Positions 1-64,000 of a DNA stretch of 64,000 bases are shown here, piece after piece. The DNA lies in assembly GCF_004348825.1 (NCBI RefSeq), contig NZ_SMJU01000001.1, forward strand, positions 434,001 through 498,000, written 5' to 3'. The notes below the pieces were generated by a model, which saw only the letters and a program-made list of their open reading frames with translations, had not been told where the DNA came from and made no database searches. The DNA comes from Arundinibacter roseus (GTDB lineage Bacteria; Bacteroidota; Bacteroidia; Cytophagales; Spirosomataceae). The position numbers and the translations under genes were made by a program. Position 1 is the stretch's first letter. Each line of letters opens with the position of its first letter.

Positions 1-275
1 ACGCGTTTGCCGTCATTGTGCTAGTAGTGGGGTTATACGTTTTTTACAAGCTCTATTCCAAAGAAAAAGACTACAATAAAGAGGTCACCAAAGCAATGGG
101 CGATTTTAGCCAGAAGTCCATTGAAGTACTCGTAGCCGTAAAAGGTCGCCTGGATGATCAGCAGCGAATGGGCGATAACATCACAGAAATCCGCCATCAA
201 GTTGATGGTCTCGGAGCTAAGTTTGATGAGCTTAACCGTAAGCTGGATCGGGGAACCAAAACCGTACTTGGCTAA
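1..275 (+). CDS. Partial membrane protein, 3' end (holin-like or spacer protein of an integrated element)
   Basis: The gene begins before the window; the frame is open from base 3. The visible part starts in a hydrophobic stretch (FAVIVLVVGLYVFY), so one membrane segment is followed by about 70 polar residues rich in K, D, E and Q, probably a coiled coil. The shape of one N-terminal helix plus a cytoplasmic coil fits small phage lysis or holin-accessory proteins, but no family is recognised. Its TAA stop shares one base with the ATG of the next small gene, and a DUF5675 gene follows, so it belongs to the same operon at the edge of an integrated element. Function is inference only. Confidence 0.55.
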   Translation, partial: AFAVIVLVVGLYVFYKLYSKEKDYNKEVTKAMGDFSQKSIEVLVAVKGRLDDQQRMGDNITEIRHQVDGLGAKFDELNRKLDRGTKTVLG

Positions 276-370
276 TGGAATGGCTACCCATTTTCATTTT
301 AGCCTTGCATGGAACGCTGGGCTATTTTTTGTTTCAGGCATTAAAGGAAAGAAAAGAATGGAAATCTTAG
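275..370 (+). CDS. 31-residue single-pass membrane peptide
   Basis: A short frame starts at the ATG in TAATG, overlapping the upstream stop by one base, and ends at TAG 368-370, inside the start of the DUF5675 gene. The peptide is one hydrophobic helix (WLPIFILALHGTLGYFLF) followed by a short charged tail (KERKEWK). Stop-start overlap on both sides suggests translational coupling in a three-gene unit. Small membrane peptides of this shape are common in phage lysis cassettes. It is too short for a homology argument, so the call rests on overlap and hydrophobicity. Confidence 0.5.
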   Translation: MEWLPIFILALHGTLGYFLFQALKERKEWKS

Positions 371-807
371 TAAACCGTTTTGGTTTCAAATCGAACAGTA
401 CCCTCAGTCAGTTTTTTGTAAATGGTAGCGCACGGGAATACATCCTGGAAGATAAAGACCGTGGCCTACGAAGTGATATGACTCTGGATGAAATCCAAAA
501 GATCAAGGTATGGGGACAAACGGCTATCCCGACCGGTCGCTACCGGGTTACGATGCGTTACTCACCAAAATTTAAGCGGTGGCTCCCTTACCTCAATAAT
601 GTTCCTGGGTTTGAGTATATCATGATTCATCCCGGGAATTTTATCAAAGACACCCTTGGCTGCCTGCTCCCTGGGCAATCTTATTCCGTATTTAAAAATG
701 AGTACCTGGTAAATAATAGCCGGAAGGTGGCTAATCCGCTGATCCGAGAGATCAATGATGCGTTGGAGCGTGGGGAAGAAGTTTGGTGTGAAATTTCACA
801 AGCTTGA
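358..807 (+). CDS. DUF5675 family protein
   Basis: 149 residues from the ATG at 358, preceded by a purine-rich AAAGGAAAGAAAAG stretch. A longer frame runs upstream, but it would overlap the two preceding genes and lacks family similarity. The body matches my memory of DUF5675: an N-terminal strand region, YILEDKDRG, then KVWGQTAIPTGRY, the NVPGFEYIMIHPGN block with a conserved His, and GCLLPG. DUF5675 proteins are small, often lie in prophages or next to lysis genes, and have no firmly established activity. It is the last gene before a bidirectional terminator and a convergent integrase, consistent with cargo of the integrated element. Confidence 0.8.
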   Translation: MEILVNRFGFKSNSTLSQFFVNGSAREYILEDKDRGLRSDMTLDEIQKIKVWGQTAIPTGRYRVTMRYSPKFKRWLPYLNNVPGFEYIMIHPGNFIKDTLGCLLPGQSYSVFKNEYLVNNSRKVANPLIREINDALERGEEVWCEISQA

Positions 808-812
808 TTTCG

Positions 813-852
813 AAAAAGCCCGTAGGTGAAAAATACCAAATCGGGCTTTTTT
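813..852. terminator. Bidirectional rho-independent terminator
   Basis: AAAAAGCCCG at 813-822 pairs with CGGGCTTTTTT at 842-852, with a small inner GGT/ACC pairing. A-tract before and T-tract after allow it to work both for the DUF5675 gene (+) and for the convergent integrase (-). Confidence 0.8.
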
Positions 853-879
853 ACATTAATTCTACTAGTACATATTGAA

Positions 880-2043
880 TTACATTTCCTCTAATTCTAA
901 CCTAATCAACCGCTCATCTTCACGAGCATAGGCATCCAGGCTGCGATCTGTCCGGAGTCCAAGAATCACCTTAACAGCTCCACGACGCCAGCCGAGTGTA
1001 TTAAGCAGATAACTGCTAAATGTTTTCCGACCGGTCTTAACGCTGATTTGGGACGCCAGCGGTTCCGGGAATTTCAACTCCATTGCTACGAGCTTCAGGT
1101 AATCATTCATCTTGACATTGCTGGTAAAAGGCAACTTATGCCAACCTCCATACTTTTCCACTATTTCTACTACCTCTGGAAATATTGGAACACGTGCCAT
1201 GATACCGGTTTTTATCCGTCGCCATTGAATCCACTCCCGACCTTGCTCGTCAATATGAACAGCTTTCTCAAAATTTCGGGCAAGTGCTCTGAGATCTTCA
1301 TAGTGAAACCCGGTACGGCAGTAAACAATAAACACATCTGCCGTCCGCTGAAGTCTGGGATTCTGGAAACGATGGGCCCTAAGTTTCTCAAATTGCTCTT
1401 GGGTTAAAAATATAGGATCAGCCACTTCTTCCATTTTTACTTTAAATCCTTCCAAAGGATTGTTTGGGCTCAGACCGTGTAATTTGGCAAAGATGCAGAC
1501 TTGCTTTACTACACTCAAATGTTTACGCTTAGTGCTTTCAGCATATTTTTTTTTATGAGTCAGGAAATTTCGGTAAGCCAAAAATTTGGGTAAATCGAAT
1601 TCTGATACCAACACTTTTGTTTGCCGGACATTACCAAGATGCTCCAACAATGCAGCCTGAATACCTCGATAGGATTTAAGTGTATTGGGCTTTACTCCGG
1701 AGTCGACAATGAACCGCTCGAAAGCATCTGCTAAGGTGGCAATTTCATCCGACTCGGCTAGATATAACCTCTTGATTGTATCTGCCGTAAAAGGCTGACG
1801 TTTTTGACAGAGTGTATTAAAAATTGTCAGTAACTCGTTTTCAATGTTTGAAAGGAGTTGATTGTAGGCAGTACCATTCCCGGAGGTAGGTTTGAAGCGG
1901 TTTCGGCCAGGATCAAATTCATCCCATAACGCACTGATTCCCACTGATCCAAGATCAGCGCGATCACCGGAAACGGTAATCCGGCAATAAATGTTTGTGT
2001 AACCTTTACGTTTGGAGCGATGTCTCCAAAACAAAATGTCCAT
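880..2043 (-). CDS. Tyrosine-type site-specific recombinase (integrase)
   Basis: 387 residues with the layout of Bacteroidota phage/CTn integrases: an N-terminal arm-binding strand domain (IYCRITVSG), a SAM-like core-binding domain at about 100-200, and a C-terminal catalytic domain. The catalytic domain shows TGFHYEDLRAL (box I), IKTGIMARVPI (beta-hairpin Lys), KTGRKTF (box II Arg) and LDAYAR (nucleophile Tyr). Several usual catalytic positions differ: the box I Arg is not in its usual place, the box II His is Lys, and the GH before the Tyr is GL. Some Bacteroides integrases such as IntDOT also lack a canonical box I Arg, so activity is not excluded. It is the gene nearest tRNA-Phe, whose 3' end faces it, as expected for an element integrated into a tRNA gene. 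Confidence 0.9.
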   Translation of the reverse strand: MDILFWRHRSKRKGYTNIYCRITVSGDRADLGSVGISALWDEFDPGRNRFKPTSGNGTAYNQLLSNIENELLTIFNTLCQKRQPFTADTIKRLYLAESDEIATLADAFERFIVDSGVKPNTLKSYRGIQAALLEHLGNVRQTKVLVSEFDLPKFLAYRNFLTHKKKYAESTKRKHLSVVKQVCIFAKLHGLSPNNPLEGFKVKMEEVADPIFLTQEQFEKLRAHRFQNPRLQRTADVFIVYCRTGFHYEDLRALARNFEKAVHIDEQGREWIQWRRIKTGIMARVPIFPEVVEIVEKYGGWHKLPFTSNVKMNDYLKLVAMELKFPEPLASQISVKTGRKTFSSYLLNTLGWRRGAVKVILGLRTDRSLDAYAREDERLIRLELEEM

Positions 2044-2175
2044 TCTTTTTTTTCATTATTAGAACAAGTTTGGTTTGAGCCCGCCCTTGTTCAAATGTTT
2101 GTACCAACATAGTTATTTTTAACTATATGAAATTTTGTCACCCTGACAAACTTACATTGTGCAATTTTGATGTAG

Positions 2176-2219
2176 GGTGCCACCGCAGAGTATACCAGGG
2201 TGCCACCTCTGGTGCCACC
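2176..2219. repeat. Three GGTGCCACC iterons (candidate integrase/excisionase arm sites)
   Basis: GGTGCCACC occurs at 2176-2184, 2199-2207 and 2211-2219. The first and third continue as CGCAG(A/T)GTA. Each copy is an interrupted palindrome (GGTG-C-CACC). They lie between the integrase start and tRNA-Phe, where arm-type binding sites of tyrosine recombinases usually sit. The role is inferred from position only. Confidence 0.5.
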
Positions 2220-2315
2220 GCAGTGTAAGGAATTGAGATTTCGGTTTTTGAAAGGCTTAAAAAGCAGAAAGCCAACGTAGTATATACGTTGGCTTCAAAG
2301 CAAATCGGTCAGAAG

Positions 2316-2388
2316 TGGTGATGGACGGAATCGAACCGCCGACACAAGGATTTTCAGTCCTTTGCTCTACCGACTGAGCTACATCACC
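2316..2388 (-). tRNA. tRNA-Phe (GAA)
   Basis: The reverse complement folds as a standard cloverleaf. Acceptor stem GGTGATG pairs with CATCACC and the discriminator is A. The anticodon stem AAGGA/TCCTT encloses the loop CTGAAAA, giving anticodon GAA. A GGTTCGATTCC T-arm is present. CCA is not encoded. The 3' end faces the integrase, so this gene is the likely attachment site of the element on its left. Confidence 0.95.
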
Positions 2389-2559
2389 GGATCAGTTGGC
2401 CCCTTTTGGGACTGCAAAAATAGAAGGCTGTTTTGGGTTTCCAAAACTTTTTGACAAAATCTTTTAAAAACTTCGCATTTACCCGCTCAATCCCCCTCCT
2501 GAATCCCTCAGGCCTGATTTTTTTCTGAACATTTTTACAAATAATCTTACCTTACTACC

Positions 2560-2589
2560 TTGTGTCCCTGCCTTTTTTTTAGATATTTG
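2560..2589 (+). promoter_or_regulatory. Bacteroidota-type promoter of the Fe-S oxidoreductase operon
   Basis: TTG at 2560-2562 is followed after 19 bases by GATATTTG at 2582-2589, which matches TAnnTTTG at seven of eight positions with the usual spacing. Expected transcription start is near 2596. The gene downstream starts at 2670. Confidence 0.5.
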
Positions 2590-2590
2590 C

Positions 2591-2610
2591 ATAGTATGCA
2601 TGCATACTAT
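2591..2610. promoter_or_regulatory. 20-bp perfect palindrome at the predicted transcription start (candidate operator)
   Basis: ATAGTATGCA is followed directly by its exact reverse complement TGCATACTAT, with no spacer. It sits directly after the -7 box and would cover the transcription start, the classic place for a dimeric repressor site. No regulator can be named from the sequence. Confidence 0.55.
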
Positions 2611-2642
2611 TTGTCGGGCTGAATTTTCAGCCCGCAGACAAA
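2610..2642 (+). other. Structured 5' leader hairpin
   Basis: TTTGTC at 2610-2615 pairs with GACAAA at 2637-2642, and CGGGCTGAA (2615-2623) pairs with TTCAGCCCG (2626-2634), giving a long stem with a small asymmetric bulge. It lies in the untranslated leader 28 bases before the start codon. No T-tract follows directly, so it looks like an mRNA-stability or regulatory stem and not a terminator. Confidence 0.5.
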
Positions 2643-2669
2643 CTAAACTCGTAGCAAAAGGAAATCTCT

Positions 2670-4001
2670 ATGGAAATCATTCAACAGCTGGCTTTTATCG
2701 CCACTTTCGCCGCTCTCCTTTGGCTGGTATCCCGCCGCATAGGCATTATCAAAAAGACAATTCAACAGGGCCGGGCCGAAGATCGGACCGATCAGCCTTC
2801 CAAACGGTGGCTGATGATGCTGCGCGTGGCGTTTGGTCAGAAAAAAATGTTTGATCGCCCGCTCGTAGGCATCATGCACTTCGTAATTTATGCGGGTTTT
2901 CTGCTGATTAATCTGGAAGTTCTCGAAATAGTGCTGGATGGTCTGCTGGGGCAACATCGGTTGTTTGCGCCTTTTCTGGGCGGTTTTTATACATTTCTTA
3001 TTAGTTTCTTTGAATTTCTGGCCATCAGCGTACTATTGGTTTGCGTGGTGTTTCTGCTGCGCCGCAACGTCACGAAGGTCGAACGACTACAACCGTCGCG
3101 CCACCGGGAGATGAACGGCTGGCCCGAATTAGATGCCAATTTGATCCTGATCTTCGAAATTGTCCTGATGTCGGCGATTCTGACGATGAACGCTGCCGAT
3201 TTGGTGTTGCAGGATATGGGAAGTGCGCATTACACCCAAACCGGAAATTTTGCGTTCAGCCAATGGCTTACGCCGCTGTTTACCGGGTGGAGCGAAACGA
3301 GCCTGATTGCCCTGGAACGCACCGCATGGTGGCTGCACATTCTGGGCATTTTTGGATTTGCCCTGTACGTCACCTACTCCAAGCACCTGCACATTGCGCT
3401 GGCGTTTCCCAATACCTATTTCGCCCGGTTGATTCCGAAAGGCGAAATGCATAACATGCCCGAAATTACGAAGGAGGTAAAAATCATGCTCGGCATGGAG
3501 CAGCCTGATGCGACCGAAGCGCCTGCCGAAATCGGACGTTTTGGGGCACGCGATGTCATGGATCTGAGCTGGAAAAATCTGATGGACGCCTACTCCTGCA
3601 CCGAATGCGGACGATGCACGGCGGCTTGTCCTGCGAATATGACGGGTAAAAAATTATCGCCTCGAAAGATCATGATGGACACCCGCGACCGGCTCGAAGA
3701 GACCGGGCGAAACATGCAGGCCAATGGAGGGACGTTTGTAGAAGATGGAAAAGCACTGCTCGGCGACTATATCCTGGAAGAGGAGATTCTGGCCTGCACA
3801 ACCTGCAACGCCTGCGTACAGGAATGCCCCATTCTGATCAATCCGCTGGATATTATTTTGCAGCTTCGCCGCTATCAGATCATGGACGAAGCCAAAGCGC
3901 CCGGTTCGTGGAATGCCATGTTCGGGAATCTGGAAACCAATCAGGCACCCTGGAAATTCTCCCCCGGAGACCGGTTCAACTGGGCCGAAAGTTTGAAATA
4001 A
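2670..4001 (+). CDS. Membrane-anchored 4Fe-4S oxidoreductase (HdrC/nitrate-reductase-gamma-like)
   Basis: 443 residues. The N-terminal half has several membrane helices, including LAFIATFAALLWLV, GIMHFVIYAGFLLINL and FLISFFEFLAISVLLVCVVFLL, with histidines that could ligate heme as in nitrate reductase gamma subunits. The C-terminal part has two 4Fe-4S motifs, CTECGRCTAACP (about residue 311) and CTTCNACVQECP (about 379). Such proteins pass electrons between the quinone pool and a cysteine-rich partner. That partner is probably the CCG-domain protein at 4431, with a small membrane protein between. The operon has its own promoter and a structured leader. The electron donor and final acceptor cannot be read from sequence. 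Confidence 0.85.
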   Translation: MEIIQQLAFIATFAALLWLVSRRIGIIKKTIQQGRAEDRTDQPSKRWLMMLRVAFGQKKMFDRPLVGIMHFVIYAGFLLINLEVLEIVLDGLLGQHRLFAPFLGGFYTFLISFFEFLAISVLLVCVVFLLRRNVTKVERLQPSRHREMNGWPELDANLILIFEIVLMSAILTMNAADLVLQDMGSAHYTQTGNFAFSQWLTPLFTGWSETSLIALERTAWWLHILGIFGFALYVTYSKHLHIALAFPNTYFARLIPKGEMHNMPEITKEVKIMLGMEQPDATEAPAEIGRFGARDVMDLSWKNLMDAYSCTECGRCTAACPANMTGKKLSPRKIMMDTRDRLEETGRNMQANGGTFVEDGKALLGDYILEEEILACTTCNACVQECPILINPLDIILQLRRYQIMDEAKAPGSWNAMFGNLETNQAPWKFSPGDRFNWAESLK

Positions 4002-4040
4002 ACACAGCTAAACCCGTTGAATTGCTAAACAGAAACAACA

Positions 4041-4358
4041 ATGGAAATTATTCTCATTCTTGGATGTGTAGCCATTTTAGTAGCAGGTTTGGGGATTTAT
4101 ATCTGGAAGAAAGAAGCGACGAATCTGCTTTCTAATTTCCCGAAAGACCCCTCCAAAATCCGCGATCGAAAAGGCCTGGCTCGCTGGGCCGGACAATTTC
4201 TGCTCGTGCTATCGATACTCCTGTTTTTGGAAGGTGTAGCCATTTATACCTACGACAACACGCCCTACGAATGGCTGCCAATTGCAGTTTTTATTCCATT
4301 GACCAGTCTGCTTACCATTGGCTTTCTGGTGGGAGGCCAACGCTTCATTCAGGATTAA
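4041..4358 (+). CDS. Small three-helix membrane protein (DUF3784-like)
   Basis: 105 residues with three predicted membrane helices: IILILGCVAILVAGLGIYIW at the N-terminus, FLLVLSILLFLEGVAIYTY in the middle, and a C-terminal helix ending LLTIGFLVGGQRF. The middle part, with KIRDRKGLARWAG before helix two, resembles DUF3784 proteins; this is recollection and not tested. It lies between two Fe-S proteins that look functionally linked, 39 bases after the first, so it may be cotranscribed. A role as membrane partner is possible but unsupported. Confidence 0.65.
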   Translation: MEIILILGCVAILVAGLGIYIWKKEATNLLSNFPKDPSKIRDRKGLARWAGQFLLVLSILLFLEGVAIYTYDNTPYEWLPIAVFIPLTSLLTIGFLVGGQRFIQD

Positions 4359-4430
4359 TCCTTTGGTTATTAACACATTATTTTATATTCTAATTTTATT
4401 TTTTGTAAAAAAACGACATCTCCTATTCTC

Positions 4431-5228
4431 ATGACAGAGCAATCATACAAGGTTCCTACAATGGCCGAAATGGCCGCCGGGGGCGAGTCGCCCGAAATAC
4501 TTTTTTGGGTCGGTTGCGCCGGTTCGTTCGACGATCGCTACAAGAAAGTGACGATTGCCTTTGTTAAGATTTTGAATAAACTCGGCATCAAATTCGCCGT
4601 TCTGGGTACCGAAGAAGGCTGTTCGGGCGATCCAGCGCGTCGGGCGGGCAATGAATTTCTGTTTCAGATGCAGGCAATGGCCAATATTCAGGTACTTGAT
4701 ATGTACGGGGTAAAAAAAATCGTGACCGCCTGTCCGCACTGCTTCAATACCCTCAAAAACGAGTATCCCGAGCTGGGCGGCACGTATGAGGTCATCCATC
4801 ATTCGGAGTTTTTGCAGCAACTCATCAACGAAGGTCGTTTGGCCGTAGCTGGTGGAGGTACGTTTAAAGGCCGCAAAATTACCTTCCACGACTCCTGCTA
4901 CCTGGGCCGGGCCAATGACATTTACGAAGCTCCACGGGCAGTACTGGAAGCTTTGGATGCCGACCTGATCGAAATGAAACGGAGCAAAGCCAAAGGACTG
5001 TGCTGCGGTGCGGGCGGCGGACAGATGTTCAAAGAGCCGGAATCGGGCAAAAAGGATGTGAACATTGAGCGCATCGAAGAAGCACTGCATACAGGCGCTG
5101 ATACGATTGCGGTGGCCTGTCCTTTTTGTATGGTGATGATGACGGACGGAGTAAAAAACAAAGAAAAGGAAGACTCCGTTCGGGTCTTTGACCTTGCCGA
5201 ACTGATCGCTCAGGCGGACGGACTATAA
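4431..5228 (+). CDS. CCG-domain (Fe-S)-binding oxidoreductase (HdrB/LutA-like)
   Basis: 265 residues with two cysteine-rich CCG modules. The first has FWVGCAGSF, then TACPHCFNTLKNEYP; the second has DSCYLGR, GLCCGAGGGQMF and ACPFCMVMM. These modules bind a non-cubane Fe-S cluster in HdrB and related GlpC and LutA proteins and act in disulfide or flavin electron transfer. With the 4Fe-4S membrane protein at 2670 it probably forms one membrane-bound complex. The stop overlaps the end of the convergent GNAT gene by six bases. Confidence 0.85.
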   Translation: MTEQSYKVPTMAEMAAGGESPEILFWVGCAGSFDDRYKKVTIAFVKILNKLGIKFAVLGTEEGCSGDPARRAGNEFLFQMQAMANIQVLDMYGVKKIVTACPHCFNTLKNEYPELGGTYEVIHHSEFLQQLINEGRLAVAGGGTFKGRKITFHDSCYLGRANDIYEAPRAVLEALDADLIEMKRSKAKGLCCGAGGGQMFKEPESGKKDVNIERIEEALHTGADTIAVACPFCMVMMTDGVKNKEKEDSVRVFDLAELIAQADGL

Positions 5229-5732
5229 AATTTTACGCATCAGATCGTCGGTTTGGCGGTCGTTTCCGAGCATAAAATCAGCGGTTCCTATTTTTTCAAA
5301 TCCTTCTTTTTGATAAAACCGGACAGCCCGTGGATTCTGCGGCCATACACCCAGCCAAACTTCCTGAAAGCCCTCCTGCCGCATCCACTGCTGGCAGTGG
5401 TGCATCAGCTGCCTGGCAAGGCCTTGTCCCTGAAAAGGAGTATCGATATAAAAACGGGCCATTTCGACCCCGGATAAAGTTCCACCTGGCGAGGGGCTAT
5501 TGAGAATCAGCTTGGTATAACCTGCCAGAACATCATCGTTCATGGCCAGCCAATACCGTATATTTCCCTGATGAAATTCCTGGACAAAATTTTCTTCTGA
5601 AAAGGCTTCTGCACAGTAGAGCGCCATGTTTTCGTCCGTATTTAAAGGTGCGTAGGTTTGCTTAAAAAGGCGCTCACTAAATGCCCGAAGCGTGGAAAGA
5701 TGGGATATTGTGGCCAATTGAAAAGAAAACAT
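5223..5732 (-). CDS. GNAT family N-acetyltransferase
   Basis: 169 residues. The acetyl-CoA binding segment is visible as FYIDTPFQGQGLARQLM (Q/RxxGxG/A type), followed by VWLGVWPQNPRAVRFYQKEGFEKIG, the typical strand-helix with N and Y that closes the GNAT fold. The N-terminus (TISHLSTLRAFSERLFKQTY) resembles acetyltransferases of small molecules or ribosomal protein ends. The substrate cannot be told. It is transcribed against the Fe-S operon and overlaps it tail to tail. Confidence 0.88.
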   Translation of the reverse strand: MFSFQLATISHLSTLRAFSERLFKQTYAPLNTDENMALYCAEAFSEENFVQEFHQGNIRYWLAMNDDVLAGYTKLILNSPSPGGTLSGVEMARFYIDTPFQGQGLARQLMHHCQQWMRQEGFQEVWLGVWPQNPRAVRFYQKEGFEKIGTADFMLGNDRQTDDLMRKIL

Positions 5733-5884
5733 TCGGTCGAAGCGTTAGTAGATTGAATTTTATTTCTCGTAAAAAAACACCTGTGCAACTCAGCAGCAAA
5801 GCTGGCGAGCTTTAAAAATACGAACCACCCACCAAAGTTCCGTGTTTTGGTACATACAAGTTAATTAACAAACCGATTCTGGCT

Positions 5885-6382
5885 ATGTATATTCCTTTTG
5901 ACAAAATTGATTTTAACGCTCGTGTGTGGATTTATCAGGCAAACCGCTCCCTTAGTGAGCAGGAAGTAAGCCTCATTACCGAAACTCTTTCGGCGGCACT
6001 CGACGGCTGGGAAGCCCACAACAAACCGCTGCTCTCGTCTGGAAAAGTGTTCCATAATCGCTTTGTTGTCATTGCCGTTGACGAATCGCGCGAACAACCC
6101 AGCGGCTGCGCTATTGATAAATCGGTCCATTGGCTGCAGGAAATTGGCCAGCAACTATCTATCGACTTTTTTGACCGCTCGGTGGTCTATTTGACTGAAA
6201 ATAATATACTGAACAGTCTACCCGTCAGCGAAGTAAAGCAGGCCATTGCTGACGAAGCTATTACTCCGGGAACGCTGGTTTTTGACAATTTGGTGGCAAC
6301 CAAAGCCCAGTGGATGAAGCGCTGGAAGGTTCCGGCTGGCCAAACCTGGATGAAACGGTTTTTTAAGGAGCAGGTCTTCTGA
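5885..6382 (+). CDS. Conserved Bacteroidota protein (often labelled ABC transporter ATPase)
   Basis: 165 residues starting MYIPFDKIDFNARVWIYQA. Relatives in Cytophagales and Flavobacteria are often annotated as ABC transporter ATPase, yet no Walker A, signature or Walker B motif is present, so that label appears wrong. Visible conserved parts are HNRFVVIAVDE, the SGCAIDKSVHWLQE block and FDNLVATKAQWMKRW near the end. It has no signal peptide or membrane helix and is probably cytoplasmic. It lies just before gldH, so a loose link to gliding or envelope biology is possible. Function unknown. Confidence 0.8.
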   Translation: MYIPFDKIDFNARVWIYQANRSLSEQEVSLITETLSAALDGWEAHNKPLLSSGKVFHNRFVVIAVDESREQPSGCAIDKSVHWLQEIGQQLSIDFFDRSVVYLTENNILNSLPVSEVKQAIADEAITPGTLVFDNLVATKAQWMKRWKVPAGQTWMKRFFKEQVF

Positions 6383-6446
6383 GAGTTTTTTTTTTTGAAA
6401 GGCCGGGTGACTGCCGTAATTTTACCTCCTATTTACTACGCAATAC

Positions 6447-6932
6447 ATGAACATTTTTCGTTTGGCAGCCCTCACGTCCGTGCTGTGTTTTTGCCTGAGT
6501 TGTGATTCTACTACCCTCTACAAAGCGTATGAGGATATTGACGAAGGGCAATGGTTTCTTGACAAAAAGTATACGTTTTCATTTGAAGTAAACGACACCA
6601 CGCAGCAGTACAATCTCTACTATCTGATCCGAAACGGGCAGCAGTACCCTTACTATAACTTGTACATAAACCGCGAGATGACCGGACCTGATGGTCCGTG
6701 GATGACCCCACGGCTGGACGAAGTGTACCTTTCGGATGAAAAAACCGGAAAGCCTTTGGGAAGTGGTTTGGGTGATCTGTTTGACCACAAAATTATCTTT
6801 ATGCGCAAGTACCAATTTCCTAAAACCGGAACCTATACCCTGACTTTTTCGCAGGCGATGCGGCAAAATCCGCTGCCGTTTGTGCTGGGAATTGGGCTAA
6901 GCGTTGAAAAAGTCGAATCTGAACAGCCCTAA
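6447..6932 (+). CDS. gldH: Gliding motility lipoprotein GldH
   Basis: 161 residues with a lipoprotein signal peptide ending in LSC, with Cys19 as the lipidated residue followed by Asp. The mature part fits GldH: YEDIDEGQWFLDKKYTFSFE near the start, LYYLIRNGQQYPYYNLY, and GKPLGSGLGDLFDHK. GldH is an outer-membrane-associated lipoprotein required for gliding in Flavobacterium johnsoniae and is widespread in Bacteroidota. porT and gldG in the same window support a type IX secretion/gliding background. The next gene starts 13 bases downstream. Confidence 0.88.
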   Translation: MNIFRLAALTSVLCFCLSCDSTTLYKAYEDIDEGQWFLDKKYTFSFEVNDTTQQYNLYYLIRNGQQYPYYNLYINREMTGPDGPWMTPRLDEVYLSDEKTGKPLGSGLGDLFDHKIIFMRKYQFPKTGTYTLTFSQAMRQNPLPFVLGIGLSVEKVESEQP

Positions 6933-6945
6933 ATTGTTTTAAAGA

Positions 6946-7575
6946 ATGTCTGCTTTTTTACCTCTATTTCCACTCAATCTGGTCGTTTTTCCAGGCGAAA
7001 AACTCAATTTACACATTTTTGAAGACCGCTATCGACAGCTGATTAGTGAATGTCTCGAAACCGGAAAGTCGTTTGGAATCCCGATTTATCTGGACAACAA
7101 GCTGACCGAACTCGGAACCGAAGTAAAGGTGGTAGCCCTGCACAAACGCTACGACGATGGCCGTATGGACATATCAAGCCAAGGGATTCGGGTTTTTAAA
7201 ATTGATTCTTTCGTAAATCCGGTTAGTGATAAGCTCTATGCGGGAGGCGAGGTTTCGTTTCTGACCGAAGACACGGACGTTCAACTGCCTTCGCCCCGCT
7301 TGCTGGAACTTCTCCAAACCCTGCATACTTTACTGGATACACCCGTTGAGTACGACAAAACAAAAGCTCCCTTTTCGTTTCAGGTGGCGCACAAGGTAGG
7401 GCTTTCGTTATCCGACGAATACAGGCTGCTAGCCTTACCCAAAGAAAGTTTACGGCAAATGTATTTAGTTGAACATCTTCAAAAAATTATCCCGGTTGTT
7501 TCGGAAGTTGAGCGGACCAAAGCCCGCATCCGAATGAACGGCCACTTTAAGAATCTTGATCCGCTGGACTTTTAG
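6946..7575 (+). CDS. Lon N-terminal-domain-like (LON substrate-binding) protein
   Basis: 209 residues made of the Lon N-terminal (LAN) fold without ATPase or protease domains. The start FLPLFPLNLVVFPGEKLNLHIFEDRYRQL is the family signature, and DISSQGIRVFKI marks the second half of the beta domain, followed by a helical tail. Stand-alone members are common and their role is unclear; substrate recognition has been suggested because the domain does this in Lon. It probably shares a transcript with gldH (13-base gap). The last 29 bases overlap the end of the convergent permease gene. Confidence 0.85.
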   Translation: MSAFLPLFPLNLVVFPGEKLNLHIFEDRYRQLISECLETGKSFGIPIYLDNKLTELGTEVKVVALHKRYDDGRMDISSQGIRVFKIDSFVNPVSDKLYAGGEVSFLTEDTDVQLPSPRLLELLQTLHTLLDTPVEYDKTKAPFSFQVAHKVGLSLSDEYRLLALPKESLRQMYLVEHLQKIIPVVSEVERTKARIRMNGHFKNLDPLDF

Positions 7576-8935
7576 GAGCATCAGCCCCACCGGTGTTCGG
7601 TTTTTTGCGACGACGCGACGGACGGCGACGTTTTTTTACTTCGCCCGATTCGGTGGTCGCTTCGCTGACGACTACCACTTTCTTTACCTCTGTCGCAGGT
7701 TCCGGACGCGTATAAGATTTAAGTGTATTAGCAGCTTCCCGTAGTTCTTCTGACTTCTTATTCACAGGCCGGGCATTGGGTTTGCGCCTTTGGCCGGGCC
7801 GTTCCTGAATCCGCTCCCTCACCTGCTTTTTTTCCATTGCTTTTTCTTCTGCCACTTCCTGACCCGGTTCTCCCAGCAAATATCCGTAGGGTTCGAGCGA
7901 TGGGCTGGCATCCAGAATTACTTTAAGAATTGCCGTCAGGGGCAAGGCCAGGATTAGTCCCGGCAAACCCCACAATTGCCCGCCCAGCAACAACATCACA
8001 ATGGCTGCGAGCGGATTGATACTCACCTTTGAGCCTACAATATTGGGGGTTATAAAATTTCCTTCCAGAAACTGCACAAAGCTCATGACCCCAATTACTC
8101 CCAATGCATACCAGGGCGAATCTTCGGTAATAATGCTCATCAAGGCCGGAAAAATAGACCCGATCAAAATTCCGATGTAGGGAATCAAAATCAAAAAGGC
8201 GGCCAGAAACCCAAAGAAAACTGCATAGTCAATCCCTAAGATAAGTAATCCAATCGTGTTGAGCACGCCCACAATCCCTATCACCAGCAGCAAGCCCGCC
8301 AGGTAACTCCTGATAACGCTGTAAATTTTACTCAAAATACTATCCAGCGCCTGATTGGGAACCTGGAAGAAAGCTTTATGAACAAATCGCCTGAAAAAGT
8401 CGCGGTAAAGAAGTATAAAGAATACGTAAAGAGGTACTAATGTGGCAGTTGTAAGTGTACCGGTTGTAGCTACCAAAGTACCTAGCAACATGGCACGGCT
8501 GTCGCTGAGAGCCGTAATGAGGTATTTTTTGGCTTCACTTACCTGTTGAGTTCGGCTTACATTCAGGTATTGTTCGCCCATCGAGAGCAGTTGTTCGAGC
8601 AGCGCTTCGGCCTTTTCAGTAATCCGGGGAAGCTCGTCGGCAAAGCTCGCAACCTGAACCGTTACCAAATAGATCAAAACTACAATTACAACTATAAACA
8701 GCAGTATGCTGAGCGTAATTGCCAGAATACGGGGAAATTTCCATCGCTCCATTCGTACACACACGGGGTGTAACAAAATAGAAATCAGGGCCGAAAATGC
8801 CAGCGGAATCAGTGTTTCCCGCAGTGCGTGTAATATATATACCCCGGCAATCAGCGAGATCATCACAGCCGCCGATTTCAGGTATACAGGCGTTTGATTA
8901 CCTTTGTTTTGTACAGACCCCGAAGAGACATTCAT
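7547..8935 (-). CDS. AI-2E family transporter (PerM-like permease)
   Basis: 462 residues with about eight hydrophobic segments typical of the AI-2E/PerM family, including SAAVMISLIAGVYILHALRETLIPLAFSAL-type N-terminal helices, the family PYIGILIGSIFP segment and the QFLEGNFITPNIVGSKVSINPLAAIVMLLLGG stretch. Family members have been linked to signal export or Na+/H+ exchange; the substrate here is open. After residue about 350 the protein has a long basic tail with many Arg and Lys (KKRRRPSRRRKKP), longer than in typical members, probably cytoplasmic. The start codon interlocks with that of the divergent gene, so the promoter must lie inside that gene. Confidence 0.85.
   Translation of the reverse strand: MNVSSGSVQNKGNQTPVYLKSAAVMISLIAGVYILHALRETLIPLAFSALISILLHPVCVRMERWKFPRILAITLSILLFIVVIVVLIYLVTVQVASFADELPRITEKAEALLEQLLSMGEQYLNVSRTQQVSEAKKYLITALSDSRAMLLGTLVATTGTLTTATLVPLYVFFILLYRDFFRRFVHKAFFQVPNQALDSILSKIYSVIRSYLAGLLLVIGIVGVLNTIGLLILGIDYAVFFGFLAAFLILIPYIGILIGSIFPALMSIITEDSPWYALGVIGVMSFVQFLEGNFITPNIVGSKVSINPLAAIVMLLLGGQLWGLPGLILALPLTAILKVILDASPSLEPYGYLLGEPGQEVAEEKAMEKKQVRERIQERPGQRRKPNARPVNKKSEELREAANTLKSYTRPEPATEVKKVVVVSEATTESGEVKKRRRPSRRRKKPNTGGADAPKSPADQDS
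8899..8906 (+). promoter_or_regulatory. -7 box TACCTTTG for the lipoprotein gene at 8934
   Basis: Exact TAnnTTTG match at 8899-8906, placing transcription start near 8913. This excludes translation from an upstream in-frame start at 8904 and supports the ATG at 8934. The box lies inside the 5' coding part of the divergent permease gene. Confidence 0.45.
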
Positions 8936-9776
8936 GGTAAAGTTGGTTTATGTTTGGTTTGCGTTAAAGGTTGCGCTTTGCAGTTGCCAGTCCGACAAGC
9001 GTGAGAATGGTTTTCAAAAGGCCCGTTCTGACTACAAAGTTAGTAAAATAGGCACGCTTCCACAGGTTGCGAATGAAAGTTCGGGACTTGCCTGGAATGA
9101 AAGAAACAAAACATTCTGGACACATAATGACAGCGGCGGAAAACCTGAACTCTATGAAATTGATTATCAGGGCAATTTGCGTTCTACCTGGGTGATACCA
9201 TCTGCCCAAAATGTGGATTGGGAAGATTTGGCCCAGGCACCTGATGGAACCGTTTACATTGGCGACATCGGGAACAATGCCAACAAACGCAAAGATCTTG
9301 CCATTTATATAGCCCGGCCCGGAGAGCCTGTCACCTCAAAAATCACGTTCGATTATCCAGATCAAAAAGCTTTCCCACCAGCCCCGGACGAGCTTAATTT
9401 TGATTGTGAGGCCTTTTTTTACCAAAAGAACAACCTCTTTCTCTTTTCCAAAAATCGCAGTAAAACAAACCCGTACGTTAAGTTATATCAACTCCCGGCC
9501 CGGCCCGGCCACCACAGCGCTATGCTTCTCGATAGCATCTCAATCAATAGTCAGGTAACATCCGCTGATATAAATCCATCGGGTACCCGCTTTGCGCTAC
9601 TGACGTATGGCAAGATTCTCATCTTTGATATAACCGATGGAGTCATTAACTTTAAAAAACCAACCGACTGCATTAAAGTCGCCAAAAAACAAATGGAAGC
9701 GATTTTGTTTGTAAACGAGCAGGACTTATTGATGACAAATGAGCAGCAACAACTATTCCTGATTACTCACCGGTGA
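8934..9776 (+). CDS. Beta-propeller lipoprotein (SdiA-regulated-like)
   Basis: 280 residues from the ATG at 8934, chosen because a promoter box precedes it and it yields a signal peptide ending LCSC with a possible lipidated Cys. The mature part has propeller-like strands: ANESSGLAWNERNKTFWTHNDSG, NVDWEDLAQAPDGTVYIGDIGNN and later blades such as TSADINPSGTRFALLTYG. The WTHNDSG and GDIGNN blocks resemble SdiA-regulated or esterase-like propellers of surface proteins. Location is probably the outer membrane or periplasm. No catalytic role is evident. Confidence 0.7.
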   Translation: MVKLVYVWFALKVALCSCQSDKRENGFQKARSDYKVSKIGTLPQVANESSGLAWNERNKTFWTHNDSGGKPELYEIDYQGNLRSTWVIPSAQNVDWEDLAQAPDGTVYIGDIGNNANKRKDLAIYIARPGEPVTSKITFDYPDQKAFPPAPDELNFDCEAFFYQKNNLFLFSKNRSKTNPYVKLYQLPARPGHHSAMLLDSISINSQVTSADINPSGTRFALLTYGKILIFDITDGVINFKKPTDCIKVAKKQMEAILFVNEQDLLMTNEQQQLFLITHR

Positions 9777-9870
9777 TATTAAATTTATGTTATGATTAGC
9801 TTTTCGTAGATAATCCAACTAGCACATCTGCTAATTTCGAGCCGGAAAACAACACCACAAATACGCAAAC

Positions 9871-10578
9871 ATGAGCGCCGCAAAAGCAACCCAGGTAATT
9901 CAGAAAATACTCGTGGTTGACGATGATCCCGATATTGTTGAATTGCTGGAATATAACCTTCAAAAAGAAGGCTACGAAGTAAAAACCGCTTCAAACGGAA
10001 GAAAAGGCATTGAAACTGCCAAAACCTTTATTCCTGATTTGATTTTGCTGGACATTATGATGCCTCAGCTCGACGGCATCGAAACTGCCCGGATTTTGAA
10101 ACAGGATGCCGAGCTTCGCGATACGTACATTCTTTTTCTGACGGCCCGCTCCGAGGAATATTCCGAGATTGCTGCCTTTGAAATAGGCGCCGATGACTAC
10201 ATTACCAAGCCCATTAAACCCAGAGCCCTGATGAGCCGGATCAACGCTCTGTTCAGGCGCGAGGCCCAAAAATCGGATCCGGGCGAAGAACTCTCGATTG
10301 CCGGTCTTTCCATCAATCGCAAGAATTATTCGGTTACGCAGGATCAAAAATCCATTATTCTACCCAAAAAAGAGTTTGAATTGCTATTCTTCCTGGCTCA
10401 AAGTCCCAATAAGGTTTTTAACCGCGAAGAACTTCTTCAAAAAATCTGGGGCGCTGATATTTATGTTCTCGAAAGAACTGTGGATGTTCACATTCGCAAA
10501 CTACGCGAAAAACTTGGCGACGGGTTTATCAAAACCCTGAAAGGCGTGGGCTATATGTTTACCGATCAGCCTGACTAA
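9871..10578 (+). CDS. OmpR/PhoB-type response regulator
   Basis: 235 residues. The receiver domain has the acidic pair in ILVVDDDPD, phospho-acceptor Asp61 in LILLDIMMP, Thr91 and Lys113 (ITKPIKP). A winged-helix DNA-binding domain follows, with LPKKEFELLFFLA, REELLQKIWGAD, RTVDVHIRKLREKL and LKGVGYMF. This is the PhoB/OmpR class. No histidine kinase is adjacent, so the partner is elsewhere or the regulator is an orphan. In Bacteroidota such regulators are often linked to phosphate or stress responses; the target here is unknown. Confidence 0.93.
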   Translation: MSAAKATQVIQKILVVDDDPDIVELLEYNLQKEGYEVKTASNGRKGIETAKTFIPDLILLDIMMPQLDGIETARILKQDAELRDTYILFLTARSEEYSEIAAFEIGADDYITKPIKPRALMSRINALFRREAQKSDPGEELSIAGLSINRKNYSVTQDQKSIILPKKEFELLFFLAQSPNKVFNREELLQKIWGADIYVLERTVDVHIRKLREKLGDGFIKTLKGVGYMFTDQPD

Positions 10579-10592
10579 ATCAAGTTTATGAG

Positions 10593-11273
10593 CTAGGATT
10601 TGCTTTTCCTGCCCGCTTTATAGGCATCGTATTCTTCCAGCAATTTCACAATATCGTCCTCGGTTTTGAAATTGAGTTGCTGTTCTTTGATGGCAAATTC
10701 CATTAGATTTTTCTCATCACTCAGAATTTTCAGCAATCCTTTCTTATCGTTGCGCTTCATGGGGTGCATCGTGCCGTTTTTGAGAACAAACATTTCTTCG
10801 GCAAGATCAAACCGCTGCGTAGTGGTGGCCGAATTGTAGGCACGCTCTTCCCGTTTTTTTGTGGAATATCGCTTCAAGAGCTTGGTATTTCCATCATAAA
10901 GTACTCTGTAAAAGTTTTTGTCAGTATGGTTTCCAACTGCCGGATAGCCTTTTTTGAAGGAGTAAAGACTCGTTCCGGTCGGAATAGAAAACTCCGTGAT
11001 TTCGGGCCCGAGCCGATACAGTTTTCCTTCTTTTTCATATTCCACTTCGTCTGTATAGGCATCGTACCGAATCTTTATTCCATCGTGTACTTTTCCCTTA
11101 ACATCCTTCACAAGGCCCGAGTACCACGTATCAAACAGATAAGGCGATCCTTCCACGTTGGTATATTCCATTTCGTTGATAACCCGGCCGTTGACATCGT
11201 ACATAAACTGCGCCTGAGCCGCGGGGGCAAGTAGCCACAAAAGGGCCGGTACAAGGATTAATAGCTTTTTCAT
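10593..11273 (-). CDS. Secreted hypothetical protein
   Basis: 226 residues with a clear signal peptide (KKLLILVPALLWLLAPAAQA, cleavage before QFMYD). The mature chain is polar and rich in Lys, Tyr and Glu. It has a strand-rich first half (YDVNGRVINEMEYTNVEG, DAYTDEVEYEKEGKLYRL) and a helical charged end (DDIVKLLEEYDAYKAGRKSKS). I do not recognise a family. It is probably periplasmic or surface-exposed. It is transcribed towards the response regulator and ends 14 bases from it. Confidence 0.75.
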   Translation of the reverse strand: MKKLLILVPALLWLLAPAAQAQFMYDVNGRVINEMEYTNVEGSPYLFDTWYSGLVKDVKGKVHDGIKIRYDAYTDEVEYEKEGKLYRLGPEITEFSIPTGTSLYSFKKGYPAVGNHTDKNFYRVLYDGNTKLLKRYSTKKREERAYNSATTTQRFDLAEEMFVLKNGTMHPMKRNDKKGLLKILSDEKNLMEFAIKEQQLNFKTEDDIVKLLEEYDAYKAGRKSKS

Positions 11274-11384
11274 GAATTCAAATGGTTCAAGTGTATGGGT
11301 TTAACCTTCTTTCAAATCTAATGTAGCCGATGGGAGATTACTACGAATGTCTCAGAATAATTCGTGAAGCCTACCATCTTTGTG

Positions 11385-11392
11385 TACTTTTG
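11385..11392 (+). promoter_or_regulatory. -7 box TACTTTTG upstream of nuoN
   Basis: Exact TAnnTTTG match. A TTC at 11361-11363 is the only -33-like triplet near the expected distance. The box overlaps the 5' end of the longest open frame, so translation must start later. Confidence 0.45.
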
Positions 11393-11409
11393 TCAAAAAA
11401 ATTGTTCCA

Positions 11410-12882
11410 TTGATTTTGTCTCTGAACGACCAACTCTCCCTTATTGGCCAAAGCATCTCAGGAATTGTCCCTGAATTGTTCCTGACACTGTTTTTTTTAT
11501 TATTTCTGGTAGCCGAGTTGCTGTTTACACGCTTCGGCAGTCAGGCCACGATGCGTCGGTGGTTATTTATTCTGGCCCTCTCGGGTGCAGGTATTTTTCT
11601 GCTTCTCGTGTTGGGGCAGTGGAATGCACCCCCTGCTTTTCGCTTTGAAAAATTATTATTTTTAGATCAAAAAGCCGTTTTCTTTAAACTCCTGATTGCC
11701 GTTTCGTGGCTCTTTGCCCTGATGCACATCCGGTTGGTACGGTATCATTTCCCTGCCGAACTCAACAGCCTGCTCATCGCCGCTGTGTTGGGCATGTCGC
11801 TACTGAGTATGGCCACACATTGGCTTACCATTTATCTGGCCCTTGAACTAATCTCGCTGAGTTCGTACCTGCTGGTGGCGATTTCTCCCTATAAAAAAGC
11901 GGCTGAGGGTGGATTAAAATACCTGCTCTTTGGCGCCATCAGCTCGGCTGTCATGCTTTATGGTATTTCGTTGATCTATGGCCTCACGGCCACCCTTGAA
12001 CTAACCGCTCCCGGCCTTGCCGAAGCGTTGGCGGCTAATTCGCCGCTCGTGCTCCATGTAGCGATGCTCATGACCCTTGGCGGACTCCTTTTTAAGCTCT
12101 CACTTGCGCCTTTCCACGTGTGGACGCCGGACGTGTACGAGGCCGCTCCTACGCCCCTTGTTTCTTTTTTATCGGTTGCGCCCAAAGTCGCCGTACTGCT
12201 TGCGCTCATGCGGGTAGTTTCGGCATGGCCCGCAGAGTTGCTCCAACTTCTGGGCGGAGTGGCCCTACTGAGCATTACGCTGGGTAATGTAAGTGCCCTT
12301 TGGCAGCAAAACGCCCGACGACTGCTCGCTTATTCGTCTATTGCTCAGGCAGGATATCTGCTCGTTGGCCTGGTGGCATTTAATCAATTGGGGTTTGAAA
12401 GTGCTACATTTTACGTAGCTGTTTACCTGCTATTAAATATGAGCGCTTTTTTGCTGATAGATTTCATCCTGCCCCGCACCGAAACCACCCTTTCTGATTT
12501 TGAAGGGTTAGGGCGCAAGCATATTTTTATGTCGGTTATTCTGACGGTCGTTTTGGTTGCGCTGGCCGGGCTCCCCCCCACCGCCGGATTTATGGCCAAA
12601 TGGCTGATTTTTTCTGCCCTTTGGGAAGCGTACGAGATTCAGGGACAACCGTGGATGCTTTGGTTGCTGGTCGGTGGTATACTGAATGCTGCTATTGCGC
12701 TCGTGTACTATTTGCGGATTCCGTATTTGCTTTTTTTCAAAAAACAAACAGTATCCGCCGCTACGACTACTTACGGCATTGGGGCCAAAGTGATTGCCGG
12801 ATTGGTACTGATCGCTATTTTGGGACTTTTTTTCAAACCCGAATACCTCATGCAATGGATCAGCGCGCTGAGTAGTATGTAG
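11410..12882 (+). CDS. nuoN: NADH-quinone oxidoreductase subunit N
   Basis: About 490 residues, a multi-helix proton-pump subunit of complex I. Antiporter-like motifs are visible: LALELISLSSYLLVA with the conserved Glu, the GGLKYLLFGAISSAVMLYG block, LFKLSLAPFHVWTPDVYEAAPTP, and a later Lys in AGFMAKWLIF. The start is uncertain because no ATG lies near. TTG at 11410 is chosen because an exact promoter box lies at 11385-11392; TTG 11416 is also possible. It stands alone here, about 30 kb from nuoIJK, so the complex I genes are dispersed in this genome. Confidence 0.92.
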   Translation: MILSLNDQLSLIGQSISGIVPELFLTLFFLLFLVAELLFTRFGSQATMRRWLFILALSGAGIFLLLVLGQWNAPPAFRFEKLLFLDQKAVFFKLLIAVSWLFALMHIRLVRYHFPAELNSLLIAAVLGMSLLSMATHWLTIYLALELISLSSYLLVAISPYKKAAEGGLKYLLFGAISSAVMLYGISLIYGLTATLELTAPGLAEALAANSPLVLHVAMLMTLGGLLFKLSLAPFHVWTPDVYEAAPTPLVSFLSVAPKVAVLLALMRVVSAWPAELLQLLGGVALLSITLGNVSALWQQNARRLLAYSSIAQAGYLLVGLVAFNQLGFESATFYVAVYLLLNMSAFLLIDFILPRTETTLSDFEGLGRKHIFMSVILTVVLVALAGLPPTAGFMAKWLIFSALWEAYEIQGQPWMLWLLVGGILNAAIALVYYLRIPYLLFFKKQTVSAATTTYGIGAKVIAGLVLIAILGLFFKPEYLMQWISALSSM

Positions 12883-12912
12883 ACTGACGCAGCGCCCTGA
12901 AACTTTATGCGA

Positions 12913-13809
12913 TTACCTGGCAGAGCGGTTTTGAATGGGCGTTACCAAATAGCCTTTTGCGCGCAGCAATTCCAACAGGCCTTCTTTCCCTCCTAAATGG
13001 GCTGCACCTACTGCAATAAACGTCGGCTTGTCGGCTATTTGCTTCTCAATCAGCGGGATCCAGCGCCGGTTGCGGCCATAGAGCAGTGTTTCCTGATGAT
13101 CTTTTAGTTCAAATTCGCTTTCAAACGTCATTTCGTGCAGCTTCTCTACGTCCTGTTGCTTATATACAGACACCATTTCAGCAAATTCCTGTCGGGCTTT
13201 GGGCAGGCTATCGAGTAATGTAAGCAGCATAGCGGCCTGTTTTGGGTAGGGAATAGAGTCGAAAACGCTCATTTGCTCCTGCACGGTTTCCAGCCCAAGT
13301 ACCTCGATCTGCTGCTGTTTGGCCAGATTCATGAGCGAAAGTTCGTAGGATTGTGGTTGACAAGCTAATACCCGGTTGAGCAGCACACTTACTAATACAA
13401 ACGGCTTGGCCTGCCCAAACATGGCAATGTTTAATCCCACTGAATCCTTGAAAAATCGCTCCATGCGTTCATATTCCTGGCTGCTGACGAGTTCTTTAAG
13501 CTGCACACCGTCGCGCATGATCATGTTTTGGGCCATGCTCATCATCAAGTTGGGCTCGTCCATATCCAGTTCCAGAGTCAACTGCTCCGATTGCTTTATA
13601 CAGGCTTTCAGGGAATCACTTACCGAAAAATCGGCTGGACAAATGAGGTGAATCGTCCCGAACAAAAATGAGGGCTTTGCGTTTTGAGGGCTTTCAATTT
13701 TCCAGAGAAGCGACGATTCCAAAGCCTCCTGACCCCAGGCAGAAGTAAAATGACCTCCCTGAGAGAGAAGTACCAGCAGCAGTAGTCGAAAAAAAGACGT
13801 GGATTTCAT
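12913..13809 (-). CDS. TraB/GumN family protein
   Basis: 298 residues with an N-terminal signal-like segment (FFRLLLLVLLSQGGHFTSAWG). The TraB/GumN signatures are present: FLFGTIHLICP near the start (GTxH motif), LELDMDEPN with the conserved acidic residues, and GAAHLGGKEGLLELL near the end (second His). The family shares the erythromycin-esterase/TIKI metal-dependent hydrolase fold; some relatives are metalloproteases, but bacterial substrates are mostly unknown. It is probably anchored at the membrane facing the periplasm. It converges on nuoN with a 30-base gap. Confidence 0.88.
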   Translation of the reverse strand: MKSTSFFRLLLLVLLSQGGHFTSAWGQEALESSLLWKIESPQNAKPSFLFGTIHLICPADFSVSDSLKACIKQSEQLTLELDMDEPNLMMSMAQNMIMRDGVQLKELVSSQEYERMERFFKDSVGLNIAMFGQAKPFVLVSVLLNRVLACQPQSYELSLMNLAKQQQIEVLGLETVQEQMSVFDSIPYPKQAAMLLTLLDSLPKARQEFAEMVSVYKQQDVEKLHEMTFESEFELKDHQETLLYGRNRRWIPLIEKQIADKPTFIAVGAAHLGGKEGLLELLRAKGYLVTPIQNRSAR

Positions 13810-13950
13810 AACGGTATAATTTTTGATAATTTCATTAGCAGGGAAGTATTTCTAATTCCTGTTATTTATAACCCGGAATTTTTAAAAAAAATACATGAAC
13901 TACCGTTATTTAAATCAACGATAAACATATTTTCTCATCGGGACAATTCG

Positions 13951-13958
13951 TACTTTTG
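13951..13958 (+). promoter_or_regulatory. -7 box TACTTTTG upstream of the PurF-like gene
   Basis: Exact TAnnTTTG match 117 bases before the start codon at 14075, leaving an untranslated leader of roughly 110 bases. No clear TTG lies at -33. Confidence 0.4.
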
Positions 13959-14074
13959 TACTTTCACTACCGAACTAAACCTAAGTCGAAAGAGTTTACA
14001 AATTGACGACCTCACACTACAAATTTTGCAACAGGCTGATTTTCAATTTCATACTATAACACTTTCAACTCATC

Positions 14075-15967
14075 ATGAGCGACGCCATTAAGCATGAGTG
14101 CGGGATCGCGCTCATCCGTCTGCGCAAGCCTTATCAACATTACATTGATAAGTACGAAACACCCTTATATGCTGTTCACAAGCTGTCAGTGATGATGCAA
14201 AAACAGGTAAACAGGGGGCAGGACGGAGCCGGAGTAGCCAACATCAAAATTGAGGTACCTCCCGGTAAGCGTTACATTAGCCGATACCGATCCGTTGAAC
14301 CACAGCCGGTAGCGGATATTTTCCAGAAAATTCACAAGAAATTCAGGAAAGGCTTAAAAGATCATAAAGAAAAGACTTTTGACGCCAAGTGGTTACAAGA
14401 AAACCTCGCTTTTACCGGAGAACTTTGGCTGGGACACCTGCGCTACGGCACCCACGGTTCCAACGAAGTTGAAAACTGCCACCCGATGCTCCGGCAAAGC
14501 AACTGGCGCAGCCGAAATCTGGTTATGGCCGGTAACTTCAACATGACCAACGTGGATGAGCTCTTTGGAAAGCTGGTTTCGCTGGGGCAGCACCCGAAAG
14601 AAAAAGTGGATACCGTGACCGTAATGGAGAAAATCGGTCATTTTCTGGATGAAGAAAATCAGCGGGTATTCGAGCGATTCAAAGGCATTTGGGAAAATCC
14701 CACGCTATCCGATATTATTGAAGAAAACATAGATTTACAGCGGGTTCTCGAACGTTCATGCCGCGACTTTGACGGAGGCTACGCCATGTGCGGCCTAACC
14801 GGACACGGTGCGGCATTTGTTATGCGCGACCCGGCGGGCATTCGCCCGGCCTACTACTATGCTGACGACGAGGTGGTGGTGGTCGCTTCTGAAAAACAAG
14901 CGATTAAGGCTGCCTTTGACGTGGAGTATCAGCAAATTCAGGAAATCACTCCGGGGAGTGCGCTGATTATCAATAAGGAAGGCGAATATAGCGAAATGTC
15001 AATTTTGCCTCAGCTTCCTAAGCGTTCGTGCAGTTTTGAGCGGATTTATTTTTCACGAGGAACTGATCCTGACATTTATAATGAGCGCAAGCAACTGGGT
15101 AAGTTGCTGATTCCCCAAATTCTTGAGGAAATTGATTACGATCTGGAAAACACAATTTTTTCCTACATCCCCAATACCGCCGAAACTTCATTTTTTGGCA
15201 TGATTGAAGGACTGGAAGAATACCTTTCCAAAAAGCGTAAGCGCGCCATCATGGAAGGAATTCTGTTTGAAGAAGAACTTGATCGGGTGCTTTCCTTTCG
15301 CCCCCGAATTGAAAAACTAGTTACCAAGGACGTTAAATCACGAACGTTTATCACCGCAGACAATCTCCGCGACGACATGGTGTCCAGCGTGTATGACACT
15401 ACGTTTGAGGTGGTTCGGAAGGGAATTGATACCGTGGTGGTAATCGATGATTCTATTGTGCGCGGAACCACGCTGGAAAAAAGCATTCTTAAAATGCTGG
15501 ACGGTCTGGGGCCCAAGAAAATTGTGATTGTATCTTCTGCTCCTCAAATTCGTTTTCCGGATTGTTACGGCATTGATATGTCCAAAATGAAGGATTTCGT
15601 AGCTTTTCGGGCTATGCTGAAACTTCTGGAGGAACGAGGGCTGGACTACAAGCGAGAAGAAGTATACACACAATGTGTAGGAACGCTGGCTTCAAAAAAT
15701 GCCTATAACACAAATTACGTAAAGGCACTGTATGAGCACTTTACGGATGAGGAGGTCTCAGCCAAGATTGCCGATATAATTCGTCCCGACGATCTGAAAG
15801 CAGACGTGTCAGTTATTTTCCAGACGGTTGACAACCTGCACGTTGCCTGCCCAAATCACATTGGCGACTGGTATTTTACAGGAAATTATCCTACCCGTGG
15901 TGGTAATAAAGTGGTAAACAAGGCCTACGTCAATTTTCACGAAGGTAAACTCGTACGAGCGTATTGA
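14075..15967 (+). CDS. Amidophosphoribosyltransferase-like protein (long PurF homologue)
   Basis: 630 residues, longer than the usual PurF of about 470-510. The N-terminal class II glutamine amidotransferase has its Cys in HECGIALIRL at residue 9, so the N-terminus would need processing, or an internal Cys is used. QVNRGQDGAGVA, LGHLRYGTHG and GNFNMTN are the expected glutaminase blocks. The C-terminal phosphoribosyltransferase domain has the PRPP motif VVVIDDSIVRGTT. PurF makes phosphoribosylamine, the first step of purine synthesis. Bacteroidota often carry this long form beside a standard PurF, so it may be a paralogue with a distinct role. No purine gene is adjacent. Confidence 0.85.
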   Translation: MSDAIKHECGIALIRLRKPYQHYIDKYETPLYAVHKLSVMMQKQVNRGQDGAGVANIKIEVPPGKRYISRYRSVEPQPVADIFQKIHKKFRKGLKDHKEKTFDAKWLQENLAFTGELWLGHLRYGTHGSNEVENCHPMLRQSNWRSRNLVMAGNFNMTNVDELFGKLVSLGQHPKEKVDTVTVMEKIGHFLDEENQRVFERFKGIWENPTLSDIIEENIDLQRVLERSCRDFDGGYAMCGLTGHGAAFVMRDPAGIRPAYYYADDEVVVVASEKQAIKAAFDVEYQQIQEITPGSALIINKEGEYSEMSILPQLPKRSCSFERIYFSRGTDPDIYNERKQLGKLLIPQILEEIDYDLENTIFSYIPNTAETSFFGMIEGLEEYLSKKRKRAIMEGILFEEELDRVLSFRPRIEKLVTKDVKSRTFITADNLRDDMVSSVYDTTFEVVRKGIDTVVVIDDSIVRGTTLEKSILKMLDGLGPKKIVIVSSAPQIRFPDCYGIDMSKMKDFVAFRAMLKLLEERGLDYKREEVYTQCVGTLASKNAYNTNYVKALYEHFTDEEVSAKIADIIRPDDLKADVSVIFQTVDNLHVACPNHIGDWYFTGNYPTRGGNKVVNKAYVNFHEGKLVRAY

Positions 15968-15988
15968 TCTAGCCTGTTTTTTATATTG

Positions 15989-16026
15989 AAAAAGGCTGGG
16001 AGCTTATGTAGCTTCCAGCCTTTTTT
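15989..16026. terminator. Bidirectional terminator between the PurF-like and OmpA genes
   Basis: AAAAAGGCTGG at 15989-15999 pairs with CCAGCCTTTTTT at 16015-16026. The inner AGCT/AGCT pairing adds to the stem. A- and T-tracts flank it on both sides, fitting two convergent genes. Confidence 0.85.
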
Positions 16027-16051
16027 AGTAGACAAAACTACTTTCAGCTGA

Positions 16052-17701
16052 TCAATTCGTCAGTCTAATCACTACCCGGCGGTTCCTTGCCCGGCCTTCG
16101 GGAAGTACATTATCGGCTACGGGGCGGGTATCGCCATAGCCAACGGCCTGCATTCGGTCTTCCTCAATTCCTTTTTCCAGTAAATAACGCCGCACCGCCT
16201 GCGCCCGATTTTCAGACAAAGCCTGATTTGCCGCTGCATTTCCGGTGTTATCGGTATGCCCTTCCACCACAAACCGACTTTGCGCATAGCTATTCAATAC
16301 CTCCACGAGCTGATCCAAAATCCCGAACGACTGACGGTCAATAATGGCTGTTCCGGTAGCAAAACGGACAGGAACCTGCAATAATGAATCAATTTTCTGC
16401 TGCACGCGCTGACTTGCGGAAACCACAGGTACCGGGCAACCATTTCGGGAGGCAGGCCCGGCTTCGGTTGGGCATTGGTCAATTCCATCGTGTAGTCCGT
16501 CTCCGTCGGTATCCGGACAACCGCCGTTTTCGTACGTTCCGGGCTTATCGGGACACAAATCACTTGGGTCAGGAATATTGTCCCCGTCGGTATCCGGACA
16601 GCCCCCAAAACGCACGAGTCCTTTTACATCAGGACAGGCGTCATAATCATCCCTAACGCCATCGCCGTCGCGGTCGGGGCAGCCATTGAGCGTACCGGCC
16701 ACATCGGGACAGTCGTCCAGCCGATCTACTACGCCATCACCGTCGCGGTCGGGACAGCCACGGGTTCCGGCAGGTCCGGCAACATCCGGGCACCGATCCA
16801 CATAATCTGGGATGCCGTCGCCATCAGAATCAGGGCAGCCAAAAAAACGAGCACTGCCCGGCACATCGGGGCACCGGTCACGGTCGTCAGGAATACCGTC
16901 TTTATCGGTATCACGAGGCTTAACGCTGATGCGGTGAGTCAGGGCTACCGATAAAAAGCTAAACATATCGTTGGGCGTGTCGCTGTACGACTGAGCCTCT
17001 TCGGGGCTAATCAATCGTCGGCCCGAGGTGGCATCCAGCTTATCATTTCTGGCAAAGTAAAACCGATAATCGAGCCCAACCTGCCAGGAGGGCGAAATGT
17101 GATAGTTGAAGGTAAGCCCCAGCGGAATTGTCCGTTCGCGGGTTTTTTTTACGCCGATTCGTCCTCTTGGATTGCCCCACCGCAGAAAAAGCGGAGTCCG
17201 ACCACTGACGTCACTGTTGGTAAAACGGACTAGTTGCCCGGTGGTCAGGTCGTAAGCGTCGGCAGTGAAATACATCATCCCCAAGCCTCCGTATAGCCCC
17301 ACGTGGAGTTTGTTATCATCGTATCGACTAAACTGCTCGGTCAGGTCCCATCGGGCAAGGAGCTCAATGGAATTATATTCATTAATAAAATAGGAGTTAA
17401 AAAATTCAATTTTTTCACCACCGATTTTCCCGGCTGAAAAATCGAGACTCATGGAAAAGGCAGGGTTCACATGCTGAGTCAGGCTGATGCCCCCCATAAA
17501 TTGCATATCCTGCGTGTTCAGTTCTCCAAAAAACTGCGTAAGTCCGCCCCGAACCGTTACAGAATAGGGTGTCAGCACGCGTCGTGTTAAGGATTTGACT
17601 ACCAGCGAATCCGTCGACTGCACGCTGATTCGTCCCTGTGCCTGCGCAACGAGCGAGGCGGTCAGTAAAATTAAGATGAGTATATACGAACGGATCATCA
17701 T
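16052..17701 (-). CDS. OmpA family porin with thrombospondin type 3 repeats
   Basis: About 549 residues. A longer frame exists upstream, but an exact promoter box at 17726-17733 on this strand places the start at one of the ATGs at 17707, 17701 or 17698; the middle one is used. The signal peptide ends SLVAQAQG. Residues about 40-260 form a beta-barrel. Six calcium-binding TSP3-type repeats follow (DTDKDGIPDDRDRCPD, then DSDGDGIPDYVDRCPD and so on, each with Asp ladders and paired Cys). The OmpA/MotB peptidoglycan-binding domain closes the protein (FVVEGHTDNTGN, NRAQAVRRYLL, GRARNRRVVI). It probably links outer membrane to cell wall. Confidence 0.9.
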   Translation of the reverse strand: MMIRSYILILILLTASLVAQAQGRISVQSTDSLVVKSLTRRVLTPYSVTVRGGLTQFFGELNTQDMQFMGGISLTQHVNPAFSMSLDFSAGKIGGEKIEFFNSYFINEYNSIELLARWDLTEQFSRYDDNKLHVGLYGGLGMMYFTADAYDLTTGQLVRFTNSDVSGRTPLFLRWGNPRGRIGVKKTRERTIPLGLTFNYHISPSWQVGLDYRFYFARNDKLDATSGRRLISPEEAQSYSDTPNDMFSFLSVALTHRISVKPRDTDKDGIPDDRDRCPDVPGSARFFGCPDSDGDGIPDYVDRCPDVAGPAGTRGCPDRDGDGVVDRLDDCPDVAGTLNGCPDRDGDGVRDDYDACPDVKGLVRFGGCPDTDGDNIPDPSDLCPDKPGTYENGGCPDTDGDGLHDGIDQCPTEAGPASRNGCPVPVVSASQRVQQKIDSLLQVPVRFATGTAIIDRQSFGILDQLVEVLNSYAQSRFVVEGHTDNTGNAAANQALSENRAQAVRRYLLEKGIEEDRMQAVGYGDTRPVADNVLPEGRARNRRVVIRLTN

Positions 17702-17725
17702 AAGCATACGAGTTGGTAGAATTAA

Positions 17726-17733
17726 CAAAGATA
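17726..17733 (-). promoter_or_regulatory. -7 box TATCTTTG for the OmpA/TSP3 gene
   Basis: Exact TAnnTTTG on the minus strand, with transcription expected to start near 17719. It lies inside the longest open frame, and so decides for a start codon near 17700. Confidence 0.45.
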
Positions 17734-17830
17734 AAAATCTATGCATCAACCTTCGTACCATAGCGCAATTAAATCAGTAGGTTAGCTGAACTTTCCCCGG
17801 ATGCGGTAGTTTACCAAAGGGGATAATCCC

Positions 17831-17838
17831 TACTTTTG
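17831..17838 (+). promoter_or_regulatory. -7 box TACTTTTG upstream of ubiE
   Basis: Exact TAnnTTTG match 30 bases before the ubiE start. A TTT lies at the expected -33 distance (17810-17812), but no TTG. Confidence 0.45.
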
Positions 17839-17867
17839 TTACTTAATTTACGAATAGACAGAGCCAA

Positions 17868-18590
17868 ATGAGTGTTGTTCCCTATAAAGACAAAGAAGGC
17901 AGCAAGCGCGAGCAGGTTGCCGAAATGTTTGATACCATTTCTCCAAAATATGATTTTCTGAATCATCTGCTCAGCGGTGGTATTGATATTTACTGGCGCA
18001 AAAGAGCGATTAAACTCCTGCGAAAAGAGCAGCCCAAAATCATTTTGGATATCGCCACAGGTACGGGCGATTTTGCCATTGAAGCCCTTGCTCTGAAACC
18101 CGAAAAAATTGTTGGCGTGGATATTTCGGAAGGTATGCTAGAGGTAGGACGTCAGAAAATCCAAAAAATCGGGAAGCAACACATCATCGAACTCCGCAGC
18201 GGCGACTCGGAAAGTTTGCCCTTTGCAGACAATTATTTCGACGCCGTAATCGTTTCGTTTGGAGTACGTAACTTCGAGAACCTGCTGGCAGGTCTTACGG
18301 ACATGCAGCGCGTGATGCGTCCCGGAGGTACGTGCGTGGTGGTTGAGTTCTCAAAACCAAAATCGTTTCCTTTCAAGCAGGTTTATAACTTTTACTTTAA
18401 GCATATTTTACCGCTTATTGGTAAAATGGTTTCAAAAGACACCTCAGCGTATACCTACCTACCGGAGTCTGTTCAGGCATTTCCGGATGGGGATGACTTC
18501 CTGAGTATTTACCAAAAAGCCGGTTTTATAAACACTAAATGCATACCACTTACGTTCGGCATCTGTTCCATTTACGTTGGCCGCAAATAG
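17868..18590 (+). CDS. ubiE: Demethylmenaquinone methyltransferase
   Basis: 240 residues, the usual family length. UbiE/MenG signatures are present: YDFLNHLLSGGIDIYWRKRA at residues 25-44, SAM motif I LDIATGTGDFAIEAL, SFGVRNFENL, and RVMRPGGTCVVVEFSKP. The enzyme methylates demethylmenaquinone to menaquinone (MK is the usual quinone of Bacteroidota) at the cytoplasmic membrane. The last 52 bases overlap porT, and this order is conserved in the phylum, so the two are almost certainly cotranscribed. Confidence 0.95.
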   Translation: MSVVPYKDKEGSKREQVAEMFDTISPKYDFLNHLLSGGIDIYWRKRAIKLLRKEQPKIILDIATGTGDFAIEALALKPEKIVGVDISEGMLEVGRQKIQKIGKQHIIELRSGDSESLPFADNYFDAVIVSFGVRNFENLLAGLTDMQRVMRPGGTCVVVEFSKPKSFPFKQVYNFYFKHILPLIGKMVSKDTSAYTYLPESVQAFPDGDDFLSIYQKAGFINTKCIPLTFGICSIYVGRK

Positions 18591-19279
18591 CGGCTACGTT
18601 TTTCATTTGTTTTCTGGCGGCACAATCTGTGCAGGCGCAGGGCACGGGCTATGTCAGGCGGCATCTCGAATTTTATGACGACAAGCCCATTCACTACGGG
18701 TTTTTGTTCGCTTTGCCCGTCACCCGCTTCAACCTTCGTCACAGCGATACCTTTCTGGAATCGGACTCGGCCTATTCCATTCAGTCGCCTGCACAGGGAG
18801 CCTTTCGTATGGGATTTACGGTTAATGCTTTTCTGACGGATCATTTCGATCTGCGGTCTACTCCATCGGTTTCTTTGTACGAGCGGCAGGTCAAATACCG
18901 CTATCCGGGAGGCACCGAGCGCATCGAGCGACGTGAGTCAACCTGGGTGGAGATTCCGCTGCTGCTTAAATACAAATCGGTGCGCCGCATCAATACCCGC
19001 ATGTATCTGCTGGCAGGCGTAACGCTCGCGATCGAAACCAACGTGAAGCGCAGCCGCGGGAATGTAAGCGCAAACAATCGGCTTGATACCAAAACTTCTG
19101 ATTTTACGCTGGATTATGGCGTTGGCTTTGAGCAGTTTTTCCAGTATTTCAAATTTGCTCCCGAGCTTCGTTTTTCGCACGGCCTCACCAACCTTTTGCA
19201 ACCCGCCAACAACTCCGTGAGCGTGGGCCTCGACCGCCTGACGACACACACGGTCACGCTCTACTTAAATTTTGAATAA
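18539..19279 (+). CDS. porT: Type IX secretion/gliding protein PorT
   Basis: 246 residues. The signal peptide (IAATFFICFLAAQSVQAQG) is followed by a small outer-membrane beta-barrel. The PorT pattern is seen in HLEFYDDKPIHYGFLFALPVTRF near the start, RMGFTVNAFLTDHFDLRSTPSVSLYERQV, and the C-terminal strand ending LYLNFE with an aromatic residue. PorT is needed for type IX secretion in Porphyromonas and for gliding in relatives. The 52-base overlap with ubiE is real, since no later start keeps the signal peptide. gldH, gldG and a type IX-sorted substrate elsewhere in the window agree. Confidence 0.85.
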   Translation: MHTTYVRHLFHLRWPQIAATFFICFLAAQSVQAQGTGYVRRHLEFYDDKPIHYGFLFALPVTRFNLRHSDTFLESDSAYSIQSPAQGAFRMGFTVNAFLTDHFDLRSTPSVSLYERQVKYRYPGGTERIERRESTWVEIPLLLKYKSVRRINTRMYLLAGVTLAIETNVKRSRGNVSANNRLDTKTSDFTLDYGVGFEQFFQYFKFAPELRFSHGLTNLLQPANNSVSVGLDRLTTHTVTLYLNFE

Positions 19280-19335
19280 AGCCCTTCTGATAGTCAGAGG
19301 CTTACAATTTTATTGAAAAATATTTCAAAAAAGAG

Positions 19336-19366
19336 TTGGAAACCTAAAAACACTCCTGCATATTTG
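19336..19366 (+). promoter_or_regulatory. Promoter of tRNA-Val
   Basis: TTG at 19336-19338 and CATATTTG at 19359-19366 (seven of eight to TAnnTTTG) with 20 bases between, placing the start about 15 bases before the tRNA. Confidence 0.5.
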
Positions 19367-19388
19367 CATTCCTAAACGGAAACGAAAG

Positions 19389-19463
19389 GGGCTCTTAGCT
19401 CAGCTGGTTCAGAGCACCTGCCTTACAAGCAGGGGGTCGGGGGTTCGAATCCCTCAGGGCCCA
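19389..19463 (+). tRNA. tRNA-Val (TAC)
   Basis: Cloverleaf with acceptor GGGCTCT/AGGGCCC (one G-T pair) and discriminator A. The anticodon stem CCTGC/GCAGG encloses CTTACAA, giving anticodon TAC, and the T-loop is TTCGAAT. CCA is not encoded. The accessory island begins after its terminator, but no copy of the tRNA 3' end was found at the island's far side. Confidence 0.95.
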
Positions 19464-19491
19464 CATTGAAAATGCGGTATCGCCGCTCCGA

Positions 19492-19525
19492 AAGCACTTA
19501 GCATTAATTTGTTAGGTGCTTTTTT
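19492..19525 (+). terminator. Terminator after tRNA-Val
   Basis: AAGCAC pairs with GTGCTT across a loop of about 18 bases and is followed by a run of T. The stem is short, but the T-tract is good. Confidence 0.55.
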
Positions 19526-19776
19526 CTTTTGGTGCAATATAAAGCGCAAACATATCCAGCTTATAGGCTAAAACAGCGCTGTTACGAAAAAGCTTCTTGG
19601 GATAGTTTTTCTGCTATGGTTGCGTCAGCTTTGTTACCCTGATCAATTAAGATGTTGACGAAGTAGAGCTTCATAAACAAAATCTTGCTAATTTACAGCT
19701 ACAGAAAAAAGGACTAATGAAGAAATTATTGACGGTTGAGGTGAGAGTTAAGGTCGATAACGTATAATTTATAGTC

Positions 19777-21567
19777 ATGACATTAGCAGAGTTAAAACAA
19801 CTAAAAGAAAGCGAGAACAAAGTCGAGTTCAAAGAATCTAAGGGAGGAAACTATAGTGTCAAGGGGGGCACAAAAGTTGATCCAAAGGATAGGCGTAAAT
19901 GCATAATCGGGTATGTAGTTGCTTTCGCGAACGAGGGAGGTGGATACCTTGTTTTTGGTGTTCATGATATGCATCCGCATAAAATTGTAGGCACTAATCA
20001 GTCGTTGGGTGCAGTTGGCAAGCTTGAGCAGGATATTTACCGCGAAAAGCAAATCCGAGTTGATATTTCAGAACTCTACGAAGACGATAAAAGAGTTTTG
20101 GTTATCAAAGTCCCTGCACGACCCGCGGGTAAAGTTTATAAGTTCGAAGATGTTCCCTTGATGCGTGTAGGAGAGGAATTGCTGCCTATGCCTGATGAGC
20201 ATTATTTGAAAATCATCCAGGAGCAAGAGCCGGACTTTTCAGAAACTATGTGCGAAGCTTTGAACCTTAGTGATTTGAATGAAGAGGCCATACAGAAGAT
20301 GAAAGAAGCATATGCTGAAAAACAAAGAAATCCTTTATTTCTTACACAATCTAACGAGCAATGCCTTATTGATCTCCATTTGATAAAAGGTACTAAAGTA
20401 ACCTATGCAGCTCTCATACTTTTGGGAAAAGAGGAGGTAATTCGTCGCTTGCTTCCCCAGGCTGCCATTTTCTTGGAGTACCGGAAAGATATCGGTCAAA
20501 TAACATTTGATGATCGCAAACTTTTTTACCAACCCTATTTTCTCGCCATCGAAAAACTGTGGGATGCCATCAATTTAAGAAATGGCAACGTGCCGGTACA
20601 GCAAGGACCCTATATTTTTGATATCCCATTCTTTAACAATGAGGTTATTAGAGAGGCCGTCAATAATGCCGTTGCTCATCGTGATTATCGTCGGTCCAGC
20701 GAAGTGGTAATAAAGCAGTTTACACAGGCATTGCACCTAATTAGTCCAGGAGGGTTTCCGATAGGTGTAACTATTGACAACCTTTTGACAGTAAGTAGTA
20801 CTCCCCGCAACAGGCTTTTAGCAGAAGTGTTAGCAAAAACAGGAATAGTGGAACGTTCGGGGCAAGGTATTGATAAAATATTTTATCAAAGTGTTGCTGA
20901 GGCAAAAGGCTTACCGGATTACTCCAATACGGATGATTTTCAGGTCGAACTCAGGTTATCGGCGATTGTAAAGGATAAGGCTTTTGCATTGTTCATTAAG
21001 CAACTGCAAAAAGATAGACAAGATGATAAAAAATTAAGTGTCAAAGAAATCTTAGTGCTCGAAGCGGTAAGAGAAGGCAAGACAAAAACGGAATTAGATA
21101 GAAATATAGTAGAAAAGCTTGTAATAGAGGGTTTACTAGAAAAGCAGGGTAAGACATCCAATCAAACAATTTGCCTTTCCAGGGCCTATTACGCCTTTAC
21201 CAACAAAGAAGTTGATTATACGAAAAATATACCGGTTGATGAAAGCTATGTAATGATGAAGATAAACCAGTACCTAGCTGCATGGAAGAAAGCTAAGATG
21301 GGAAAATTTGTTGAATTATTTGATGGTCACTTAACAAGAGACCAAGTAAAAAGCCTTATATACAAACTTTCGGATCCTAAAACTGGGTTTTTAGAATTTA
21401 CGGGTACGGGTTCTGGAAGAGAATACTTTATCAGCAAAAAGGCGGTTTCAGGAGGGAAACTGATAGAAAGAGCTATCAGATTAGGATTGGAAGTGATGGA
21501 GAAGTCTGGCGAGATAAAAGTAGAATCCACAAAAAAAACACAAGATTTACACAAAAAAGAGGACTAA
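19777..21567 (+). CDS. AlbA_2/Schlafen-type ATP-binding protein
   Basis: 596 residues. The N-terminal AlbA_2 domain has ENKVEFKESKGG and VVAFANEGGGYLVFGVHD, the classic pair of motifs. A GHKL-like C-terminal ATP-binding domain follows at about 280-390, with EVIREAVNNAVAHRDYR and GIVERSGQGIDKI. After residue 400 comes a winged-helix-like region (LSVKEILVLEAVREGKT, IVEKLVIEGLLEKQGKT) and a Lys-rich tail. Proteins of this type are common in defence islands and next to mobile elements, and act as regulators or nucleic-acid-linked ATPases; the role here is open. It is the first gene of the island after tRNA-Val. The gene at 27442 matches its C-terminal part. Confidence 0.85.
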   Translation: MTLAELKQLKESENKVEFKESKGGNYSVKGGTKVDPKDRRKCIIGYVVAFANEGGGYLVFGVHDMHPHKIVGTNQSLGAVGKLEQDIYREKQIRVDISELYEDDKRVLVIKVPARPAGKVYKFEDVPLMRVGEELLPMPDEHYLKIIQEQEPDFSETMCEALNLSDLNEEAIQKMKEAYAEKQRNPLFLTQSNEQCLIDLHLIKGTKVTYAALILLGKEEVIRRLLPQAAIFLEYRKDIGQITFDDRKLFYQPYFLAIEKLWDAINLRNGNVPVQQGPYIFDIPFFNNEVIREAVNNAVAHRDYRRSSEVVIKQFTQALHLISPGGFPIGVTIDNLLTVSSTPRNRLLAEVLAKTGIVERSGQGIDKIFYQSVAEAKGLPDYSNTDDFQVELRLSAIVKDKAFALFIKQLQKDRQDDKKLSVKEILVLEAVREGKTKTELDRNIVEKLVIEGLLEKQGKTSNQTICLSRAYYAFTNKEVDYTKNIPVDESYVMMKINQYLAAWKKAKMGKFVELFDGHLTRDQVKSLIYKLSDPKTGFLEFTGTGSGREYFISKKAVSGGKLIERAIRLGLEVMEKSGEIKVESTKKTQDLHKKED

Positions 21568-22201
21568 CACCAATCCTAACCAACCAAAAACACCTGATAA
21601 TCAATTAGTTATATCACAATTAAAGTCCACAAGTTTTCCACAAATTTTCAAAATTAAGACATGAAATACTGTGCTTTATAGCAAATAGCTTTGGCCGCCC
21701 TTGTTCTTTGTGCCGTATTCTCTACTACCATCTATGGCTTCAAAGCCAGAAGCCGTTAATAGTCCGAAAAATGTATGACAAAAGCCACTTTTGTTTGGCA
21801 AGTGCAACCAAGCATCCCCTACACTTGCAGGCCGGGAAACCTCAACTCTCCCAACAGGATTGTTCGGCGGTGGTTTGTGCCCGGAAAGTAGTGGGACGCC
21901 TGCTTACTTCGGATAATAACCTTAGAAAATTTGCTGTTTCCAAAAATCCAGACAGCGTCTGAATAATGAGAAATAAGTCAGATACTGTCTACCCAATTGA
22001 GCTGGAGACATTATACTGAAATCCTAAAATCTGATAACCGATTGAAAATCAGGAACTAAATCCAAAAATTGTGGGAAGTGTATTGTTCCTAATAAGCTTA
22101 CTATACGAACAAGGAATCATTTATCTTCAATAGTATATGGGCTTAAAGGATTTCTTATAGTTTATTAATTCTTAACCCTCTTTAACTCGCTCAATACGCA
22201 C
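21568..22201. other. Gene-poor stretch between the AlbA_2 and HipA-like genes
   Basis: 634 bases without a convincing intact gene. It holds a broken signal-peptide-like frame (21661-21759, listed separately) and a 38-codon frame at 21775-21891 of unknown value. AT-rich sequence precedes the HipA-like gene. The pattern looks like decayed accessory DNA. Confidence 0.5.
21661..21759 (+). pseudogene. Signal-peptide-like frame interrupted by TAG
   Basis: ATG at 21661 opens MKYCAL, then an in-frame TAG at 21679-21681. The same frame continues QIALAALVLCAVFSTTIYGF and a short basic end before TAA at 21757. The hydrophobic core and start look like a secretion signal whose gene has been broken and truncated. 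It may be chance in a short frame. Confidence 0.3.
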
Positions 22202-22993
22202 TTGCAATCCCACCACTCCATAGAGGCAATCGAAAAGGTCTTTCAAACTCAGGAACGTCCAGTTCTGGTCAGTTGCGAAGATTATAGGGACTATGTTTGC
22301 AAGTATAGATACACTGACAGGCAATTTAAAGAACTGATAGCATGGGCATTCTTAAATCAATGGGGTCTATCGGTACCTGAGGCAGCCTTAATAAGTGTCA
22401 AACGAGATCATGTTTCTGATGTAGCCTTGAAAGAGGGCGCTAGATATAATTATTTTGAAAGGCCAATATTCGGATCATTGTATCTTCCTTCTGCTAACGA
22501 AATAAATAATTTGACATATGCCCAGCCTGACAACAGGATAGATTTATTAAAAATTGCACTATTTGATTTATGGCTGGCAAATGAAGATCGAAATCATAAT
22601 AACTATAATCTGCTCCTGGTATCCCAATCGAACGGGAAGAAGATGATCCACCCAATCGACCATGGATTATGTTTCAATTCCACTAGTATTGGAGTGGGGA
22701 GCCTATCAGTACTGACAGAGGATGAAAGCCTTTTATCATCTAATTACTGTAAAACATTGTATGCCAACAGTAACGTAGTTGCTAGAGATTGTGAGACAGT
22801 TCTGGATTCATTTCGTAAAAATGTTCGACTTTGTAAAAAAACTTTACCAGAAATCCTGAACTTTGTGCCCCCTCCTTGGCGTATAGACTCACAGGAAGTA
22901 CAGAGTTGGATGGATGAAAATCTTTTTAGTGAAAAATGGTTGAGTTCAACACAGAACACCTTCAGGCAATACGTACAACTTTACCTGCATTAG
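22202..22993 (+). CDS. HipA-like kinase-fold protein
   Basis: About 263 residues from a TTG at 22202. No ATG is available between the in-frame stop at 22166 and the conserved start SIEAIEKVF, so the start is uncertain. The kinase-fold signatures of HipA-type proteins are seen in FDLWLANEDRNHNNYNLLL (catalytic loop with Asp, Arg and Asn) and IHPIDHGLCF (the metal-binding Asp segment). The N-terminal nucleotide lobe is short (RPVLVSCEDYRDYVCKY). No HipB-type antitoxin is next to it. Instead a DUF3037 protein follows after 38 bases, a pairing known in many bacteria, so the two are a likely functional unit. Target unknown. Confidence 0.75.
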   Translation: MQSHHSIEAIEKVFQTQERPVLVSCEDYRDYVCKYRYTDRQFKELIAWAFLNQWGLSVPEAALISVKRDHVSDVALKEGARYNYFERPIFGSLYLPSANEINNLTYAQPDNRIDLLKIALFDLWLANEDRNHNNYNLLLVSQSNGKKMIHPIDHGLCFNSTSIGVGSLSVLTEDESLLSSNYCKTLYANSNVVARDCETVLDSFRKNVRLCKKTLPEILNFVPPPWRIDSQEVQSWMDENLFSEKWLSSTQNTFRQYVQLYLH

Positions 22994-23031
22994 CAGCGTT
23001 CATATACAAATAGTACAACTGAATATTCATT

Positions 23032-23901
23032 ATGTCAAGTTTTTACAGCATCGTATACGTAAACATTCGCCCTGCGCTGGGCGAGAGGGTAAGTATTGCC
23101 TTGTTGTTACGCGACGAACAGAACCTACTATTTCATCAGGCTCCTGAAAAGTTAGAAGCCCTGAAGACTATTCTGCCCAGTGAAGCTTATAACCTGGCTC
23201 GTACACTGATCAAAAACTTAGATAGTCTGCTTTCCGATTCAGGCATTGAGGATACGCGTTCTGAGTATCAGATTAATTTAGGATCTGATAAACAAGCTTT
23301 TACAGAAAAGAGCTATCTATCGTACCTATCGGCCTATGGTAATAATTTATTGACCTTTTCAGAGCCCCGGACAATTGATATACCTACGACGCAGGAGACC
23401 TTTACCCGGTTATTCCAAAAGTATGTGCATACCGGATGGGAATCTTCACAACGCCAATCAACGCGTACGAGTCTTGTAAAGTATGTTCGGGAAATGCTTT
23501 ACCCAAAAGTAAAGGATCGGGTTAACCTGGATGCTGTTATAACGACGGAAATGGTCCCTGGATTGGTAGCCCCGACAAAAGTGAACCTTGCAGGCAGGAA
23601 TGAGGTGAATATGATTGGGCAAATAGTTGATTTTGAGAAAAAAAAACCCGGTTCACTCGCAGACGATATCAATCGCGTTCTGGCGCTTGTGCGGGCCTTT
23701 GAGGAAAAGAATGATAAGGGCAAGTATTTTATTATCGGGAGAGAGCCAAAGAAAGAGCTTTCTGAGCAGCATGCTATATGGGAAAACGTTCGTGACCTCC
23801 CAACTCTTGACTTTGTGGCAGATACTGAAACAGATCGGATTGGTGAATACATCGAAGAACACAACGTTCAACCTCTGATTCCGGTTTCTTTCGAATCCTA
23901 A
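23032..23901 (+). CDS. DUF3037 family protein
   Basis: 289 residues. The start FYSIVYVNIRPALGERVSIALLLRD is the family hallmark, and the rest is mainly helical (LEALKTILPSEAYNLARTLIKNLDSLL). No catalytic motif is visible. DUF3037 proteins occur next to HipA-like kinases, as here, and the pair is often found in accessory regions. A toxin-antitoxin or defence role has been guessed for such pairs but I cannot support one. There is no signal peptide; it is probably cytoplasmic. Confidence 0.8.
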   Translation: MSSFYSIVYVNIRPALGERVSIALLLRDEQNLLFHQAPEKLEALKTILPSEAYNLARTLIKNLDSLLSDSGIEDTRSEYQINLGSDKQAFTEKSYLSYLSAYGNNLLTFSEPRTIDIPTTQETFTRLFQKYVHTGWESSQRQSTRTSLVKYVREMLYPKVKDRVNLDAVITTEMVPGLVAPTKVNLAGRNEVNMIGQIVDFEKKKPGSLADDINRVLALVRAFEEKNDKGKYFIIGREPKKELSEQHAIWENVRDLPTLDFVADTETDRIGEYIEEHNVQPLIPVSFES

Positions 23902-24061
23902 GAATCGGAAAAGTATTAATCACGCCAATCCTGAGCGCCGTAGAAGCAAAGTCAGCCGTTGGGTACTTTTTGGAATGATGTCCCCAAAAACCCAGGCAAC
24001 CACACACATTCAGATTTTTTTCTTAACATTGAGGTACAAAACCTTCTCCCTTTTGTCCACA

Positions 24062-26758
24062 ATGAACAGTACCCAAATCGAAAGCAACGTTCAGCAGCTT
24101 ATCCGCGCACATCAGCCCGATACCTTTATTTATGACCTACTCCTGGCCTACGGGCAACCAAAGGCCTCCATCAAGCGCTTACAGATTGGTTCGCTCAATC
24201 TGGCAAAGCAGGCCGGCGAAATAGCCTGGAAGAAAAAACTCTACTACCGCGAGATTCCCGCCGGAGACGATCTGAACGCCCAACTCGACGAGCTGCGGGC
24301 CGATGCGGCCGTTACCAAACATGATCCGCGCTTTATCGTGGTCACGGACCACAGGTCCCTCGCGGCCTGCGACCGCAAAACTCAGGAGACAATCTGCTGC
24401 ACGCTGACCGAACTGCCCCGGCACTTTGATTTTTTTCTGCCCTGGGCGGGCATGGAAAAAACGCAGCTCCAAAACGAAAATCCCGCTGATGTAAAGGCCG
24501 CCGAGAAAATGGCCCGGCTATACGACGAAATCCGGAAGGACAACCCCACCGATACGCCCGAAGCCGTGCATGGCCTCAATGTGTTTTTGTCGCGGCTGCT
24601 GTTCTGCTTTTTTGCCGAAGATACCGGCATTTTTGAAAAGGCACAGTTTACCAATGCCATTGGCAGCCACACGCAGACCGACGGCAGCGACCTGCATGCG
24701 TATCTCGACCGCCTTTTTGAGATCCTGAATACGCCCGCGCGGGCAGCAGACCTACCGGCCTACCTCACGGCTTTTCCGTACGTCAACGGTGGGCTGTTTC
24801 GCAACCGCCACCACGCACCGGTGTTTACGCGCCGCAGCCGGCAGGCCGTCATCGATAGCGGCGAGCTGGATTGGAGCGCCATCAATCCCGATATTTTCGG
24901 GTCTATGATTCAGGCCGTGATTACGCCCGAGCACCGGGGCGGGCTGGGTATGCACTATACGTCGGTGCCCAATATCATGAAGGTCATTGAGCCGCTGTTT
25001 CTCAACGAGTTGCACGAGGAGTTTGAGGCGGCACAGGGCGCGCCCAAAAAACTCAACGCCCTGCTCACACGCATGCAGCGCATCAAACTCTTTGACCCCG
25101 CCTGCGGCAGCGGCAATTTTCTGATTATTGCCTACAAGGAACTCCGGCGGCTCGAAATGAAGATTTTCCGGGCCCTCAACACGCTCGCACTTTCCAACAT
25201 CAGTCTTAGTAATTTTTACGGCATTGAGCTCGACGACTTTGCGCACGAGGTCGCGATTCTTTCGCTGTGGCTGGCGGAGCATCAGATGAATCAGGAGTTT
25301 TTCCGGGAGTTTGGCCGCTCCAAACCTTCCCTGCCCCTCACGAGCGCCGGGCACATTGTACACGGAAACGCCTGCCGACTCGACTGGGAATCCGTTTGCC
25401 CCAAACTCGAAGGCGATGAAGTGTATATTCTCGGAAATCCGCCGTATTTGGGATATAGTATGCAAAATAAAGTGCAAAAAGAAGATATTGATTTAGTTTT
25501 TAAGGGGTTAGATAACTATAAAAACTTAGATTACATTGCCTGTTGGTTTTTGAAAGGAGCTAATTTTATTCAAAATTATAACGCTCAATTCGCATATGTA
25601 AGCACAAACTCTATTTGTCAAGGGGAGCAAGTGGCATGTCTATGGAGACATGTTTTTATTAGAAATCTCGAAATAGGATTTGCACATACCTCATTCAAAT
25701 GGGCAAATAACGCAAAGTCAAATGCAGGGGTTATTGTAGCTATAATTGGAGTTAGAAATTTGTCGAATAAGAAAAAATTTATTTTTAGAAACTCTACAAA
25801 AAAAATAACTTCCAAAATTAGCCCATATTTGATTGAAGCAGGCGATTTTATAATTCAGAAAAGAAGTACTCCTCTTTCACAATTTCAGCCTATACTTAGA
25901 GGTAGCGGTCCCATTGATGATGGAAATCTAATTTTAGATAGTTTTGAAAAAGATGAATTATTGGCAAAATATCCATCAGCGAAAAAGTTTATTAAAAGAC
26001 TATTAGGAGCTCATGAATTTATTAATGGATTTGAAAGATGGTGTTTGTGGATTGAGGACAATGACTTAAATGAAGCAAAAAGTATACCTGAATTTCAAAC
26101 ACGCATCAAGAAAGTAGAACTATTTAGACTTTCCAGTAATAAGAAAAATACTAGAAATGATGCGATAAATTCCCATAGATTTAGTGAAAATAGATTTAAT
26201 AATACTCATGGATTATTTGTTCCAAGAGTATCATCTGAAAGGAGAGTTTATATACCATTTGGTTTTGTTGAAAATACTGTAATAGTTGATTCTGCCCAAG
26301 CTATCTATGATCCCGATCCATACCTTTTCTCCATCCTAACCTCCCGCATGCACATGACCTGGGTGCGAGCTGTGGCGGGTAGACTAAAAACGGACTATCG
26401 TTATTCCAACACCCTCTGCTACAACACCTTCCCCTTCCCTCCCATTTCCGAAACGCAGAAGCAGGAGCTGGAAGGGCACGTGTATAATATTTTGGGTGAG
26501 CGGGAGGCGCATTCGGAAAAAACCCTGGCGCAGCTCTACGACCCCGAAAAAATGCCCGCCGGCCTGCGCGAAGCCCACCGCCAAAACGACCTCGCCGTGG
26601 AGCGCTGCTACCGTAGCCGCCCTTTCGAGAGCGACGAAGAACGGCTCGAATACCTCTTCAAACTCTACGAGCAGATGATCGCGCGGGAGCAGGAAAAGGG
26701 GACGTTGTTTGAAGGTGCCGGGAAGAGGAAAAGGTCTGGAACTTTGATTAGAAAATGA
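24062..26758 (+). CDS. MmeI-like class I SAM-dependent DNA methyltransferase
   Basis: 898 residues from ATG 24062; a longer frame adds 29 residues with no family character. The order follows MmeI-type enzymes: an N-terminal domain, a helical spacer (FLSRLLFCFFAEDTGIF, AFPYVNGGLF), then the methyltransferase with FDPACGSGNFLIIAY (motif I), YGIELDDFAHEVA and ILGNPPYLGY (motif IV, NPPY for adenine N6). The target-recognition domain covers about 463-753 and a C-terminal helical part follows. I do not see the MmeI nuclease motif D-x9-ExK in the N-terminus, so cutting probably needs another protein. A helicase and a GIY-YIG nuclease follow 1.3 kb downstream. The target-recognition part is AT-rich while both flanks are GC-rich. 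Confidence 0.88.
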   Translation: MNSTQIESNVQQLIRAHQPDTFIYDLLLAYGQPKASIKRLQIGSLNLAKQAGEIAWKKKLYYREIPAGDDLNAQLDELRADAAVTKHDPRFIVVTDHRSLAACDRKTQETICCTLTELPRHFDFFLPWAGMEKTQLQNENPADVKAAEKMARLYDEIRKDNPTDTPEAVHGLNVFLSRLLFCFFAEDTGIFEKAQFTNAIGSHTQTDGSDLHAYLDRLFEILNTPARAADLPAYLTAFPYVNGGLFRNRHHAPVFTRRSRQAVIDSGELDWSAINPDIFGSMIQAVITPEHRGGLGMHYTSVPNIMKVIEPLFLNELHEEFEAAQGAPKKLNALLTRMQRIKLFDPACGSGNFLIIAYKELRRLEMKIFRALNTLALSNISLSNFYGIELDDFAHEVAILSLWLAEHQMNQEFFREFGRSKPSLPLTSAGHIVHGNACRLDWESVCPKLEGDEVYILGNPPYLGYSMQNKVQKEDIDLVFKGLDNYKNLDYIACWFLKGANFIQNYNAQFAYVSTNSICQGEQVACLWRHVFIRNLEIGFAHTSFKWANNAKSNAGVIVAIIGVRNLSNKKKFIFRNSTKKITSKISPYLIEAGDFIIQKRSTPLSQFQPILRGSGPIDDGNLILDSFEKDELLAKYPSAKKFIKRLLGAHEFINGFERWCLWIEDNDLNEAKSIPEFQTRIKKVELFRLSSNKKNTRNDAINSHRFSENRFNNTHGLFVPRVSSERRVYIPFGFVENTVIVDSAQAIYDPDPYLFSILTSRMHMTWVRAVAGRLKTDYRYSNTLCYNTFPFPPISETQKQELEGHVYNILGEREAHSEKTLAQLYDPEKMPAGLREAHRQNDLAVERCYRSRPFESDEERLEYLFKLYEQMIAREQEKGTLFEGAGKRKRSGTLIRK

Positions 26759-26890
26759 TTAAATGAAGACTATGAGATTGTAGGGTTTAGATTTTGTGTG
26801 TGCTGTGATTGGGATAATTAGATTGTTTTGATTTTTTGATTGACTTCTTTATTATATTTTGGCTGTTTATTATTTAATTAACTGATTATC

Positions 26891-27304
26891 ATGGAAGAAA
26901 AGCCTATTTATCCGTTGTCTGATCTGACTGGAAAAATAATTGGCTGTGCGATGGAAGTACACCGAACTTTGGGTAATGGATTTCAAGAGGTAATATACCA
27001 GCGGGCATTGGCTATTGAAATGAGTGAACAGGGCTTGAAATTCAGTCGTGAGCACGAAATGGATATTTTCTATAAAGGTGAAAAGATTGGATTACGTCGG
27101 GTTGATTTTTTTGTGGAAAGCAATATTATGCTGGAACTAAAAGCCGTCATTCAACTCGATGATGTTCATCTTGCACAAGCAATCAATTATTTAGAAGCCT
27201 CGAAAATGCCGATTGGACTTTTAATAAACTTCGGCAGTACAAGCCTCCAATTTAAACGAGTTATGAAACCTACCAGAAAACGCACTAATCAGAATCCAAA
27301 ATAA
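26891..27304 (+). CDS. GxxExxY family protein (PD-(D/E)XK-like)
   Basis: 137 residues. The name motif is present as GFQEVIYQ, followed by FSREHEMDIFYKGEKIG, the RVDFFVE strand and LELKAV, the D...E-x-K pattern of a PD-(D/E)XK nuclease fold. It continues HLAQAINYLEASKMPIGLLINFG, a typical family block. Members are small, scattered in Bacteroidota and cyanobacterial genomes, and of unknown function. It sits with a truncated AlbA_2 gene in an AT-rich segment between the methyltransferase and helicase genes, and looks like a later insertion. Confidence 0.85.
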   Translation: MEEKPIYPLSDLTGKIIGCAMEVHRTLGNGFQEVIYQRALAIEMSEQGLKFSREHEMDIFYKGEKIGLRRVDFFVESNIMLELKAVIQLDDVHLAQAINYLEASKMPIGLLINFGSTSLQFKRVMKPTRKRTNQNPK

Positions 27305-27378
27305 TTACAACCATCAATCAGTTAACCAATAAAAAATTATAATTTCACAATCCTCAATGATAAAAAAGCACGGACTAA

Positions 27379-27960
27379 TGGTCATCAGTCAATCATAAAA
27401 TCATAGTCCCACTCCCCGAAATCGTCAGCGAGTTTACTCGGGTGGCAGTGACGGTGTATTCCGGCATAGTAGATACGGAGGTCATCTCCATTCTTGATTA
27501 TATAGATAAGCACTACCGGCTGACACAAAAGGAGTTCATTGCCCTGGGACTGATAGCAACAGAGAAGAAAATACTTTCTACTCAATTGGCCACCAAACTG
27601 CAACTGGCTCAGGAAGACAAAATGCGTTCGTGGGTAGGCCCACTGATTGAGAAAGGGGTTATCATCAGTCAGGGCGTCAAAAAAGGAACAGAATATTTAT
27701 TAAATCCTGAGCTGTTTTCACAAGCGAGATTAGACATAAAGCCCTCGTTAAAGACCATTGAGCCTTATAAGCTAGAAGCATTGATTATCGAGGACCTGCG
27801 CTATAATGGTAAAAGTACAATGCAAGAAATAATGAAAAGATTGCCAGAACTATCCAGTAGTCACATTCAAAAGGCTGTATATCAACTTGTTGAAAGAGGG
27901 GATTTGTTACCCGAAGGAGGCAAAAGAAATAGGAGATATACGTTGTCCAAAAAAAAATAA
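27379..27960 (+). pseudogene. Truncated C-terminal part of an AlbA_2/ATP-binding protein
   Basis: The open frame runs from after the stop at 27376 and has no good start; GTG 27442 is the usual machine choice and gives 172 residues. The text before it, PLPEIVSEFTRVAVTVYSG, is the strand that follows the ATP-binding domain in AlbA_2 proteins. Then come two winged-helix units (LTQKEFIALGLIATEKK, STMQEIMKRLPELSSSHIQKAVYQLVERGDLL). The order matches the C-terminal part of the intact protein at 19777 (DDFQVELRLSAIV, then LSVKEILVLEAVREGKT). The AlbA_2 and ATPase domains are missing, so this is most likely a remnant, though a free winged-helix protein could still be made. Confidence 0.65.
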
Positions 27961-28081
27961 ATAAAAGTAAAATTAGAAAATAAACTACATAACTAACTAT
28001 AAATCAGATATATATATTTTCATTTATAAAAAGTAAAAAGAAAATAAAACACAGTTTAGTCAGCAATTAACCCTTTTCTTA

Positions 28082-30217
28082 ATGCCCGATATAGTCCACG
28101 TCACCTACGCCCAAACGGGCCAAAGCGCTACCACTGATCCGCTGGGAATGCGCGAAATGCAGCAGAAAGTCTATCAGGCCCGCGATGCGCAGTACCTTTT
28201 ACTCAAAGCCCCGCCTGCCTCGGGCAAATCGCGCGCGCTGATGTTCGTGGCCCTGGACAAGCTCATGAATCAGGGCATCCGGAAGGTCATTGTGGCCGTG
28301 CCGGAGCGCTCCATTGGGGGGGCATTTGCGGCCACCCCGCTCAAAGCGGACGGTTTCTACGCCGATTGGTCGCCCAATCCGCTGTACAACCTTTGCACGC
28401 CCGGCATGGACGGCAGCACGAGCAAGGTGCAGGCCTTCAAAAACTTCCTGAACAGCGGCGAGCAGATTTTGATCTGTACCCACGCCACACTGCGCTTTGC
28501 CTTTGAGGAACTCGACGAATCGGCCTTCGATACCATCCTGCTGGCTATCGACGAATTTCACCACGTATCTGCCGACGGCGACAGTCGCCTGGGCGAGCTG
28601 CTGCGGAGCATCATGGCCAAGTCCAGCGCCCACATTGTAGCCATGACGGGCTCCTACTTTCGGGGCGACAGCGTGCCGGTGCTACTGCCCGAAGACGAAG
28701 ACCGCTTTACCAAAGTCACCTACAACTATTATCAGCAGCTCAATGGCTACCGCTACCTGAAATCACTGGGCATTGGCTACCATTTTTACCAGGGCAAATA
28801 CACCTCGGCTATTCTGGAAGTGCTGGACACCAACAAAAAAACCATCCTGCACATTCCGAACGTCAACTCGGGCGAGTCTACCAAGAAAAAGCATGAGGAA
28901 GTAGACACCATTCTGGATGCCGTGGGAGAAGTAGTTTCTGTCGATCCTGACTCCGGCATCATCCACCTCAAACGCCATACCGACGGCAAAGTATTGAAAG
29001 TAGCCGACCTGGTAAACGACACCTCCCGCGACCGCGAAAAGGTGGTGGCTTACCTGCGGGGCATCAGCTCTGCCGACGAGCTGGACCTGATTATTGCCCT
29101 GGGCATGGCCAAAGAGGGCTTCGACTGGCCCTACTGCGAGCACGCCCTCACGGTAGGCTACAGGGGCTCGCTCACGGAGATTATCCAGATCATTGGCCGC
29201 GCCACCCGCGACAGCGCCAACAAAACCCACGCGCAGTTTACCAACCTGATTGCCCAGCCCGACGCCGCCGATGACCTCGTACGGGTGTCGGTCAATAACA
29301 TGCTGAAAGCCATCACGGCTTCGCTGCTGATGGAGCAGGTACTGGCGCCCAACTTCAAGTTTAAGACCAGGCTGTCGGACGACGATCGGACGGAACCCGG
29401 CGAAATAAAGGTGCGTGGCCTGAAAGAACCCAGTACACAGCGGGTGCAGAACATTGTGGAGTCGGATCTGAATGACCTCAAAGCCCGAATTCTGCAAGAC
29501 GACACGATGCTCAAAACCATCCCCGGCACGGTAGACCCGGAGGTAATCAATAAAGTACTGATTCCAAAGATCATTCAGGCCAGGTACCCGCAGCTCACCG
29601 AAGAAGAAGTGGAAGAAGTACGGCAGTATGTAGTGCTCGACTCCGTGGTGAAAAACAACCTGATGGTAGACATACAGGAGCTCAAAAAGGCGATTCAGAA
29701 AGACGAAAGTATTCAGAAAGCCATACAGGGCGGAGTGCCGGAAAGTCAGATTAACAAAGACCTGGTGCCCAAAGTAGTGCAGGCGCTATACCCCGACCTG
29801 GAACAGGACGACCTGCGGAAGTTCAGCGAATTGGCCGTTGCGGAGGACAATCCGGCCTACTCAGGTTCAGAAAGTGGCGATACACGTTTTATTCGCATGG
29901 CCGGACAGTTTGTCAATATAGATGACCTGCACATTGACCTGATTGACCGCGTCAACCCGTTTCAGAAAGCCTACGAGATTCTGTCAAAATCGGTGACGAC
30001 CAAAGTCCTGAAAGTGATTCAGGACAGCATTGAGGCTACGCGCATTCAGATGACGCTGGAAGAGGCTTTGCTGCTATGGCCAAAGATTCAGGATTTTGTA
30101 AAAACCTTCCGGCGAGAGCCCGGTTTACACGCTTCCGATCCTCTGGAAGTACGCATGGCGCAGGCGTTGATCTATCTGAAAGAACAAAAACGCAAGGCAC
30201 AGTATGGACAAGGATAA
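28082..30217 (+). CDS. DEAD/DEAH-type helicase
   Basis: 711 residues. Superfamily 2 motifs: Walker A in KAPPASGKSRALM, motif II as AIDEFHHVS (DEFH), motif III-like VAMTGSYF, and motif VI EIIQIIGRATRDS. The C-terminal third (about 460-590) holds two related 60-residue repeats, each with the pattern LK-x-I ... INK-x-L-x-PK-x-x-QA-x-YP, not part of the helicase core. It overlaps the GIY-YIG gene by 14 bases, implying coupled translation. With the MmeI-like methyltransferase upstream, it could be the translocase of a restriction system. It could also be an independent defence pair with the nuclease. G+C is high, like the methyltransferase core. Confidence 0.88.
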   Translation: MPDIVHVTYAQTGQSATTDPLGMREMQQKVYQARDAQYLLLKAPPASGKSRALMFVALDKLMNQGIRKVIVAVPERSIGGAFAATPLKADGFYADWSPNPLYNLCTPGMDGSTSKVQAFKNFLNSGEQILICTHATLRFAFEELDESAFDTILLAIDEFHHVSADGDSRLGELLRSIMAKSSAHIVAMTGSYFRGDSVPVLLPEDEDRFTKVTYNYYQQLNGYRYLKSLGIGYHFYQGKYTSAILEVLDTNKKTILHIPNVNSGESTKKKHEEVDTILDAVGEVVSVDPDSGIIHLKRHTDGKVLKVADLVNDTSRDREKVVAYLRGISSADELDLIIALGMAKEGFDWPYCEHALTVGYRGSLTEIIQIIGRATRDSANKTHAQFTNLIAQPDAADDLVRVSVNNMLKAITASLLMEQVLAPNFKFKTRLSDDDRTEPGEIKVRGLKEPSTQRVQNIVESDLNDLKARILQDDTMLKTIPGTVDPEVINKVLIPKIIQARYPQLTEEEVEEVRQYVVLDSVVKNNLMVDIQELKKAIQKDESIQKAIQGGVPESQINKDLVPKVVQALYPDLEQDDLRKFSELAVAEDNPAYSGSESGDTRFIRMAGQFVNIDDLHIDLIDRVNPFQKAYEILSKSVTTKVLKVIQDSIEATRIQMTLEEALLLWPKIQDFVKTFRREPGLHASDPLEVRMAQALIYLKEQKRKAQYGQG

Positions 30218-31361
30218 GCTACTGCGGGCAATTTTTGAAAACGATCCGCTGGGCCTGCTCAACATAAAGCCGGCGGGCCATCCGGTACGTAATGAAGACG
30301 AACGGCTGGTCGCAAGTTTTCAGGAAATTGTCGATTTCTTTGAGAAACACAGCCGCCCGCCCGCCTCCGGTGGCGGTATTCAGGAGCATCAGCTCTATAC
30401 CCGACTGGAATCCCTGCGGAAGAATCCCGAAAAAGTAGCGGTGCTCCAAAAACACGACCCTCATAACCTGCTGCAACCAGAGAAAAAGGAACTTACCTCG
30501 CTGGAAGATGTGCTGTCAGATGATATTTTGGGCCTACTGAATGACGACGCCGGGGATTTATTTGACCTGCGCCACGTACCCAAAGAAACCACAATGCCCG
30601 ACTACGTGGGTAAGCGCACAGTCTGTGAAGATTTTGAGCAGTTTGTACCCTTGTTCACGGCCTGTCAGGGCGACCTGAAAACGGGCAAACGGAAACTGCT
30701 GCCTTTCCGCAACGAGCAGCAAATTGAGAAGGGATATTTCTTTGTGCTGAAAGGGATTTTGTTGTACGTAGCCGACGTAGGCACCCGCGAACAGGACAAG
30801 GGGAAAGTCAACGCCCGCCTGCGCTGTATATTCGAGAATGGCACCGAGTCGGACATGCTGCTGCGCTCTTTGGCTGCCGAACTATACAAAGACGGCCGGC
30901 GTGTTACCGAACATCAGGATCGCTATCTGAATGGGCTCCGGGGGATTGGGCCGGAAGACGAAAACACCGGATTTATCTACATTCTGAAATCGCAGAGCCA
31001 AAATCAGGCGATTCGAAGTATCCAAAACCTGTACAAAATAGGCTTTACGAAAATGCCCGTAGAAGACCGAATCGTACAGGCCCGACAGGACCCAACCTTC
31101 CTGATGGCTGACGTCCGGATCGTGATGACCTACCAATGCTACAACCTGAACCCACAGAAACTGGAACAATTGCTGCATAGCTTCTTTGGCAACTCCTGCC
31201 TCAACCTCGACGTATTCGATCAGGCCGGTCAGCGCCACACGCCCCGCGAGTGGTTCATTGCACCGCTGCACATCATCGAACAGGCCGTGCACCTGATCCT
31301 ATCAGGCGAGATTGTGCACTATCGGTACGATGCAGAGAAGGAGGAGATTGTGGGGAGGTAA
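30204..31361 (+). CDS. GIY-YIG nuclease family protein
   Basis: 385 residues. The C-terminal GIY-YIG domain (about 250-350, T5orf172/Mug113 type) has TGFIYILKSQ and LYKIGFTKMPVEDRI, the two halves of the name motif, with the catalytic Arg in DRI. It continues YNLNPQKLEQLLHSFFG (conserved Glu region) and REWFIAP. The N-terminal 250 residues are unassigned, possibly a contact surface for the helicase. The ATG at 30204 lies inside the end of the helicase gene. A role as the DNA-cutting subunit of the methyltransferase-helicase set is inferred from context. Confidence 0.85.
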   Translation: MDKDKLLRAIFENDPLGLLNIKPAGHPVRNEDERLVASFQEIVDFFEKHSRPPASGGGIQEHQLYTRLESLRKNPEKVAVLQKHDPHNLLQPEKKELTSLEDVLSDDILGLLNDDAGDLFDLRHVPKETTMPDYVGKRTVCEDFEQFVPLFTACQGDLKTGKRKLLPFRNEQQIEKGYFFVLKGILLYVADVGTREQDKGKVNARLRCIFENGTESDMLLRSLAAELYKDGRRVTEHQDRYLNGLRGIGPEDENTGFIYILKSQSQNQAIRSIQNLYKIGFTKMPVEDRIVQARQDPTFLMADVRIVMTYQCYNLNPQKLEQLLHSFFGNSCLNLDVFDQAGQRHTPREWFIAPLHIIEQAVHLILSGEIVHYRYDAEKEEIVGR

Positions 31362-31706
31362 GTGGAGATAAAATTTAGATTGTATTCACCAACACTTTGG
31401 CTGAGTCGTTCAAAATGAATATTGAAGCATATATAGCCAGTTCAGAGGCTTTTGAAATGTTTAATTCTTTTTTTACCCAATGACTCGAAGTATACTAAAC
31501 TAGATTGACTCCGCAATATTTAGTCTTGATCTTGGAAGACTAAGTATAACTATACAGTAGCCGTACACTTTTTCAGTTTCTTTGTCTACCAATTCACTAT
31601 TTTATTACCCTTAATTTCCAATTAGTAAGTATTTTTATTAATTTTCAAGAGATCGTACCGCGCTGATCTAGTGATTTCTTATATTGTCGCAAAAAGGAGA
31701 TAGTTT
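31362..31706. other. Intergenic stretch after the GIY-YIG gene
   Basis: 345 AT-rich bases. The only frame from an ATG is 22 codons (31414-31482), not convincing. The end carries AAAAAGGAG a few bases before the next start codon, so it serves as leader for the 31707 gene. No clear terminator or repeat is seen. Confidence 0.4.
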
Positions 31707-32462
31707 ATGACGAGAAGTACTAACCCTGTATCTGATTTTAATGTAGAGATTATTGGCGAGAAGAAAGTAGAGAAGCCATATGCAGAAACCCTTCAAGTCT
31801 TCACCTTTAAGGTTTCAAACCTGTTGCCAAAGGAGAGAGAAATAGAATTCATGCCATGTATTTATATCACTAGTAAGCAAGAGCAGTTAGAGACTAGGGA
31901 TTTAATAAATACATCAAGTCTATGGTCTGATAGTCTTAAACCAAATGTATATAAAATCTATGATTTCTTATTCAAGGAAGAGCAGCTATCCAAAATTGTA
32001 AATGGTGACCAAATCTTTATTGCTCTAATGCTAGAATCTAAATCCGTACAATTAAAATATGAATTCATCCGGGAAAAAGGTAGTTGGGTTTTAAGTAATT
32101 TCACAAAGATCGATTTCATATTGACCAAAAAGTTGATCCAAAATAGTCTTACAAAAAAACTTGAAAGGCTTGAAGTTTTTGAAGAAAAGTATAAAGTCAC
32201 TTTTGAAAGTTTAACCATAGAAGTAAAAAGTAATGATTTAATTACTGTTGTTGGGGAACTTCATTCAAGCGAAGGAATGTATTTAAAAAACACTTCATTC
32301 TTTGTTTATGCTATTGCTTATGATGAGGAAGGAATAATTATAGCTCAGAACAGAGATCGTATCCATAAAGAACGTTTCTATGGTTTCGAAATTATTGACT
32401 TTAATTTAGCAGGTCACGATATCGTCAACCGGGTACGAAAAATTAGAGTTTATCCTACTTAA
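31707..32462 (+). CDS. Hypothetical strand-rich partner of the GHKL-DUF3883 protein
   Basis: 251 residues, no signal peptide, no membrane segment. It has alternating strands (ETLQVFTFKVSNLL, EFMPCIYITSK, ITVVGELHSSEGMYLKNTSFFVYAIAYDEEGIII) resembling two immunoglobulin-like or FxLYD-like sandwich domains joined by a short Lys-rich helix near residue 150. I do not recognise a family. A good ribosome-binding site (AAAAAGGAG) precedes it. It ends 11 bases before the GHKL gene and shares its low G+C, so the two were probably acquired together and act together. Confidence 0.7.
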   Translation: MTRSTNPVSDFNVEIIGEKKVEKPYAETLQVFTFKVSNLLPKEREIEFMPCIYITSKQEQLETRDLINTSSLWSDSLKPNVYKIYDFLFKEEQLSKIVNGDQIFIALMLESKSVQLKYEFIREKGSWVLSNFTKIDFILTKKLIQNSLTKKLERLEVFEEKYKVTFESLTIEVKSNDLITVVGELHSSEGMYLKNTSFFVYAIAYDEEGIIIAQNRDRIHKERFYGFEIIDFNLAGHDIVNRVRKIRVYPT

Positions 32463-32473
32463 AAATTAAGCTT

Positions 32474-34564
32474 ATGTTTGCTAAAACCATTCGAGAAAAA
32501 TTATTAAGTGAGGCTAAACAATCACCAGACCTTCTCTCAGATTTGGCTGGCTTGGAGAACTACATTGCTGAAAGCTATAATAATCGATCCTTTATAGAGC
32601 TTTTACAAAATGCAGATGACTCTGGTTCGACTAAGTTTAAGATACTCAAAGTTGGCGATCTACTATATGTCGCAAATAATGGCAGACTATTCAATGAATT
32701 AGACTTTGAGAGTCTGTGTAGAAGTGCTGCATCATCCAAAATCAGAACAAAGTCAATAGGTTATAGAGGTATAGGTTTCAAGTCAGTAGTAGGTTTTGCG
32801 CAGGAAATCCATATCATAAGTGGAGAACTTGAAGTAACCTTTTCAAAAGCCAGAACCCAAATAGAAATACCAAATGCAACAAGAGTACCATTGATAAGGG
32901 TTCCTCACTTTTTGTTAGAAGAAGACAAAATCAAATTAACAACAACCATTGAACAGCTACGAAATGAAGGGTTTACCACCATTTTTGTATTTACTGGCAT
33001 CCAAAATAGTAAAATCGAAGCCGAGTTTGAAACTTTTAATTACCGATCTTTGATTTTTCTTCGCAATGTTACTTTTACAGACATCTCCATATCACAACCT
33101 AATATCACCTACGTAGTTAAAAATAAATTTTCAGATACTAAAACTAAGATTATAATTACCCAAAATGGTATTTCTTCTTCGTGGTTATTATCGGCAGTTA
33201 GCAAGTCTACTATTGCTTTCCAATATAAAAATGAGGAAGTGGTGAAAATACCGGGGAATGAAGCATTGGTTCATTCCTTCCTTCCTACTGAGGTTTCTAG
33301 TGGGCTCGGCGTACTATTAAACTGTGATTTTAGCACTGACCCATCAAGACGGCATCTTATATATGATGACCAGACTATTTCGTCGATTAAGGAATGTGCC
33401 TACCATATCATGGGTATAGTGAATGATTGCCTGAATACTCCTTCGCAGGATTCTGTGCAAATAATCAATGCACTGATCCCCTACAATGACCCAAGAACTC
33501 TCTTGCTCAAAGCTCGCTCCTTTGAAAAGTATTTACTTGAAGAGCTTCAACTTTGTAGTTTGAATACATTTGACTCCATTAGACTTCCACCTAGTTGGCT
33601 AAACCCTAAGGATTATTATTCAATTGTTGATAATAATTTCAAAACGTTTGAGTGGGCTTTCCTTCAACTGCAAGGCTTTAAATCATACTCTTTATATCTC
33701 GGCTCATCTGAAAGTCACCTAAACGACTTCAAAGAGTATATAAACAATACAGAAATAACCACTCTCGGGTGTGTCCAAATATCTAAGTATATATTTAAAA
33801 TACTTATTTCCGGCAACCTAAGTAACAAAGAAGAACTTTCGGACATACGGGTAATTTACACCTCACAGGGAAGACTTTCGCTTATAGAGTTATCCTCGCC
33901 ATTAGTACTTGATGAGCGTTATTTATCTCTGCTCCTTGAAAATGGAATTACTCAAAGTGACATAAAATACACTTTCTCCAAGTTTGTAGCTGATTTTAAC
34001 TTTATAAATAATAAAAGTGGCATTGCTAATAATACACATACTAAAGTGCCTAATCCTGATTTGTTAGTTGATAAGAGTAAGCCATTAAATAAGATCGAAG
34101 CTAATTCGCAAAACTTAACTTATGGTGGAAACCAATCACGTTCCGAAGGGTTAAGTAATACTTATAAAAGTAAGCCGTTTACCAATGCTGCAAAATGGAG
34201 AAGTGCCGAAGAATTGACTCTTCTAGTCTTAAATGCATATGGCTATAATCTCGAAGACGTTAGCAAACAAAATATCGGGTACGATATTTCAGGTACTGAT
34301 CCCAAAGGTAATCCAATTCAAATTGAAGTGAAATCAATCAATTTACCAGGTCAGAAGTTTAAGCTTACCAATAATGAGATCGCTGTGGCTCAGGAGAAAC
34401 AAGATTCCTACAACGTAGCTGTAGTTCGCCAAATTAATCACACACTAGAAATTTGTCTTATACCAAACCCCATTAACAATTTGTCATTCAACAGGCAATG
34501 TGTTCAGTGGATATGGGAGTGCGACCACTATGATTATAACCCCGTCATTTTTAATATTGAATAA
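32474..34564 (+). CDS. GHKL (HSP90/sacsin-like) ATPase with C-terminal DUF3883 domain
   Basis: 696 residues. The N-terminal ATPase has the Bergerat-fold boxes: FIELLQNADDSG (N box), LYVANNGRLFNELDF (G1 region, with NNG where DxG is usual) and GYRGIGFKSV (G2). This is the sacsin/HSP90-like branch. The middle is unassigned. The C-terminal DUF3883 domain has LTLLVLNAYGYNLEDVS, then GYDISGTDPKGNPIQIEVKS, the D...E-x-K nuclease-like signature. DUF3883 is common in defence proteins. The ATPase may sense or clamp nucleic acid and the C-terminal domain may cut it, which is inference. It is the last gene of the island, with a terminator following. The upstream gene is probably its partner. Confidence 0.85.
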   Translation: MFAKTIREKLLSEAKQSPDLLSDLAGLENYIAESYNNRSFIELLQNADDSGSTKFKILKVGDLLYVANNGRLFNELDFESLCRSAASSKIRTKSIGYRGIGFKSVVGFAQEIHIISGELEVTFSKARTQIEIPNATRVPLIRVPHFLLEEDKIKLTTTIEQLRNEGFTTIFVFTGIQNSKIEAEFETFNYRSLIFLRNVTFTDISISQPNITYVVKNKFSDTKTKIIITQNGISSSWLLSAVSKSTIAFQYKNEEVVKIPGNEALVHSFLPTEVSSGLGVLLNCDFSTDPSRRHLIYDDQTISSIKECAYHIMGIVNDCLNTPSQDSVQIINALIPYNDPRTLLLKARSFEKYLLEELQLCSLNTFDSIRLPPSWLNPKDYYSIVDNNFKTFEWAFLQLQGFKSYSLYLGSSESHLNDFKEYINNTEITTLGCVQISKYIFKILISGNLSNKEELSDIRVIYTSQGRLSLIELSSPLVLDERYLSLLLENGITQSDIKYTFSKFVADFNFINNKSGIANNTHTKVPNPDLLVDKSKPLNKIEANSQNLTYGGNQSRSEGLSNTYKSKPFTNAAKWRSAEELTLLVLNAYGYNLEDVSKQNIGYDISGTDPKGNPIQIEVKSINLPGQKFKLTNNEIAVAQEKQDSYNVAVVRQINHTLEICLIPNPINNLSFNRQCVQWIWECDHYDYNPVIFNIE

Positions 34565-34607
34565 TTCCCCTAATAGAGGTTTTACTTAGAACTCCCATCC
34601 ACCCCAT

Positions 34608-34640
34608 AAAACGAATCGCCCCCGCTGTTCGTTTTTTTTT
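34608..34640 (+). terminator. Terminator at the right end of the island
   Basis: AAACGAA (34609-34615) pairs with TTCGTTT (34628-34634) around a C-rich loop, followed by a T-run to 34640. It separates the AT-rich GHKL gene from the GC-rich core genes. Confidence 0.75.
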
Positions 34641-34742
34641 ATGTCTTCTATCGTAACTTGCGATTGCATTTACTTTTAAAACATATCCTTCACCAACAAT
34701 CAGTTGACTTTATCAGGTAGAAAGGCAAAACCCCTGCTCGCT

Positions 34743-36857
34743 ATGAAACAACTTATTCAAAATCTAAAAAATGGTCAGACCAGCCTGGAAGACGTACCCG
34801 CTCCGCAGGTGAAGCCGGGCACGGTGCTGATTCAGACACGCCGAAGCCTGGTGTCGCTCGGTACCGAACGCATGCTGGTGGAGTTCGGAAAAGCAAACCT
34901 GCTGGACAAGGCCCGTCAACAGCCCGATAAGGTAAAAATGGTGTTTGATAAAATCCGGACAGACGGCCTGAGGCCCACGCTGGAAGCCGTTTTTAGCAAA
35001 CTGGATCAACCCCTGCCACTAGGCTACTGCAACGTCGGTACGGTACTGGCGGTGGGTGCAGGCATAACGGATCTGCACGTGGGCGACCGCGTTGCAAGCA
35101 ACGGCCCGCATGCCGAGGTGGTGTGCGTGCCCCGCAACCTGGTGGCGTCGATCCCGGCAGAAGTATCGGACGACGAAGCCGCATTTACCGTCATTGGCGC
35201 CATTGGTTTGCAGGGCATTCGCCTGCTTAATCCTACCCTTGGCGAAACGATCGTGGTGGTGGGCCTGGGTCTCATTGGTTTATTGACTGCTCAAATGTTG
35301 CGGGCAAACGGCTGTCAGGTCATTGGTATTGACCTCGACGAAAGCAAATTGGCCCTTGCCCGGGCGGCGGGTATCAGCACCTGCAACCCCTCCGCCGGCG
35401 ATGATCCGGTGCAGGTGGTCGAAAGCCTCACCCGGGGCGTTGGCGCAGATGGCGTGATTATTACCGCTTCGGCCAAAAGCAACGACATTATCTCACAAGC
35501 CGCCCGCATGTCGCGCAAGCGGGGTAAGATTGTGCTCGTGGGGGTGGTGGGATTAGACATTAGCCGGGCGGAGTTTTACGAAAAAGAACTTTCCTTTCAG
35601 GTATCCTGCTCTTACGGGCCGGGCCGCTACGACGACACCTACGAGCAAAAAGGGCAGGACTATCCGCTGCCGTTTGTACGCTGGACCGAAAATCGAAATT
35701 TTCAAACCGTGCTTCAACTGATTGCCTCCCGGCAACTTGACGTGCAACCACTCATTACGGAACGGGTGCCGCTGAGCGAGTACCACACCATCTATGACCA
35801 AATCGGCACGTCGCGAGCGATTGCGTCGCTGCTTGTGTACCCTGAGCAACTCGCCTCGCCGGGAGCGGTGCAGCATACGACCGCAACCTTTGACGGGCGT
35901 CGGGGCATTGCCGGGATCATAGGGGCCGGTAATTTCACCAAAATGACCTTGCTTCCTGCCCTGAAAGGATTTGAAATAAAATACATTGCCAGCGCAAACG
36001 GCCTCTCTGGAACAACCCTCGCCAAAAAGTTTTCGATTGCCAACAGCACTACTGACCCGCAGGAAATTCTTCGGGACCCGGAGGTTGACCTTGTGCTCAT
36101 TACAACCCGACACCATCAGCACGGCACGTTTGTACTCGACGCGCTGCAGCACCGAAAACATGTTTTTGTAGAAAAACCGCTGACTATTTTTGAAGAAGAA
36201 CTAGACGAAATTGAGCAGTTTTTTATTCAAAATAATCCTTCTTTATCGCTTACTGTCGGTTTCAATCGTCGGTTCTCGCCGCATGCCGTACAGATGAAAA
36301 CGCTGCTTGGGAGCGCGCCCATGAACATTGTGGCTACCATGAACGCCGGCTTTATTCCGGCTAACTCGTGGGTACACGACCTGGCCGTGGGCGGTGGGCG
36401 GATTTTGGGCGAAGCCTGCCATTTTCTGGATTTGATTACCTATCTGACTGGAAGCAAACTAACGGCTGTTTGCATGAACGCAATGGGCACGCAGCCCGAC
36501 CAAACCACCGACAACGCCAGTATTTTGGTTCGGTGCGAAAACGGCTCCACGGCAACGATTCACTATTTTTCCAACGGTAGCAAAGCCTATTCCAAAGAAC
36601 GTGTGGAAGTGTATTCCCAAAACCGAACGCTGGTACTGGACAATTTTCGGCTCCTGACCGGGTATGGTTTTAAAGGATTTTCCAAATTAAAAACACAGCA
36701 GGACAAAGGGCATCGCAATCAGTTTCGGCAGCTGTTTGAATCCGTTCAGCAAGGTGGGGCAAGCCCGATTCCGCTGGCAGAAATTCTGAATGTTAGCCGG
36801 GCTACTTTTGCGGCTCTCAAAAGCCTGCAACGCAACGAGTGGGTAGAAATAAACTAA
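34743..36857 (+). CDS. Two-domain oxidoreductase (MDR alcohol dehydrogenase plus Gfo/Idh/MocA)
   Basis: 704 residues from ATG 34743, where the conserved start KQLIQNLKNGQTSLEDVPAP begins. Residues to about 350 form a zinc-independent medium-chain dehydrogenase/reductase with Rossmann motif VVVGLGLIGLL. From about 380 a second NAD(P)-binding Gfo/Idh/MocA unit starts with GIAGIIGAGNFTKM and carries VFVEKPLT (the family EKP). Such fusions occur in exopolysaccharide or O-antigen clusters and probably modify a sugar. The next gene begins nine bases downstream, and a glycosyltransferase follows, so this is a polysaccharide operon. Confidence 0.88.
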   Translation: MKQLIQNLKNGQTSLEDVPAPQVKPGTVLIQTRRSLVSLGTERMLVEFGKANLLDKARQQPDKVKMVFDKIRTDGLRPTLEAVFSKLDQPLPLGYCNVGTVLAVGAGITDLHVGDRVASNGPHAEVVCVPRNLVASIPAEVSDDEAAFTVIGAIGLQGIRLLNPTLGETIVVVGLGLIGLLTAQMLRANGCQVIGIDLDESKLALARAAGISTCNPSAGDDPVQVVESLTRGVGADGVIITASAKSNDIISQAARMSRKRGKIVLVGVVGLDISRAEFYEKELSFQVSCSYGPGRYDDTYEQKGQDYPLPFVRWTENRNFQTVLQLIASRQLDVQPLITERVPLSEYHTIYDQIGTSRAIASLLVYPEQLASPGAVQHTTATFDGRRGIAGIIGAGNFTKMTLLPALKGFEIKYIASANGLSGTTLAKKFSIANSTTDPQEILRDPEVDLVLITTRHHQHGTFVLDALQHRKHVFVEKPLTIFEEELDEIEQFFIQNNPSLSLTVGFNRRFSPHAVQMKTLLGSAPMNIVATMNAGFIPANSWVHDLAVGGGRILGEACHFLDLITYLTGSKLTAVCMNAMGTQPDQTTDNASILVRCENGSTATIHYFSNGSKAYSKERVEVYSQNRTLVLDNFRLLTGYGFKGFSKLKTQQDKGHRNQFRQLFESVQQGGASPIPLAEILNVSRATFAALKSLQRNEWVEIN

Positions 36858-36866
36858 AAAAAAACG

Positions 36867-38756
36867 ATGAGTTCTCGGGCAAAAGACATGATTCAGCTAC
36901 TACGCAACATGGGCTTGCCCTACGTAGCATTTCGGATTCAGCACGAAATCCGTCGACGGTCGGGCTGGGCCAAAAAGAGATTTCCGGTCAATCCACCGGC
37001 TCAAACCTTCGGCTCACTGACGGAGTGGCGGGCGCTTCCAGTTGCCTTTTTTAAGCCTGTTCCTAAATTACCTTTGCCTCCTGCCGAACAAATTTTGCTC
37101 AAAAACAGAGTCAATGCCCAGCGTGAAGGCAAGGTTTTGTTTTTTAGCTCCCAAACTCATCCTGTCTCCGATTGGCTCACGCACCCGCTCACGGGCTTTC
37201 GCTACGAACCGACGACACATTGGTCAGAAGTCCCTGATTTTTCGCCCGAAGCCGGGGACATTAAGTATGTATGGGAAAAAGCCCGGTTCACGTTTTTGTA
37301 TGATCTGATCCGGTATGACCATCATTTTCAGGAAGACCAATCAACGTTTGTTTTTGAAGAAATAAACAGCTGGATTTCTGCCAATCCGATCAACTGCGGC
37401 CCGCATTGGCGATGTAGTCAGGAGATTTCGCTTCGCCTGCTCAACTGGACTTTTGCGCTTCACTACTACCGCAACTCCCCTGCCCTCACGTCGGAGCGCT
37501 TTGACCAAATCATGCACAGCATGTACTGGCAGTTGCGGCATGTGGAAGACAACATTCAATTTTCGCGCAAGGCCGTGCGCAACAACCACGCCCTGACCGA
37601 AACCCTCACGCTGTATCTAATGGGGCTGCTCTTCCCCTTTTTTCCCGGAAGTGCTGCACGCAAAATCGCTGGTAAACGCTGGTTTGAACAGGAAATCGAG
37701 TATCAGATTTATGAAGACGGTACGTTTCTGCAATTTTCCATGAACTACCATCGGGTGGTCGTGCAGTTGCTTAGTTGGGGCATTTCGCTGGCGCATCTCA
37801 ACCACGAGCGCTGGGCACCCGTGGTGTACGAGCGTGCGGAACGGTCGCTTCAATTTCTGCGGGCTTGCCAGGATTCGTATACCGGCTGGCTGCCCAACTA
37901 CGGCAACAACGATGGCGCCTTGTTTTTCCCTTTAACGGCCTGTCATTTCCGTGATTTCCGGCCACAGCTCAATGCCCTTGCCGCTGCCCTTGACCAAACC
38001 TGCCCTGCGCAAACGGAACTTTGGGCCGAAGAAGCACAATGGCTGGGATTGCTGCCTCATGAAAGTGCCGAAACAGCACCTTTAGAAGGTTTTTTCACCT
38101 TTCCAAAGGGAGGTTATTCTGTATTCCGTGAAGGGCCCATGCTACTTTTTATGCGGTGTGGCTCCTATGCAGACCGCCCGTTTCAGGCAGATAATCTTCA
38201 TCTGGATCTTTGGATGGATGGCGAGAATCTATTGCGCGATGCGGGCTCGTATCTATACAATACGGATGAAAAATGGACCCGGTATTTTGCCGGAACGGCC
38301 TCCCACAACACGGTCATGCTCGGGGATTTTGATCAAATGCGCAAAGGTCCGCGCTTCATTTGGTACGACTGGATTCGGGAAAGTAGCCTGTCGGGCTGGT
38401 TGGCAGACGGCGATAAGGCCGTGTGCGAAGAGCAATTTACGGGTTTTAGGGCCCTCGGGTCGGGAATCGTTCACCGCCGACGGGTGACAAAGAAAAATGG
38501 GGAATTTTCCTGGGTCATCGAAGATTGGCTCCTGAATGCTCCACCCGCCCTGCCGATGCATCAGCGGTGGCATCCGTCGGCGGTTTTTTTGAAAAAATAT
38601 AGCTTGCGGGCTTTTGATAAAATGCATAAAGAAATTGCGGCTACTCAGGCCGAAGGTTGGTATTCGGAGAAATACGGTGAAAAAGAGCCTGCACCTCAAA
38701 TCATTTTTACTACCTCTCAGCGCTATATCCGAACAGAAATAAGGCGAATTCCTTAA
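36867..38756 (+). CDS. Heparinase II/III-like (alginate-lyase-type) protein
   Basis: 629 residues, no signal peptide. An N-terminal toroid of helices (FEEINSWISANPINCGPHWRCSQEISLRLLNWTFALHYY, with the family NPxxxGxxWxxxxExxxR pattern) and a C-terminal beta-sandwich (GGYSVFREGPMLLFMRCG, FQADNLHLDLWMDGENLLRDAGSYLYN, TASHNTVMLGD with His). Lyases of this family cut uronic acid polysaccharides, but those in biosynthesis clusters lack export signals and may process the nascent polymer. It lies between the oxidoreductase and the glycosyltransferase with gaps of 9 and 12 bases. Confidence 0.87.
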   Translation: MSSRAKDMIQLLRNMGLPYVAFRIQHEIRRRSGWAKKRFPVNPPAQTFGSLTEWRALPVAFFKPVPKLPLPPAEQILLKNRVNAQREGKVLFFSSQTHPVSDWLTHPLTGFRYEPTTHWSEVPDFSPEAGDIKYVWEKARFTFLYDLIRYDHHFQEDQSTFVFEEINSWISANPINCGPHWRCSQEISLRLLNWTFALHYYRNSPALTSERFDQIMHSMYWQLRHVEDNIQFSRKAVRNNHALTETLTLYLMGLLFPFFPGSAARKIAGKRWFEQEIEYQIYEDGTFLQFSMNYHRVVVQLLSWGISLAHLNHERWAPVVYERAERSLQFLRACQDSYTGWLPNYGNNDGALFFPLTACHFRDFRPQLNALAAALDQTCPAQTELWAEEAQWLGLLPHESAETAPLEGFFTFPKGGYSVFREGPMLLFMRCGSYADRPFQADNLHLDLWMDGENLLRDAGSYLYNTDEKWTRYFAGTASHNTVMLGDFDQMRKGPRFIWYDWIRESSLSGWLADGDKAVCEEQFTGFRALGSGIVHRRRVTKKNGEFSWVIEDWLLNAPPALPMHQRWHPSAVFLKKYSLRAFDKMHKEIAATQAEGWYSEKYGEKEPAPQIIFTTSQRYIRTEIRRIP

Positions 38757-38768
38757 CTTCGCCGCACT

Positions 38769-40013
38769 ATGCGCATCCTTCTCATTCATCAGTTTTTTCT
38801 GGAAGATAACGACGGTGGCGGCTCCCGCTGGAACGAAATGAGCCGAATCTGGACTCAGGCCGGGCATGAGGTGACGGTCCTGGCTGGTATGGTCCACTAC
38901 ATGGGGCAACGCCCTGACCGATACAAAGGCCGCTATTTTCACAAAAGTACCAATCAGGATGGCGTACGGGTGATTCGCTGCCATGTTTCCGAAAGCTATA
39001 ATTCAAGTTTCCTCGGAAGGCTTTGGGCCTACTTTTCGTTTACATGTTCCAGTAGCTGGGCCGGGCTTCGCTATGCAACCGATCGGTACGACTGCCTGGT
39101 GGTAACTTCCCCACCCTTGTTTGTGGGCATCACCGCCCTGCTGCTTTCGTGGGGAAAGCGCATTCCTTTTTTGTTTGAAGTCAGAGATTTGTGGCCCGAA
39201 TCAGCTATCGCCACAGGCGTATTGACCAACCCAACGGTGATCCGGTTTGCTTATTGGTTTGAAGCGCTTGTGTATCGACGGGCCAAAACGATCAACGTAC
39301 TGACGCCGGCCTTTCGGGACGCTTTACTGCAAAAACACGTACCTGAGGAGAAAATTATCTTCATACCCAATGCCGCCGATTTTGCGCTTTCAGAAGAACT
39401 TCTCACCACGTTTGATGTAGCTGCTTTTCGGCGTCAACATGCCCTGGATTCCAGGTTTGTTATCACGTATGTTGGCGCTCACGGGGTGGCCAATCACCTC
39501 GAACAAGTACTCGAAACCGCCGATCTGCTGCGCGATACCAACGTACTTTTTTTACTTATCGGGGACGGAATGAAGAAAAAAGAATTGATGCAACAGGCAC
39601 AGGACATGAACCTTAGCAACGTGCGGTTCATAGATTCTGTACCCAAGCGGACGGTTTTTACCTATATTCTTGCCTCCCAAATGGGAGCTTCGGTTTTGAA
39701 AAAAACAGACACCTTCAAGACCGTTTATTCCAATAAAACATTTGATTATTTTTCGTGTAAAAAGCCCGTTTTGATGGCTATCGACGGTGTTTCACGGGAA
39801 TTGGTCGAAACTGCCGAAGCCGGAATATTTGTAGAACCGGAAAATCCGCACGATTTTGCGCAAAAAATCCGCCTCTACCTGGCTCATCCCGAATGGCTGG
39901 CCCAGCAGGGCGAAAACGGCTATCAATATGCCCGCACGCACTTTGACCGTGACGTGCTGGCGCGTCAGTATCTGGCTCATCTGGAATCATGGGACGCTCG
40001 CAAAAGTCTTTAA
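38769..40013 (+). CDS. Glycosyltransferase family 4 (WbuB-like)
   Basis: 414 residues. The N-terminal LLIHQFFLEDNDGGGSRWNEMSRIW with GGGSR is typical for WbuB-type GT4 enzymes. VRDLWPESAI and KTINVLTPAFRDAL follow, and the C-terminal donor-binding part contains YVGAHGVANHLEQVLETADLL, LLIGDGMKKKEL and the EAGIFVEPENP block (EX7E region). It transfers a nucleotide-activated sugar in O-antigen or exopolysaccharide synthesis at the cytoplasmic face. It closes the three-gene polysaccharide operon. The exact sugar cannot be read. Confidence 0.88.
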   Translation: MRILLIHQFFLEDNDGGGSRWNEMSRIWTQAGHEVTVLAGMVHYMGQRPDRYKGRYFHKSTNQDGVRVIRCHVSESYNSSFLGRLWAYFSFTCSSSWAGLRYATDRYDCLVVTSPPLFVGITALLLSWGKRIPFLFEVRDLWPESAIATGVLTNPTVIRFAYWFEALVYRRAKTINVLTPAFRDALLQKHVPEEKIIFIPNAADFALSEELLTTFDVAAFRRQHALDSRFVITYVGAHGVANHLEQVLETADLLRDTNVLFLLIGDGMKKKELMQQAQDMNLSNVRFIDSVPKRTVFTYILASQMGASVLKKTDTFKTVYSNKTFDYFSCKKPVLMAIDGVSRELVETAEAGIFVEPENPHDFAQKIRLYLAHPEWLAQQGENGYQYARTHFDRDVLARQYLAHLESWDARKSL

Positions 40014-40064
40014 TTTTTCAAAAACAAAAAGAAGATTTTAACCAACCTTCAACGCTTCATTTCC

Positions 40065-40514
40065 ATGCAACCACGCAAAATTCTTTCCCGCAAGCGAATT
40101 GCTCTGGTAGCTCACGACAACCGCAAAGCCGAGTTGATGGACTGGGCCTACTACAATCGCACCACCTTATCGAGGCATCAGCTCTATGGCACCGGAACCA
40201 CCGGAAAAATGCTGGAAGAGGTTTTGGATCAATCAGTTACTAAACTTTTGAGCGGCCCACTCGGGGGTGATCAGCAAATTGGCGCAATGATTGCCGAAGA
40301 ACGAATTGACCTTCTGATTTTTTTCTGGGACCCCATGGCGGCCCAACCCCACGATCCCGATATTAAAGCTTTGCTACGCCTATGCGTCGTATGGAATATC
40401 CCGATGGCATGCAACCGGGCTACGGCCGATTTTTTACTTACATCACCCCTGATGTACGAAGACTATGACGCCCGACAGGTTGATTATTCAGGATATTTGA
40501 AGCGAAAAATGTGA
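40065..40514 (+). CDS. mgsA: Methylglyoxal synthase
   Basis: 149 residues, the family length. Signatures: KRIALVAHDNRKAELMDWA, the GTGTTGKML phosphate loop, SGPLGGDQQIGAMI, LIFFWDPM and PHDPDIKALLRLC with the conserved Asp and His residues, then VWNIPMACNRATADF. The enzyme turns dihydroxyacetone phosphate into methylglyoxal and phosphate, a bypass of lower glycolysis when phosphate is short. It sits after the polysaccharide genes with 51 bases between and may have its own promoter. Confidence 0.95.
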   Translation: MQPRKILSRKRIALVAHDNRKAELMDWAYYNRTTLSRHQLYGTGTTGKMLEEVLDQSVTKLLSGPLGGDQQIGAMIAEERIDLLIFFWDPMAAQPHDPDIKALLRLCVVWNIPMACNRATADFLLTSPLMYEDYDARQVDYSGYLKRKM

Positions 40515-40565
40515 ACTGAAAACCGATAGGCAAGGTTTTAGGTACTAACATTACTCGATTTGTCT

Positions 40566-41180
40566 ATGAATGCTCCACAGACTCTTTTTTCTTCTAAAAC
40601 AATCCGCCAAACGTATACATATACCGAATACCTCGCCCTGATGGATCAGGTGGTAGCACAAAAACAAACCACAGGCCCGAAACAATCGCCGGAACTAGCT
40701 GAGTATACCCGTCTGAATCAATACCGGATGCATCGCCTGGATAAAACTCTGGTGCTTGATCCGGTGTTGCAACAACTGGTGTTTCAAATTGCCACGCCAC
40801 AAACCTGGTACGTACTTACCGAGGCCTGGTGTGGAGATGCCGCGCAAAATCTGCCCGTTATTGCCAAAGTAGCTCAGGTGAACCCAAACATAACACTAAC
40901 CCTGCTGCTCCGCGACGAACACCCGGAGCTGATGGATGCCTATCTGACGCACGGTGGCCGGTCGATTCCTAAACTCATTGCGATGGACAACTCCGGACAG
41001 GAACTTTTTACCTGGGGACCGCGCCCACAGGCGTTGCAGGAGCTCGTGGAAGAGCATAAAAAGAATCCTGTCAAATCGTACCCGGAGTTTCTGGAAGATG
41101 TGCAGCGGTGGTACAATGCCGACAAAACGCAGTCGGTACAACTGGAATTGACCGAATTGTTGAAAACCATTTATGTGTAA
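40566..41180 (+). CDS. Thioredoxin-fold family protein
   Basis: 204 residues from ATG 40566; a TTG two codons earlier is possible. The C-terminal half is thioredoxin-like: WYVLTEAWCGDAAQNLPVIAKVA replaces CxxC with WCGDAA, so only one active Cys remains. GGRSIPKLIAMD carries the cis-Pro. The N-terminal helical part precedes the fold. Such single-Cys proteins are common in Bacteroidota; a disulfide exchange role is not proven. It is followed by nuoI from a separate promoter. Confidence 0.85.
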   Translation: MNAPQTLFSSKTIRQTYTYTEYLALMDQVVAQKQTTGPKQSPELAEYTRLNQYRMHRLDKTLVLDPVLQQLVFQIATPQTWYVLTEAWCGDAAQNLPVIAKVAQVNPNITLTLLLRDEHPELMDAYLTHGGRSIPKLIAMDNSGQELFTWGPRPQALQELVEEHKKNPVKSYPEFLEDVQRWYNADKTQSVQLELTELLKTIYV

Positions 41181-41188
41181 TAAACTAC

Positions 41189-41196
41189 TACTTTTG
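41189..41196 (+). promoter_or_regulatory. -7 box TACTTTTG upstream of nuoI
   Basis: Exact TAnnTTTG match 22 bases before the nuoI start, so the nuoIJK transcript would have a very short leader. No clear TTG at -33. Confidence 0.45.
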
Positions 41197-41217
41197 TAGA
41201 GACAGTAGATTAATCAA

Positions 41218-42381
41218 ATGCCTTCGAGCTATTTTCAACATATTGCCTCCGGGATCAAAACCACCCTCAAAGGCATGAGCCTGACGTTTCGCCATGCCTG
41301 GGCTGCCCGCAAACGCCGGATGCCGGGGGATGTACGGCTGCCTTCGTTTTTTGAGCAGGCCGATGGCATGGTCACGATTCAATACCCGCTGGAAACAATC
41401 CCAATTCCTGATAATGGCCGTTATCGATTGCACAATGAAATGGATGACTGTATTGTGTGCGATAAGTGCGCCAAGGTTTGTCCCGTAGACTGCATTGAAA
41501 TTGAACCAATTAAGGCTATTGAAGAAGTAGGAAAAGCCTCCGATGGCTCGTCGATTCGGTTGTATGCGGCGAAGTTTGACATTGACATGGCCAAATGCTG
41601 CTATTGCGGACTTTGCACGACAGTTTGCCCTACGGAATGTCTGACGATGACCCGTACCTTTGATTATAGTGAGTTTGACGTTCGGGATATGGTGTACGAA
41701 TTCGGGAACCTCACCTCAGCCGAAGCAGAAGAGAAAAAACGTCTGCTCGATCAGTTTCAAAAAGAAAAAGAAGCACTTAAAGTAACACAGGCTGCTCAGA
41801 AAGCAAGCGTTCCGACAGAAACTGCGGCGGCGCCGCGCCCGGCGTTCAGACCCGGCATGAAACCGAAAACAACGGCTGTTGCGCCAGAAGTAGAGACTCC
41901 GGCTGAGACTACGACCCCGGCGCCAAAACCCGAATTTAAACCGGGCATGAAACCAAAAACTGCCACAGAATCACAAGTCGAAAAAACAGCCGAACCGCAG
42001 CCCGTGACCGAAGAAAGCCCGAAACCCAAGGCGCCTTTTCGGCCTTCCATGAAACCCAAAACTGCCACAGAACCACAAGCCAAAAAAACAGCCGAACCGC
42101 AGCCCGTGACCGAAGAAAGCCCGAAACCGAAGGCACCTTTCCGGCCTTCAATGAAGCCGAAACCGGCCACAGAACCGGAGGCAGAAAAAGCAACTGAACC
42201 GCAGGCCGTTCCCGAAGAAAGCCCGAAACCAAAGGCACCTTTCCGGCCTTCAATGAAGCCAAAATCGGCCACAGAACCGGAGGCAGAAAAAGCAACTGAA
42301 CCGCAGGCCGTTCCCGAAGAAAGTCCGAAACCGAAGGCACCTTTCCGGCCAACAATGAAACCGAAACCTCCTCGTGAGTAA
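41218..42381 (+). CDS. nuoI: NADH-quinone oxidoreductase subunit I with long repeat tail
   Basis: 387 residues; ordinary NuoI has about 160-220. The core (to about residue 195) is normal: SLTFRHAWAARKRRMPGD, then two 4Fe-4S motifs, CIVCDKCAKVCP (about 78) and CCYCGLCTTVCP (about 127). They carry electrons in the peripheral arm of complex I. The rest is a low-complexity tail of Pro, Lys, Glu, Thr and Ala with six F(R/K)P(G/S/T)MKPK motifs, five of them spaced exactly 102 bases apart. The tail is probably disordered and could bind a partner. nuoJ starts 39 bases after the stop. Confidence 0.9.
   Translation: MPSSYFQHIASGIKTTLKGMSLTFRHAWAARKRRMPGDVRLPSFFEQADGMVTIQYPLETIPIPDNGRYRLHNEMDDCIVCDKCAKVCPVDCIEIEPIKAIEEVGKASDGSSIRLYAAKFDIDMAKCCYCGLCTTVCPTECLTMTRTFDYSEFDVRDMVYEFGNLTSAEAEEKKRLLDQFQKEKEALKVTQAAQKASVPTETAAAPRPAFRPGMKPKTTAVAPEVETPAETTTPAPKPEFKPGMKPKTATESQVEKTAEPQPVTEESPKPKAPFRPSMKPKTATEPQAKKTAEPQPVTEESPKPKAPFRPSMKPKPATEPEAEKATEPQAVPEESPKPKAPFRPSMKPKSATEPEAEKATEPQAVPEESPKPKAPFRPTMKPKPPRE
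41839..42378 (+). repeat. 102-bp in-frame tandem repeats in the nuoI tail
   Basis: The Phe codon of the FRPxMKPK motif falls at 41845, 41935, 42037, 42139, 42241 and 42343. The last five are exactly 102 bases (34 codons) apart and the first spacing is 90. The copies from 42037 on are nearly identical (KPKAPFRP, PEESPKPKAPF), so they arose by recent duplication. The repeats stay in frame. Confidence 0.9.
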
Positions 42382-42420
42382 ACCTCTTTTTGTATAAATT
42401 AATCAAAAAAGTCCTTTCCA

Positions 42421-42939
42421 TTGGAACTAGCCGTTTTCTATTTTTTTGCTTTTCTGGCGCTTGGGTCGGCAGTTTTTATACTTCTGACCAAAAATCTGAT
42501 GTATGCAGCCTTTGCGCTGTTTCTTTCTTTGGTAGGCGTAGCTGGTTTGTTTGTACTTTCGGGAGCTGACTTTCTGGCTATTACGCAGCTCATGGTGTAT
42601 GTCGGAGGAATTCTCGTACTAATCATTTTTGGTATCATGCTCACCCGAACGCCCGATAAAACGGATGATTCACAAAGCGCCAACCGCATTTTGCTCAACA
42701 GCCGCCGCCGATTTTGGGGCCTTACGCTCAGCATTTCTTTATTTCTGGTATTGATCGCCACGATTACCCAGGCTACGTTCCGGCTTAGTGGCATGCCTAT
42801 CAAAAGCCGTTCTACAATCAAAACGTTGGGCGTAGAACTCATGACAAGCCACTTGTTGCCTTTTGAAATTGCCGGAATCCTGCTGTTGGTTGCCCTGATT
42901 GGTGCCGCTTACCTCGCCCTAAACCGAAGCCCATCCTGA
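42421..42939 (+). CDS. nuoJ: NADH-quinone oxidoreductase subunit J
   Basis: 172 residues with five membrane helices. Start is TTG at 42421, giving LAVFYFFAFLALGSAVFILL as the first helix. Family blocks: NLMYAAFALFLSLVGVAGLFVLSGADFLAITQLMVYVGGILVLIIFGIML with the pi-bulge region, and HLLPFEIAGILLLVALIGAAYLAL at the end. NuoJ sits in the membrane arm at the quinone-linked end. The TGA stop shares one base with the nuoK start (TGATG), so translation is coupled. Confidence 0.92.
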   Translation: MELAVFYFFAFLALGSAVFILLTKNLMYAAFALFLSLVGVAGLFVLSGADFLAITQLMVYVGGILVLIIFGIMLTRTPDKTDDSQSANRILLNSRRRFWGLTLSISLFLVLIATITQATFRLSGMPIKSRSTIKTLGVELMTSHLLPFEIAGILLLVALIGAAYLALNRSPS

Positions 42940-43253
42940 TGCAAACCCCAATTCCACTTTTTCATTTTCTGATCGTTGCAGCCGCACTATTCAGTATCGG
43001 GCTGGCCGTAGCTGTTACCAAGCGGAGCGTCATCGGGATTTTGATTGGGCTCGAACTGATGCTCAATGCCGTTAATCTAAACTTGATTGCATTTAGCCGC
43101 TATGATCCGGTTCTGCTGCGTGGCCAGTTATTTGCCCTTTTTGTAATCGTCGTTGCGGCTGCCGAAGTTACGGTAGCGCTCGCCCTCGTGCTGCGGGTAT
43201 ACCATCATTACGGCAGCATTGACCCCGACGAAATGAATCAGCTTAAACACTAA
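42939..43253 (+). CDS. nuoK: NADH-quinone oxidoreductase subunit K
   Basis: 104 residues, the usual length, with three membrane helices. The GILIGLELMLNAVNLNLIAF segment carries the conserved membrane Glu, and the third helix FVIVVAAAEVTVALALVLRVY carries the second conserved Glu. These residues are part of the proton path of complex I. No nuoL or nuoM follows; a DMT transporter gene comes 45 bases later. Confidence 0.93.
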   Translation: MQTPIPLFHFLIVAAALFSIGLAVAVTKRSVIGILIGLELMLNAVNLNLIAFSRYDPVLLRGQLFALFVIVVAAAEVTVALALVLRVYHHYGSIDPDEMNQLKH

Positions 43254-43298
43254 AAGTCAATCAAAACGGGTATACGCCATTAACATTTTTTCTTACTC

Positions 43299-43745
43299 AT
43301 GAACTGGATTTTCCTTTTTATTGCGTTTCTGCTTGGGGTGGCCAACACCGCCCAATCGGGAATTAACTCTCAGCTACGGGTATCGCTCAATAATCCGATT
43401 CTGGCGGCAATCCTTTCCTTTATGAGCGGCCTGATCGTACTGATTGGAGCTTATGCCCTGTTCAATCAATCGGCCATTCCGACGTTGGATTCCTTTCGTC
43501 AAATAACCTGGTGGAAGTTTACCGGAGGACTTTTGGGGGCTTTTTATGTCGTATCGGTGATTTTTATTGTACAGGATCTGGGTCCGGCCAACATGCTCTG
43601 CCTGATTGTGGCCGGTCAGCTTATTTCTGCTCTGATAATTGATCACTATGGCTGGCTGGGATTTTCGGTTCATGCCATCAATCTCCCCCGAGTTTTGGGT
43701 AGTGTGCTGCTGATTTTGGGGGTTTATTTAATTCTGAAATATTAA
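43299..43745 (+). CDS. DMT family transporter (DUF606/YdcZ-like)
   Basis: 148 residues with about five helices. The pattern FIAFLLGVANTAQSGINSQLR at the start, LSFMSGLIVLIGAYAL, WWKFTGGLLGAFYVVSVIFIV, and LIVAGQLISALIIDHYGWLGF fits the YdcZ/DUF606 branch of the drug/metabolite transporters. These half-size members are thought to act as dimers. The substrate is unknown. It follows nuoK closely and may be on the same transcript. Confidence 0.85.
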   Translation: MNWIFLFIAFLLGVANTAQSGINSQLRVSLNNPILAAILSFMSGLIVLIGAYALFNQSAIPTLDSFRQITWWKFTGGLLGAFYVVSVIFIVQDLGPANMLCLIVAGQLISALIIDHYGWLGFSVHAINLPRVLGSVLLILGVYLILKY

Positions 43746-43752
43746 GCAATAA

Positions 43753-44334
43753 ATGGCGGAACCTATTCATTATCAGCTGTACCCTACCCTGCTCAATACC
43801 TTTGCGTACTTTCAAAAAGGGTACCTGAGTGAGCAGGAACTGCTGGATCGGATTAACCGCGTGCCAATACCCCAAACAGCGGCTCAGGCAAGGGGCGTTT
43901 CTTTTGAGGAAGCCGTAATTAAGGGGACGAACGAGGATGCGTTTGACGTTGACATTTTACAAAAAGCCCGAAAACTACTCCCCCGCCCCATGGTAGCTAC
44001 GCAGGTGTACTGTCAGTTTCAGTTACAGAATGTACTGATTTATGGCTACGTAGATGTATTGGGAAAAACTTTGGCGGCAGATCTAAAAACAACCGCAAAG
44101 TATCACCCCGGGCGCTATGCAACCGATCACCAAAATTTTTACCTGCCTGCTCTGAGAGCCAAAGGCGTGCGTAATTTGCGGTATATTATTACTGATTTCA
44201 AGGAAGTTTATCAGGAAGACTATTCGCTGCAAACGGACTTATCCGTTCAGATTTCTCAACTTGAAGAATTTCGGCTTTTTCTGGAAAACCATCGGTCTGA
44301 AATCACCGATGCCAAAATCTTCCGAAAGTCCTAA
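43753..44334 (+). CDS. PD-(D/E)XK nuclease-like protein
   Basis: 193 residues. RGVSFEEAVIKG (helix with Glu) followed by LIYGYVDVLGKTLAADLKTTAKY gives the E...D...D-x-K pattern of RecB/Cas4-like PD-(D/E)XK folds. YATDHQNFYLPALRAKGVRNLRY continues the fold (QxxxY). No helicase or Cas partner is nearby, so it is a stand-alone member, possibly in DNA repair. It starts eight bases after the DMT transporter and is followed by gldG from its own promoter. Confidence 0.6.
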   Translation: MAEPIHYQLYPTLLNTFAYFQKGYLSEQELLDRINRVPIPQTAAQARGVSFEEAVIKGTNEDAFDVDILQKARKLLPRPMVATQVYCQFQLQNVLIYGYVDVLGKTLAADLKTTAKYHPGRYATDHQNFYLPALRAKGVRNLRYIITDFKEVYQEDYSLQTDLSVQISQLEEFRLFLENHRSEITDAKIFRKS

Positions 44335-44403
44335 ACAAGCCTTTCTCAGGTTCATAACTGTCACAATCCGCTTAGGGAATACTACATTTGCCCTTCCTTT
44401 TTG

Positions 44404-44411
44404 TATTTTTG
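44404..44411 (+). promoter_or_regulatory. -7 box TATTTTTG upstream of gldG
   Basis: Exact TAnnTTTG match 26 bases before the gldG ATG. A second exact match, TACATTTG, lies at 44383-44390, so two start points are possible. The box overlaps the first codons of a longer open frame and argues for the ATG at 44437. Confidence 0.45.
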
Positions 44412-44436
44412 CCCCTCTATTGAGCGTTTAAGCTTC

Positions 44437-46098
44437 ATGAAAAAAAGTATCCTGCGATTTTCCTTTCTTCTGATTGCCCTCGTCGGAATCAACTGGCTGA
44501 GCTCCTTTGTTGCACTCCGCTGGGACTTGACCGAAGATAAACGCTACACGATCTCCGACGCGAGTACCCAACTCATGGAAAGCCTGGATCGTAACGTGCA
44601 CGTAACGGTCTACTTGTCAGGAGATTTCCCCCCCGGTTTTGAACGACTCGAAAAGGCGACCCGAGAAACACTTGACGAGTTTAAGGCTTCGTCGCGCGGA
44701 CGGCTGACCTATCAGTTTATTGATCCGTCTGTGGCTACTTCGGAAGAAAAAAGACAACGTCAGTATCAGCAGCTGGTGGAAGCGGGCCTGGTACCAACCA
44801 ATCTTTTTGCCAACGAGCAAGGCAAGCGCACCGAAAAAATCATCTTTCCGGGCGCACTAGTAGAAGTCGATACCCTGGCACTGCCGGTGCAGATTTTGAA
44901 AGGAAATAAGAGCGGTACTCCCGAAGAAAAACTCAATCAATCGTACGAAAATATCGAGTTTGAAATGGCATCAGCTATTCGGCAGCTTTTGCCCACAGAC
45001 CGAAAAAAAATAGGATTGGTGGTAAGCCACACAAGCAGTTCTCCGGCGCTTTTTTCGGATTTGGTAGCCACTTTGCAGCTTAAATACGATGTATTTCTGG
45101 ATGTCAATAACCCTGAGACATACGACGGCCTCGATGCACTACTGCTGTTAAAACCCGATCAGCCATTTACCGAAGAAGAAAAATACAAGCTCGATCAGTT
45201 TGTGGTTAATGGTGGAAAAGCGCTCTTCTTTACCGATGGTGCCCGCATCGACAGCGTTGGACTGGATGGTACCTATGCCCAACCGCTGGATCTTAATCTG
45301 GGCGATTTGTTTTTTAAATGGGGACTCCGGGTCAATGCGAATCTGGTGAAAGATCTGAATTGTGCACCTATTGTACTAAACGTAGGCGCTATGGGCGACG
45401 AGCCGCAACTCAAACCCCTGCCCTGGCGTTTTTATCCGTTGCTCAACCGCTTTGGCGCACACCCGATTGTCCGAAACATAGACGCCGTGTACACCCGCTT
45501 TTTAAGCTCCATTGATACCGTGGGTAGTGAGGCTGGCTTACTCAAAACTCCTTTGCTAATGACCTCACCTTATACCCGAACGCTGACGGCCCCCGCGATG
45601 GTAAGCTACAATGAAGCCCGTCAACAGCCCGATCCGGCTGATTATCAGGGAGGTGAAAAATTGGCCGCTGTGCTGCTGGAAGGCACTTTTACCTCCCTAT
45701 TTCAAAACCGACTGCTACCGCAGGATCCACGACGGGCAAACTTTCAGGCCTCCGGCACTGACGGAAAAGTGGTCGTCGTTGCGGATGGAGATGTCGTTCT
45801 CAACGACTTTGACTACCGCCGGAACACCCCTTTTCCGCTTGGCTATGACCGCATTACGCAAAATATATTTGGCAATAAAGACTTCATCCTGCATGCCCTG
45901 GATTATATGCTCGAACCCGAAGGTCTGATTCAGGCACGCTCCCGACAGATTAGCATACGCATGTTGGACAAAATCAGGATTCAGGAAGAGGGCACACCCT
46001 GGCAACTACTAAACATGCTCGTGCCGGTAGGACTTGTCGGACTTTTCGGGGCCATAAGATATGGGCTCCGGCGGCGAAAATTCGGAAAGCAAGCGTGA
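44437..46098 (+). CDS. gldG: Gliding motility ABC transporter substrate-binding-type protein GldG
   Basis: 553 residues from ATG 44437. An N-terminal membrane anchor (RFSFLLIALVGINWLSSFVALRWDLTEDKRYT, with the LTEDKRYTIS hallmark), a large periplasmic part (QILKGNKSGTPEEKLNQSYENIEFEMASAIRQL, ALFFTDGARID), and a C-terminal helix (LLNMLVPVGLVGLFGAIRYG) followed by basic residues. GldG with GldA and GldF forms an ABC-type complex needed for gliding. gldF is not next to it here, although the two are often adjacent. It lies directly before dnaN, a known arrangement in the phylum. Confidence 0.9.
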   Translation: MKKSILRFSFLLIALVGINWLSSFVALRWDLTEDKRYTISDASTQLMESLDRNVHVTVYLSGDFPPGFERLEKATRETLDEFKASSRGRLTYQFIDPSVATSEEKRQRQYQQLVEAGLVPTNLFANEQGKRTEKIIFPGALVEVDTLALPVQILKGNKSGTPEEKLNQSYENIEFEMASAIRQLLPTDRKKIGLVVSHTSSSPALFSDLVATLQLKYDVFLDVNNPETYDGLDALLLLKPDQPFTEEEKYKLDQFVVNGGKALFFTDGARIDSVGLDGTYAQPLDLNLGDLFFKWGLRVNANLVKDLNCAPIVLNVGAMGDEPQLKPLPWRFYPLLNRFGAHPIVRNIDAVYTRFLSSIDTVGSEAGLLKTPLLMTSPYTRTLTAPAMVSYNEARQQPDPADYQGGEKLAAVLLEGTFTSLFQNRLLPQDPRRANFQASGTDGKVVVVADGDVVLNDFDYRRNTPFPLGYDRITQNIFGNKDFILHALDYMLEPEGLIQARSRQISIRMLDKIRIQEEGTPWQLLNMLVPVGLVGLFGAIRYGLRRRKFGKQA

Positions 46099-46116
46099 TG
46101 GGTTCGTTATTTTTCT

Positions 46117-46124
46117 TACTTTTG
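46117..46124 (+). promoter_or_regulatory. -7 box TACTTTTG upstream of dnaN
   Basis: Exact TAnnTTTG match 203 bases before the dnaN start, implying a leader of nearly 200 bases. No TTG at -33. Confidence 0.4.
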
Positions 46125-46326
46125 TTTTTTACAGAGCATTTCTCTAAAAAGGTACATAAGAGTCAATTTTTGTTCTCTATTCTACCTGAAAACAATTATC
46201 ATAAAACCTTTGTAATCAACGGGTACAGGTTACAGCCCTCGCTTTTCAACAGCCGGGCCTGTACATAAATCTGCCGTAGATTGCATCTAAAATAGTACAG
46301 TCATTTTTTAAAAGCTACCAACTCCT

Positions 46327-47451
46327 ATGAAGTTTGTTGTATCCTCTTCGGTGCTCCTGAAGCAGCTATCGGCCATAAACGGAGTCGTTTCGACTAACCC
46401 CATCGTGCCCATATTAGAAAATTTTCTGTTCAGGTTAGAGGGAAACATCCTGACCGTAACAGCCTCTGATTTACAGACTGTTATGATTACAGAAATTGAA
46501 GTTGAAGGAGGCGACAAAGGCGCAATAGCCGTTCCGGCGAAGCTTCTCCTCGATACACTGCGCGGCCTTCCCGAGCAGCCCATTACCTTTAATGTTGACG
46601 AAGAGACATTTGGTACCGAAATCGTGTCGGACAATGGCCGATATAAGCTTTCGGGCGAAAACCCCATTGATTTTCCAAAAACACCAACCGTAAACCGGGG
46701 ACAAGCCGTTGATTTTTCTTCGGCTTCACTCGGAACCGCGATTGCCAATACTATTTTTGCCACGAGCACGGATGACCTTCGCCCGGCTATGACGGGAGTT
46801 TTTGTGCAAATCGGCACCGAAAACGCAACGTTTGTGGCTACCGACGGACACCGGCTCGTGCGGTATCGCCGCACCGATATTCAATCGAGCGCTGATACGT
46901 CAATGATTATTCAGCGCAAGGCGCTCAATCTGCTCAAATCGTGTTTGCCTTCCGACGATGTTCCGTTGAAAGCTGAATTTACAGCATCTAATGCTTTTTT
47001 TAGTTTCAACAACATCCGGATGATTTGTCGCCTGATCGACGAGCGCTTCCCGGATTATGAAAATGCAATTCCGACCAATAACCCCAATACGCTGACGATC
47101 AACCGGATGGAGATGCTCAATTCGTTGAAACGGATTTCGATTTACTCCAACCGCACGACGCATCAGGTACGGCTCAAAATGACGCTGAACGATCTGTCGA
47201 TTTCAGCCGAAGATTTGGACTATTCCAACGAAGCCAACGAAAAACTCATGTGTGAGTACAATGGCGACCCGATGGAAATAGGCTTTAATGCTAAATTTTT
47301 GATAGAAATTTTGAGCAATCTGGTCAGTAAAAATGTAACCTTTGAACTCTCTGCTCCAAATCGTGCCGGACTCATCATTCCGGTAGAACAGGAAGAAAAC
47401 GAGGATATTTTGATGCTTGTGATGCCGGTGATGCTAAATACGTATGCCTGA
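46327..47451 (+). CDS. dnaN: DNA polymerase III subunit beta (sliding clamp)
   Basis: 374 residues, the normal clamp length with three repeated domains. Recognisable parts: MKFVVSSSVLLKQLSAINGVV at the start, NPIVPILENFLF, FVATDGHRLVRYR at the end of domain two, DERFPDYENAIP and the C-terminal VMPVML. The ring-shaped dimer tethers the polymerase to DNA. It stands alone, away from dnaA, with its own promoter and a strong terminator after it. Confidence 0.97.
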   Translation: MKFVVSSSVLLKQLSAINGVVSTNPIVPILENFLFRLEGNILTVTASDLQTVMITEIEVEGGDKGAIAVPAKLLLDTLRGLPEQPITFNVDEETFGTEIVSDNGRYKLSGENPIDFPKTPTVNRGQAVDFSSASLGTAIANTIFATSTDDLRPAMTGVFVQIGTENATFVATDGHRLVRYRRTDIQSSADTSMIIQRKALNLLKSCLPSDDVPLKAEFTASNAFFSFNNIRMICRLIDERFPDYENAIPTNNPNTLTINRMEMLNSLKRISIYSNRTTHQVRLKMTLNDLSISAEDLDYSNEANEKLMCEYNGDPMEIGFNAKFLIEILSNLVSKNVTFELSAPNRAGLIIPVEQEENEDILMLVMPVMLNTYA

Positions 47452-47519
47452 TAATTTGGCTAATTTTAGGTTAGTTTTTTCTATGATATAGCCTCGATTT
47501 TTACCACTGAGTTTCGATT

Positions 47520-47572
47520 GTGGTGCTGCGAAATGAAAATTAATTTTCATTTCGCAGCACCACTTTTTTTTT
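47520..47572. terminator. Very long perfect inverted repeat (terminator after dnaN)
   Basis: The 22 bases at 47520-47541, starting GTGGTGCTGCG, are followed directly by their exact reverse complement, ending GCAGCACCAC at 47563, and then a run of nine T. This is far longer than needed for a terminator. The T-run supports terminator use on the plus strand. Confidence 0.8.
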
Positions 47573-47752
47573 CAAAAAGCATCAAATTTTAGTAACCTTT
47601 TATTTTAAATGTTTTACTAAAATAGTGCTCTTACTTGTTACCTGAATAGGTAAAATAGAGTCCTACACACTTTTAGCCAGCATATAGAGATTGGCTTTGC
47701 ATGTATGGAATAGTTCTTTCTTTGCACGCATTTAAATAAATCAACCCTCCAC

Positions 47753-50700
47753 ATGATCCATTTAGATATGCATCGAATTTTATGTTTGCTCTCTATTGCA
47801 GTATTTCTTTCGATAGGTGATAGCTTCGCCCAAAAGTATCCCATCGTTCAATATACCCCCAAGGACGGTCTCTCCCAAAGTCAGGTAATGAGCCTTTTTC
47901 AGGACAGCCGGGGCTATATTTGGGTAGGTACCAAGTATGGATTCAATAAGTTCAATGGCGAAACTTTTGAGCAGTATCCCCCTGATTACAAACACTTTAC
48001 TACTCAGATAGGCGCATTTGCAGAAGATAGCAAAGGTCATCTGTATATTCAATCAGATCCAGGAGTTCTAAGCTACTTTGATGGCAAAAACTTCGCTCGT
48101 ATAGGTGCGGAATGGCAGATGTACCACAACCTAAGCATAGATGATCAGGACCGCATCTTTTGCGTCAACGACGAGGGCACCCTTTATACAGTAGATGCAG
48201 ATACTTTGGTAGCAGCCGATTGGCCTTCGCTCGAAAACCAAAAAGTAAAGTATATCTTTTACGACAAGAGCAGCCGGTCACTTATTGGGCATATAGATTC
48301 CGTGGGGCTTGCACGCATCAGCCCTCAACGGTACGAACTCATTGACCCCATTTTTGAAACAAGAAATAAATCCTTTGATGAAAAAAGTTTCTTGTGGAAG
48401 TATGCCCCTAATGATCAGTCTGTCATAGAAGAGCTATCATCAGGCCAATATACCTTCTATGTGCAGGTAAATGGCAAAGAGTGGCTGCCGTTCTTACGTA
48501 CCAAAGGCAACCGCTGTGAGGTGCTGCGCAAGGTGCCTTTCGACTGGATTTTTGGATTTCAATCCCAAACCTACCTGCTCGAATCCAATACGTCAAACTT
48601 CATCTCCCTGTTTCCGGCAGTTCTAAATGACAATCAAAGTGTCCTTTACACCCCTCAGGGGGCCTGGTTCGGCACGGAGAAAGGACTCGTACATGTCTTG
48701 CTCAATGGCTTTCGGTACTTCCCTGAAAACGAGGTGCCTTACGCATGGTCGGTGGTAGAAGACGCCAAAAAAGATATATGGATAGCGAGCTATGGCTACC
48801 CTCTTCAACGGTACAATGGCCAACGCCTGCATCCTGTGAAAGGCTATCAGGAGGTTATGCGGCAAGAAATGTGGAAAGCACAAAAATTTATCAGTCGGCA
48901 TAGCGTCCATTACATGTGGTACTATCAGGCGCTGCGCGATAAGCTCGGACACTTGTGGCTACCGGAAGGAGGGGGAGTTTTATGGCATGATGGTAAAAAG
49001 TTTGAATTTATCACGCGTTCCATTCCTGCTATCAGTGCTCCAACGTCCATTGCTTTTTGCCTGCTCGAGGACCCTGACCGCAACCTCGTGCTGCAAGGCA
49101 GCCAAACTGCGGTCCATATTTTTGAAAATCGGCCGCCCTTCCGCAGCCGCAGCCTTACCCCCAAAGAAGGCATGAACGTAGAAGGTTATGTATTGAGCAT
49201 GGCCCTGGAAAAGCCCGGGGTATACTGGTTTGGGGGCTGCAATATGATTAGCCGCTACGATGACAACATAAAGCAATGGAAAGAGTATAGCGCTGAAAAT
49301 CAAAAATATACTGGAAGCTGCACAGGAGCTATGAGCTTCGATACGCATGGAACGCTTTGGCTTGCCACGATACGGGGCGGCCTGATGTATTTGGATAGCC
49401 GCCGCGACAGCACCCGCACACTGCCATCGGGTGTACCAGAGCTCGAAGGGAATACGTTCATTAACTCTGTGGCGCTCCTGGACGATGATCACCTGCTCAT
49501 TGGGGCTATGTATAACTTGTACGTGCTGGATCTGAAAGCCTGGTATGAAAGCCGTAAAGTGGTGTTGAAAAGCTACAATCATCGCAATGGTTTTATGGGT
49601 ATAGAGACCGGCCAAAACGGAATTTATAAAGATAGTCAGGGAAAAATGTGGGTTACCTCAGGTACAGTGCTGTCGGTGATAGATCCCAAAAAACTCAATC
49701 TCAAACCACAGCTTTCGCAAACATACATTACCAAACTCAACCGACAGCCGGTACCTTTTGTCCAATTTGCGCGCGACAGCGTGTTTCAGTTGCCCTTTGG
49801 CACCAATACTTTCCGGGTAGACTTCGAGTCGGTGGGCGGCGATAAGCCCTTTCGGTCGCAGTATAGTTATTATGTAGAAGGCCACAGCGAACAGTGGTCG
49901 GCCTGGCAGAAAGAGCCCTTCGTCACACTTTCTAATCTGCCGTCAGGTACGTACAAGTTGCTGGTCAAATCACGCATGGGAAGTTCTGATGGTAGCGATA
50001 GCCCGGCGGCAGCGCTGCGTTTTGGAGTAAAGGTTTGGCCGTGGAAGTCGCCTTATGTGCCTTACTATGCAGCAGGTCTGATGCTTTTGCTGGGGAGTGT
50101 AGCAGGTTGGTACCTCCTGCGGCAACAGAAACAGCTGTTGCAGGAACAACAGCGCAGCATGGAGCAGGAACAAAAAAATACCCAACAAACCTACGATCTC
50201 AAATTACTGGAACTCCAAACGGCACAGGCCCAAATAAATCCGCACTTTATTTACAATGTGCTGAATACCATGAAAAATCTGGTGTACGAAGGCAAAATAC
50301 GGCTCATGATTGACTCTATCGTCAATTTGGGCGATTTGATGCGTAGCTATCTGTCGGCTTCTATGAGCTTGGATGGCACCCGCCAATCCTTAGCGGAAAG
50401 CCTGATTACGCTCGAACAGGAAATAAAACTACTCAAAATGTATATTGAGTTTGAGCAATTGGTGTATCCCAATCGCTTCCATGTACTTTTTGAGGTTTCG
50501 GAGGAGCTACCCGTAGACTACATACAAGTTCCGCCCATGATTATTCAGCCCTTTGTTGAAAACGCCATTAATAAAGGCTTATTCCCGCTAACAGGCAATG
50601 GCACTTTGACCGTGCGTTTTTGGCAGGAAACCGACGAAACGCTGGTATGTCAGGTAGAAGACGACGGTATAGGCCGGGAGGCATCGCGGCAGATGCAGGC

Positions 50701-50857
50701 CACTGTGCTACAGGCCCATCGCTCTGCCGGAACCAAACTTGTAGAAGCCCGCGCTGAGGCATGTCGTTCCTTAGGATATCTTATAGATGTTCAAATAGCT
50801 GACAATGTACCACATGGAACCATTATAACCATAAAATTCCAGGATCTGGATTCTTAA
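47753..50857 (+). CDS. Two-component sensor kinase with ligand-binding propeller (LytS class)
   Basis: 1034 residues. A signal peptide (ILCLLSIAVFLSIGDSFA) is followed by a periplasmic propeller of about 620 residues (SLFQDSRGYIWVGTKYGFNKFNG, DKLGHLWLPEGGG, DTHGTLWLATIRGGLMYLDS). A Y_Y_Y-type domain (FRSQYSYYVEGHSEQWSAW) and one membrane helix (YVPYYAAGLMLLLGSVAGWYLL) come next. A coiled coil leads to the LytS-type kinase region INPHFIYNVLNTMKNLV (His at about 828) and the ATPase with VENAINKGLFPL and VEDDGIGREAS. The ligand is unknown. A LytTR regulator follows four bases later, so the two form an operon. Confidence 0.92.
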   Translation: MIHLDMHRILCLLSIAVFLSIGDSFAQKYPIVQYTPKDGLSQSQVMSLFQDSRGYIWVGTKYGFNKFNGETFEQYPPDYKHFTTQIGAFAEDSKGHLYIQSDPGVLSYFDGKNFARIGAEWQMYHNLSIDDQDRIFCVNDEGTLYTVDADTLVAADWPSLENQKVKYIFYDKSSRSLIGHIDSVGLARISPQRYELIDPIFETRNKSFDEKSFLWKYAPNDQSVIEELSSGQYTFYVQVNGKEWLPFLRTKGNRCEVLRKVPFDWIFGFQSQTYLLESNTSNFISLFPAVLNDNQSVLYTPQGAWFGTEKGLVHVLLNGFRYFPENEVPYAWSVVEDAKKDIWIASYGYPLQRYNGQRLHPVKGYQEVMRQEMWKAQKFISRHSVHYMWYYQALRDKLGHLWLPEGGGVLWHDGKKFEFITRSIPAISAPTSIAFCLLEDPDRNLVLQGSQTAVHIFENRPPFRSRSLTPKEGMNVEGYVLSMALEKPGVYWFGGCNMISRYDDNIKQWKEYSAENQKYTGSCTGAMSFDTHGTLWLATIRGGLMYLDSRRDSTRTLPSGVPELEGNTFINSVALLDDDHLLIGAMYNLYVLDLKAWYESRKVVLKSYNHRNGFMGIETGQNGIYKDSQGKMWVTSGTVLSVIDPKKLNLKPQLSQTYITKLNRQPVPFVQFARDSVFQLPFGTNTFRVDFESVGGDKPFRSQYSYYVEGHSEQWSAWQKEPFVTLSNLPSGTYKLLVKSRMGSSDGSDSPAAALRFGVKVWPWKSPYVPYYAAGLMLLLGSVAGWYLLRQQKQLLQEQQRSMEQEQKNTQQTYDLKLLELQTAQAQINPHFIYNVLNTMKNLVYEGKIRLMIDSIVNLGDLMRSYLSASMSLDGTRQSLAESLITLEQEIKLLKMYIEFEQLVYPNRFHVLFEVSEELPVDYIQVPPMIIQPFVENAINKGLFPLTGNGTLTVRFWQETDETLVCQVEDDGIGREASRQMQATVLQAHRSAGTKLVEARAEACRSLGYLIDVQIADNVPHGTIITIKFQDLDS

Positions 50858-50861
50858 ACCA

Positions 50862-51650
50862 ATGAAAAAACTCCGTACCATTGTAGCCGATGACAGTGAA
50901 CCGCAACTCAAAACGCTCTGCCATGAACTGGAAGAGTTCTGCCCGCAAGTGCAGATTGTTGCCAAAACGCTCACCCTTAGCGCCACCTACGAAGCCATCA
51001 AAACTTTTGAGCCCGATTTGCTGGTACTTGATGTAGAGTTTCATGCCGAAAGCGGAACGGCCTTTAATCTCATCGAGAGGTTACAAATCGAAGGCGACAT
51101 TCAGTTCCTGCTTATATTTGTTTCGGGTCATGCGCGCGAAAAAAACTATGCAACCCTTGCTGCCGACTATTCGGCGTTACAATGCCTCCAAAAACCCGTA
51201 AGCCCACAGAAGCTTCAGAAAGCTGTTGAACTGGCAGAGGCGTGGTTTGGCTATCAGGGAAATCAGGAGGTTTACAATCAGCAAATCAAATCGATGATGG
51301 ATTTGCTTCGAACCAAAGATTTCAGGAAGCCCTTTTTTATTAAAAGTATACGAAATCAGTGGATAAGCCTTGATCCGGAAGAAGTGCTCTATCTTGAATC
51401 TGACGGCAAACAGACCATTTTTTTCCTGACTCAGGATCGCAAAGCGATAGGCATGGAGTCGATTGGGGACTATGAATACCTCACCGAAAACTACTCCTTC
51501 GTTCGCATACATCAGAGCTATATCGTCAATCTTGACAACGTAAGCCTGTTTCATTCGCAGGAAAGATATTTGAAAATGAAGAACGGGAAAATTATCAATA
51601 CTTCCCGTTCGGGCGCTTCCTTACTACGTGTCCGCTTCTCGCAGCGATGA
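50862..51650 (+). CDS. LytTR-type response regulator
   Basis: 262 residues. The receiver domain has the acidic patch in RTIVADDSEPQ and the phospho-acceptor in LLVLDVEFH; Lys lies in LQKPVSPQKL. The LytTR DNA-binding domain spans about 155-260: FIKSIRNQWISLDPEEVLYLESDGKQT, MESIGDYEYL, SFVRIHQSYIVNLDNV. It is the partner of the propeller kinase just upstream (four-base gap). LytTR proteins bind paired direct repeats upstream of target genes, which I cannot place here. Confidence 0.93.
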   Translation: MKKLRTIVADDSEPQLKTLCHELEEFCPQVQIVAKTLTLSATYEAIKTFEPDLLVLDVEFHAESGTAFNLIERLQIEGDIQFLLIFVSGHAREKNYATLAADYSALQCLQKPVSPQKLQKAVELAEAWFGYQGNQEVYNQQIKSMMDLLRTKDFRKPFFIKSIRNQWISLDPEEVLYLESDGKQTIFFLTQDRKAIGMESIGDYEYLTENYSFVRIHQSYIVNLDNVSLFHSQERYLKMKNGKIINTSRSGASLLRVRFSQR

Positions 51651-52187
51651 GTCTAATCCAAAAAATGACCAAATATTCCAAAAAACTACCACTTATGCCG
51701 GAGACTCAGGAAAAGTAACAGGAAAAAACTAAACTTGTGTTTGTGAGTATATTTTGTCCTTTACACACAGGATGATAACCTCATAAACTTTCTAACTTGC
51801 TACCTTTCAGCTGCATGCGAAGTAGCAAATAAACTCACGTTATGAAAAAGGAATACCTCTGACTGACTCAAAATAATGAGCCGGAAAGGCATCTATGTTG
51901 CACCCTTAATTGACGTCCACTGCGCAGAAAACAGTTAGCATAGAAAGAGAATATTCCGAATAGCTATACACATTTATAATTAGACTCTGACCGCATTTCT
52001 ATTTATAGTAAAAAAAATAATTTTTTTTACTATAAAACATGTGATTCAAATTAATAATAAACGATAATAAAAGCAATATCTAGTACTTTAATTCCTGATT
52101 ATTTAGTTATAAAATATTAGGCATTAAATACTTGTAAAATCTTGAACCAAATAAACAATTATTACCATAACAAATACCCCCCGAACT
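51651..52187. other. AT-rich gene-free stretch with a long palindrome
   Basis: 537 bases without a convincing gene; the only ATG frame near 51842 is five codons. It contains a 35-base inverted repeat at 52002-52036 (17-base arms, TTTATAGTA... with one central base) made mainly of A and T. G+C drops from here into the lipoprotein genes downstream. The region probably holds their promoter, but no exact TAnnTTTG box was picked out. Confidence 0.5.
52002..52036. repeat. 35-bp AT-rich inverted repeat
   Basis: Arms 52002-52018 and 52020-52036 are exact reverse complements with one base at 52019. The core is A8/T8, so it would make a stem but weak termination. It could be an operator, an old element end, or a terminator for the region upstream. 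Confidence 0.55.
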
Positions 52188-53186
52188 ATGAAATCGTTAC
52201 CAAAATTATTAAGTGGATTTTTTTTACTAAGCACAGTTGTAATAGAAGGCTGTAAAACAGCAGCACCCATCCTTACACTCCCAACAGCACCTGGAACTAC
52301 ATCTAATGCTGAAAGTTTAACGCGAGAAACAAATGAACCTAGTCAGGAATTTTATCCAAAAGTGAGTCCTGATGGAAAATACCTATTATACTTTGCCGCA
52401 GAAACAGAGAGAGTTGAGGTTCAAAGTAATCCAAATAGTGGTTATTTTACAAAGCTATTTGAACAATCAACAGCTCCATCAAAAGTAAAAGCATCAGGCA
52501 CTATTGTAAAGAAAGAAATTGGCTCACAAATAAGAAGTCCTTTGATTCAGGATGCCAAGGATGCTATATGGTTGCCCGATGGATCCGGAGTTATTTTTTC
52601 GTACAGGAAACCAGCCCAACCTGTTATTGTAAAGACAAATATTAATGGAGTAGGCTTGAACTATGTTTCACAGGGTGCAATGGGTTCAAATGATTCAGAG
52701 CCAAATGTAACAAAGGATGGCAGTAAAGTGATATTTAATACTTTGGTGGGAAGTAGTAAAATGATATGTTCAATGAGTATAAATGGAGGAAGTTTTACCG
52801 TCCTGACAGAAGGTGAACACGTCTCGATAAATCCACTCAATAGTGACCAGATTATCTATAATCTAACAGTAAATGGAAGAACTCAAATATTTACAATGAA
52901 CTTAAGGTCTGGCCAAAAAACACAGTTAACATCGGGAGAATTTGATTGTCGTGATGGGGCATTTTCAAATGATGGTAACTGGCTGGCATACAGTTCGAAC
53001 CAGGAAAGTCCAAATACAAATAAATATCATATTTATATGATGAAAACGGATGGAACGGATGTGAGACAACTTACACAGGGAAGTACAAATGAAGGTGACC
53101 CCTGTTGGAGTCCAGATAATTGGGTTTTCTTCTATTCAAATGCTGCCAGTAATTATAACATCTGGAAGGTCAAGCCAAGGTTTTAA
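52188..53186 (+). CDS. TolB/PD40-type beta-propeller lipoprotein
   Basis: 332 residues. The lipoprotein signal ends VIEGC with a lipidated Cys. The mature chain has PD40-like strand repeats: EFYPKVSPDGKYLLYFA, AIWLPDGSGVIFSYR, SEPNVTKDGSKVIFNT, RDGAFSNDGNWLAYSS and GDPCWSPDNWVFFYS. This is the WD40-like TolB fold. It is exported and probably outer-membrane attached. No enzyme motif is visible. Low G+C and a terminator after it set it apart from the core genes. Confidence 0.8.
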   Translation: MKSLPKLLSGFFLLSTVVIEGCKTAAPILTLPTAPGTTSNAESLTRETNEPSQEFYPKVSPDGKYLLYFAAETERVEVQSNPNSGYFTKLFEQSTAPSKVKASGTIVKKEIGSQIRSPLIQDAKDAIWLPDGSGVIFSYRKPAQPVIVKTNINGVGLNYVSQGAMGSNDSEPNVTKDGSKVIFNTLVGSSKMICSMSINGGSFTVLTEGEHVSINPLNSDQIIYNLTVNGRTQIFTMNLRSGQKTQLTSGEFDCRDGAFSNDGNWLAYSSNQESPNTNKYHIYMMKTDGTDVRQLTQGSTNEGDPCWSPDNWVFFYSNAASNYNIWKVKPRF

Positions 53187-53194
53187 AATTCACC

Positions 53195-53230
53195 AAGCTG
53201 GAGAAGATATAGATTCTCCAGCTTAATTTT
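53195..53230 (+). terminator. Terminator after the PD40 lipoprotein
   Basis: AAGCTGGAGAA (53195-53205) pairs with TTCTCCAGCTT (53214-53224) over an eight-base loop, followed by AATTTT. Confidence 0.75.
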
Positions 53231-53260
53231 ATTTATGACTAAATTTAACTGGTATTACTT

Positions 53261-54385
53261 ATGATCTTTCGAGAGGTATGTTTTCCAAAATTAATATCTT
53301 TATTAATTATAATTATTTTCAATAATGCTTGTAATCAAGGAACGACAGATAATCTAATACCTAATGATAAGTTTCTTATTAATGAAGACCCAAACGGATA
53401 CTCTCTATACGGATTTGGGGAAAATCAAGTCAACGAGTTTGGAAATACAACTTTAGGGTTTTTCAATAAATCTAAATTCCTAACTTCTAATGTAATAAAA
53501 GTACTTACTTATGGCAATTCGACAGCGATAATAAAATCTGATAGTAGCTTTTGGATTTCTGAAAATGCTGAATTTAAAAAACTTATTGAAAAGGTTAAAG
53601 ATGCAGCTATCAGCTCAACTAATATTTATTTCATAGATATCCAAAATAAGCTATATGGACTAGGATCAAATAGTAGGGGGCAGCTAGGCAGGGATAATTA
53701 TGGAGGTAATTTTTCTAACCCAAAATATATAGATTCAGATGTAATTTCCGTTTCAGCTGGACTAGATTATCTCATGTATATTAAAGATGATTTTACATTA
53801 TGGGGTCTTGGAGATAATTTTGGTAATCAAATTCACCCGGAATTTGTTGCAGATTTTATCTACCCTCAAAAGGTTATGGAAAATATTAAGAAAGTTCGTT
53901 GTAGTAATTACCTTACATTATTCCTAGATAAGAACAATAATATGTATGGAGTGGGAGATAATTATAATAATAGGTTTGGGATTAAAGATATGAAAGATAA
54001 TAGTTCAATTAAGGAGCCATTTTTGATTAAAGGTGATATTAATAATTTTGCCATTGGAGACGGATTTTTATTGTTTGTAGATAATAAGGGAATATTATAT
54101 GGATGTGGAATAAACAGTCATGGGCAACTAAACTCAAAACCTAGTGAACACTACTACAGAGAACCAATAAGTCCTAAAATAATAACTGAAAATGTTGCAA
54201 ATATTGCAGCAGGTAATTCTCATTCTCTTGTATTAAAAAAGGATGGTTCATTATGGTCATGTGGAAAAAATTCAAGTGGACAACTAGGAGATGGCACTTT
54301 TTTTCAAAGCAATAAATTGATCAGAATTGATTCAAAAGTGAAAAATATATTTTCTTCATCTGAGCATAGTCTCATTTTAAAATAA
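53261..54385 (+). CDS. RCC1-repeat lipoprotein
   Basis: 374 residues. The signal ends NNACN with a candidate lipidated Cys. At least five RCC1-type blades follow: LYGLGSNSRGQLGRDNYGG, VSAGLDYLMYIKDDFTLWGLGDN, LYGCGINSHGQL, IAAGNSHSLVLKKDGSLWSCG and NSSGQLGDGT. RCC1 propellers in bacteria are secreted and usually bind a partner. The gene is strongly AT-rich, which suggests it was acquired with its neighbours. It is followed after four bases by a small lipoprotein gene. Confidence 0.82.
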   Translation: MIFREVCFPKLISLLIIIIFNNACNQGTTDNLIPNDKFLINEDPNGYSLYGFGENQVNEFGNTTLGFFNKSKFLTSNVIKVLTYGNSTAIIKSDSSFWISENAEFKKLIEKVKDAAISSTNIYFIDIQNKLYGLGSNSRGQLGRDNYGGNFSNPKYIDSDVISVSAGLDYLMYIKDDFTLWGLGDNFGNQIHPEFVADFIYPQKVMENIKKVRCSNYLTLFLDKNNNMYGVGDNYNNRFGIKDMKDNSSIKEPFLIKGDINNFAIGDGFLLFVDNKGILYGCGINSHGQLNSKPSEHYYREPISPKIITENVANIAAGNSHSLVLKKDGSLWSCGKNSSGQLGDGTFFQSNKLIRIDSKVKNIFSSSEHSLILK

Positions 54386-54389
54386 AGAG

Positions 54390-54899
54390 ATGAAATCACT
54401 AAAACTATTTCTGTTTATAATTTTGGGAATAACAATTATATCATGTTCAAAGCTGAATGATATAACTCCCAAAAATTTTATCAAAATAGATAAAGACACA
54501 TATAGAGTCAAGACCGGTCTGTTTGAAGATTTTGGATATGATTCTAAGTATAAAGAGTATAATATGGAATTTGCTCTATCAAGTTTAAACCTTAGTGAGA
54601 TTAATAGTTGTAATGGTGATTGTGATGCAGCAGTTATTTCCTTGGATGTATATGGAGATAGTAAGATTTTATCAAATGCTATTTATGAAATCGATGGTTT
54701 AAATCAAAAATATGCAACGGTTATAGTAGAATCTGTCAAGAGAGGTCGTGGATCTCACGACTTTAGAGTTACATCTGGTACTGTTGAGATAATAGGAAAT
54801 TCTATTCCCGATTTAACAATTAAAATTAACGGTTTGGGAATGAAGGGAGAGATGATATCAGCAGTATACAAAGGGAATTTCATAAAGGCGGAATTATAG
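54390..54899 (+). CDS. Small hypothetical lipoprotein
   Basis: 169 residues with a lipoprotein signal ending IISCS. The mature part is strand-rich (YRVKTGLFEDFGYD, EYNMEFALSSLNL, TIKINGLGMKGEMISAVYKGNF), probably one beta-sandwich. I do not recognise a family beyond resemblance to other small surface lipoproteins of the phylum. It is four bases after the RCC1 gene and shares its low G+C, so they are probably cotranscribed. Confidence 0.7.
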   Translation: MKSLKLFLFIILGITIISCSKLNDITPKNFIKIDKDTYRVKTGLFEDFGYDSKYKEYNMEFALSSLNLSEINSCNGDCDAAVISLDVYGDSKILSNAIYEIDGLNQKYATVIVESVKRGRGSHDFRVTSGTVEIIGNSIPDLTIKINGLGMKGEMISAVYKGNFIKAEL

Positions 54900-54941
54900 T
54901 TTTGATTCAATTTTTTCATCATCCTGTGGTAGATATTTATT

Positions 54942-57461
54942 ATGAGAAATCTGCTTTTCTTATTCTTGGCACTCGCTCTCACACCAGCATTTTCCCAAAC
55001 GCCTGGCTGGCAAAGCTTCGCCTTGAATGCTCCCGCCGGTGATCTGGTCGATTTTGATTTTGATAAGGATGGGAAAATATGGCTCATAAGTCGAAGAGGT
55101 ACAGGTGGTTTAATGATGTTTGATGGCAAGAAAGTGACCCAATACTCCATTACTGATCAAGCCCTTAGAAATGAAAATTTTAGATCCATAGCCGTGGACG
55201 ATGCGGGTAATAAATGGATAACTACTTATGACAAATTATTACAGTTTGATGCCAAAAATACCTTGTTTGTTAATTACATCACTTTTACTAGTACTGCAAA
55301 GAACCTAGGATTGACTTCTGCTGAAAGTAGTAATGGAATTACCTGGGTACATGACAGTAACTCAGGAGGTTTGCTTCGCATTGAGAAAGGCGTGATTGTC
55401 AGGCATTCCTATCAGAGTATTATTGAAAAGATAAAAAGCAAGGCAAATATTTCTCAAAATGGAGATATCGAATTAGTGTTATTGCGAGAAAATCCAACAT
55501 TAAAACTTGATAAAGCAGGAAGAATTTTCTTAACGTTTGCTGAATGGCGAAGTACTGGATTTTGTTTTTATGATGGCAAAGACATCACAATTATTCAGCA
55601 AACGGATGAAGAAAAATTAGGTAATCTATTGAATGCGTCCTATAATGCCGCACTTACTCAGGGTAAAGCTGATACCGTTTTTTTAAGGTCTGAGGGTGGG
55701 GCAAGGGTATATTTTGGCGAACTTACCAGAGAGAGTATATTCGATCAAAGCGGTTGTGTGTGGACTGCGGGTAGTGGCAACAGGCCACTGCTGTTACACC
55801 TTTGCTCAGGCTCATCCAAACTCTACTCATCCCTCATTAAGAACTTCCCCTCTCACCGCTTATTTGAAGAATATAGAGAAGATAGGCCCACTAGCTTTCT
55901 AATAGATGGAAAGAACCGTCCGCTTGTTTTTTATGGAGGAAAACTTGCGCACCTGGTCGATCAAAAATGGCACGTCTTCGACAGTTCCAATAGCCCCATA
56001 CCTGACCAGTATTCAATTATCAAAAAGAAAATTGCACCCGATGGTAGCTTATGGATGTTGTCTTCCAATACCTTGACAAGGTATTCTACCACGGAACAAC
56101 CCGATTATCTACTTAACGTATCACCCGATCTGATAAATCCAATTCCGAGAACAGGCGGAACCTATGTACTTACGGTAAAATCCAATGTAAGTTGGAAAGT
56201 TTCTTTTGAAGGATACTTAAATGCAAAGGTAAGCCCCACCGAGGGAAAAGGCGATGGCAAAATAACGGTTACAATTGATCCTCGCGCGAGCATACTTGAA
56301 CAGCGCTTTCCAGTAGAATTCGGAATGGTGTCTATTATAGGACAAGGCCAAATCGCCGAAACTGTTCTCCGCATGACCAATCAGGCCCCGGCGATTTTTG
56401 TCACTTCCAGCATTCCCTCGCCCGTACCCGATGCAGGAGGAACCTACAATATAGCCGTCTCCTCTCAAACCAATTGGGAGAGCAGTAGTGCGGATAATTG
56501 GATTACGCTTGACACCAAGAGCGGAACCGGCAATAAGTCCATTGAAGTAAAAGTAGCTGATAACCCCACGTCAGTCGAGCGCACAGGTAAGATTACCGTT
56601 AGTGCCAAAGGTGAAACAAAGGACCTGCTTGTGACCCAATCAGGTAAGCAATTCAAAATATCGTTTTCAGCAACTACCATTCCTAACCCCGTACCAGAGC
56701 TGGGCGGTACGTATAGGCTGGATGTTGCGGCGAATACTCCCTGGGAAATTGTAAGTTCAGATAGTTGGCTGGTACTGGATACGAAAAGCGGGACGGGCAA
56801 CAAGCCTATTGAGGTGAAAGTAGCTGTTAACCCAACCTTTACAGATCGAACGGCAAAAATTACGTTAACCTCCAAATATGATGTCAGGATAGTAAATATA
56901 AGGCAGTTAGGAAAAGTTGCCACTATTGATTTTTTTGGAAATATACCCAGGCCTTTTCCAGGTGAGGGTGGGAAGTACGAGATAATAGTAGATGCCAATA
57001 GCGACTGGAAGGTAACGACCCTATCCAACTGGATGAAGTTCACGCCTATGTCTGGCCCGAGCGGTAAAACTACGGTAAGCCTGGAAATCCTTATGAACCC
57101 CAGTACAACCCAAAGCCGGAAGGGTGGATTTGGAGTCACTCCTACTGGCGCAATGGGGGAGACATTTGTGACCCTGGAACAAGGAAAACTCATTGTCACG
57201 GCCCTCGAACCGGATGCTGCCAACGAGCGGTACAAGGTTTATCCAAATCCGGTCGGTAATGAGTTGACGATAGAAATCAACACCCTACGTCCTGATATTC
57301 GGTGGAACATTTACGACATGAACGGGCAGGCTGTGCAGTCAGGTTCGGTAGAAAGTACTAAGACCACTATTAATACCCAAAAACTTCCGGCTGGAGCCTA
57401 TGTGCTATCTATGAGCCATGAGAATGAGATAATGCGGAGCGTGCGGGTAGTGAAAGAGTGA
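54942..57461 (+). CDS. Secreted BACON-domain protein with type IX sorting domain
   Basis: 839 residues. The signal peptide ends PAFSQ. The first 390 residues look like a sensor-type propeller (DFDKDGKIWLISRRGTGGLMMFDG, VDDAGNKWITTYD). Four BACON-like domains follow at about 392, 486, 573 and 662, each opening with (P/S)xPxxGGxY and containing W and SGTGNK. The C-terminal 80 residues are a type IX sorting domain (YKVYPNPVGNELTIEI, YDMNGQAVQSG, LPAGAYVLSM), so the protein is exported by the type IX system. G+C is higher than in the three genes before it. A frame remnant follows the stop. Confidence 0.85.
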   Translation: MRNLLFLFLALALTPAFSQTPGWQSFALNAPAGDLVDFDFDKDGKIWLISRRGTGGLMMFDGKKVTQYSITDQALRNENFRSIAVDDAGNKWITTYDKLLQFDAKNTLFVNYITFTSTAKNLGLTSAESSNGITWVHDSNSGGLLRIEKGVIVRHSYQSIIEKIKSKANISQNGDIELVLLRENPTLKLDKAGRIFLTFAEWRSTGFCFYDGKDITIIQQTDEEKLGNLLNASYNAALTQGKADTVFLRSEGGARVYFGELTRESIFDQSGCVWTAGSGNRPLLLHLCSGSSKLYSSLIKNFPSHRLFEEYREDRPTSFLIDGKNRPLVFYGGKLAHLVDQKWHVFDSSNSPIPDQYSIIKKKIAPDGSLWMLSSNTLTRYSTTEQPDYLLNVSPDLINPIPRTGGTYVLTVKSNVSWKVSFEGYLNAKVSPTEGKGDGKITVTIDPRASILEQRFPVEFGMVSIIGQGQIAETVLRMTNQAPAIFVTSSIPSPVPDAGGTYNIAVSSQTNWESSSADNWITLDTKSGTGNKSIEVKVADNPTSVERTGKITVSAKGETKDLLVTQSGKQFKISFSATTIPNPVPELGGTYRLDVAANTPWEIVSSDSWLVLDTKSGTGNKPIEVKVAVNPTFTDRTAKITLTSKYDVRIVNIRQLGKVATIDFFGNIPRPFPGEGGKYEIIVDANSDWKVTTLSNWMKFTPMSGPSGKTTVSLEILMNPSTTQSRKGGFGVTPTGAMGETFVTLEQGKLIVTALEPDAANERYKVYPNPVGNELTIEINTLRPDIRWNIYDMNGQAVQSGSVESTKTTINTQKLPAGAYVLSMSHENEIMRSVRVVKE

Positions 57462-57860
57462 ACAAACGAAGCGGAATTTGAAGCCTATCGAAAACTCCCC
57501 TCCATAGAATTAGCCCCTTTGCTTGCTTACTATGATACACAGGGCTCTGCTTATTCAACCATAAAACTAAATGTAGAAGGAAGTGCAAAGAAGAAGCGAA
57601 TACTGACCAATCCCGGCAACCCATCCGCACATGATATTCTGGATATATCGCTTGTAGAACTACGGGACGATGAAGCACTCGTCAAAACGAAGGAATATTG
57701 GTACTTACGATGGTATGATATTGCCACGAAAGATTACATCAGCTACGTGTATAAAGAGACCAATGAACAAATTTATTTGCTCGTTTGGAAAAATGGACAT
57801 TGGCTCATCAAGTCAAATGCTTATCCTCCAAGCAGTGATAATGACACAGAGAATGAGTGA
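57462..57860 (+). pseudogene. N-terminally truncated gene fragment
   Basis: The frame is open directly after the TGA of the BACON gene and has no ATG; TTG 57519 is the only early start and would give 113 residues. The text (SIELAPLLAYYDTQGSAY, LVELRDDEALVKTKEYWYLRWYD, EQIYLLVWKNGHWLIKSNAYPP) resembles the end of larger Bacteroidota proteins, I believe including caspase-like ones. The missing N-terminus suggests a truncated gene. It ends in TGATG, overlapping the LytTR start, so if translated it would couple to that gene. Confidence 0.6.
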
Positions 57861-58342
57861 TGAAAGTAATTGCAAAACGTCTTGCAAAGTCTGCTAAACG
57901 TTTTGCTAAAGATATTCTGGCAAAAAAAAGAACCTTTGCTTATTCACTGACATACCCCCCCATCCCAATGCAATCATCAATATCCCCACAGTCAAAACAC
58001 CTAACTATCTATTCTCAAAAAACAGCATACTCGGCAGAGGGGTTGTTTCTTCCCTATCCACATGGCAAGGTTTGTGTGCCTTTGTCCAACATTTTGGTGA
58101 TTCAAAGTGAGCGAAATTACACTCGGTTGTATTTTCGGGATGGAACACAATTCCTCTATGCAGTCACACAAAAAAAGCTTTTGTCGAAGCTCCCCACAGC
58201 ACTCTTTGATAGAATACATCGGGGATATGCTGTCAATCGCATGCATATTTCCAGGATATGCCCTACCTGCGTACAACTCATCGACGGCTCAGTGTGGGCT
58301 ATTAGCCGACGAAGGAGAAAAACGCTGAATAACGAAGCCTAA
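57860..58342 (+). CDS. Stand-alone LytTR DNA-binding protein
   Basis: 160 residues from ATG 57860; a GTG just before it is in frame. The LytTR domain occupies the C-terminal 100 residues: VCVPLSNILVIQSERNYTRLYFRDG, then FDRIHRGYAVNRMHISRI and VWAISRRRRKTL. No receiver domain is present; the N-terminal 50 residues are basic and unassigned. Proteins like this act without phosphorylation or with another partner. The start overlaps the stop of the truncated fragment, so its expression may depend on it. Confidence 0.82.
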   Translation: MKVIAKRLAKSAKRFAKDILAKKRTFAYSLTYPPIPMQSSISPQSKHLTIYSQKTAYSAEGLFLPYPHGKVCVPLSNILVIQSERNYTRLYFRDGTQFLYAVTQKKLLSKLPTALFDRIHRGYAVNRMHISRICPTCVQLIDGSVWAISRRRRKTLNNEA

Positions 58343-58535
58343 ACATTGATTTTAGTTATATAAATTTCAAATTTTTCCCTATTCCCTTTATACCAGACTA
58401 CTGACTTTTATAACAATCACTAGTTTTTCTTTCATTTATCAGTTTTAATACGCTATTTTGTTGAAAAATTAGTGTTGTCATCCGTACCCATTTAGTTACA
58501 AGCTAACAACTAATCTTTAACAGAATCTCTATCGA

Positions 58536-59090
58536 GTGAAACGTCTACTGATTCTTGGCTCACTTTCGCTGCTTTTGCTCAATGCATTGGGATATTATCC
58601 CGTGTATCTCTGCATGCAGTTGAAAGCACAGTTTGAGATGAAGCAGCGCCTGGATTCTCGTGCTTTTGGTGAAGATGAGCTTTTTAGCATCAAAATCCCG
58701 CTTAATCTTCCCTATTGGACCGAAACCCGACAGGCCCCGGAGCGCATCGAAGGGCAGATTCGCTACAATAATGAGTACTACAAGCTATATCAGCAGGAAG
58801 TCATTGGCGATACTTTACTGGTTTTGGCCGTTAAGGATCATTCCGAAAAAGCGATTCTTGACTCGATGCACGAATGGGTAAAGATGACGATTTCGGGCCT
58901 GCCCGGTACCTCCCAAAAAGCCGCGGGCTGGGTGAGTCATTTGATTAAAGATTATTTTTCTTCTCAAAACCGTACGCACTTTTTCCTGTATGAATGGGTG
59001 GCTGATGCACCGCCGTCTGCCGAGCCTGTAACCCCTGTTTCTTCTGATTATTTTCTGATTCTGAGTCCACCTCCCGAATTCCAGGTCTAA
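58536..59090 (+). CDS. Hypothetical exported protein
   Basis: 184 residues from GTG 58536 (no ATG near). A hydrophobic N-terminal segment (LLILGSLSLLLLNALGYYPVYL) is either a signal or an anchor. The rest is mixed (FSIKIPLNLPYWTETRQAPERIEGQIRYNNEYYKLYQQEVIGDTLLVLAVKD) with a Pro-rich end. I do not recognise a family. It stands before a predicted outer-membrane barrel gene in the same direction; such pairs in this phylum are often linked to metal or efflux systems, but no such gene is present. Confidence 0.7.
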   Translation: MKRLLILGSLSLLLLNALGYYPVYLCMQLKAQFEMKQRLDSRAFGEDELFSIKIPLNLPYWTETRQAPERIEGQIRYNNEYYKLYQQEVIGDTLLVLAVKDHSEKAILDSMHEWVKMTISGLPGTSQKAAGWVSHLIKDYFSSQNRTHFFLYEWVADAPPSAEPVTPVSSDYFLILSPPPEFQV

Positions 59091-59348
59091 TCTTCGGATA
59101 TAGCCTTACTGCTGCGCCAATCCTCTTTGGAGGCTGGTTCATCCTGATTTTGTGTAAATTCCTATTTTTTTGAAAATAAGATTTTACTACTCAGTCCGGC
59201 TGTATCTGCATTTCTCCTTCTTTTTCCTGTTTGCTCAGACCAATCGCTTTTGTGGTTGGAGTAGCTGTTATTTCTATTTTCTGAAAAATAGAATATCCGT
59301 GCTGTGTGCGACAGATTTTATTCATCAGAATCATTTATGTCAGAACTC

Positions 59349-60449
59349 ATGAAAACATTTATCTATACATTACTCGTCTCTATTTTCTTTATTTCGGCGG
59401 CAGCCGGACAAGGCTGCGTAGCCGTACGACACATGAGCTGTGCCGCACCGGGGTTGTCATCTTCTGACCTTTTCAAACAGAAGCATGGCAAATGGCAGGT
59501 CAATACCGGGTATCGTTATTTCCGGTCATTCCGGCATTTTCGGGGCGATGTTGAAGAGCACGAGCGTATCGAAAACAACACCGAAGTCGTCAATCTTTCA
59601 CACGCGCTGGATTTAGGCCTTAGCTTTCAGCCTACCAATCGTCTTTCCTTTGCAGTCAATGTACCCTTGCTCTACAACGACCGCTCTTCGCTATACGAGC
59701 ACTATGGCAACAGCCTGACGGCCAACCCGGAGCAAAAGCGATTTTATACACATTCAGCCGGAATTGGCGACGTTCGCGTCTCGTCGAGCTATTGGCTGAT
59801 TGATCCTATGAAATTGAAAAAATATAACGTAGCGCTGGGATTAGGAGTAAAACTTCCTACCGGAAATTACCGGGTTGAAGGTGATTTTCATAAACTGGAC
59901 GCCGAAAAACAAGATTATATCATTCGCCGGCCGGTCGATCAATCCATTCAATTGGGCGATGGAGGGCTAGGTTTTAGCCTGGAATTACAAGCATATCTAC
60001 AATTGGGAAATTCTACTTCTCTGTATGCCAATGGATTCTACTTATTTAATCCGCGCGAAACCAACGGTGTGAGCCGCAATCCGGCGAGTAACTCTACGGC
60101 AGTGGATGCAGAATTTTCGGTTCCCGATCAGTTTGCCGCCCGATTGGGAATCAGTCAGACGATTCTACCGGGCTTGTCGGTGATGCTTGGCGGGCGGGCC
60201 GAAGGTGTGCCATCAAAAGACCTGATTGGCGGCAGCGCGGGCTTCCGGCGGCCGGGCTATATTGTGTCAGTTGAGCCGGGAGTTGCCTACATGAAAAATG
60301 GATTTTCGGCGGCTGTAACGGTACCCGTGGCGCTTTATCGCAATCGTACCAAAAGTTTTGCCGATTTGCAGGACCCTACCGGACAACGTCACGGCGATGC
60401 AGCCTTTGCTGATTACCTGATTTCGGTCAATGTCAGCCGTTGGTTTTAA
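59349..60449 (+). CDS. Outer-membrane beta-barrel protein
   Basis: About 366 residues from ATG 59349, which gives a clean signal peptide (TFIYTLLVSIFFISAAAGQG); ATG 59337 is a possible alternative. The mature protein is a run of amphipathic strands (WQVNTGYRYFRSFRHFRG, ALDLGLSFQPTNRLSFAVNVPLLY, YNVALGLGVKLPTGNY) ending in VSRWF with a C-terminal Phe. It resembles transporter-like or MetA/phenol-degradation-type barrels of the phylum. The start contains several Cys (GCVAVRHMSC). The substrate is unknown. The stop overlaps the convergent gene by four bases. Confidence 0.75.
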   Translation: MKTFIYTLLVSIFFISAAAGQGCVAVRHMSCAAPGLSSSDLFKQKHGKWQVNTGYRYFRSFRHFRGDVEEHERIENNTEVVNLSHALDLGLSFQPTNRLSFAVNVPLLYNDRSSLYEHYGNSLTANPEQKRFYTHSAGIGDVRVSSSYWLIDPMKLKKYNVALGLGVKLPTGNYRVEGDFHKLDAEKQDYIIRRPVDQSIQLGDGGLGFSLELQAYLQLGNSTSLYANGFYLFNPRETNGVSRNPASNSTAVDAEFSVPDQFAARLGISQTILPGLSVMLGGRAEGVPSKDLIGGSAGFRRPGYIVSVEPGVAYMKNGFSAAVTVPVALYRNRTKSFADLQDPTGQRHGDAAFADYLISVNVSRWF

Positions 60450-62164
60450 CTTGCCCGTTTCTCCCTTTTAGCCTGCTGACGGCCACGTCCAATGGTAATT
60501 TGTTTGATCGAAACAAACAGGCTGTGCCAGATTAGGTTAAAGAAAGATTCGTCTGCTGCGCGTTCAATTACCGCCTCGCCAACTCGGGCGGGGCGGTTGC
60601 CACGCGGGTTATTTTCATTGATGATTACATTATTCAGGATGCGGGAAAGCAGCGAGCGCTTTTTCAAATCGTCCGAGTCTTTGTCCATTTTCAAAATATC
60701 TACCTCCAAATCATCGTAGTGCAGTTCAGTTTTGATACTCGATTGTGTATCTGTGGCCTGAACAGAAAATTCGAGACGAGATACTTTACCTGAGCGAATC
60801 GACGCCAAAGCAAGGGCTTCCGTTACTTCGTTGAGGTGGGTCATCTCAAAATCCTTCATCACACCTCCGCACCGAAATGCCCCGCGAGGCGATGCAAGAT
60901 CAAAATCAAAATAGGTGGCAAGACTTCCCTGATTCATAAAGCGGGTAGACACCTGTACCTTGCAATGTCCATTGCGGCGAATCCATTCGGGATCATTGGT
61001 CAAATTGGTAATTGTGCCTTGCGTGCCATCAAAAAACACCGCACCGCTACGATTGGTCTTTTCGTTCATTTCGCCGTAGCGCACCCGAGTACTTTTGAGA
61101 TGAACCTTGTCAAATCCAACCCGAAGCTTCGATTTCAGTAAAATTTGATGCGGATATTTGCCCATCTTGCTGTTATCAATTTGGGTATAACGCTTGTCTT
61201 TATAAATATCCATGAGTCCCGCATCAATATACAGATTCCTGGCAAAAAGCTGCCGATCAGCCAAAAACCGTTTCATGTCTACCTGCGTTGCCTTTATATT
61301 TTTAAATTCCAGATCCAGCCGATCCACGGCCCGGCCCAGTTTTTTGCTAAAATCTGCTTTCGAAAAAAGCGGTTGATAATGTACGTTTTTTACCTGTAGC
61401 GTACTGTCATGAGTCGACAGGCTCAGCTGAGCCATTCGGAACACATACATGGCATTTCCCGAGGGGAGTTCCAGGCCTTCGGCTTCGAGAGTGATATTTT
61501 GAGAATAAAAAATACGGCTGGAATCCTGCTCGGAATCTTCATTTATTAAAAAATCAGATACATCCAGAAATACCTTTTTGAGATAGCTTTTCTGCGGTTT
61601 TTGCGATTCCACCGAATGGTTTACATAGGTAAAATCTACATTATTCAAACTGATTTTATCAATCCGAATAGACTTTAACACTTTACTTATAAGCTGATAA
61701 GGCGTTTGCGACTGTTTTTTTTCGTTATACGATTGCGGATCATGCACAATCTCAGCTACCGGACGATCAATTAGAATTTCCTGAATGGATAAAGAATTAA
61801 GAAAAAATAACCGCATAAGCGACACGCCCGACAGTCGGATGGTTTCGGCCCGAAGCAAAAACCGGTGATTGGGAGCTGTATTATTTTTTAGCAGGTACTC
61901 ATATCGGGTCGAATCGGTGGTTAGGTTTACGCCCTTTACTTCTGCATTTCCCAGGGGAATATTTATATTTATTGACTGATAATCAATCTTGTACAATCCA
62001 TCCGAAGCGTCAACCACTGATTTTTTGAGGGCGGCATCCAGTTCATTTTTGAAGTAGGTTGGAAGCCAAAGCGAAACCAAAAATGCAAGCAGAAGTAAGC
62101 TGCCGGCAATACCGGCGAACCAGAAGAAAATTTTGATATAACGTGGAGCACTTCGTTCGGGCAT
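60446..62164 (-). CDS. AsmA-like membrane-anchored protein
   Basis: 572 residues. One N-terminal membrane helix (IFFWFAGIAGSLLLLAFLVSLWLP) is followed by a long strand-rich region of AsmA/DUF748 style (YQSININIPLGNAEVKGVNLTT, LRAETIRLSGVSLMRL, SIQEILIDRPVAEIV, IRIDKISLNNVDFTYV). This pattern of a beta-groove repeat is found in lipid-transport proteins of the YhdP/TamB/AsmA group, but the match is by style only. It ends in a basic cytoplasmic or periplasmic tail (RQQAKREKR). It converges on the barrel gene. Confidence 0.65.
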   Translation of the reverse strand: MPERSAPRYIKIFFWFAGIAGSLLLLAFLVSLWLPTYFKNELDAALKKSVVDASDGLYKIDYQSININIPLGNAEVKGVNLTTDSTRYEYLLKNNTAPNHRFLLRAETIRLSGVSLMRLFFLNSLSIQEILIDRPVAEIVHDPQSYNEKKQSQTPYQLISKVLKSIRIDKISLNNVDFTYVNHSVESQKPQKSYLKKVFLDVSDFLINEDSEQDSSRIFYSQNITLEAEGLELPSGNAMYVFRMAQLSLSTHDSTLQVKNVHYQPLFSKADFSKKLGRAVDRLDLEFKNIKATQVDMKRFLADRQLFARNLYIDAGLMDIYKDKRYTQIDNSKMGKYPHQILLKSKLRVGFDKVHLKSTRVRYGEMNEKTNRSGAVFFDGTQGTITNLTNDPEWIRRNGHCKVQVSTRFMNQGSLATYFDFDLASPRGAFRCGGVMKDFEMTHLNEVTEALALASIRSGKVSRLEFSVQATDTQSSIKTELHYDDLEVDILKMDKDSDDLKKRSLLSRILNNVIINENNPRGNRPARVGEAVIERAADESFFNLIWHSLFVSIKQITIGRGRQQAKREKRAS

Positions 62165-62558
62165 GGGTCAGGAGAGGCTAAGGTATCAAGTCGAAATTGA
62201 TAAAAATTCCGTGCCACTGCGCTTTATGTATGTGAGCAATGGTAGCCTGCCTGGTTATTTATAAACCATTAAGAAAGTAAGAAAAGTAAGATTCCCTGAA
62301 TAAAAGTACTTTTGTGTAAACGAAAGTTTATTTAACAAGGTGGTATTATTAGAAAAATTGCTTCTGTCCTTCCAACCTTTTGGCTGACTTACGTCTCTAA
62401 GAGATAATTGAGGAAGAAAATCGGAATGAGATTGGGTGTGAAACGGATGAGAAAGCGGGAATCTCTCTCATTCTGAACTTCCTGACCCAAGCAAAAACGA
62501 AGGATAGCACGAAATAGATCCTAAACCACCGAAGCCTACGAAGCACCCCTACCTTAGG
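62165..62558. other. Divergent intergenic region
   Basis: 394 bases between the AsmA-like and sigma factor genes. It holds an exact TAnnTTTG box at 62307-62314 on the plus strand. No further gene is convincing; a 73-codon antisense frame over the sigma start has no coding features. The leader of the sigma gene would be about 240 bases. Confidence 0.4.
62307..62314 (+). promoter_or_regulatory. -7 box TACTTTTG upstream of the sigma factor gene
   Basis: Exact TAnnTTTG match 245 bases before the start at 62559. No clear TTG at -33. Confidence 0.35.
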
Positions 62559-63128
62559 ATGACAGTGAACGAACATGACCTGGTAAATGGTTGTCGACAG
62601 CGCGACCGAGGCGCTCAAAAGCGCCTATACGACGTTTTTGCCGGGAAGATGTTTGCCCTATGCCTGCGGTATGTTAAAAACAGAGCCGATGCGGAGGATA
62701 TTTTGCAGGAATCGTTCATAAAAATTTACGAAAATATCGATTCCTTTCGGGGCGATTCTCCGCTTCAGTATTGGCTAAAATCTATTGTTGTCAATACCGC
62801 CCTGAAACATATTCGGAAGCAAAAACCATGGATGGATCTGGACGATGTGCAAAGTCACGAAGCAAACGTAGCTGAGTCGGCAAATCCGCTTTCGGGCTTC
62901 CAAATGCAGCAGTTGCTGGAATTTATTCAGGAGTTGCCCCACGGCTGCCAAACTGTTTTCAACCTCTATGCTATTGAAGGATATCAACATAATGAAATTG
63001 CCGAGTTAATGGGTATTTCCGAAGGGACTTCCAAGTCTCAATATTCGAGAGCCCGCACGCTATTGCAACAAAAATTGAATAAAGAACAACGGTTCGACAA
63101 TGAATCAGTCAGAAAAACACAGTTTTGA
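62559..63128 (+). CDS. ECF-type RNA polymerase sigma factor
   Basis: 189 residues. Region 2 is visible in RLYDVFAGKMFALCLRYVKNRADAEDILQESFIKIYENIDSF (DAED motif, -10 recognition) and region 4 in LPHGCQTVFNLYAIEGYQHNEIAELMGISEGTSKSQYSRARTLLQQKL (-35 recognition helix). The last 29 bases overlap the start of the next membrane protein, so the two are translated together. The neighbour probably acts as its anti-sigma or sensor partner. Confidence 0.93.
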   Translation: MTVNEHDLVNGCRQRDRGAQKRLYDVFAGKMFALCLRYVKNRADAEDILQESFIKIYENIDSFRGDSPLQYWLKSIVVNTALKHIRKQKPWMDLDDVQSHEANVAESANPLSGFQMQQLLEFIQELPHGCQTVFNLYAIEGYQHNEIAELMGISEGTSKSQYSRARTLLQQKLNKEQRFDNESVRKTQF

Positions 63129-64000
63129 GGAAGAATGGCAGCAGCTATTTGACTCTGCCTCCGAAACGCCCCCACCGGCTGTTTGGAATGCGATTGAGCA
63201 ACACCTTGACGGGGAGAAAGGCGCTGCCGTACTCCCACTTGTTTGGTGGAAAAATCCACGGATTGCGTATGCCGCAGCGGCTGTCATGGCCCTGTTGCTC
63301 GTGAGTTATCCTGTATTGAAATGGGCCCGTCAGGACTCTCCCGCGGGAGTTGTCGCCACGACGCAGCAGTCCATGTCAAAGAAAGGTAGCGAGTCTTTGT
63401 CTTCGTCAGAAGAAAACGGTTCGTCACCTTCATTTAACGAGGAGGCTGGTATTTCTAACGAAACGACACTTTCCAGCGCTACCGAAGCCGGGGCCTTGGC
63501 TCAGCATGAAATTCCTGCTACAAAAGTGCCGTCCGTTTCAGAAGAAGAAACTCCATCAACTATCGAACCTTCCGCACACGACCTGATGCCTACGGGAGCG
63601 CAACTTGCTCAGCAGTCAACAGTAATGGCCCTCACCAAAAGTAGCCGAAGACCATCTTTGGCTGACGACGGACCGATTATTACGGGCGGGGCTGTTTTAC
63701 CCGAATTTCATGCACCTTCCATAGCTTCACTTGCTCTGCTTTCTCCCCGTGAAACTACCGAACTTGCCATATATGTGCAGAAACGCTACGTGCATTTCTC
63801 CCCCGCCGCTACGGATGCCGCAATCAGCGAGCCGCCCACCCGCTCCCGCGAATATTGGGCAGGAGTTGGGCTGATGCCCGCTTCCTTTAATCCGGGGGTA
63901 CAGGTTACAACGCCTCCTGCGGCCTTTGCGATGGCAAACGCAAAACGGGAGTCGCTGACCAATTCCAGCAAAGCAGGGCTTTCATATGCTGTGCAGATGC
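63100..64000 (+). CDS. Membrane protein with N-terminal anti-sigma-like part and start of a barrel (3' end outside window)
   Basis: ATG at 63100, inside the end of the sigma factor gene; the frame is open to the last base. The first 50 residues are cytoplasmic (EEEWQQLFDSASETPPPAVWNAIEQHL), followed by one membrane helix (IAYAAAAVMALLLVSYPVL). A Ser/Glu/Thr-rich periplasmic linker of about 150 residues comes next, and then the first strand-like text (YWAGVGLMPASFNPGVQV). Proteins of this plan in the phylum end in an outer-membrane-type barrel. The position after an ECF sigma factor suggests an anti-sigma or regulatory role, which is inferred. Confidence 0.75.
   Translation, partial: MNQSEKHSFEEEWQQLFDSASETPPPAVWNAIEQHLDGEKGAAVLPLVWWKNPRIAYAAAAVMALLLVSYPVLKWARQDSPAGVVATTQQSMSKKGSESLSSSEENGSSPSFNEEAGISNETTLSSATEAGALAQHEIPATKVPSVSEEETPSTIEPSAHDLMPTGAQLAQQSTVMALTKSSRRPSLADDGPIITGGAVLPEFHAPSIASLALLSPRETTELAIYVQKRYVHFSPAATDAAISEPPTRSREYWAGVGLMPASFNPGVQVTTPPAAFAMANAKRESLTNSSKAGLSYAVQM

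Follow-up and report, generated by a model that had tools for sequence, protein, structure and literature searches.

The window analysed here is a stretch of 64,000 nucleotides of Arundinibacter roseus DNA, and it carries three genes that together resemble a restriction system taken apart. The first (24062..26758, + strand) encodes an adenine DNA methyltransferase of the MmeI type (DnmA/YeeA-like), with a target-recognition domain but without the N-terminal nuclease residues. The other two, also on the + strand, encode a 711-residue SF2 helicase/translocase (YeeB-like; 28082..30217) and a 385-residue T5orf172/GIY-YIG nuclease (YeeC-like; 30204..31361), all three assignments coming from open reading frames (ORFs), Pfam and alignment. 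The nuclease gene starts within the helicase gene, overlapping its end by 14 nt. A preliminary description of the locus had reported the three genes, the overlap and a GC-rich helicase; the ORFs, domains and coordinates bear it out, and GC content reaches 0.52–0.55 between 28 and 31 kb (three blocks of 1 kb), compared with 0.38 at 27–28 kb and 0.33–0.40 at 31–34 kb. It had let the helicase follow the methyltransferase, overlooking two ORFs (26891–27304 and 27442–27960) inside the ~1.3 kb that separates the two genes; such a gapped, same-strand layout is also found in other loci. A search for direct repeats as island ends (19200–36000) yielded a single pair, 22 nt long, 82% identical and away from tRNA, so attachment sites are not claimed.

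From its first ATG at 23975 the methyltransferase ORF measures 927 residues, and 898 from 24062; the latter start fits well, since the Pfam domain MmeI_N begins at residue 1 of the 898-residue version. MmeI_hel, MmeI_Mtase, MmeI_TRD and MmeI_C are also present, so that the methyltransferase and target-recognition parts described earlier are indeed there, and homology with MmeI (PDB 5hr4) extends across residues 56–875 (E 6e-183). By Pfam and alignment, the MmeI_N domain (residues 1–160; 24062..24541, + strand) has lost its PD-ExK catalytic residues. In MmeI these are D70, E80 and K82, according to the excerpted text of PMC4833311; in a multiple alignment the window protein carries E, R and I at the same columns. 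A pairwise alignment can pair E80 with a glutamate, and the lysine position is then a proline. A search for a loose nuclease pattern, D-x(8-11)-[DE]-x-K within 40 alignment columns, found no match near the motif site of the window protein, in agreement with the earlier remark that no D-x9-ExK motif is visible.

This loss is shared by the relatives of the enzyme. D-E-K stands at the nuclease columns in none of the 71 readable methyltransferases linked to the helicase (0/71), and it is kept in all 39 readable MmeI relatives that are unlinked (39/39). The loose pattern matches seven of the 71 linked proteins: six of these matches begin downstream of the motif columns, and the seventh (L048) has a different spacing and reads E-N-K. 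A functional nuclease in the methyltransferase N-terminus was rejected on the aligned columns and on the empty pattern search in the window. The MmeI_N domain may possibly serve as a partner interface instead. In a tree of methyltransferases stripped of their N-terminal domain, the linked ones (73, counting that of the window) group as a single clade apart from 40 unlinked ones, on a long branch (0.50) with weak support (0.556); the linked enzymes are thus probably a single clade by this tree, in which case the 71 sequences are not independent.

The slot between methyltransferase and helicase holds accessory genes. In the window, the first (26891..27304, + strand; Pfam, tblastn) encodes a GxxExxY protein (PDDEXK_3) that is not part of the core; among the loci fetched (to L186), tblastn above 50 bits detected nothing but the copies belonging to the window itself. 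The second (27409..27960, + strand) is the C-terminal third (residues 367–549) of an AlbA_2/HATPase_c_4/winged-helix gene, whose upstream two-thirds are missing, and its ORF runs from a GTG at 27442 to 27960 (172 residues). Extra genes are present at this junction in about 40 of 75 loci, with methyltransferase–helicase gaps reaching 4.6 kb, and of ten slot proteins that were scanned, seven have matches to defence models, PrrC being a further match for one of the seven. The junction is an addition beyond the published cluster description (see below), and it suggests a place to look for further defence genes.

The helicase was initially described as a DEAH enzyme. The assignment to helicases holds (SF2, with the Pfam DEAD model above its cut-off and Helicase_C and ResIII slightly below theirs), but the DEAH label does not, as motif II reads D-E-F-H. 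The ten motif residues examined are identical in 55/55 aligned helicases. An extra segment of 61 residues (536–596; 29687..29869, + strand; alignment) occurs, among these 55, only in the window and in two other loci (L010 and L011); by eye it looks like a diverged copy of the preceding helicase segment, and self-BLAST detected no repeat. In structure comparisons, which bear mainly on residues up to 424, the modelled core lies nearest to RIG-I, MDA5, LGP2 and FANCM (Z ~21–22 over ~320–340 residues, rmsd ~3.5–4), and the Foldseek matches include the EcoR124I HsdR (rank 21) and the Type ISP enzyme LlaBIII (rank 40). A Pfam scan finds no nuclease domain in the helicase. Its C-terminal helical element (residues 665–703; 30074..30190, + strand) is similar to the nuclease's N-terminal region; a sequence search of the last 72 residues against the PDB gave no match.

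The nuclease matches the Pfam families MUG113 and T5orf172. Its residues Y259, R289 and E321 are unchanged in 60/60 sequences. At residue 277, where the GIY-YIG pair has its second tyrosine, 40 of the 60 carry Y, 14 carry F and six carry H. A six-frame search of its own genome with PF10544 gave no match; the protein-level hmmscan, whose result is preferred, detects a PF10544-type domain (E 4.6e-10). In the predicted structure (pTM 0.41), residues ~165–238 align with SH3-like barrels in VIA-align (best Z 6.3, rmsd 3.7, 94 residues), the alignments of the middle region to EF-P, Tudor and SAWADEE reaching Z 4–6; such likeness may be mere common arrangement, and a fold name for this region was rejected. 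Foldseek returned no match at E ≤ 0.001. GIY-YIG nucleases are absent among the 50 matches listed by each of VIA-align and Foldseek even though Pfam detects the domain, so the structure searches say little about it.

How constant is this association? The preliminary description had proposed a search for the three genes as neighbours across genomes, and the trio does recur together over many phyla. Among the best 80 of at least 579 candidate helicase loci, that is, the closest relatives, the methyltransferase is present in 67/67 loci with at least 2.8 kb upstream and the nuclease in 77/77 with at least 300 nt downstream, and the order methyltransferase–helicase–nuclease is found in 67 of the 68 having both. 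With starts chosen by script, the nuclease gene overlaps the helicase gene in 62/83 cases and starts no more than 40 nt away in 79/83. The set has a wide distribution: chromosomes, 184 plasmid records and viral contigs carry the helicase, nine genomes of a phylum sample are positive for it, and in a Ureibacillus set (L042) it is 74% identical in the best segment. In B. subtilis, used as a control, MmeI_TRD and T5orf172 matches were also found. Judged from their sequence distances over 65 loci, the three genes co-evolve (Mantel r 0.88, 0.84 and 0.83, 0/999 permutations), the value of 0.88 being that of methyltransferase and helicase. Two of the nine genomes in the phylum sample depart from the rule: G293, in which no MmeI-like methyltransferase is found at E 1e-60 (see below), and G128. 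The G128 copy is decayed, with a methyltransferase fragment and a helicase that lacks its first ~55 residues, including the Walker A motif; with that motif lost, an argument from this copy that helicase and nuclease do no harm when the methyltransferase is missing was dropped. Three stops within another methyltransferase match (G218) were considered as decay, a reading rejected because an 874-residue frame is still open.

The preliminary description had not recognised the set; its domains, their order and the published description identify it as a Bacillus subtilis cluster, dnmA(yeeA)-yeeB-yeeC, which appears in PMC7261158 and PMC9973331. The order is the same: an MmeI-homologous methyltransferase without nuclease motif, an SF2 helicase gene downstream on the same strand and, directly after it, a protein with a C-terminal T5orf172/GIY-YIG domain. 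The window differs in its two additional ORFs between methyltransferase and helicase and in the 61-residue helicase segment. Within the family, PMC9973331 notes that several C-terminal stretches found in Vibrio crassostreae are missing from the YeeB and YeeC of B. subtilis. The excerpts of these papers cite Morgan 2009 and Makarova 2011 as earlier sources. According to PMC7261158, Morgan et al. (2009) counted DnmA with those MmeI homologues in which the nuclease motif is missing and yeeB/yeeC-like genes lie alongside, and a Type I-like system had been suggested; PMC9973331 describes the synteny as conserved. The excerpts of PMC8432527, PMC10333322 and PMC12707154 deal with other systems, or with DnmA merely as an orphan methyltransferase. 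The literature matches listed contain no formal name for the trio, and no report was found there of cleavage by a YeeC-like protein.

Known restriction systems share parts of this design. All five MmeI domains are common to Type IIL MmeI and the window methyltransferase, with the methyltransferase, spacer, target-recognition and C-terminal parts in place; D-x9-ExK is absent, so nuclease (D70, E80, K82) and methyltransferase are not joined in a single chain, cutting would fall to another protein, and the window set has a helicase besides. Type I (EcoR124I) and Type ISP (LlaBIII) enzymes share the logic of methyltransferase, SF2 translocase and nuclease. In a Type I system the nuclease is fused to an HsdR-type motor and HsdS is a protein of its own, whereas no nuclease is detected on the window motor and no HsdS family in the nine proteins scanned. 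Type ISP enzymes unite methyltransferase, helicase and nuclease in one polypeptide, against three chains in the window. The HsdR nuclease is of the PD-ExK type; the window cutter is a GIY-YIG protein, unlike those of EcoR124I and LlaBIII.

On the strength of its anatomy, its lost nuclease residues, its conserved methyltransferase, motor and GIY-YIG residues, its co-occurrence and its co-evolution, the trio is rather likely to be a Type I-like, ATP-dependent restriction system. The split of modification, motor and cutting among three proteins, as first described, appears plausible: the three genes recur together across many phyla, the nuclease residues are lost from the linked methyltransferases, and neither the motor residues nor most of those of the GIY-YIG site vary. 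The methyltransferase would recognise a short asymmetric site and methylate its adenine on host DNA, its former nuclease domain being dead and retained as a scaffold. Where the site is unmethylated, it would bring in or license the YeeB-like helicase, which would translocate along double-stranded DNA, and the YeeC-like protein would do the cutting; what we infer is that the proteins form a complex, that the motor translocates, that unmethylated DNA is cleaved and that the cell is protected. The Foldseek matches to EcoR124I HsdR and LlaBIII, the plasmid records, the defence-like slot proteins and the Vibrio crassostreae phage phenotype (below) also speak for this reading; the B. subtilis deletions (below), G293, the decayed G128 copy, the variable second tyrosine of the nuclease, its pTM of 0.41 and the probable single clade of the linked methyltransferases weigh against it. 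More tentatively, and with doubt outweighing confidence, the trio may be a distinct pan-prokaryotic class of ATP-dependent restriction, in which a dead-nuclease MmeI methyltransferase would serve as the sensor, load the conserved dsDNA translocase and guide a GIY-YIG cutter that repeated docking elements hold in place. Its slot, taking guard-type genes (PrrC-like ATPase, SIR2-HerA, OLD-like, YhcG), would then make it a guarded defence hub and no relic.

That the set is a relic has been proposed for B. subtilis: the methyltransferase alone would work, as an orphan epigenetic regulator, beside a leftover helicase and nuclease. As far as the excerpts go, deletion of dnmA leaves plasmid transformation unchanged (PMC7261158), single deletions of dnmA, yeeB and yeeC leave infection by three phages unchanged, and phage genomes show no depletion of the DnmA motif; the authors of that work term the cluster a relic (PMC9973331). 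The decayed copy in G128 points the same way. A relic should lose helicase and nuclease first, yet of the trio it is the helicase that varies least (median pairwise identity over 65 loci 0.68, against 0.51 for the methyltransferase and 0.44 for the nuclease), its motor residues are invariant, those of the nuclease nearly so, and the extra junction genes, several of them defence-like, argue against a relic in general. PMC9973331 also states that deletion of the dnmA or yeeB homologue makes V. crassostreae more sensitive to some phages. For the family as a whole, we hold the relic to be improbable.

The V. crassostreae phenotype varies with phage subclade (PMC9973331), which would suit a BREX-like blocking complex that senses unmethylated DNA, its helicase halting replication or expression and its GIY-YIG protein, no longer the main cutter, coming into play late or working on DNA structures. 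The methyltransferase matches DrmMI (E 3e-33) and PglX models in part, and DrmD weakly once. With no BREX or DISARM partner (PglZ, BrxC, DrmA, DrmB, DrmC) in the nine neighbouring proteins scanned, and with Y259, R289 and E321 invariant, blocking seems unlikely, if somewhat less so than the relic. Helicase and nuclease could also be a separate defence system merely travelling beside the methyltransferase; one genome, 99% complete (G293), has both, with no MmeI-like methyltransferase found at E 1e-60, and the gaps of up to 4.6 kb fit. This is very hard to reconcile with a methyltransferase in every testable locus among the best 80, with the correlated methyltransferase–helicase distances, and with a loss of nuclease residues that tracks helicase linkage exactly among the proteins compared, and we give it the least credence.

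In PADLOC-DB 2.0.0 the methyltransferase is matched by a strong Type IIG model, helicase and nuclease only weakly and in part, so surveys based on this database will probably list a Type IIG enzyme standing alone. Experiments with the complete set, in the excerpts of PMC9973331 and PMC7261158, led their authors to regard the B. subtilis copy as inactive; with intact members, the window set among them, the mode of action becomes directly testable. The mark that goes with the dnmA-yeeB-yeeC cluster is m6A at a six-base non-palindromic site. In the window methyltransferase, R780 and A745 possibly point to a purine before the methylated A, and K776 and D778 predict, by the rule given in the excerpted PMC4833311, a G after the methylated A.

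The three genes considered here encode an MmeI-type methyltransferase (MTase, DnmA/YeeA-like), an SF2 helicase (YeeB-like) and a GIY-YIG protein carrying a T5orf172 domain (YeeC-like nuclease). The set is the dnmA-yeeB-yeeC cluster, and the locus is an intact, new member of this already described cluster, the mechanism of which is predicted. An ORF and domain scan of the window, which belongs to a genome of 5.83 Mb, places all genes on the forward strand: the MTase at 24062-26758, a GxxExxY protein at 26891-27304, a winged-helix ORF at 27442-27960, the helicase at 28082-30217, and the nuclease at 30204-31361. As the preliminary description had claimed, the start of the nuclease overlaps the 3′ end of the helicase by 14 nt. 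That description had however taken the set for an unrecognised one, whereas it corresponds to a published cluster (PMC7261158; PMC9973331). According to these papers, DnmA methylates at GACGAG, dnmA deletion leaves plasmid transformation unaffected, and a Type I-like proposal is cited (PMC7261158). The synteny is conserved, single deletions within the cluster leave three phages unaffected, and deletions in Vibrio crassostreae are cited as raising sensitivity to some phages (PMC9973331). No formal system name was found among the literature matches listed, which cover open-licence papers.

The helicase scan gave at least 579 relatives, and the best 80 of these were made into loci. Among these 80, tblastn at 40 bits or more found the MTase in 71, the nuclease in 77 and both partners in 68; the set is thus conserved. 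All nine loci lacking the MTase have less than 2.8 kb of upstream sequence, and all three lacking the nuclease have less than 300 nt downstream. According to record titles (many loci are metagenome bins, and some labels may be wrong), the best 80 include Bacteroidota (to which many of the closest helicase relatives with a name belong), Spirochaetota, Pseudomonadota, Campylobacterota, Bacillota, Planctomycetota, Cyanobacteriota and Chlamydiota, as well as one Magasanikbacteria bin and one archaeon. Protein distances among the three partners correlate (Mantel r 0.83-0.88, 65 loci, 0/999 permutations each). In one locus (L052, 1156-7013), the order is helicase, nuclease, MTase instead of MTase first. 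Within a phylum sample of 395 genomes, searches at E 1e-60 detect MmeI-like MTases in 44 genomes and the helicase in 9, with the MTase beside the helicase in seven of these nine. Genome G293 has the helicase and nuclease (locus L123, 635-10427), and no MmeI-like MTase was found there at E 1e-60; the copy in genome G128 (locus L124, 2490-7288) is decayed, consisting of an MmeI-like MTase fragment, a helicase frame devoid of the Walker A motif and a full-length nuclease frame. The helicase is present on 184 plasmid records, and in both of those examined (E. coli and Aeromonas salmonicida) the DNA methyltransferase, helicase and GIY-YIG nuclease are consecutive. Two phage records hold a partial match. 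The 45 IMG/VR loci yield the MTase in 35, the nuclease in 40 and both in 31 (at 50 bits or more).

The MTase had been described as lacking a nuclease motif, and this holds well beyond the window. MmeI cuts by means of D70, E80 and K82 (PMC4833311). In a multiple alignment of MmeI-like proteins whose N-terminus is covered (those cut off N-terminally were not aligned), this D-E-K triad is found in 0/71 readable MTases linked to the helicase, with D at the first column in 5, E at the second in 1 and K at the third in none; it is kept in 39/39 readable unlinked proteins. These counts leave out one unreadable protein per group, as well as the copies from the window itself and three rows that were duplicates. 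A protein is called “unlinked” when its flanks, which extend about 1.5 kb or less, hold no helicase and, in the case of phylum-sample genomes, when the genome also lacks the helicase at E 1e-60; for L005-L009 the flanks are the sole criterion. Since all 73 linked MTases form one clade, weakly supported (0.556) in a tree built without the N-terminal domain, the loss was probably a single event and the 71 sequences are not independent.

The methylating motifs are preserved, with [ND]PP[YF] in 67 and DPAxGxGxF in 66 of 68 MTases longer than 800 aa. K776 and D778 of the window's MTase occupy the positions of MmeI E806 and R808, and by the rule in PMC4833311 such a K/D pair reads G at the base following the methylated adenine, so that G is predicted 3′ of this adenine. 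R780 and A745 match MmeI R810 and A774, which read a purine before it (PMC4833311). The DnmA target, GACGAG (PMC9973331), fits the predicted form.

Ten helicase residues (K49, S50, D157, E158, H160, T189, G190, S191, R373 and R376) are invariant in 55/55 aligned sequences; motif II reads D-E-F-H, and not DEAH as first proposed. The structure model (mean pLDDT 78, pTM 0.55) matches, over about residues 17-423, nucleic-acid translocases of the RIG-I/MDA5/LGP2/FANCM kind (Z about 21-22), while EcoR124I HsdR and LlaBIII rank further down among the Foldseek hits. Just three of the 55 sequences, those of L010, L011 and the window, have an extra segment of 61 residues (29687-29869 in the window), which looks by eye like a diverged copy of the preceding segment. 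In the nuclease, Y259, K278, G280, R289, E321 and H325 are invariant in 60/60 sequences. The second tyrosine of the GIY-YIG pair, at residue 277, varies: 40 sequences have Y, 14 have F and 6 have H.

Most likely, the MTase would sense the site and methylate host DNA, the helicase would move on DNA, and the GIY-YIG protein would make the cut, through a link among the three that we infer. One lead on this coupling is the resemblance of helicase residues 665-703 to the helical N-terminal part of the nuclease (probability 92-93% in hhalign, with E-values of 3e-7 to 8e-7 that each apply to one single comparison). Among 73 segment comparisons, just two other matches exceeded 8%: that of a helicase segment overlapping this one (86%) and that of nuclease residues 1-100 with residues 101-200 (86.5%). 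The latter may be explained by a second lead, two copies of a D-x-LGLL-like motif in the nuclease around residues 13-19 and 106-112, which lie within or next to regions of low confidence in its model. Because the strict pattern finds both copies in just 20/60 sequences (35/60 and 32/60 individually), this duplicated motif is a mere lead.

The MTase-helicase junction is an accessory slot. In 75 loci with both genes on the same strand, the gap is below 250 nt in 32 and larger in 43; 40 of these remain once L039 and L043 (where an MTase piece is the sole insert ORF) and L060 (no ORF of at least 60 aa) are set aside. When the inserts are clustered with BLASTP, the most frequent is a protein of about 550 aa, seen in 11 loci, with AlbA_2 and HATPase_c_4 domains in its L019 representative, followed by a RhuM-like protein (10 loci; representative L078). 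Of this 549-aa type, the window keeps the final third as its winged-helix ORF, which shares 74% identity with the L019 copy across 183 residues; the remainder is missing. Ten other inserts (278-873 aa, eight loci) were hand-picked from the larger ones. Seven of them hit PADLOC models with E 1e-8 or better, namely PDC-S06 (two inserts), an OLD/GajA-like ATPase, PDC-S42, PD-Lambda-2_B, PDC-S02 (which Pfam identifies as a YhcG protein) and PDC-M02B, and three match no PADLOC model. The PDC-S06 insert of L041 also matches PrrC (E 8e-19). In Type I loci, resident PrrC-type genes come into action once restriction is blocked, and the like placement of this gene suggests, by analogy, that the system is active and guarded. 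G293 carries SIR2 and HerA genes and an AlbA_2 (AlbA_2/HATPase_c_4) gene directly upstream of the helicase; together with a PtuA-like ATPase that also flanks the helicase and nuclease, they make L123 a dense defence cluster.

Among the literature matches listed, which cover open-licence papers, we met no prior account of how exactly nuclease-residue loss follows helicase linkage, of the slot gene content, or of the shared helicase/nuclease element; earlier reports may exist.

Further genes surround the cluster. At 19389-21567, a tRNA-Val precedes an AlbA_2/HATPase_c_4 gene that is a distant relative of the slot protein; this stretch is a possible island start, for which attachment repeats were sought and not found. 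Directly upstream of the MTase, at 22202-23901, a HipA-like kinase (PADLOC PDC-M66A, E 5e-15) makes a candidate defence pair with the next gene, a weak PDC-M66B match (E 9e-4, PADLOC-DB). Downstream of the nuclease, a gene without any family (31707-32462) precedes a 696-aa sacsin-like/NOV_C protein, both spanning 31707-34564, and the latter resembles the N-terminal part of the PADLOC TmtA models (about 1300-1780 aa).
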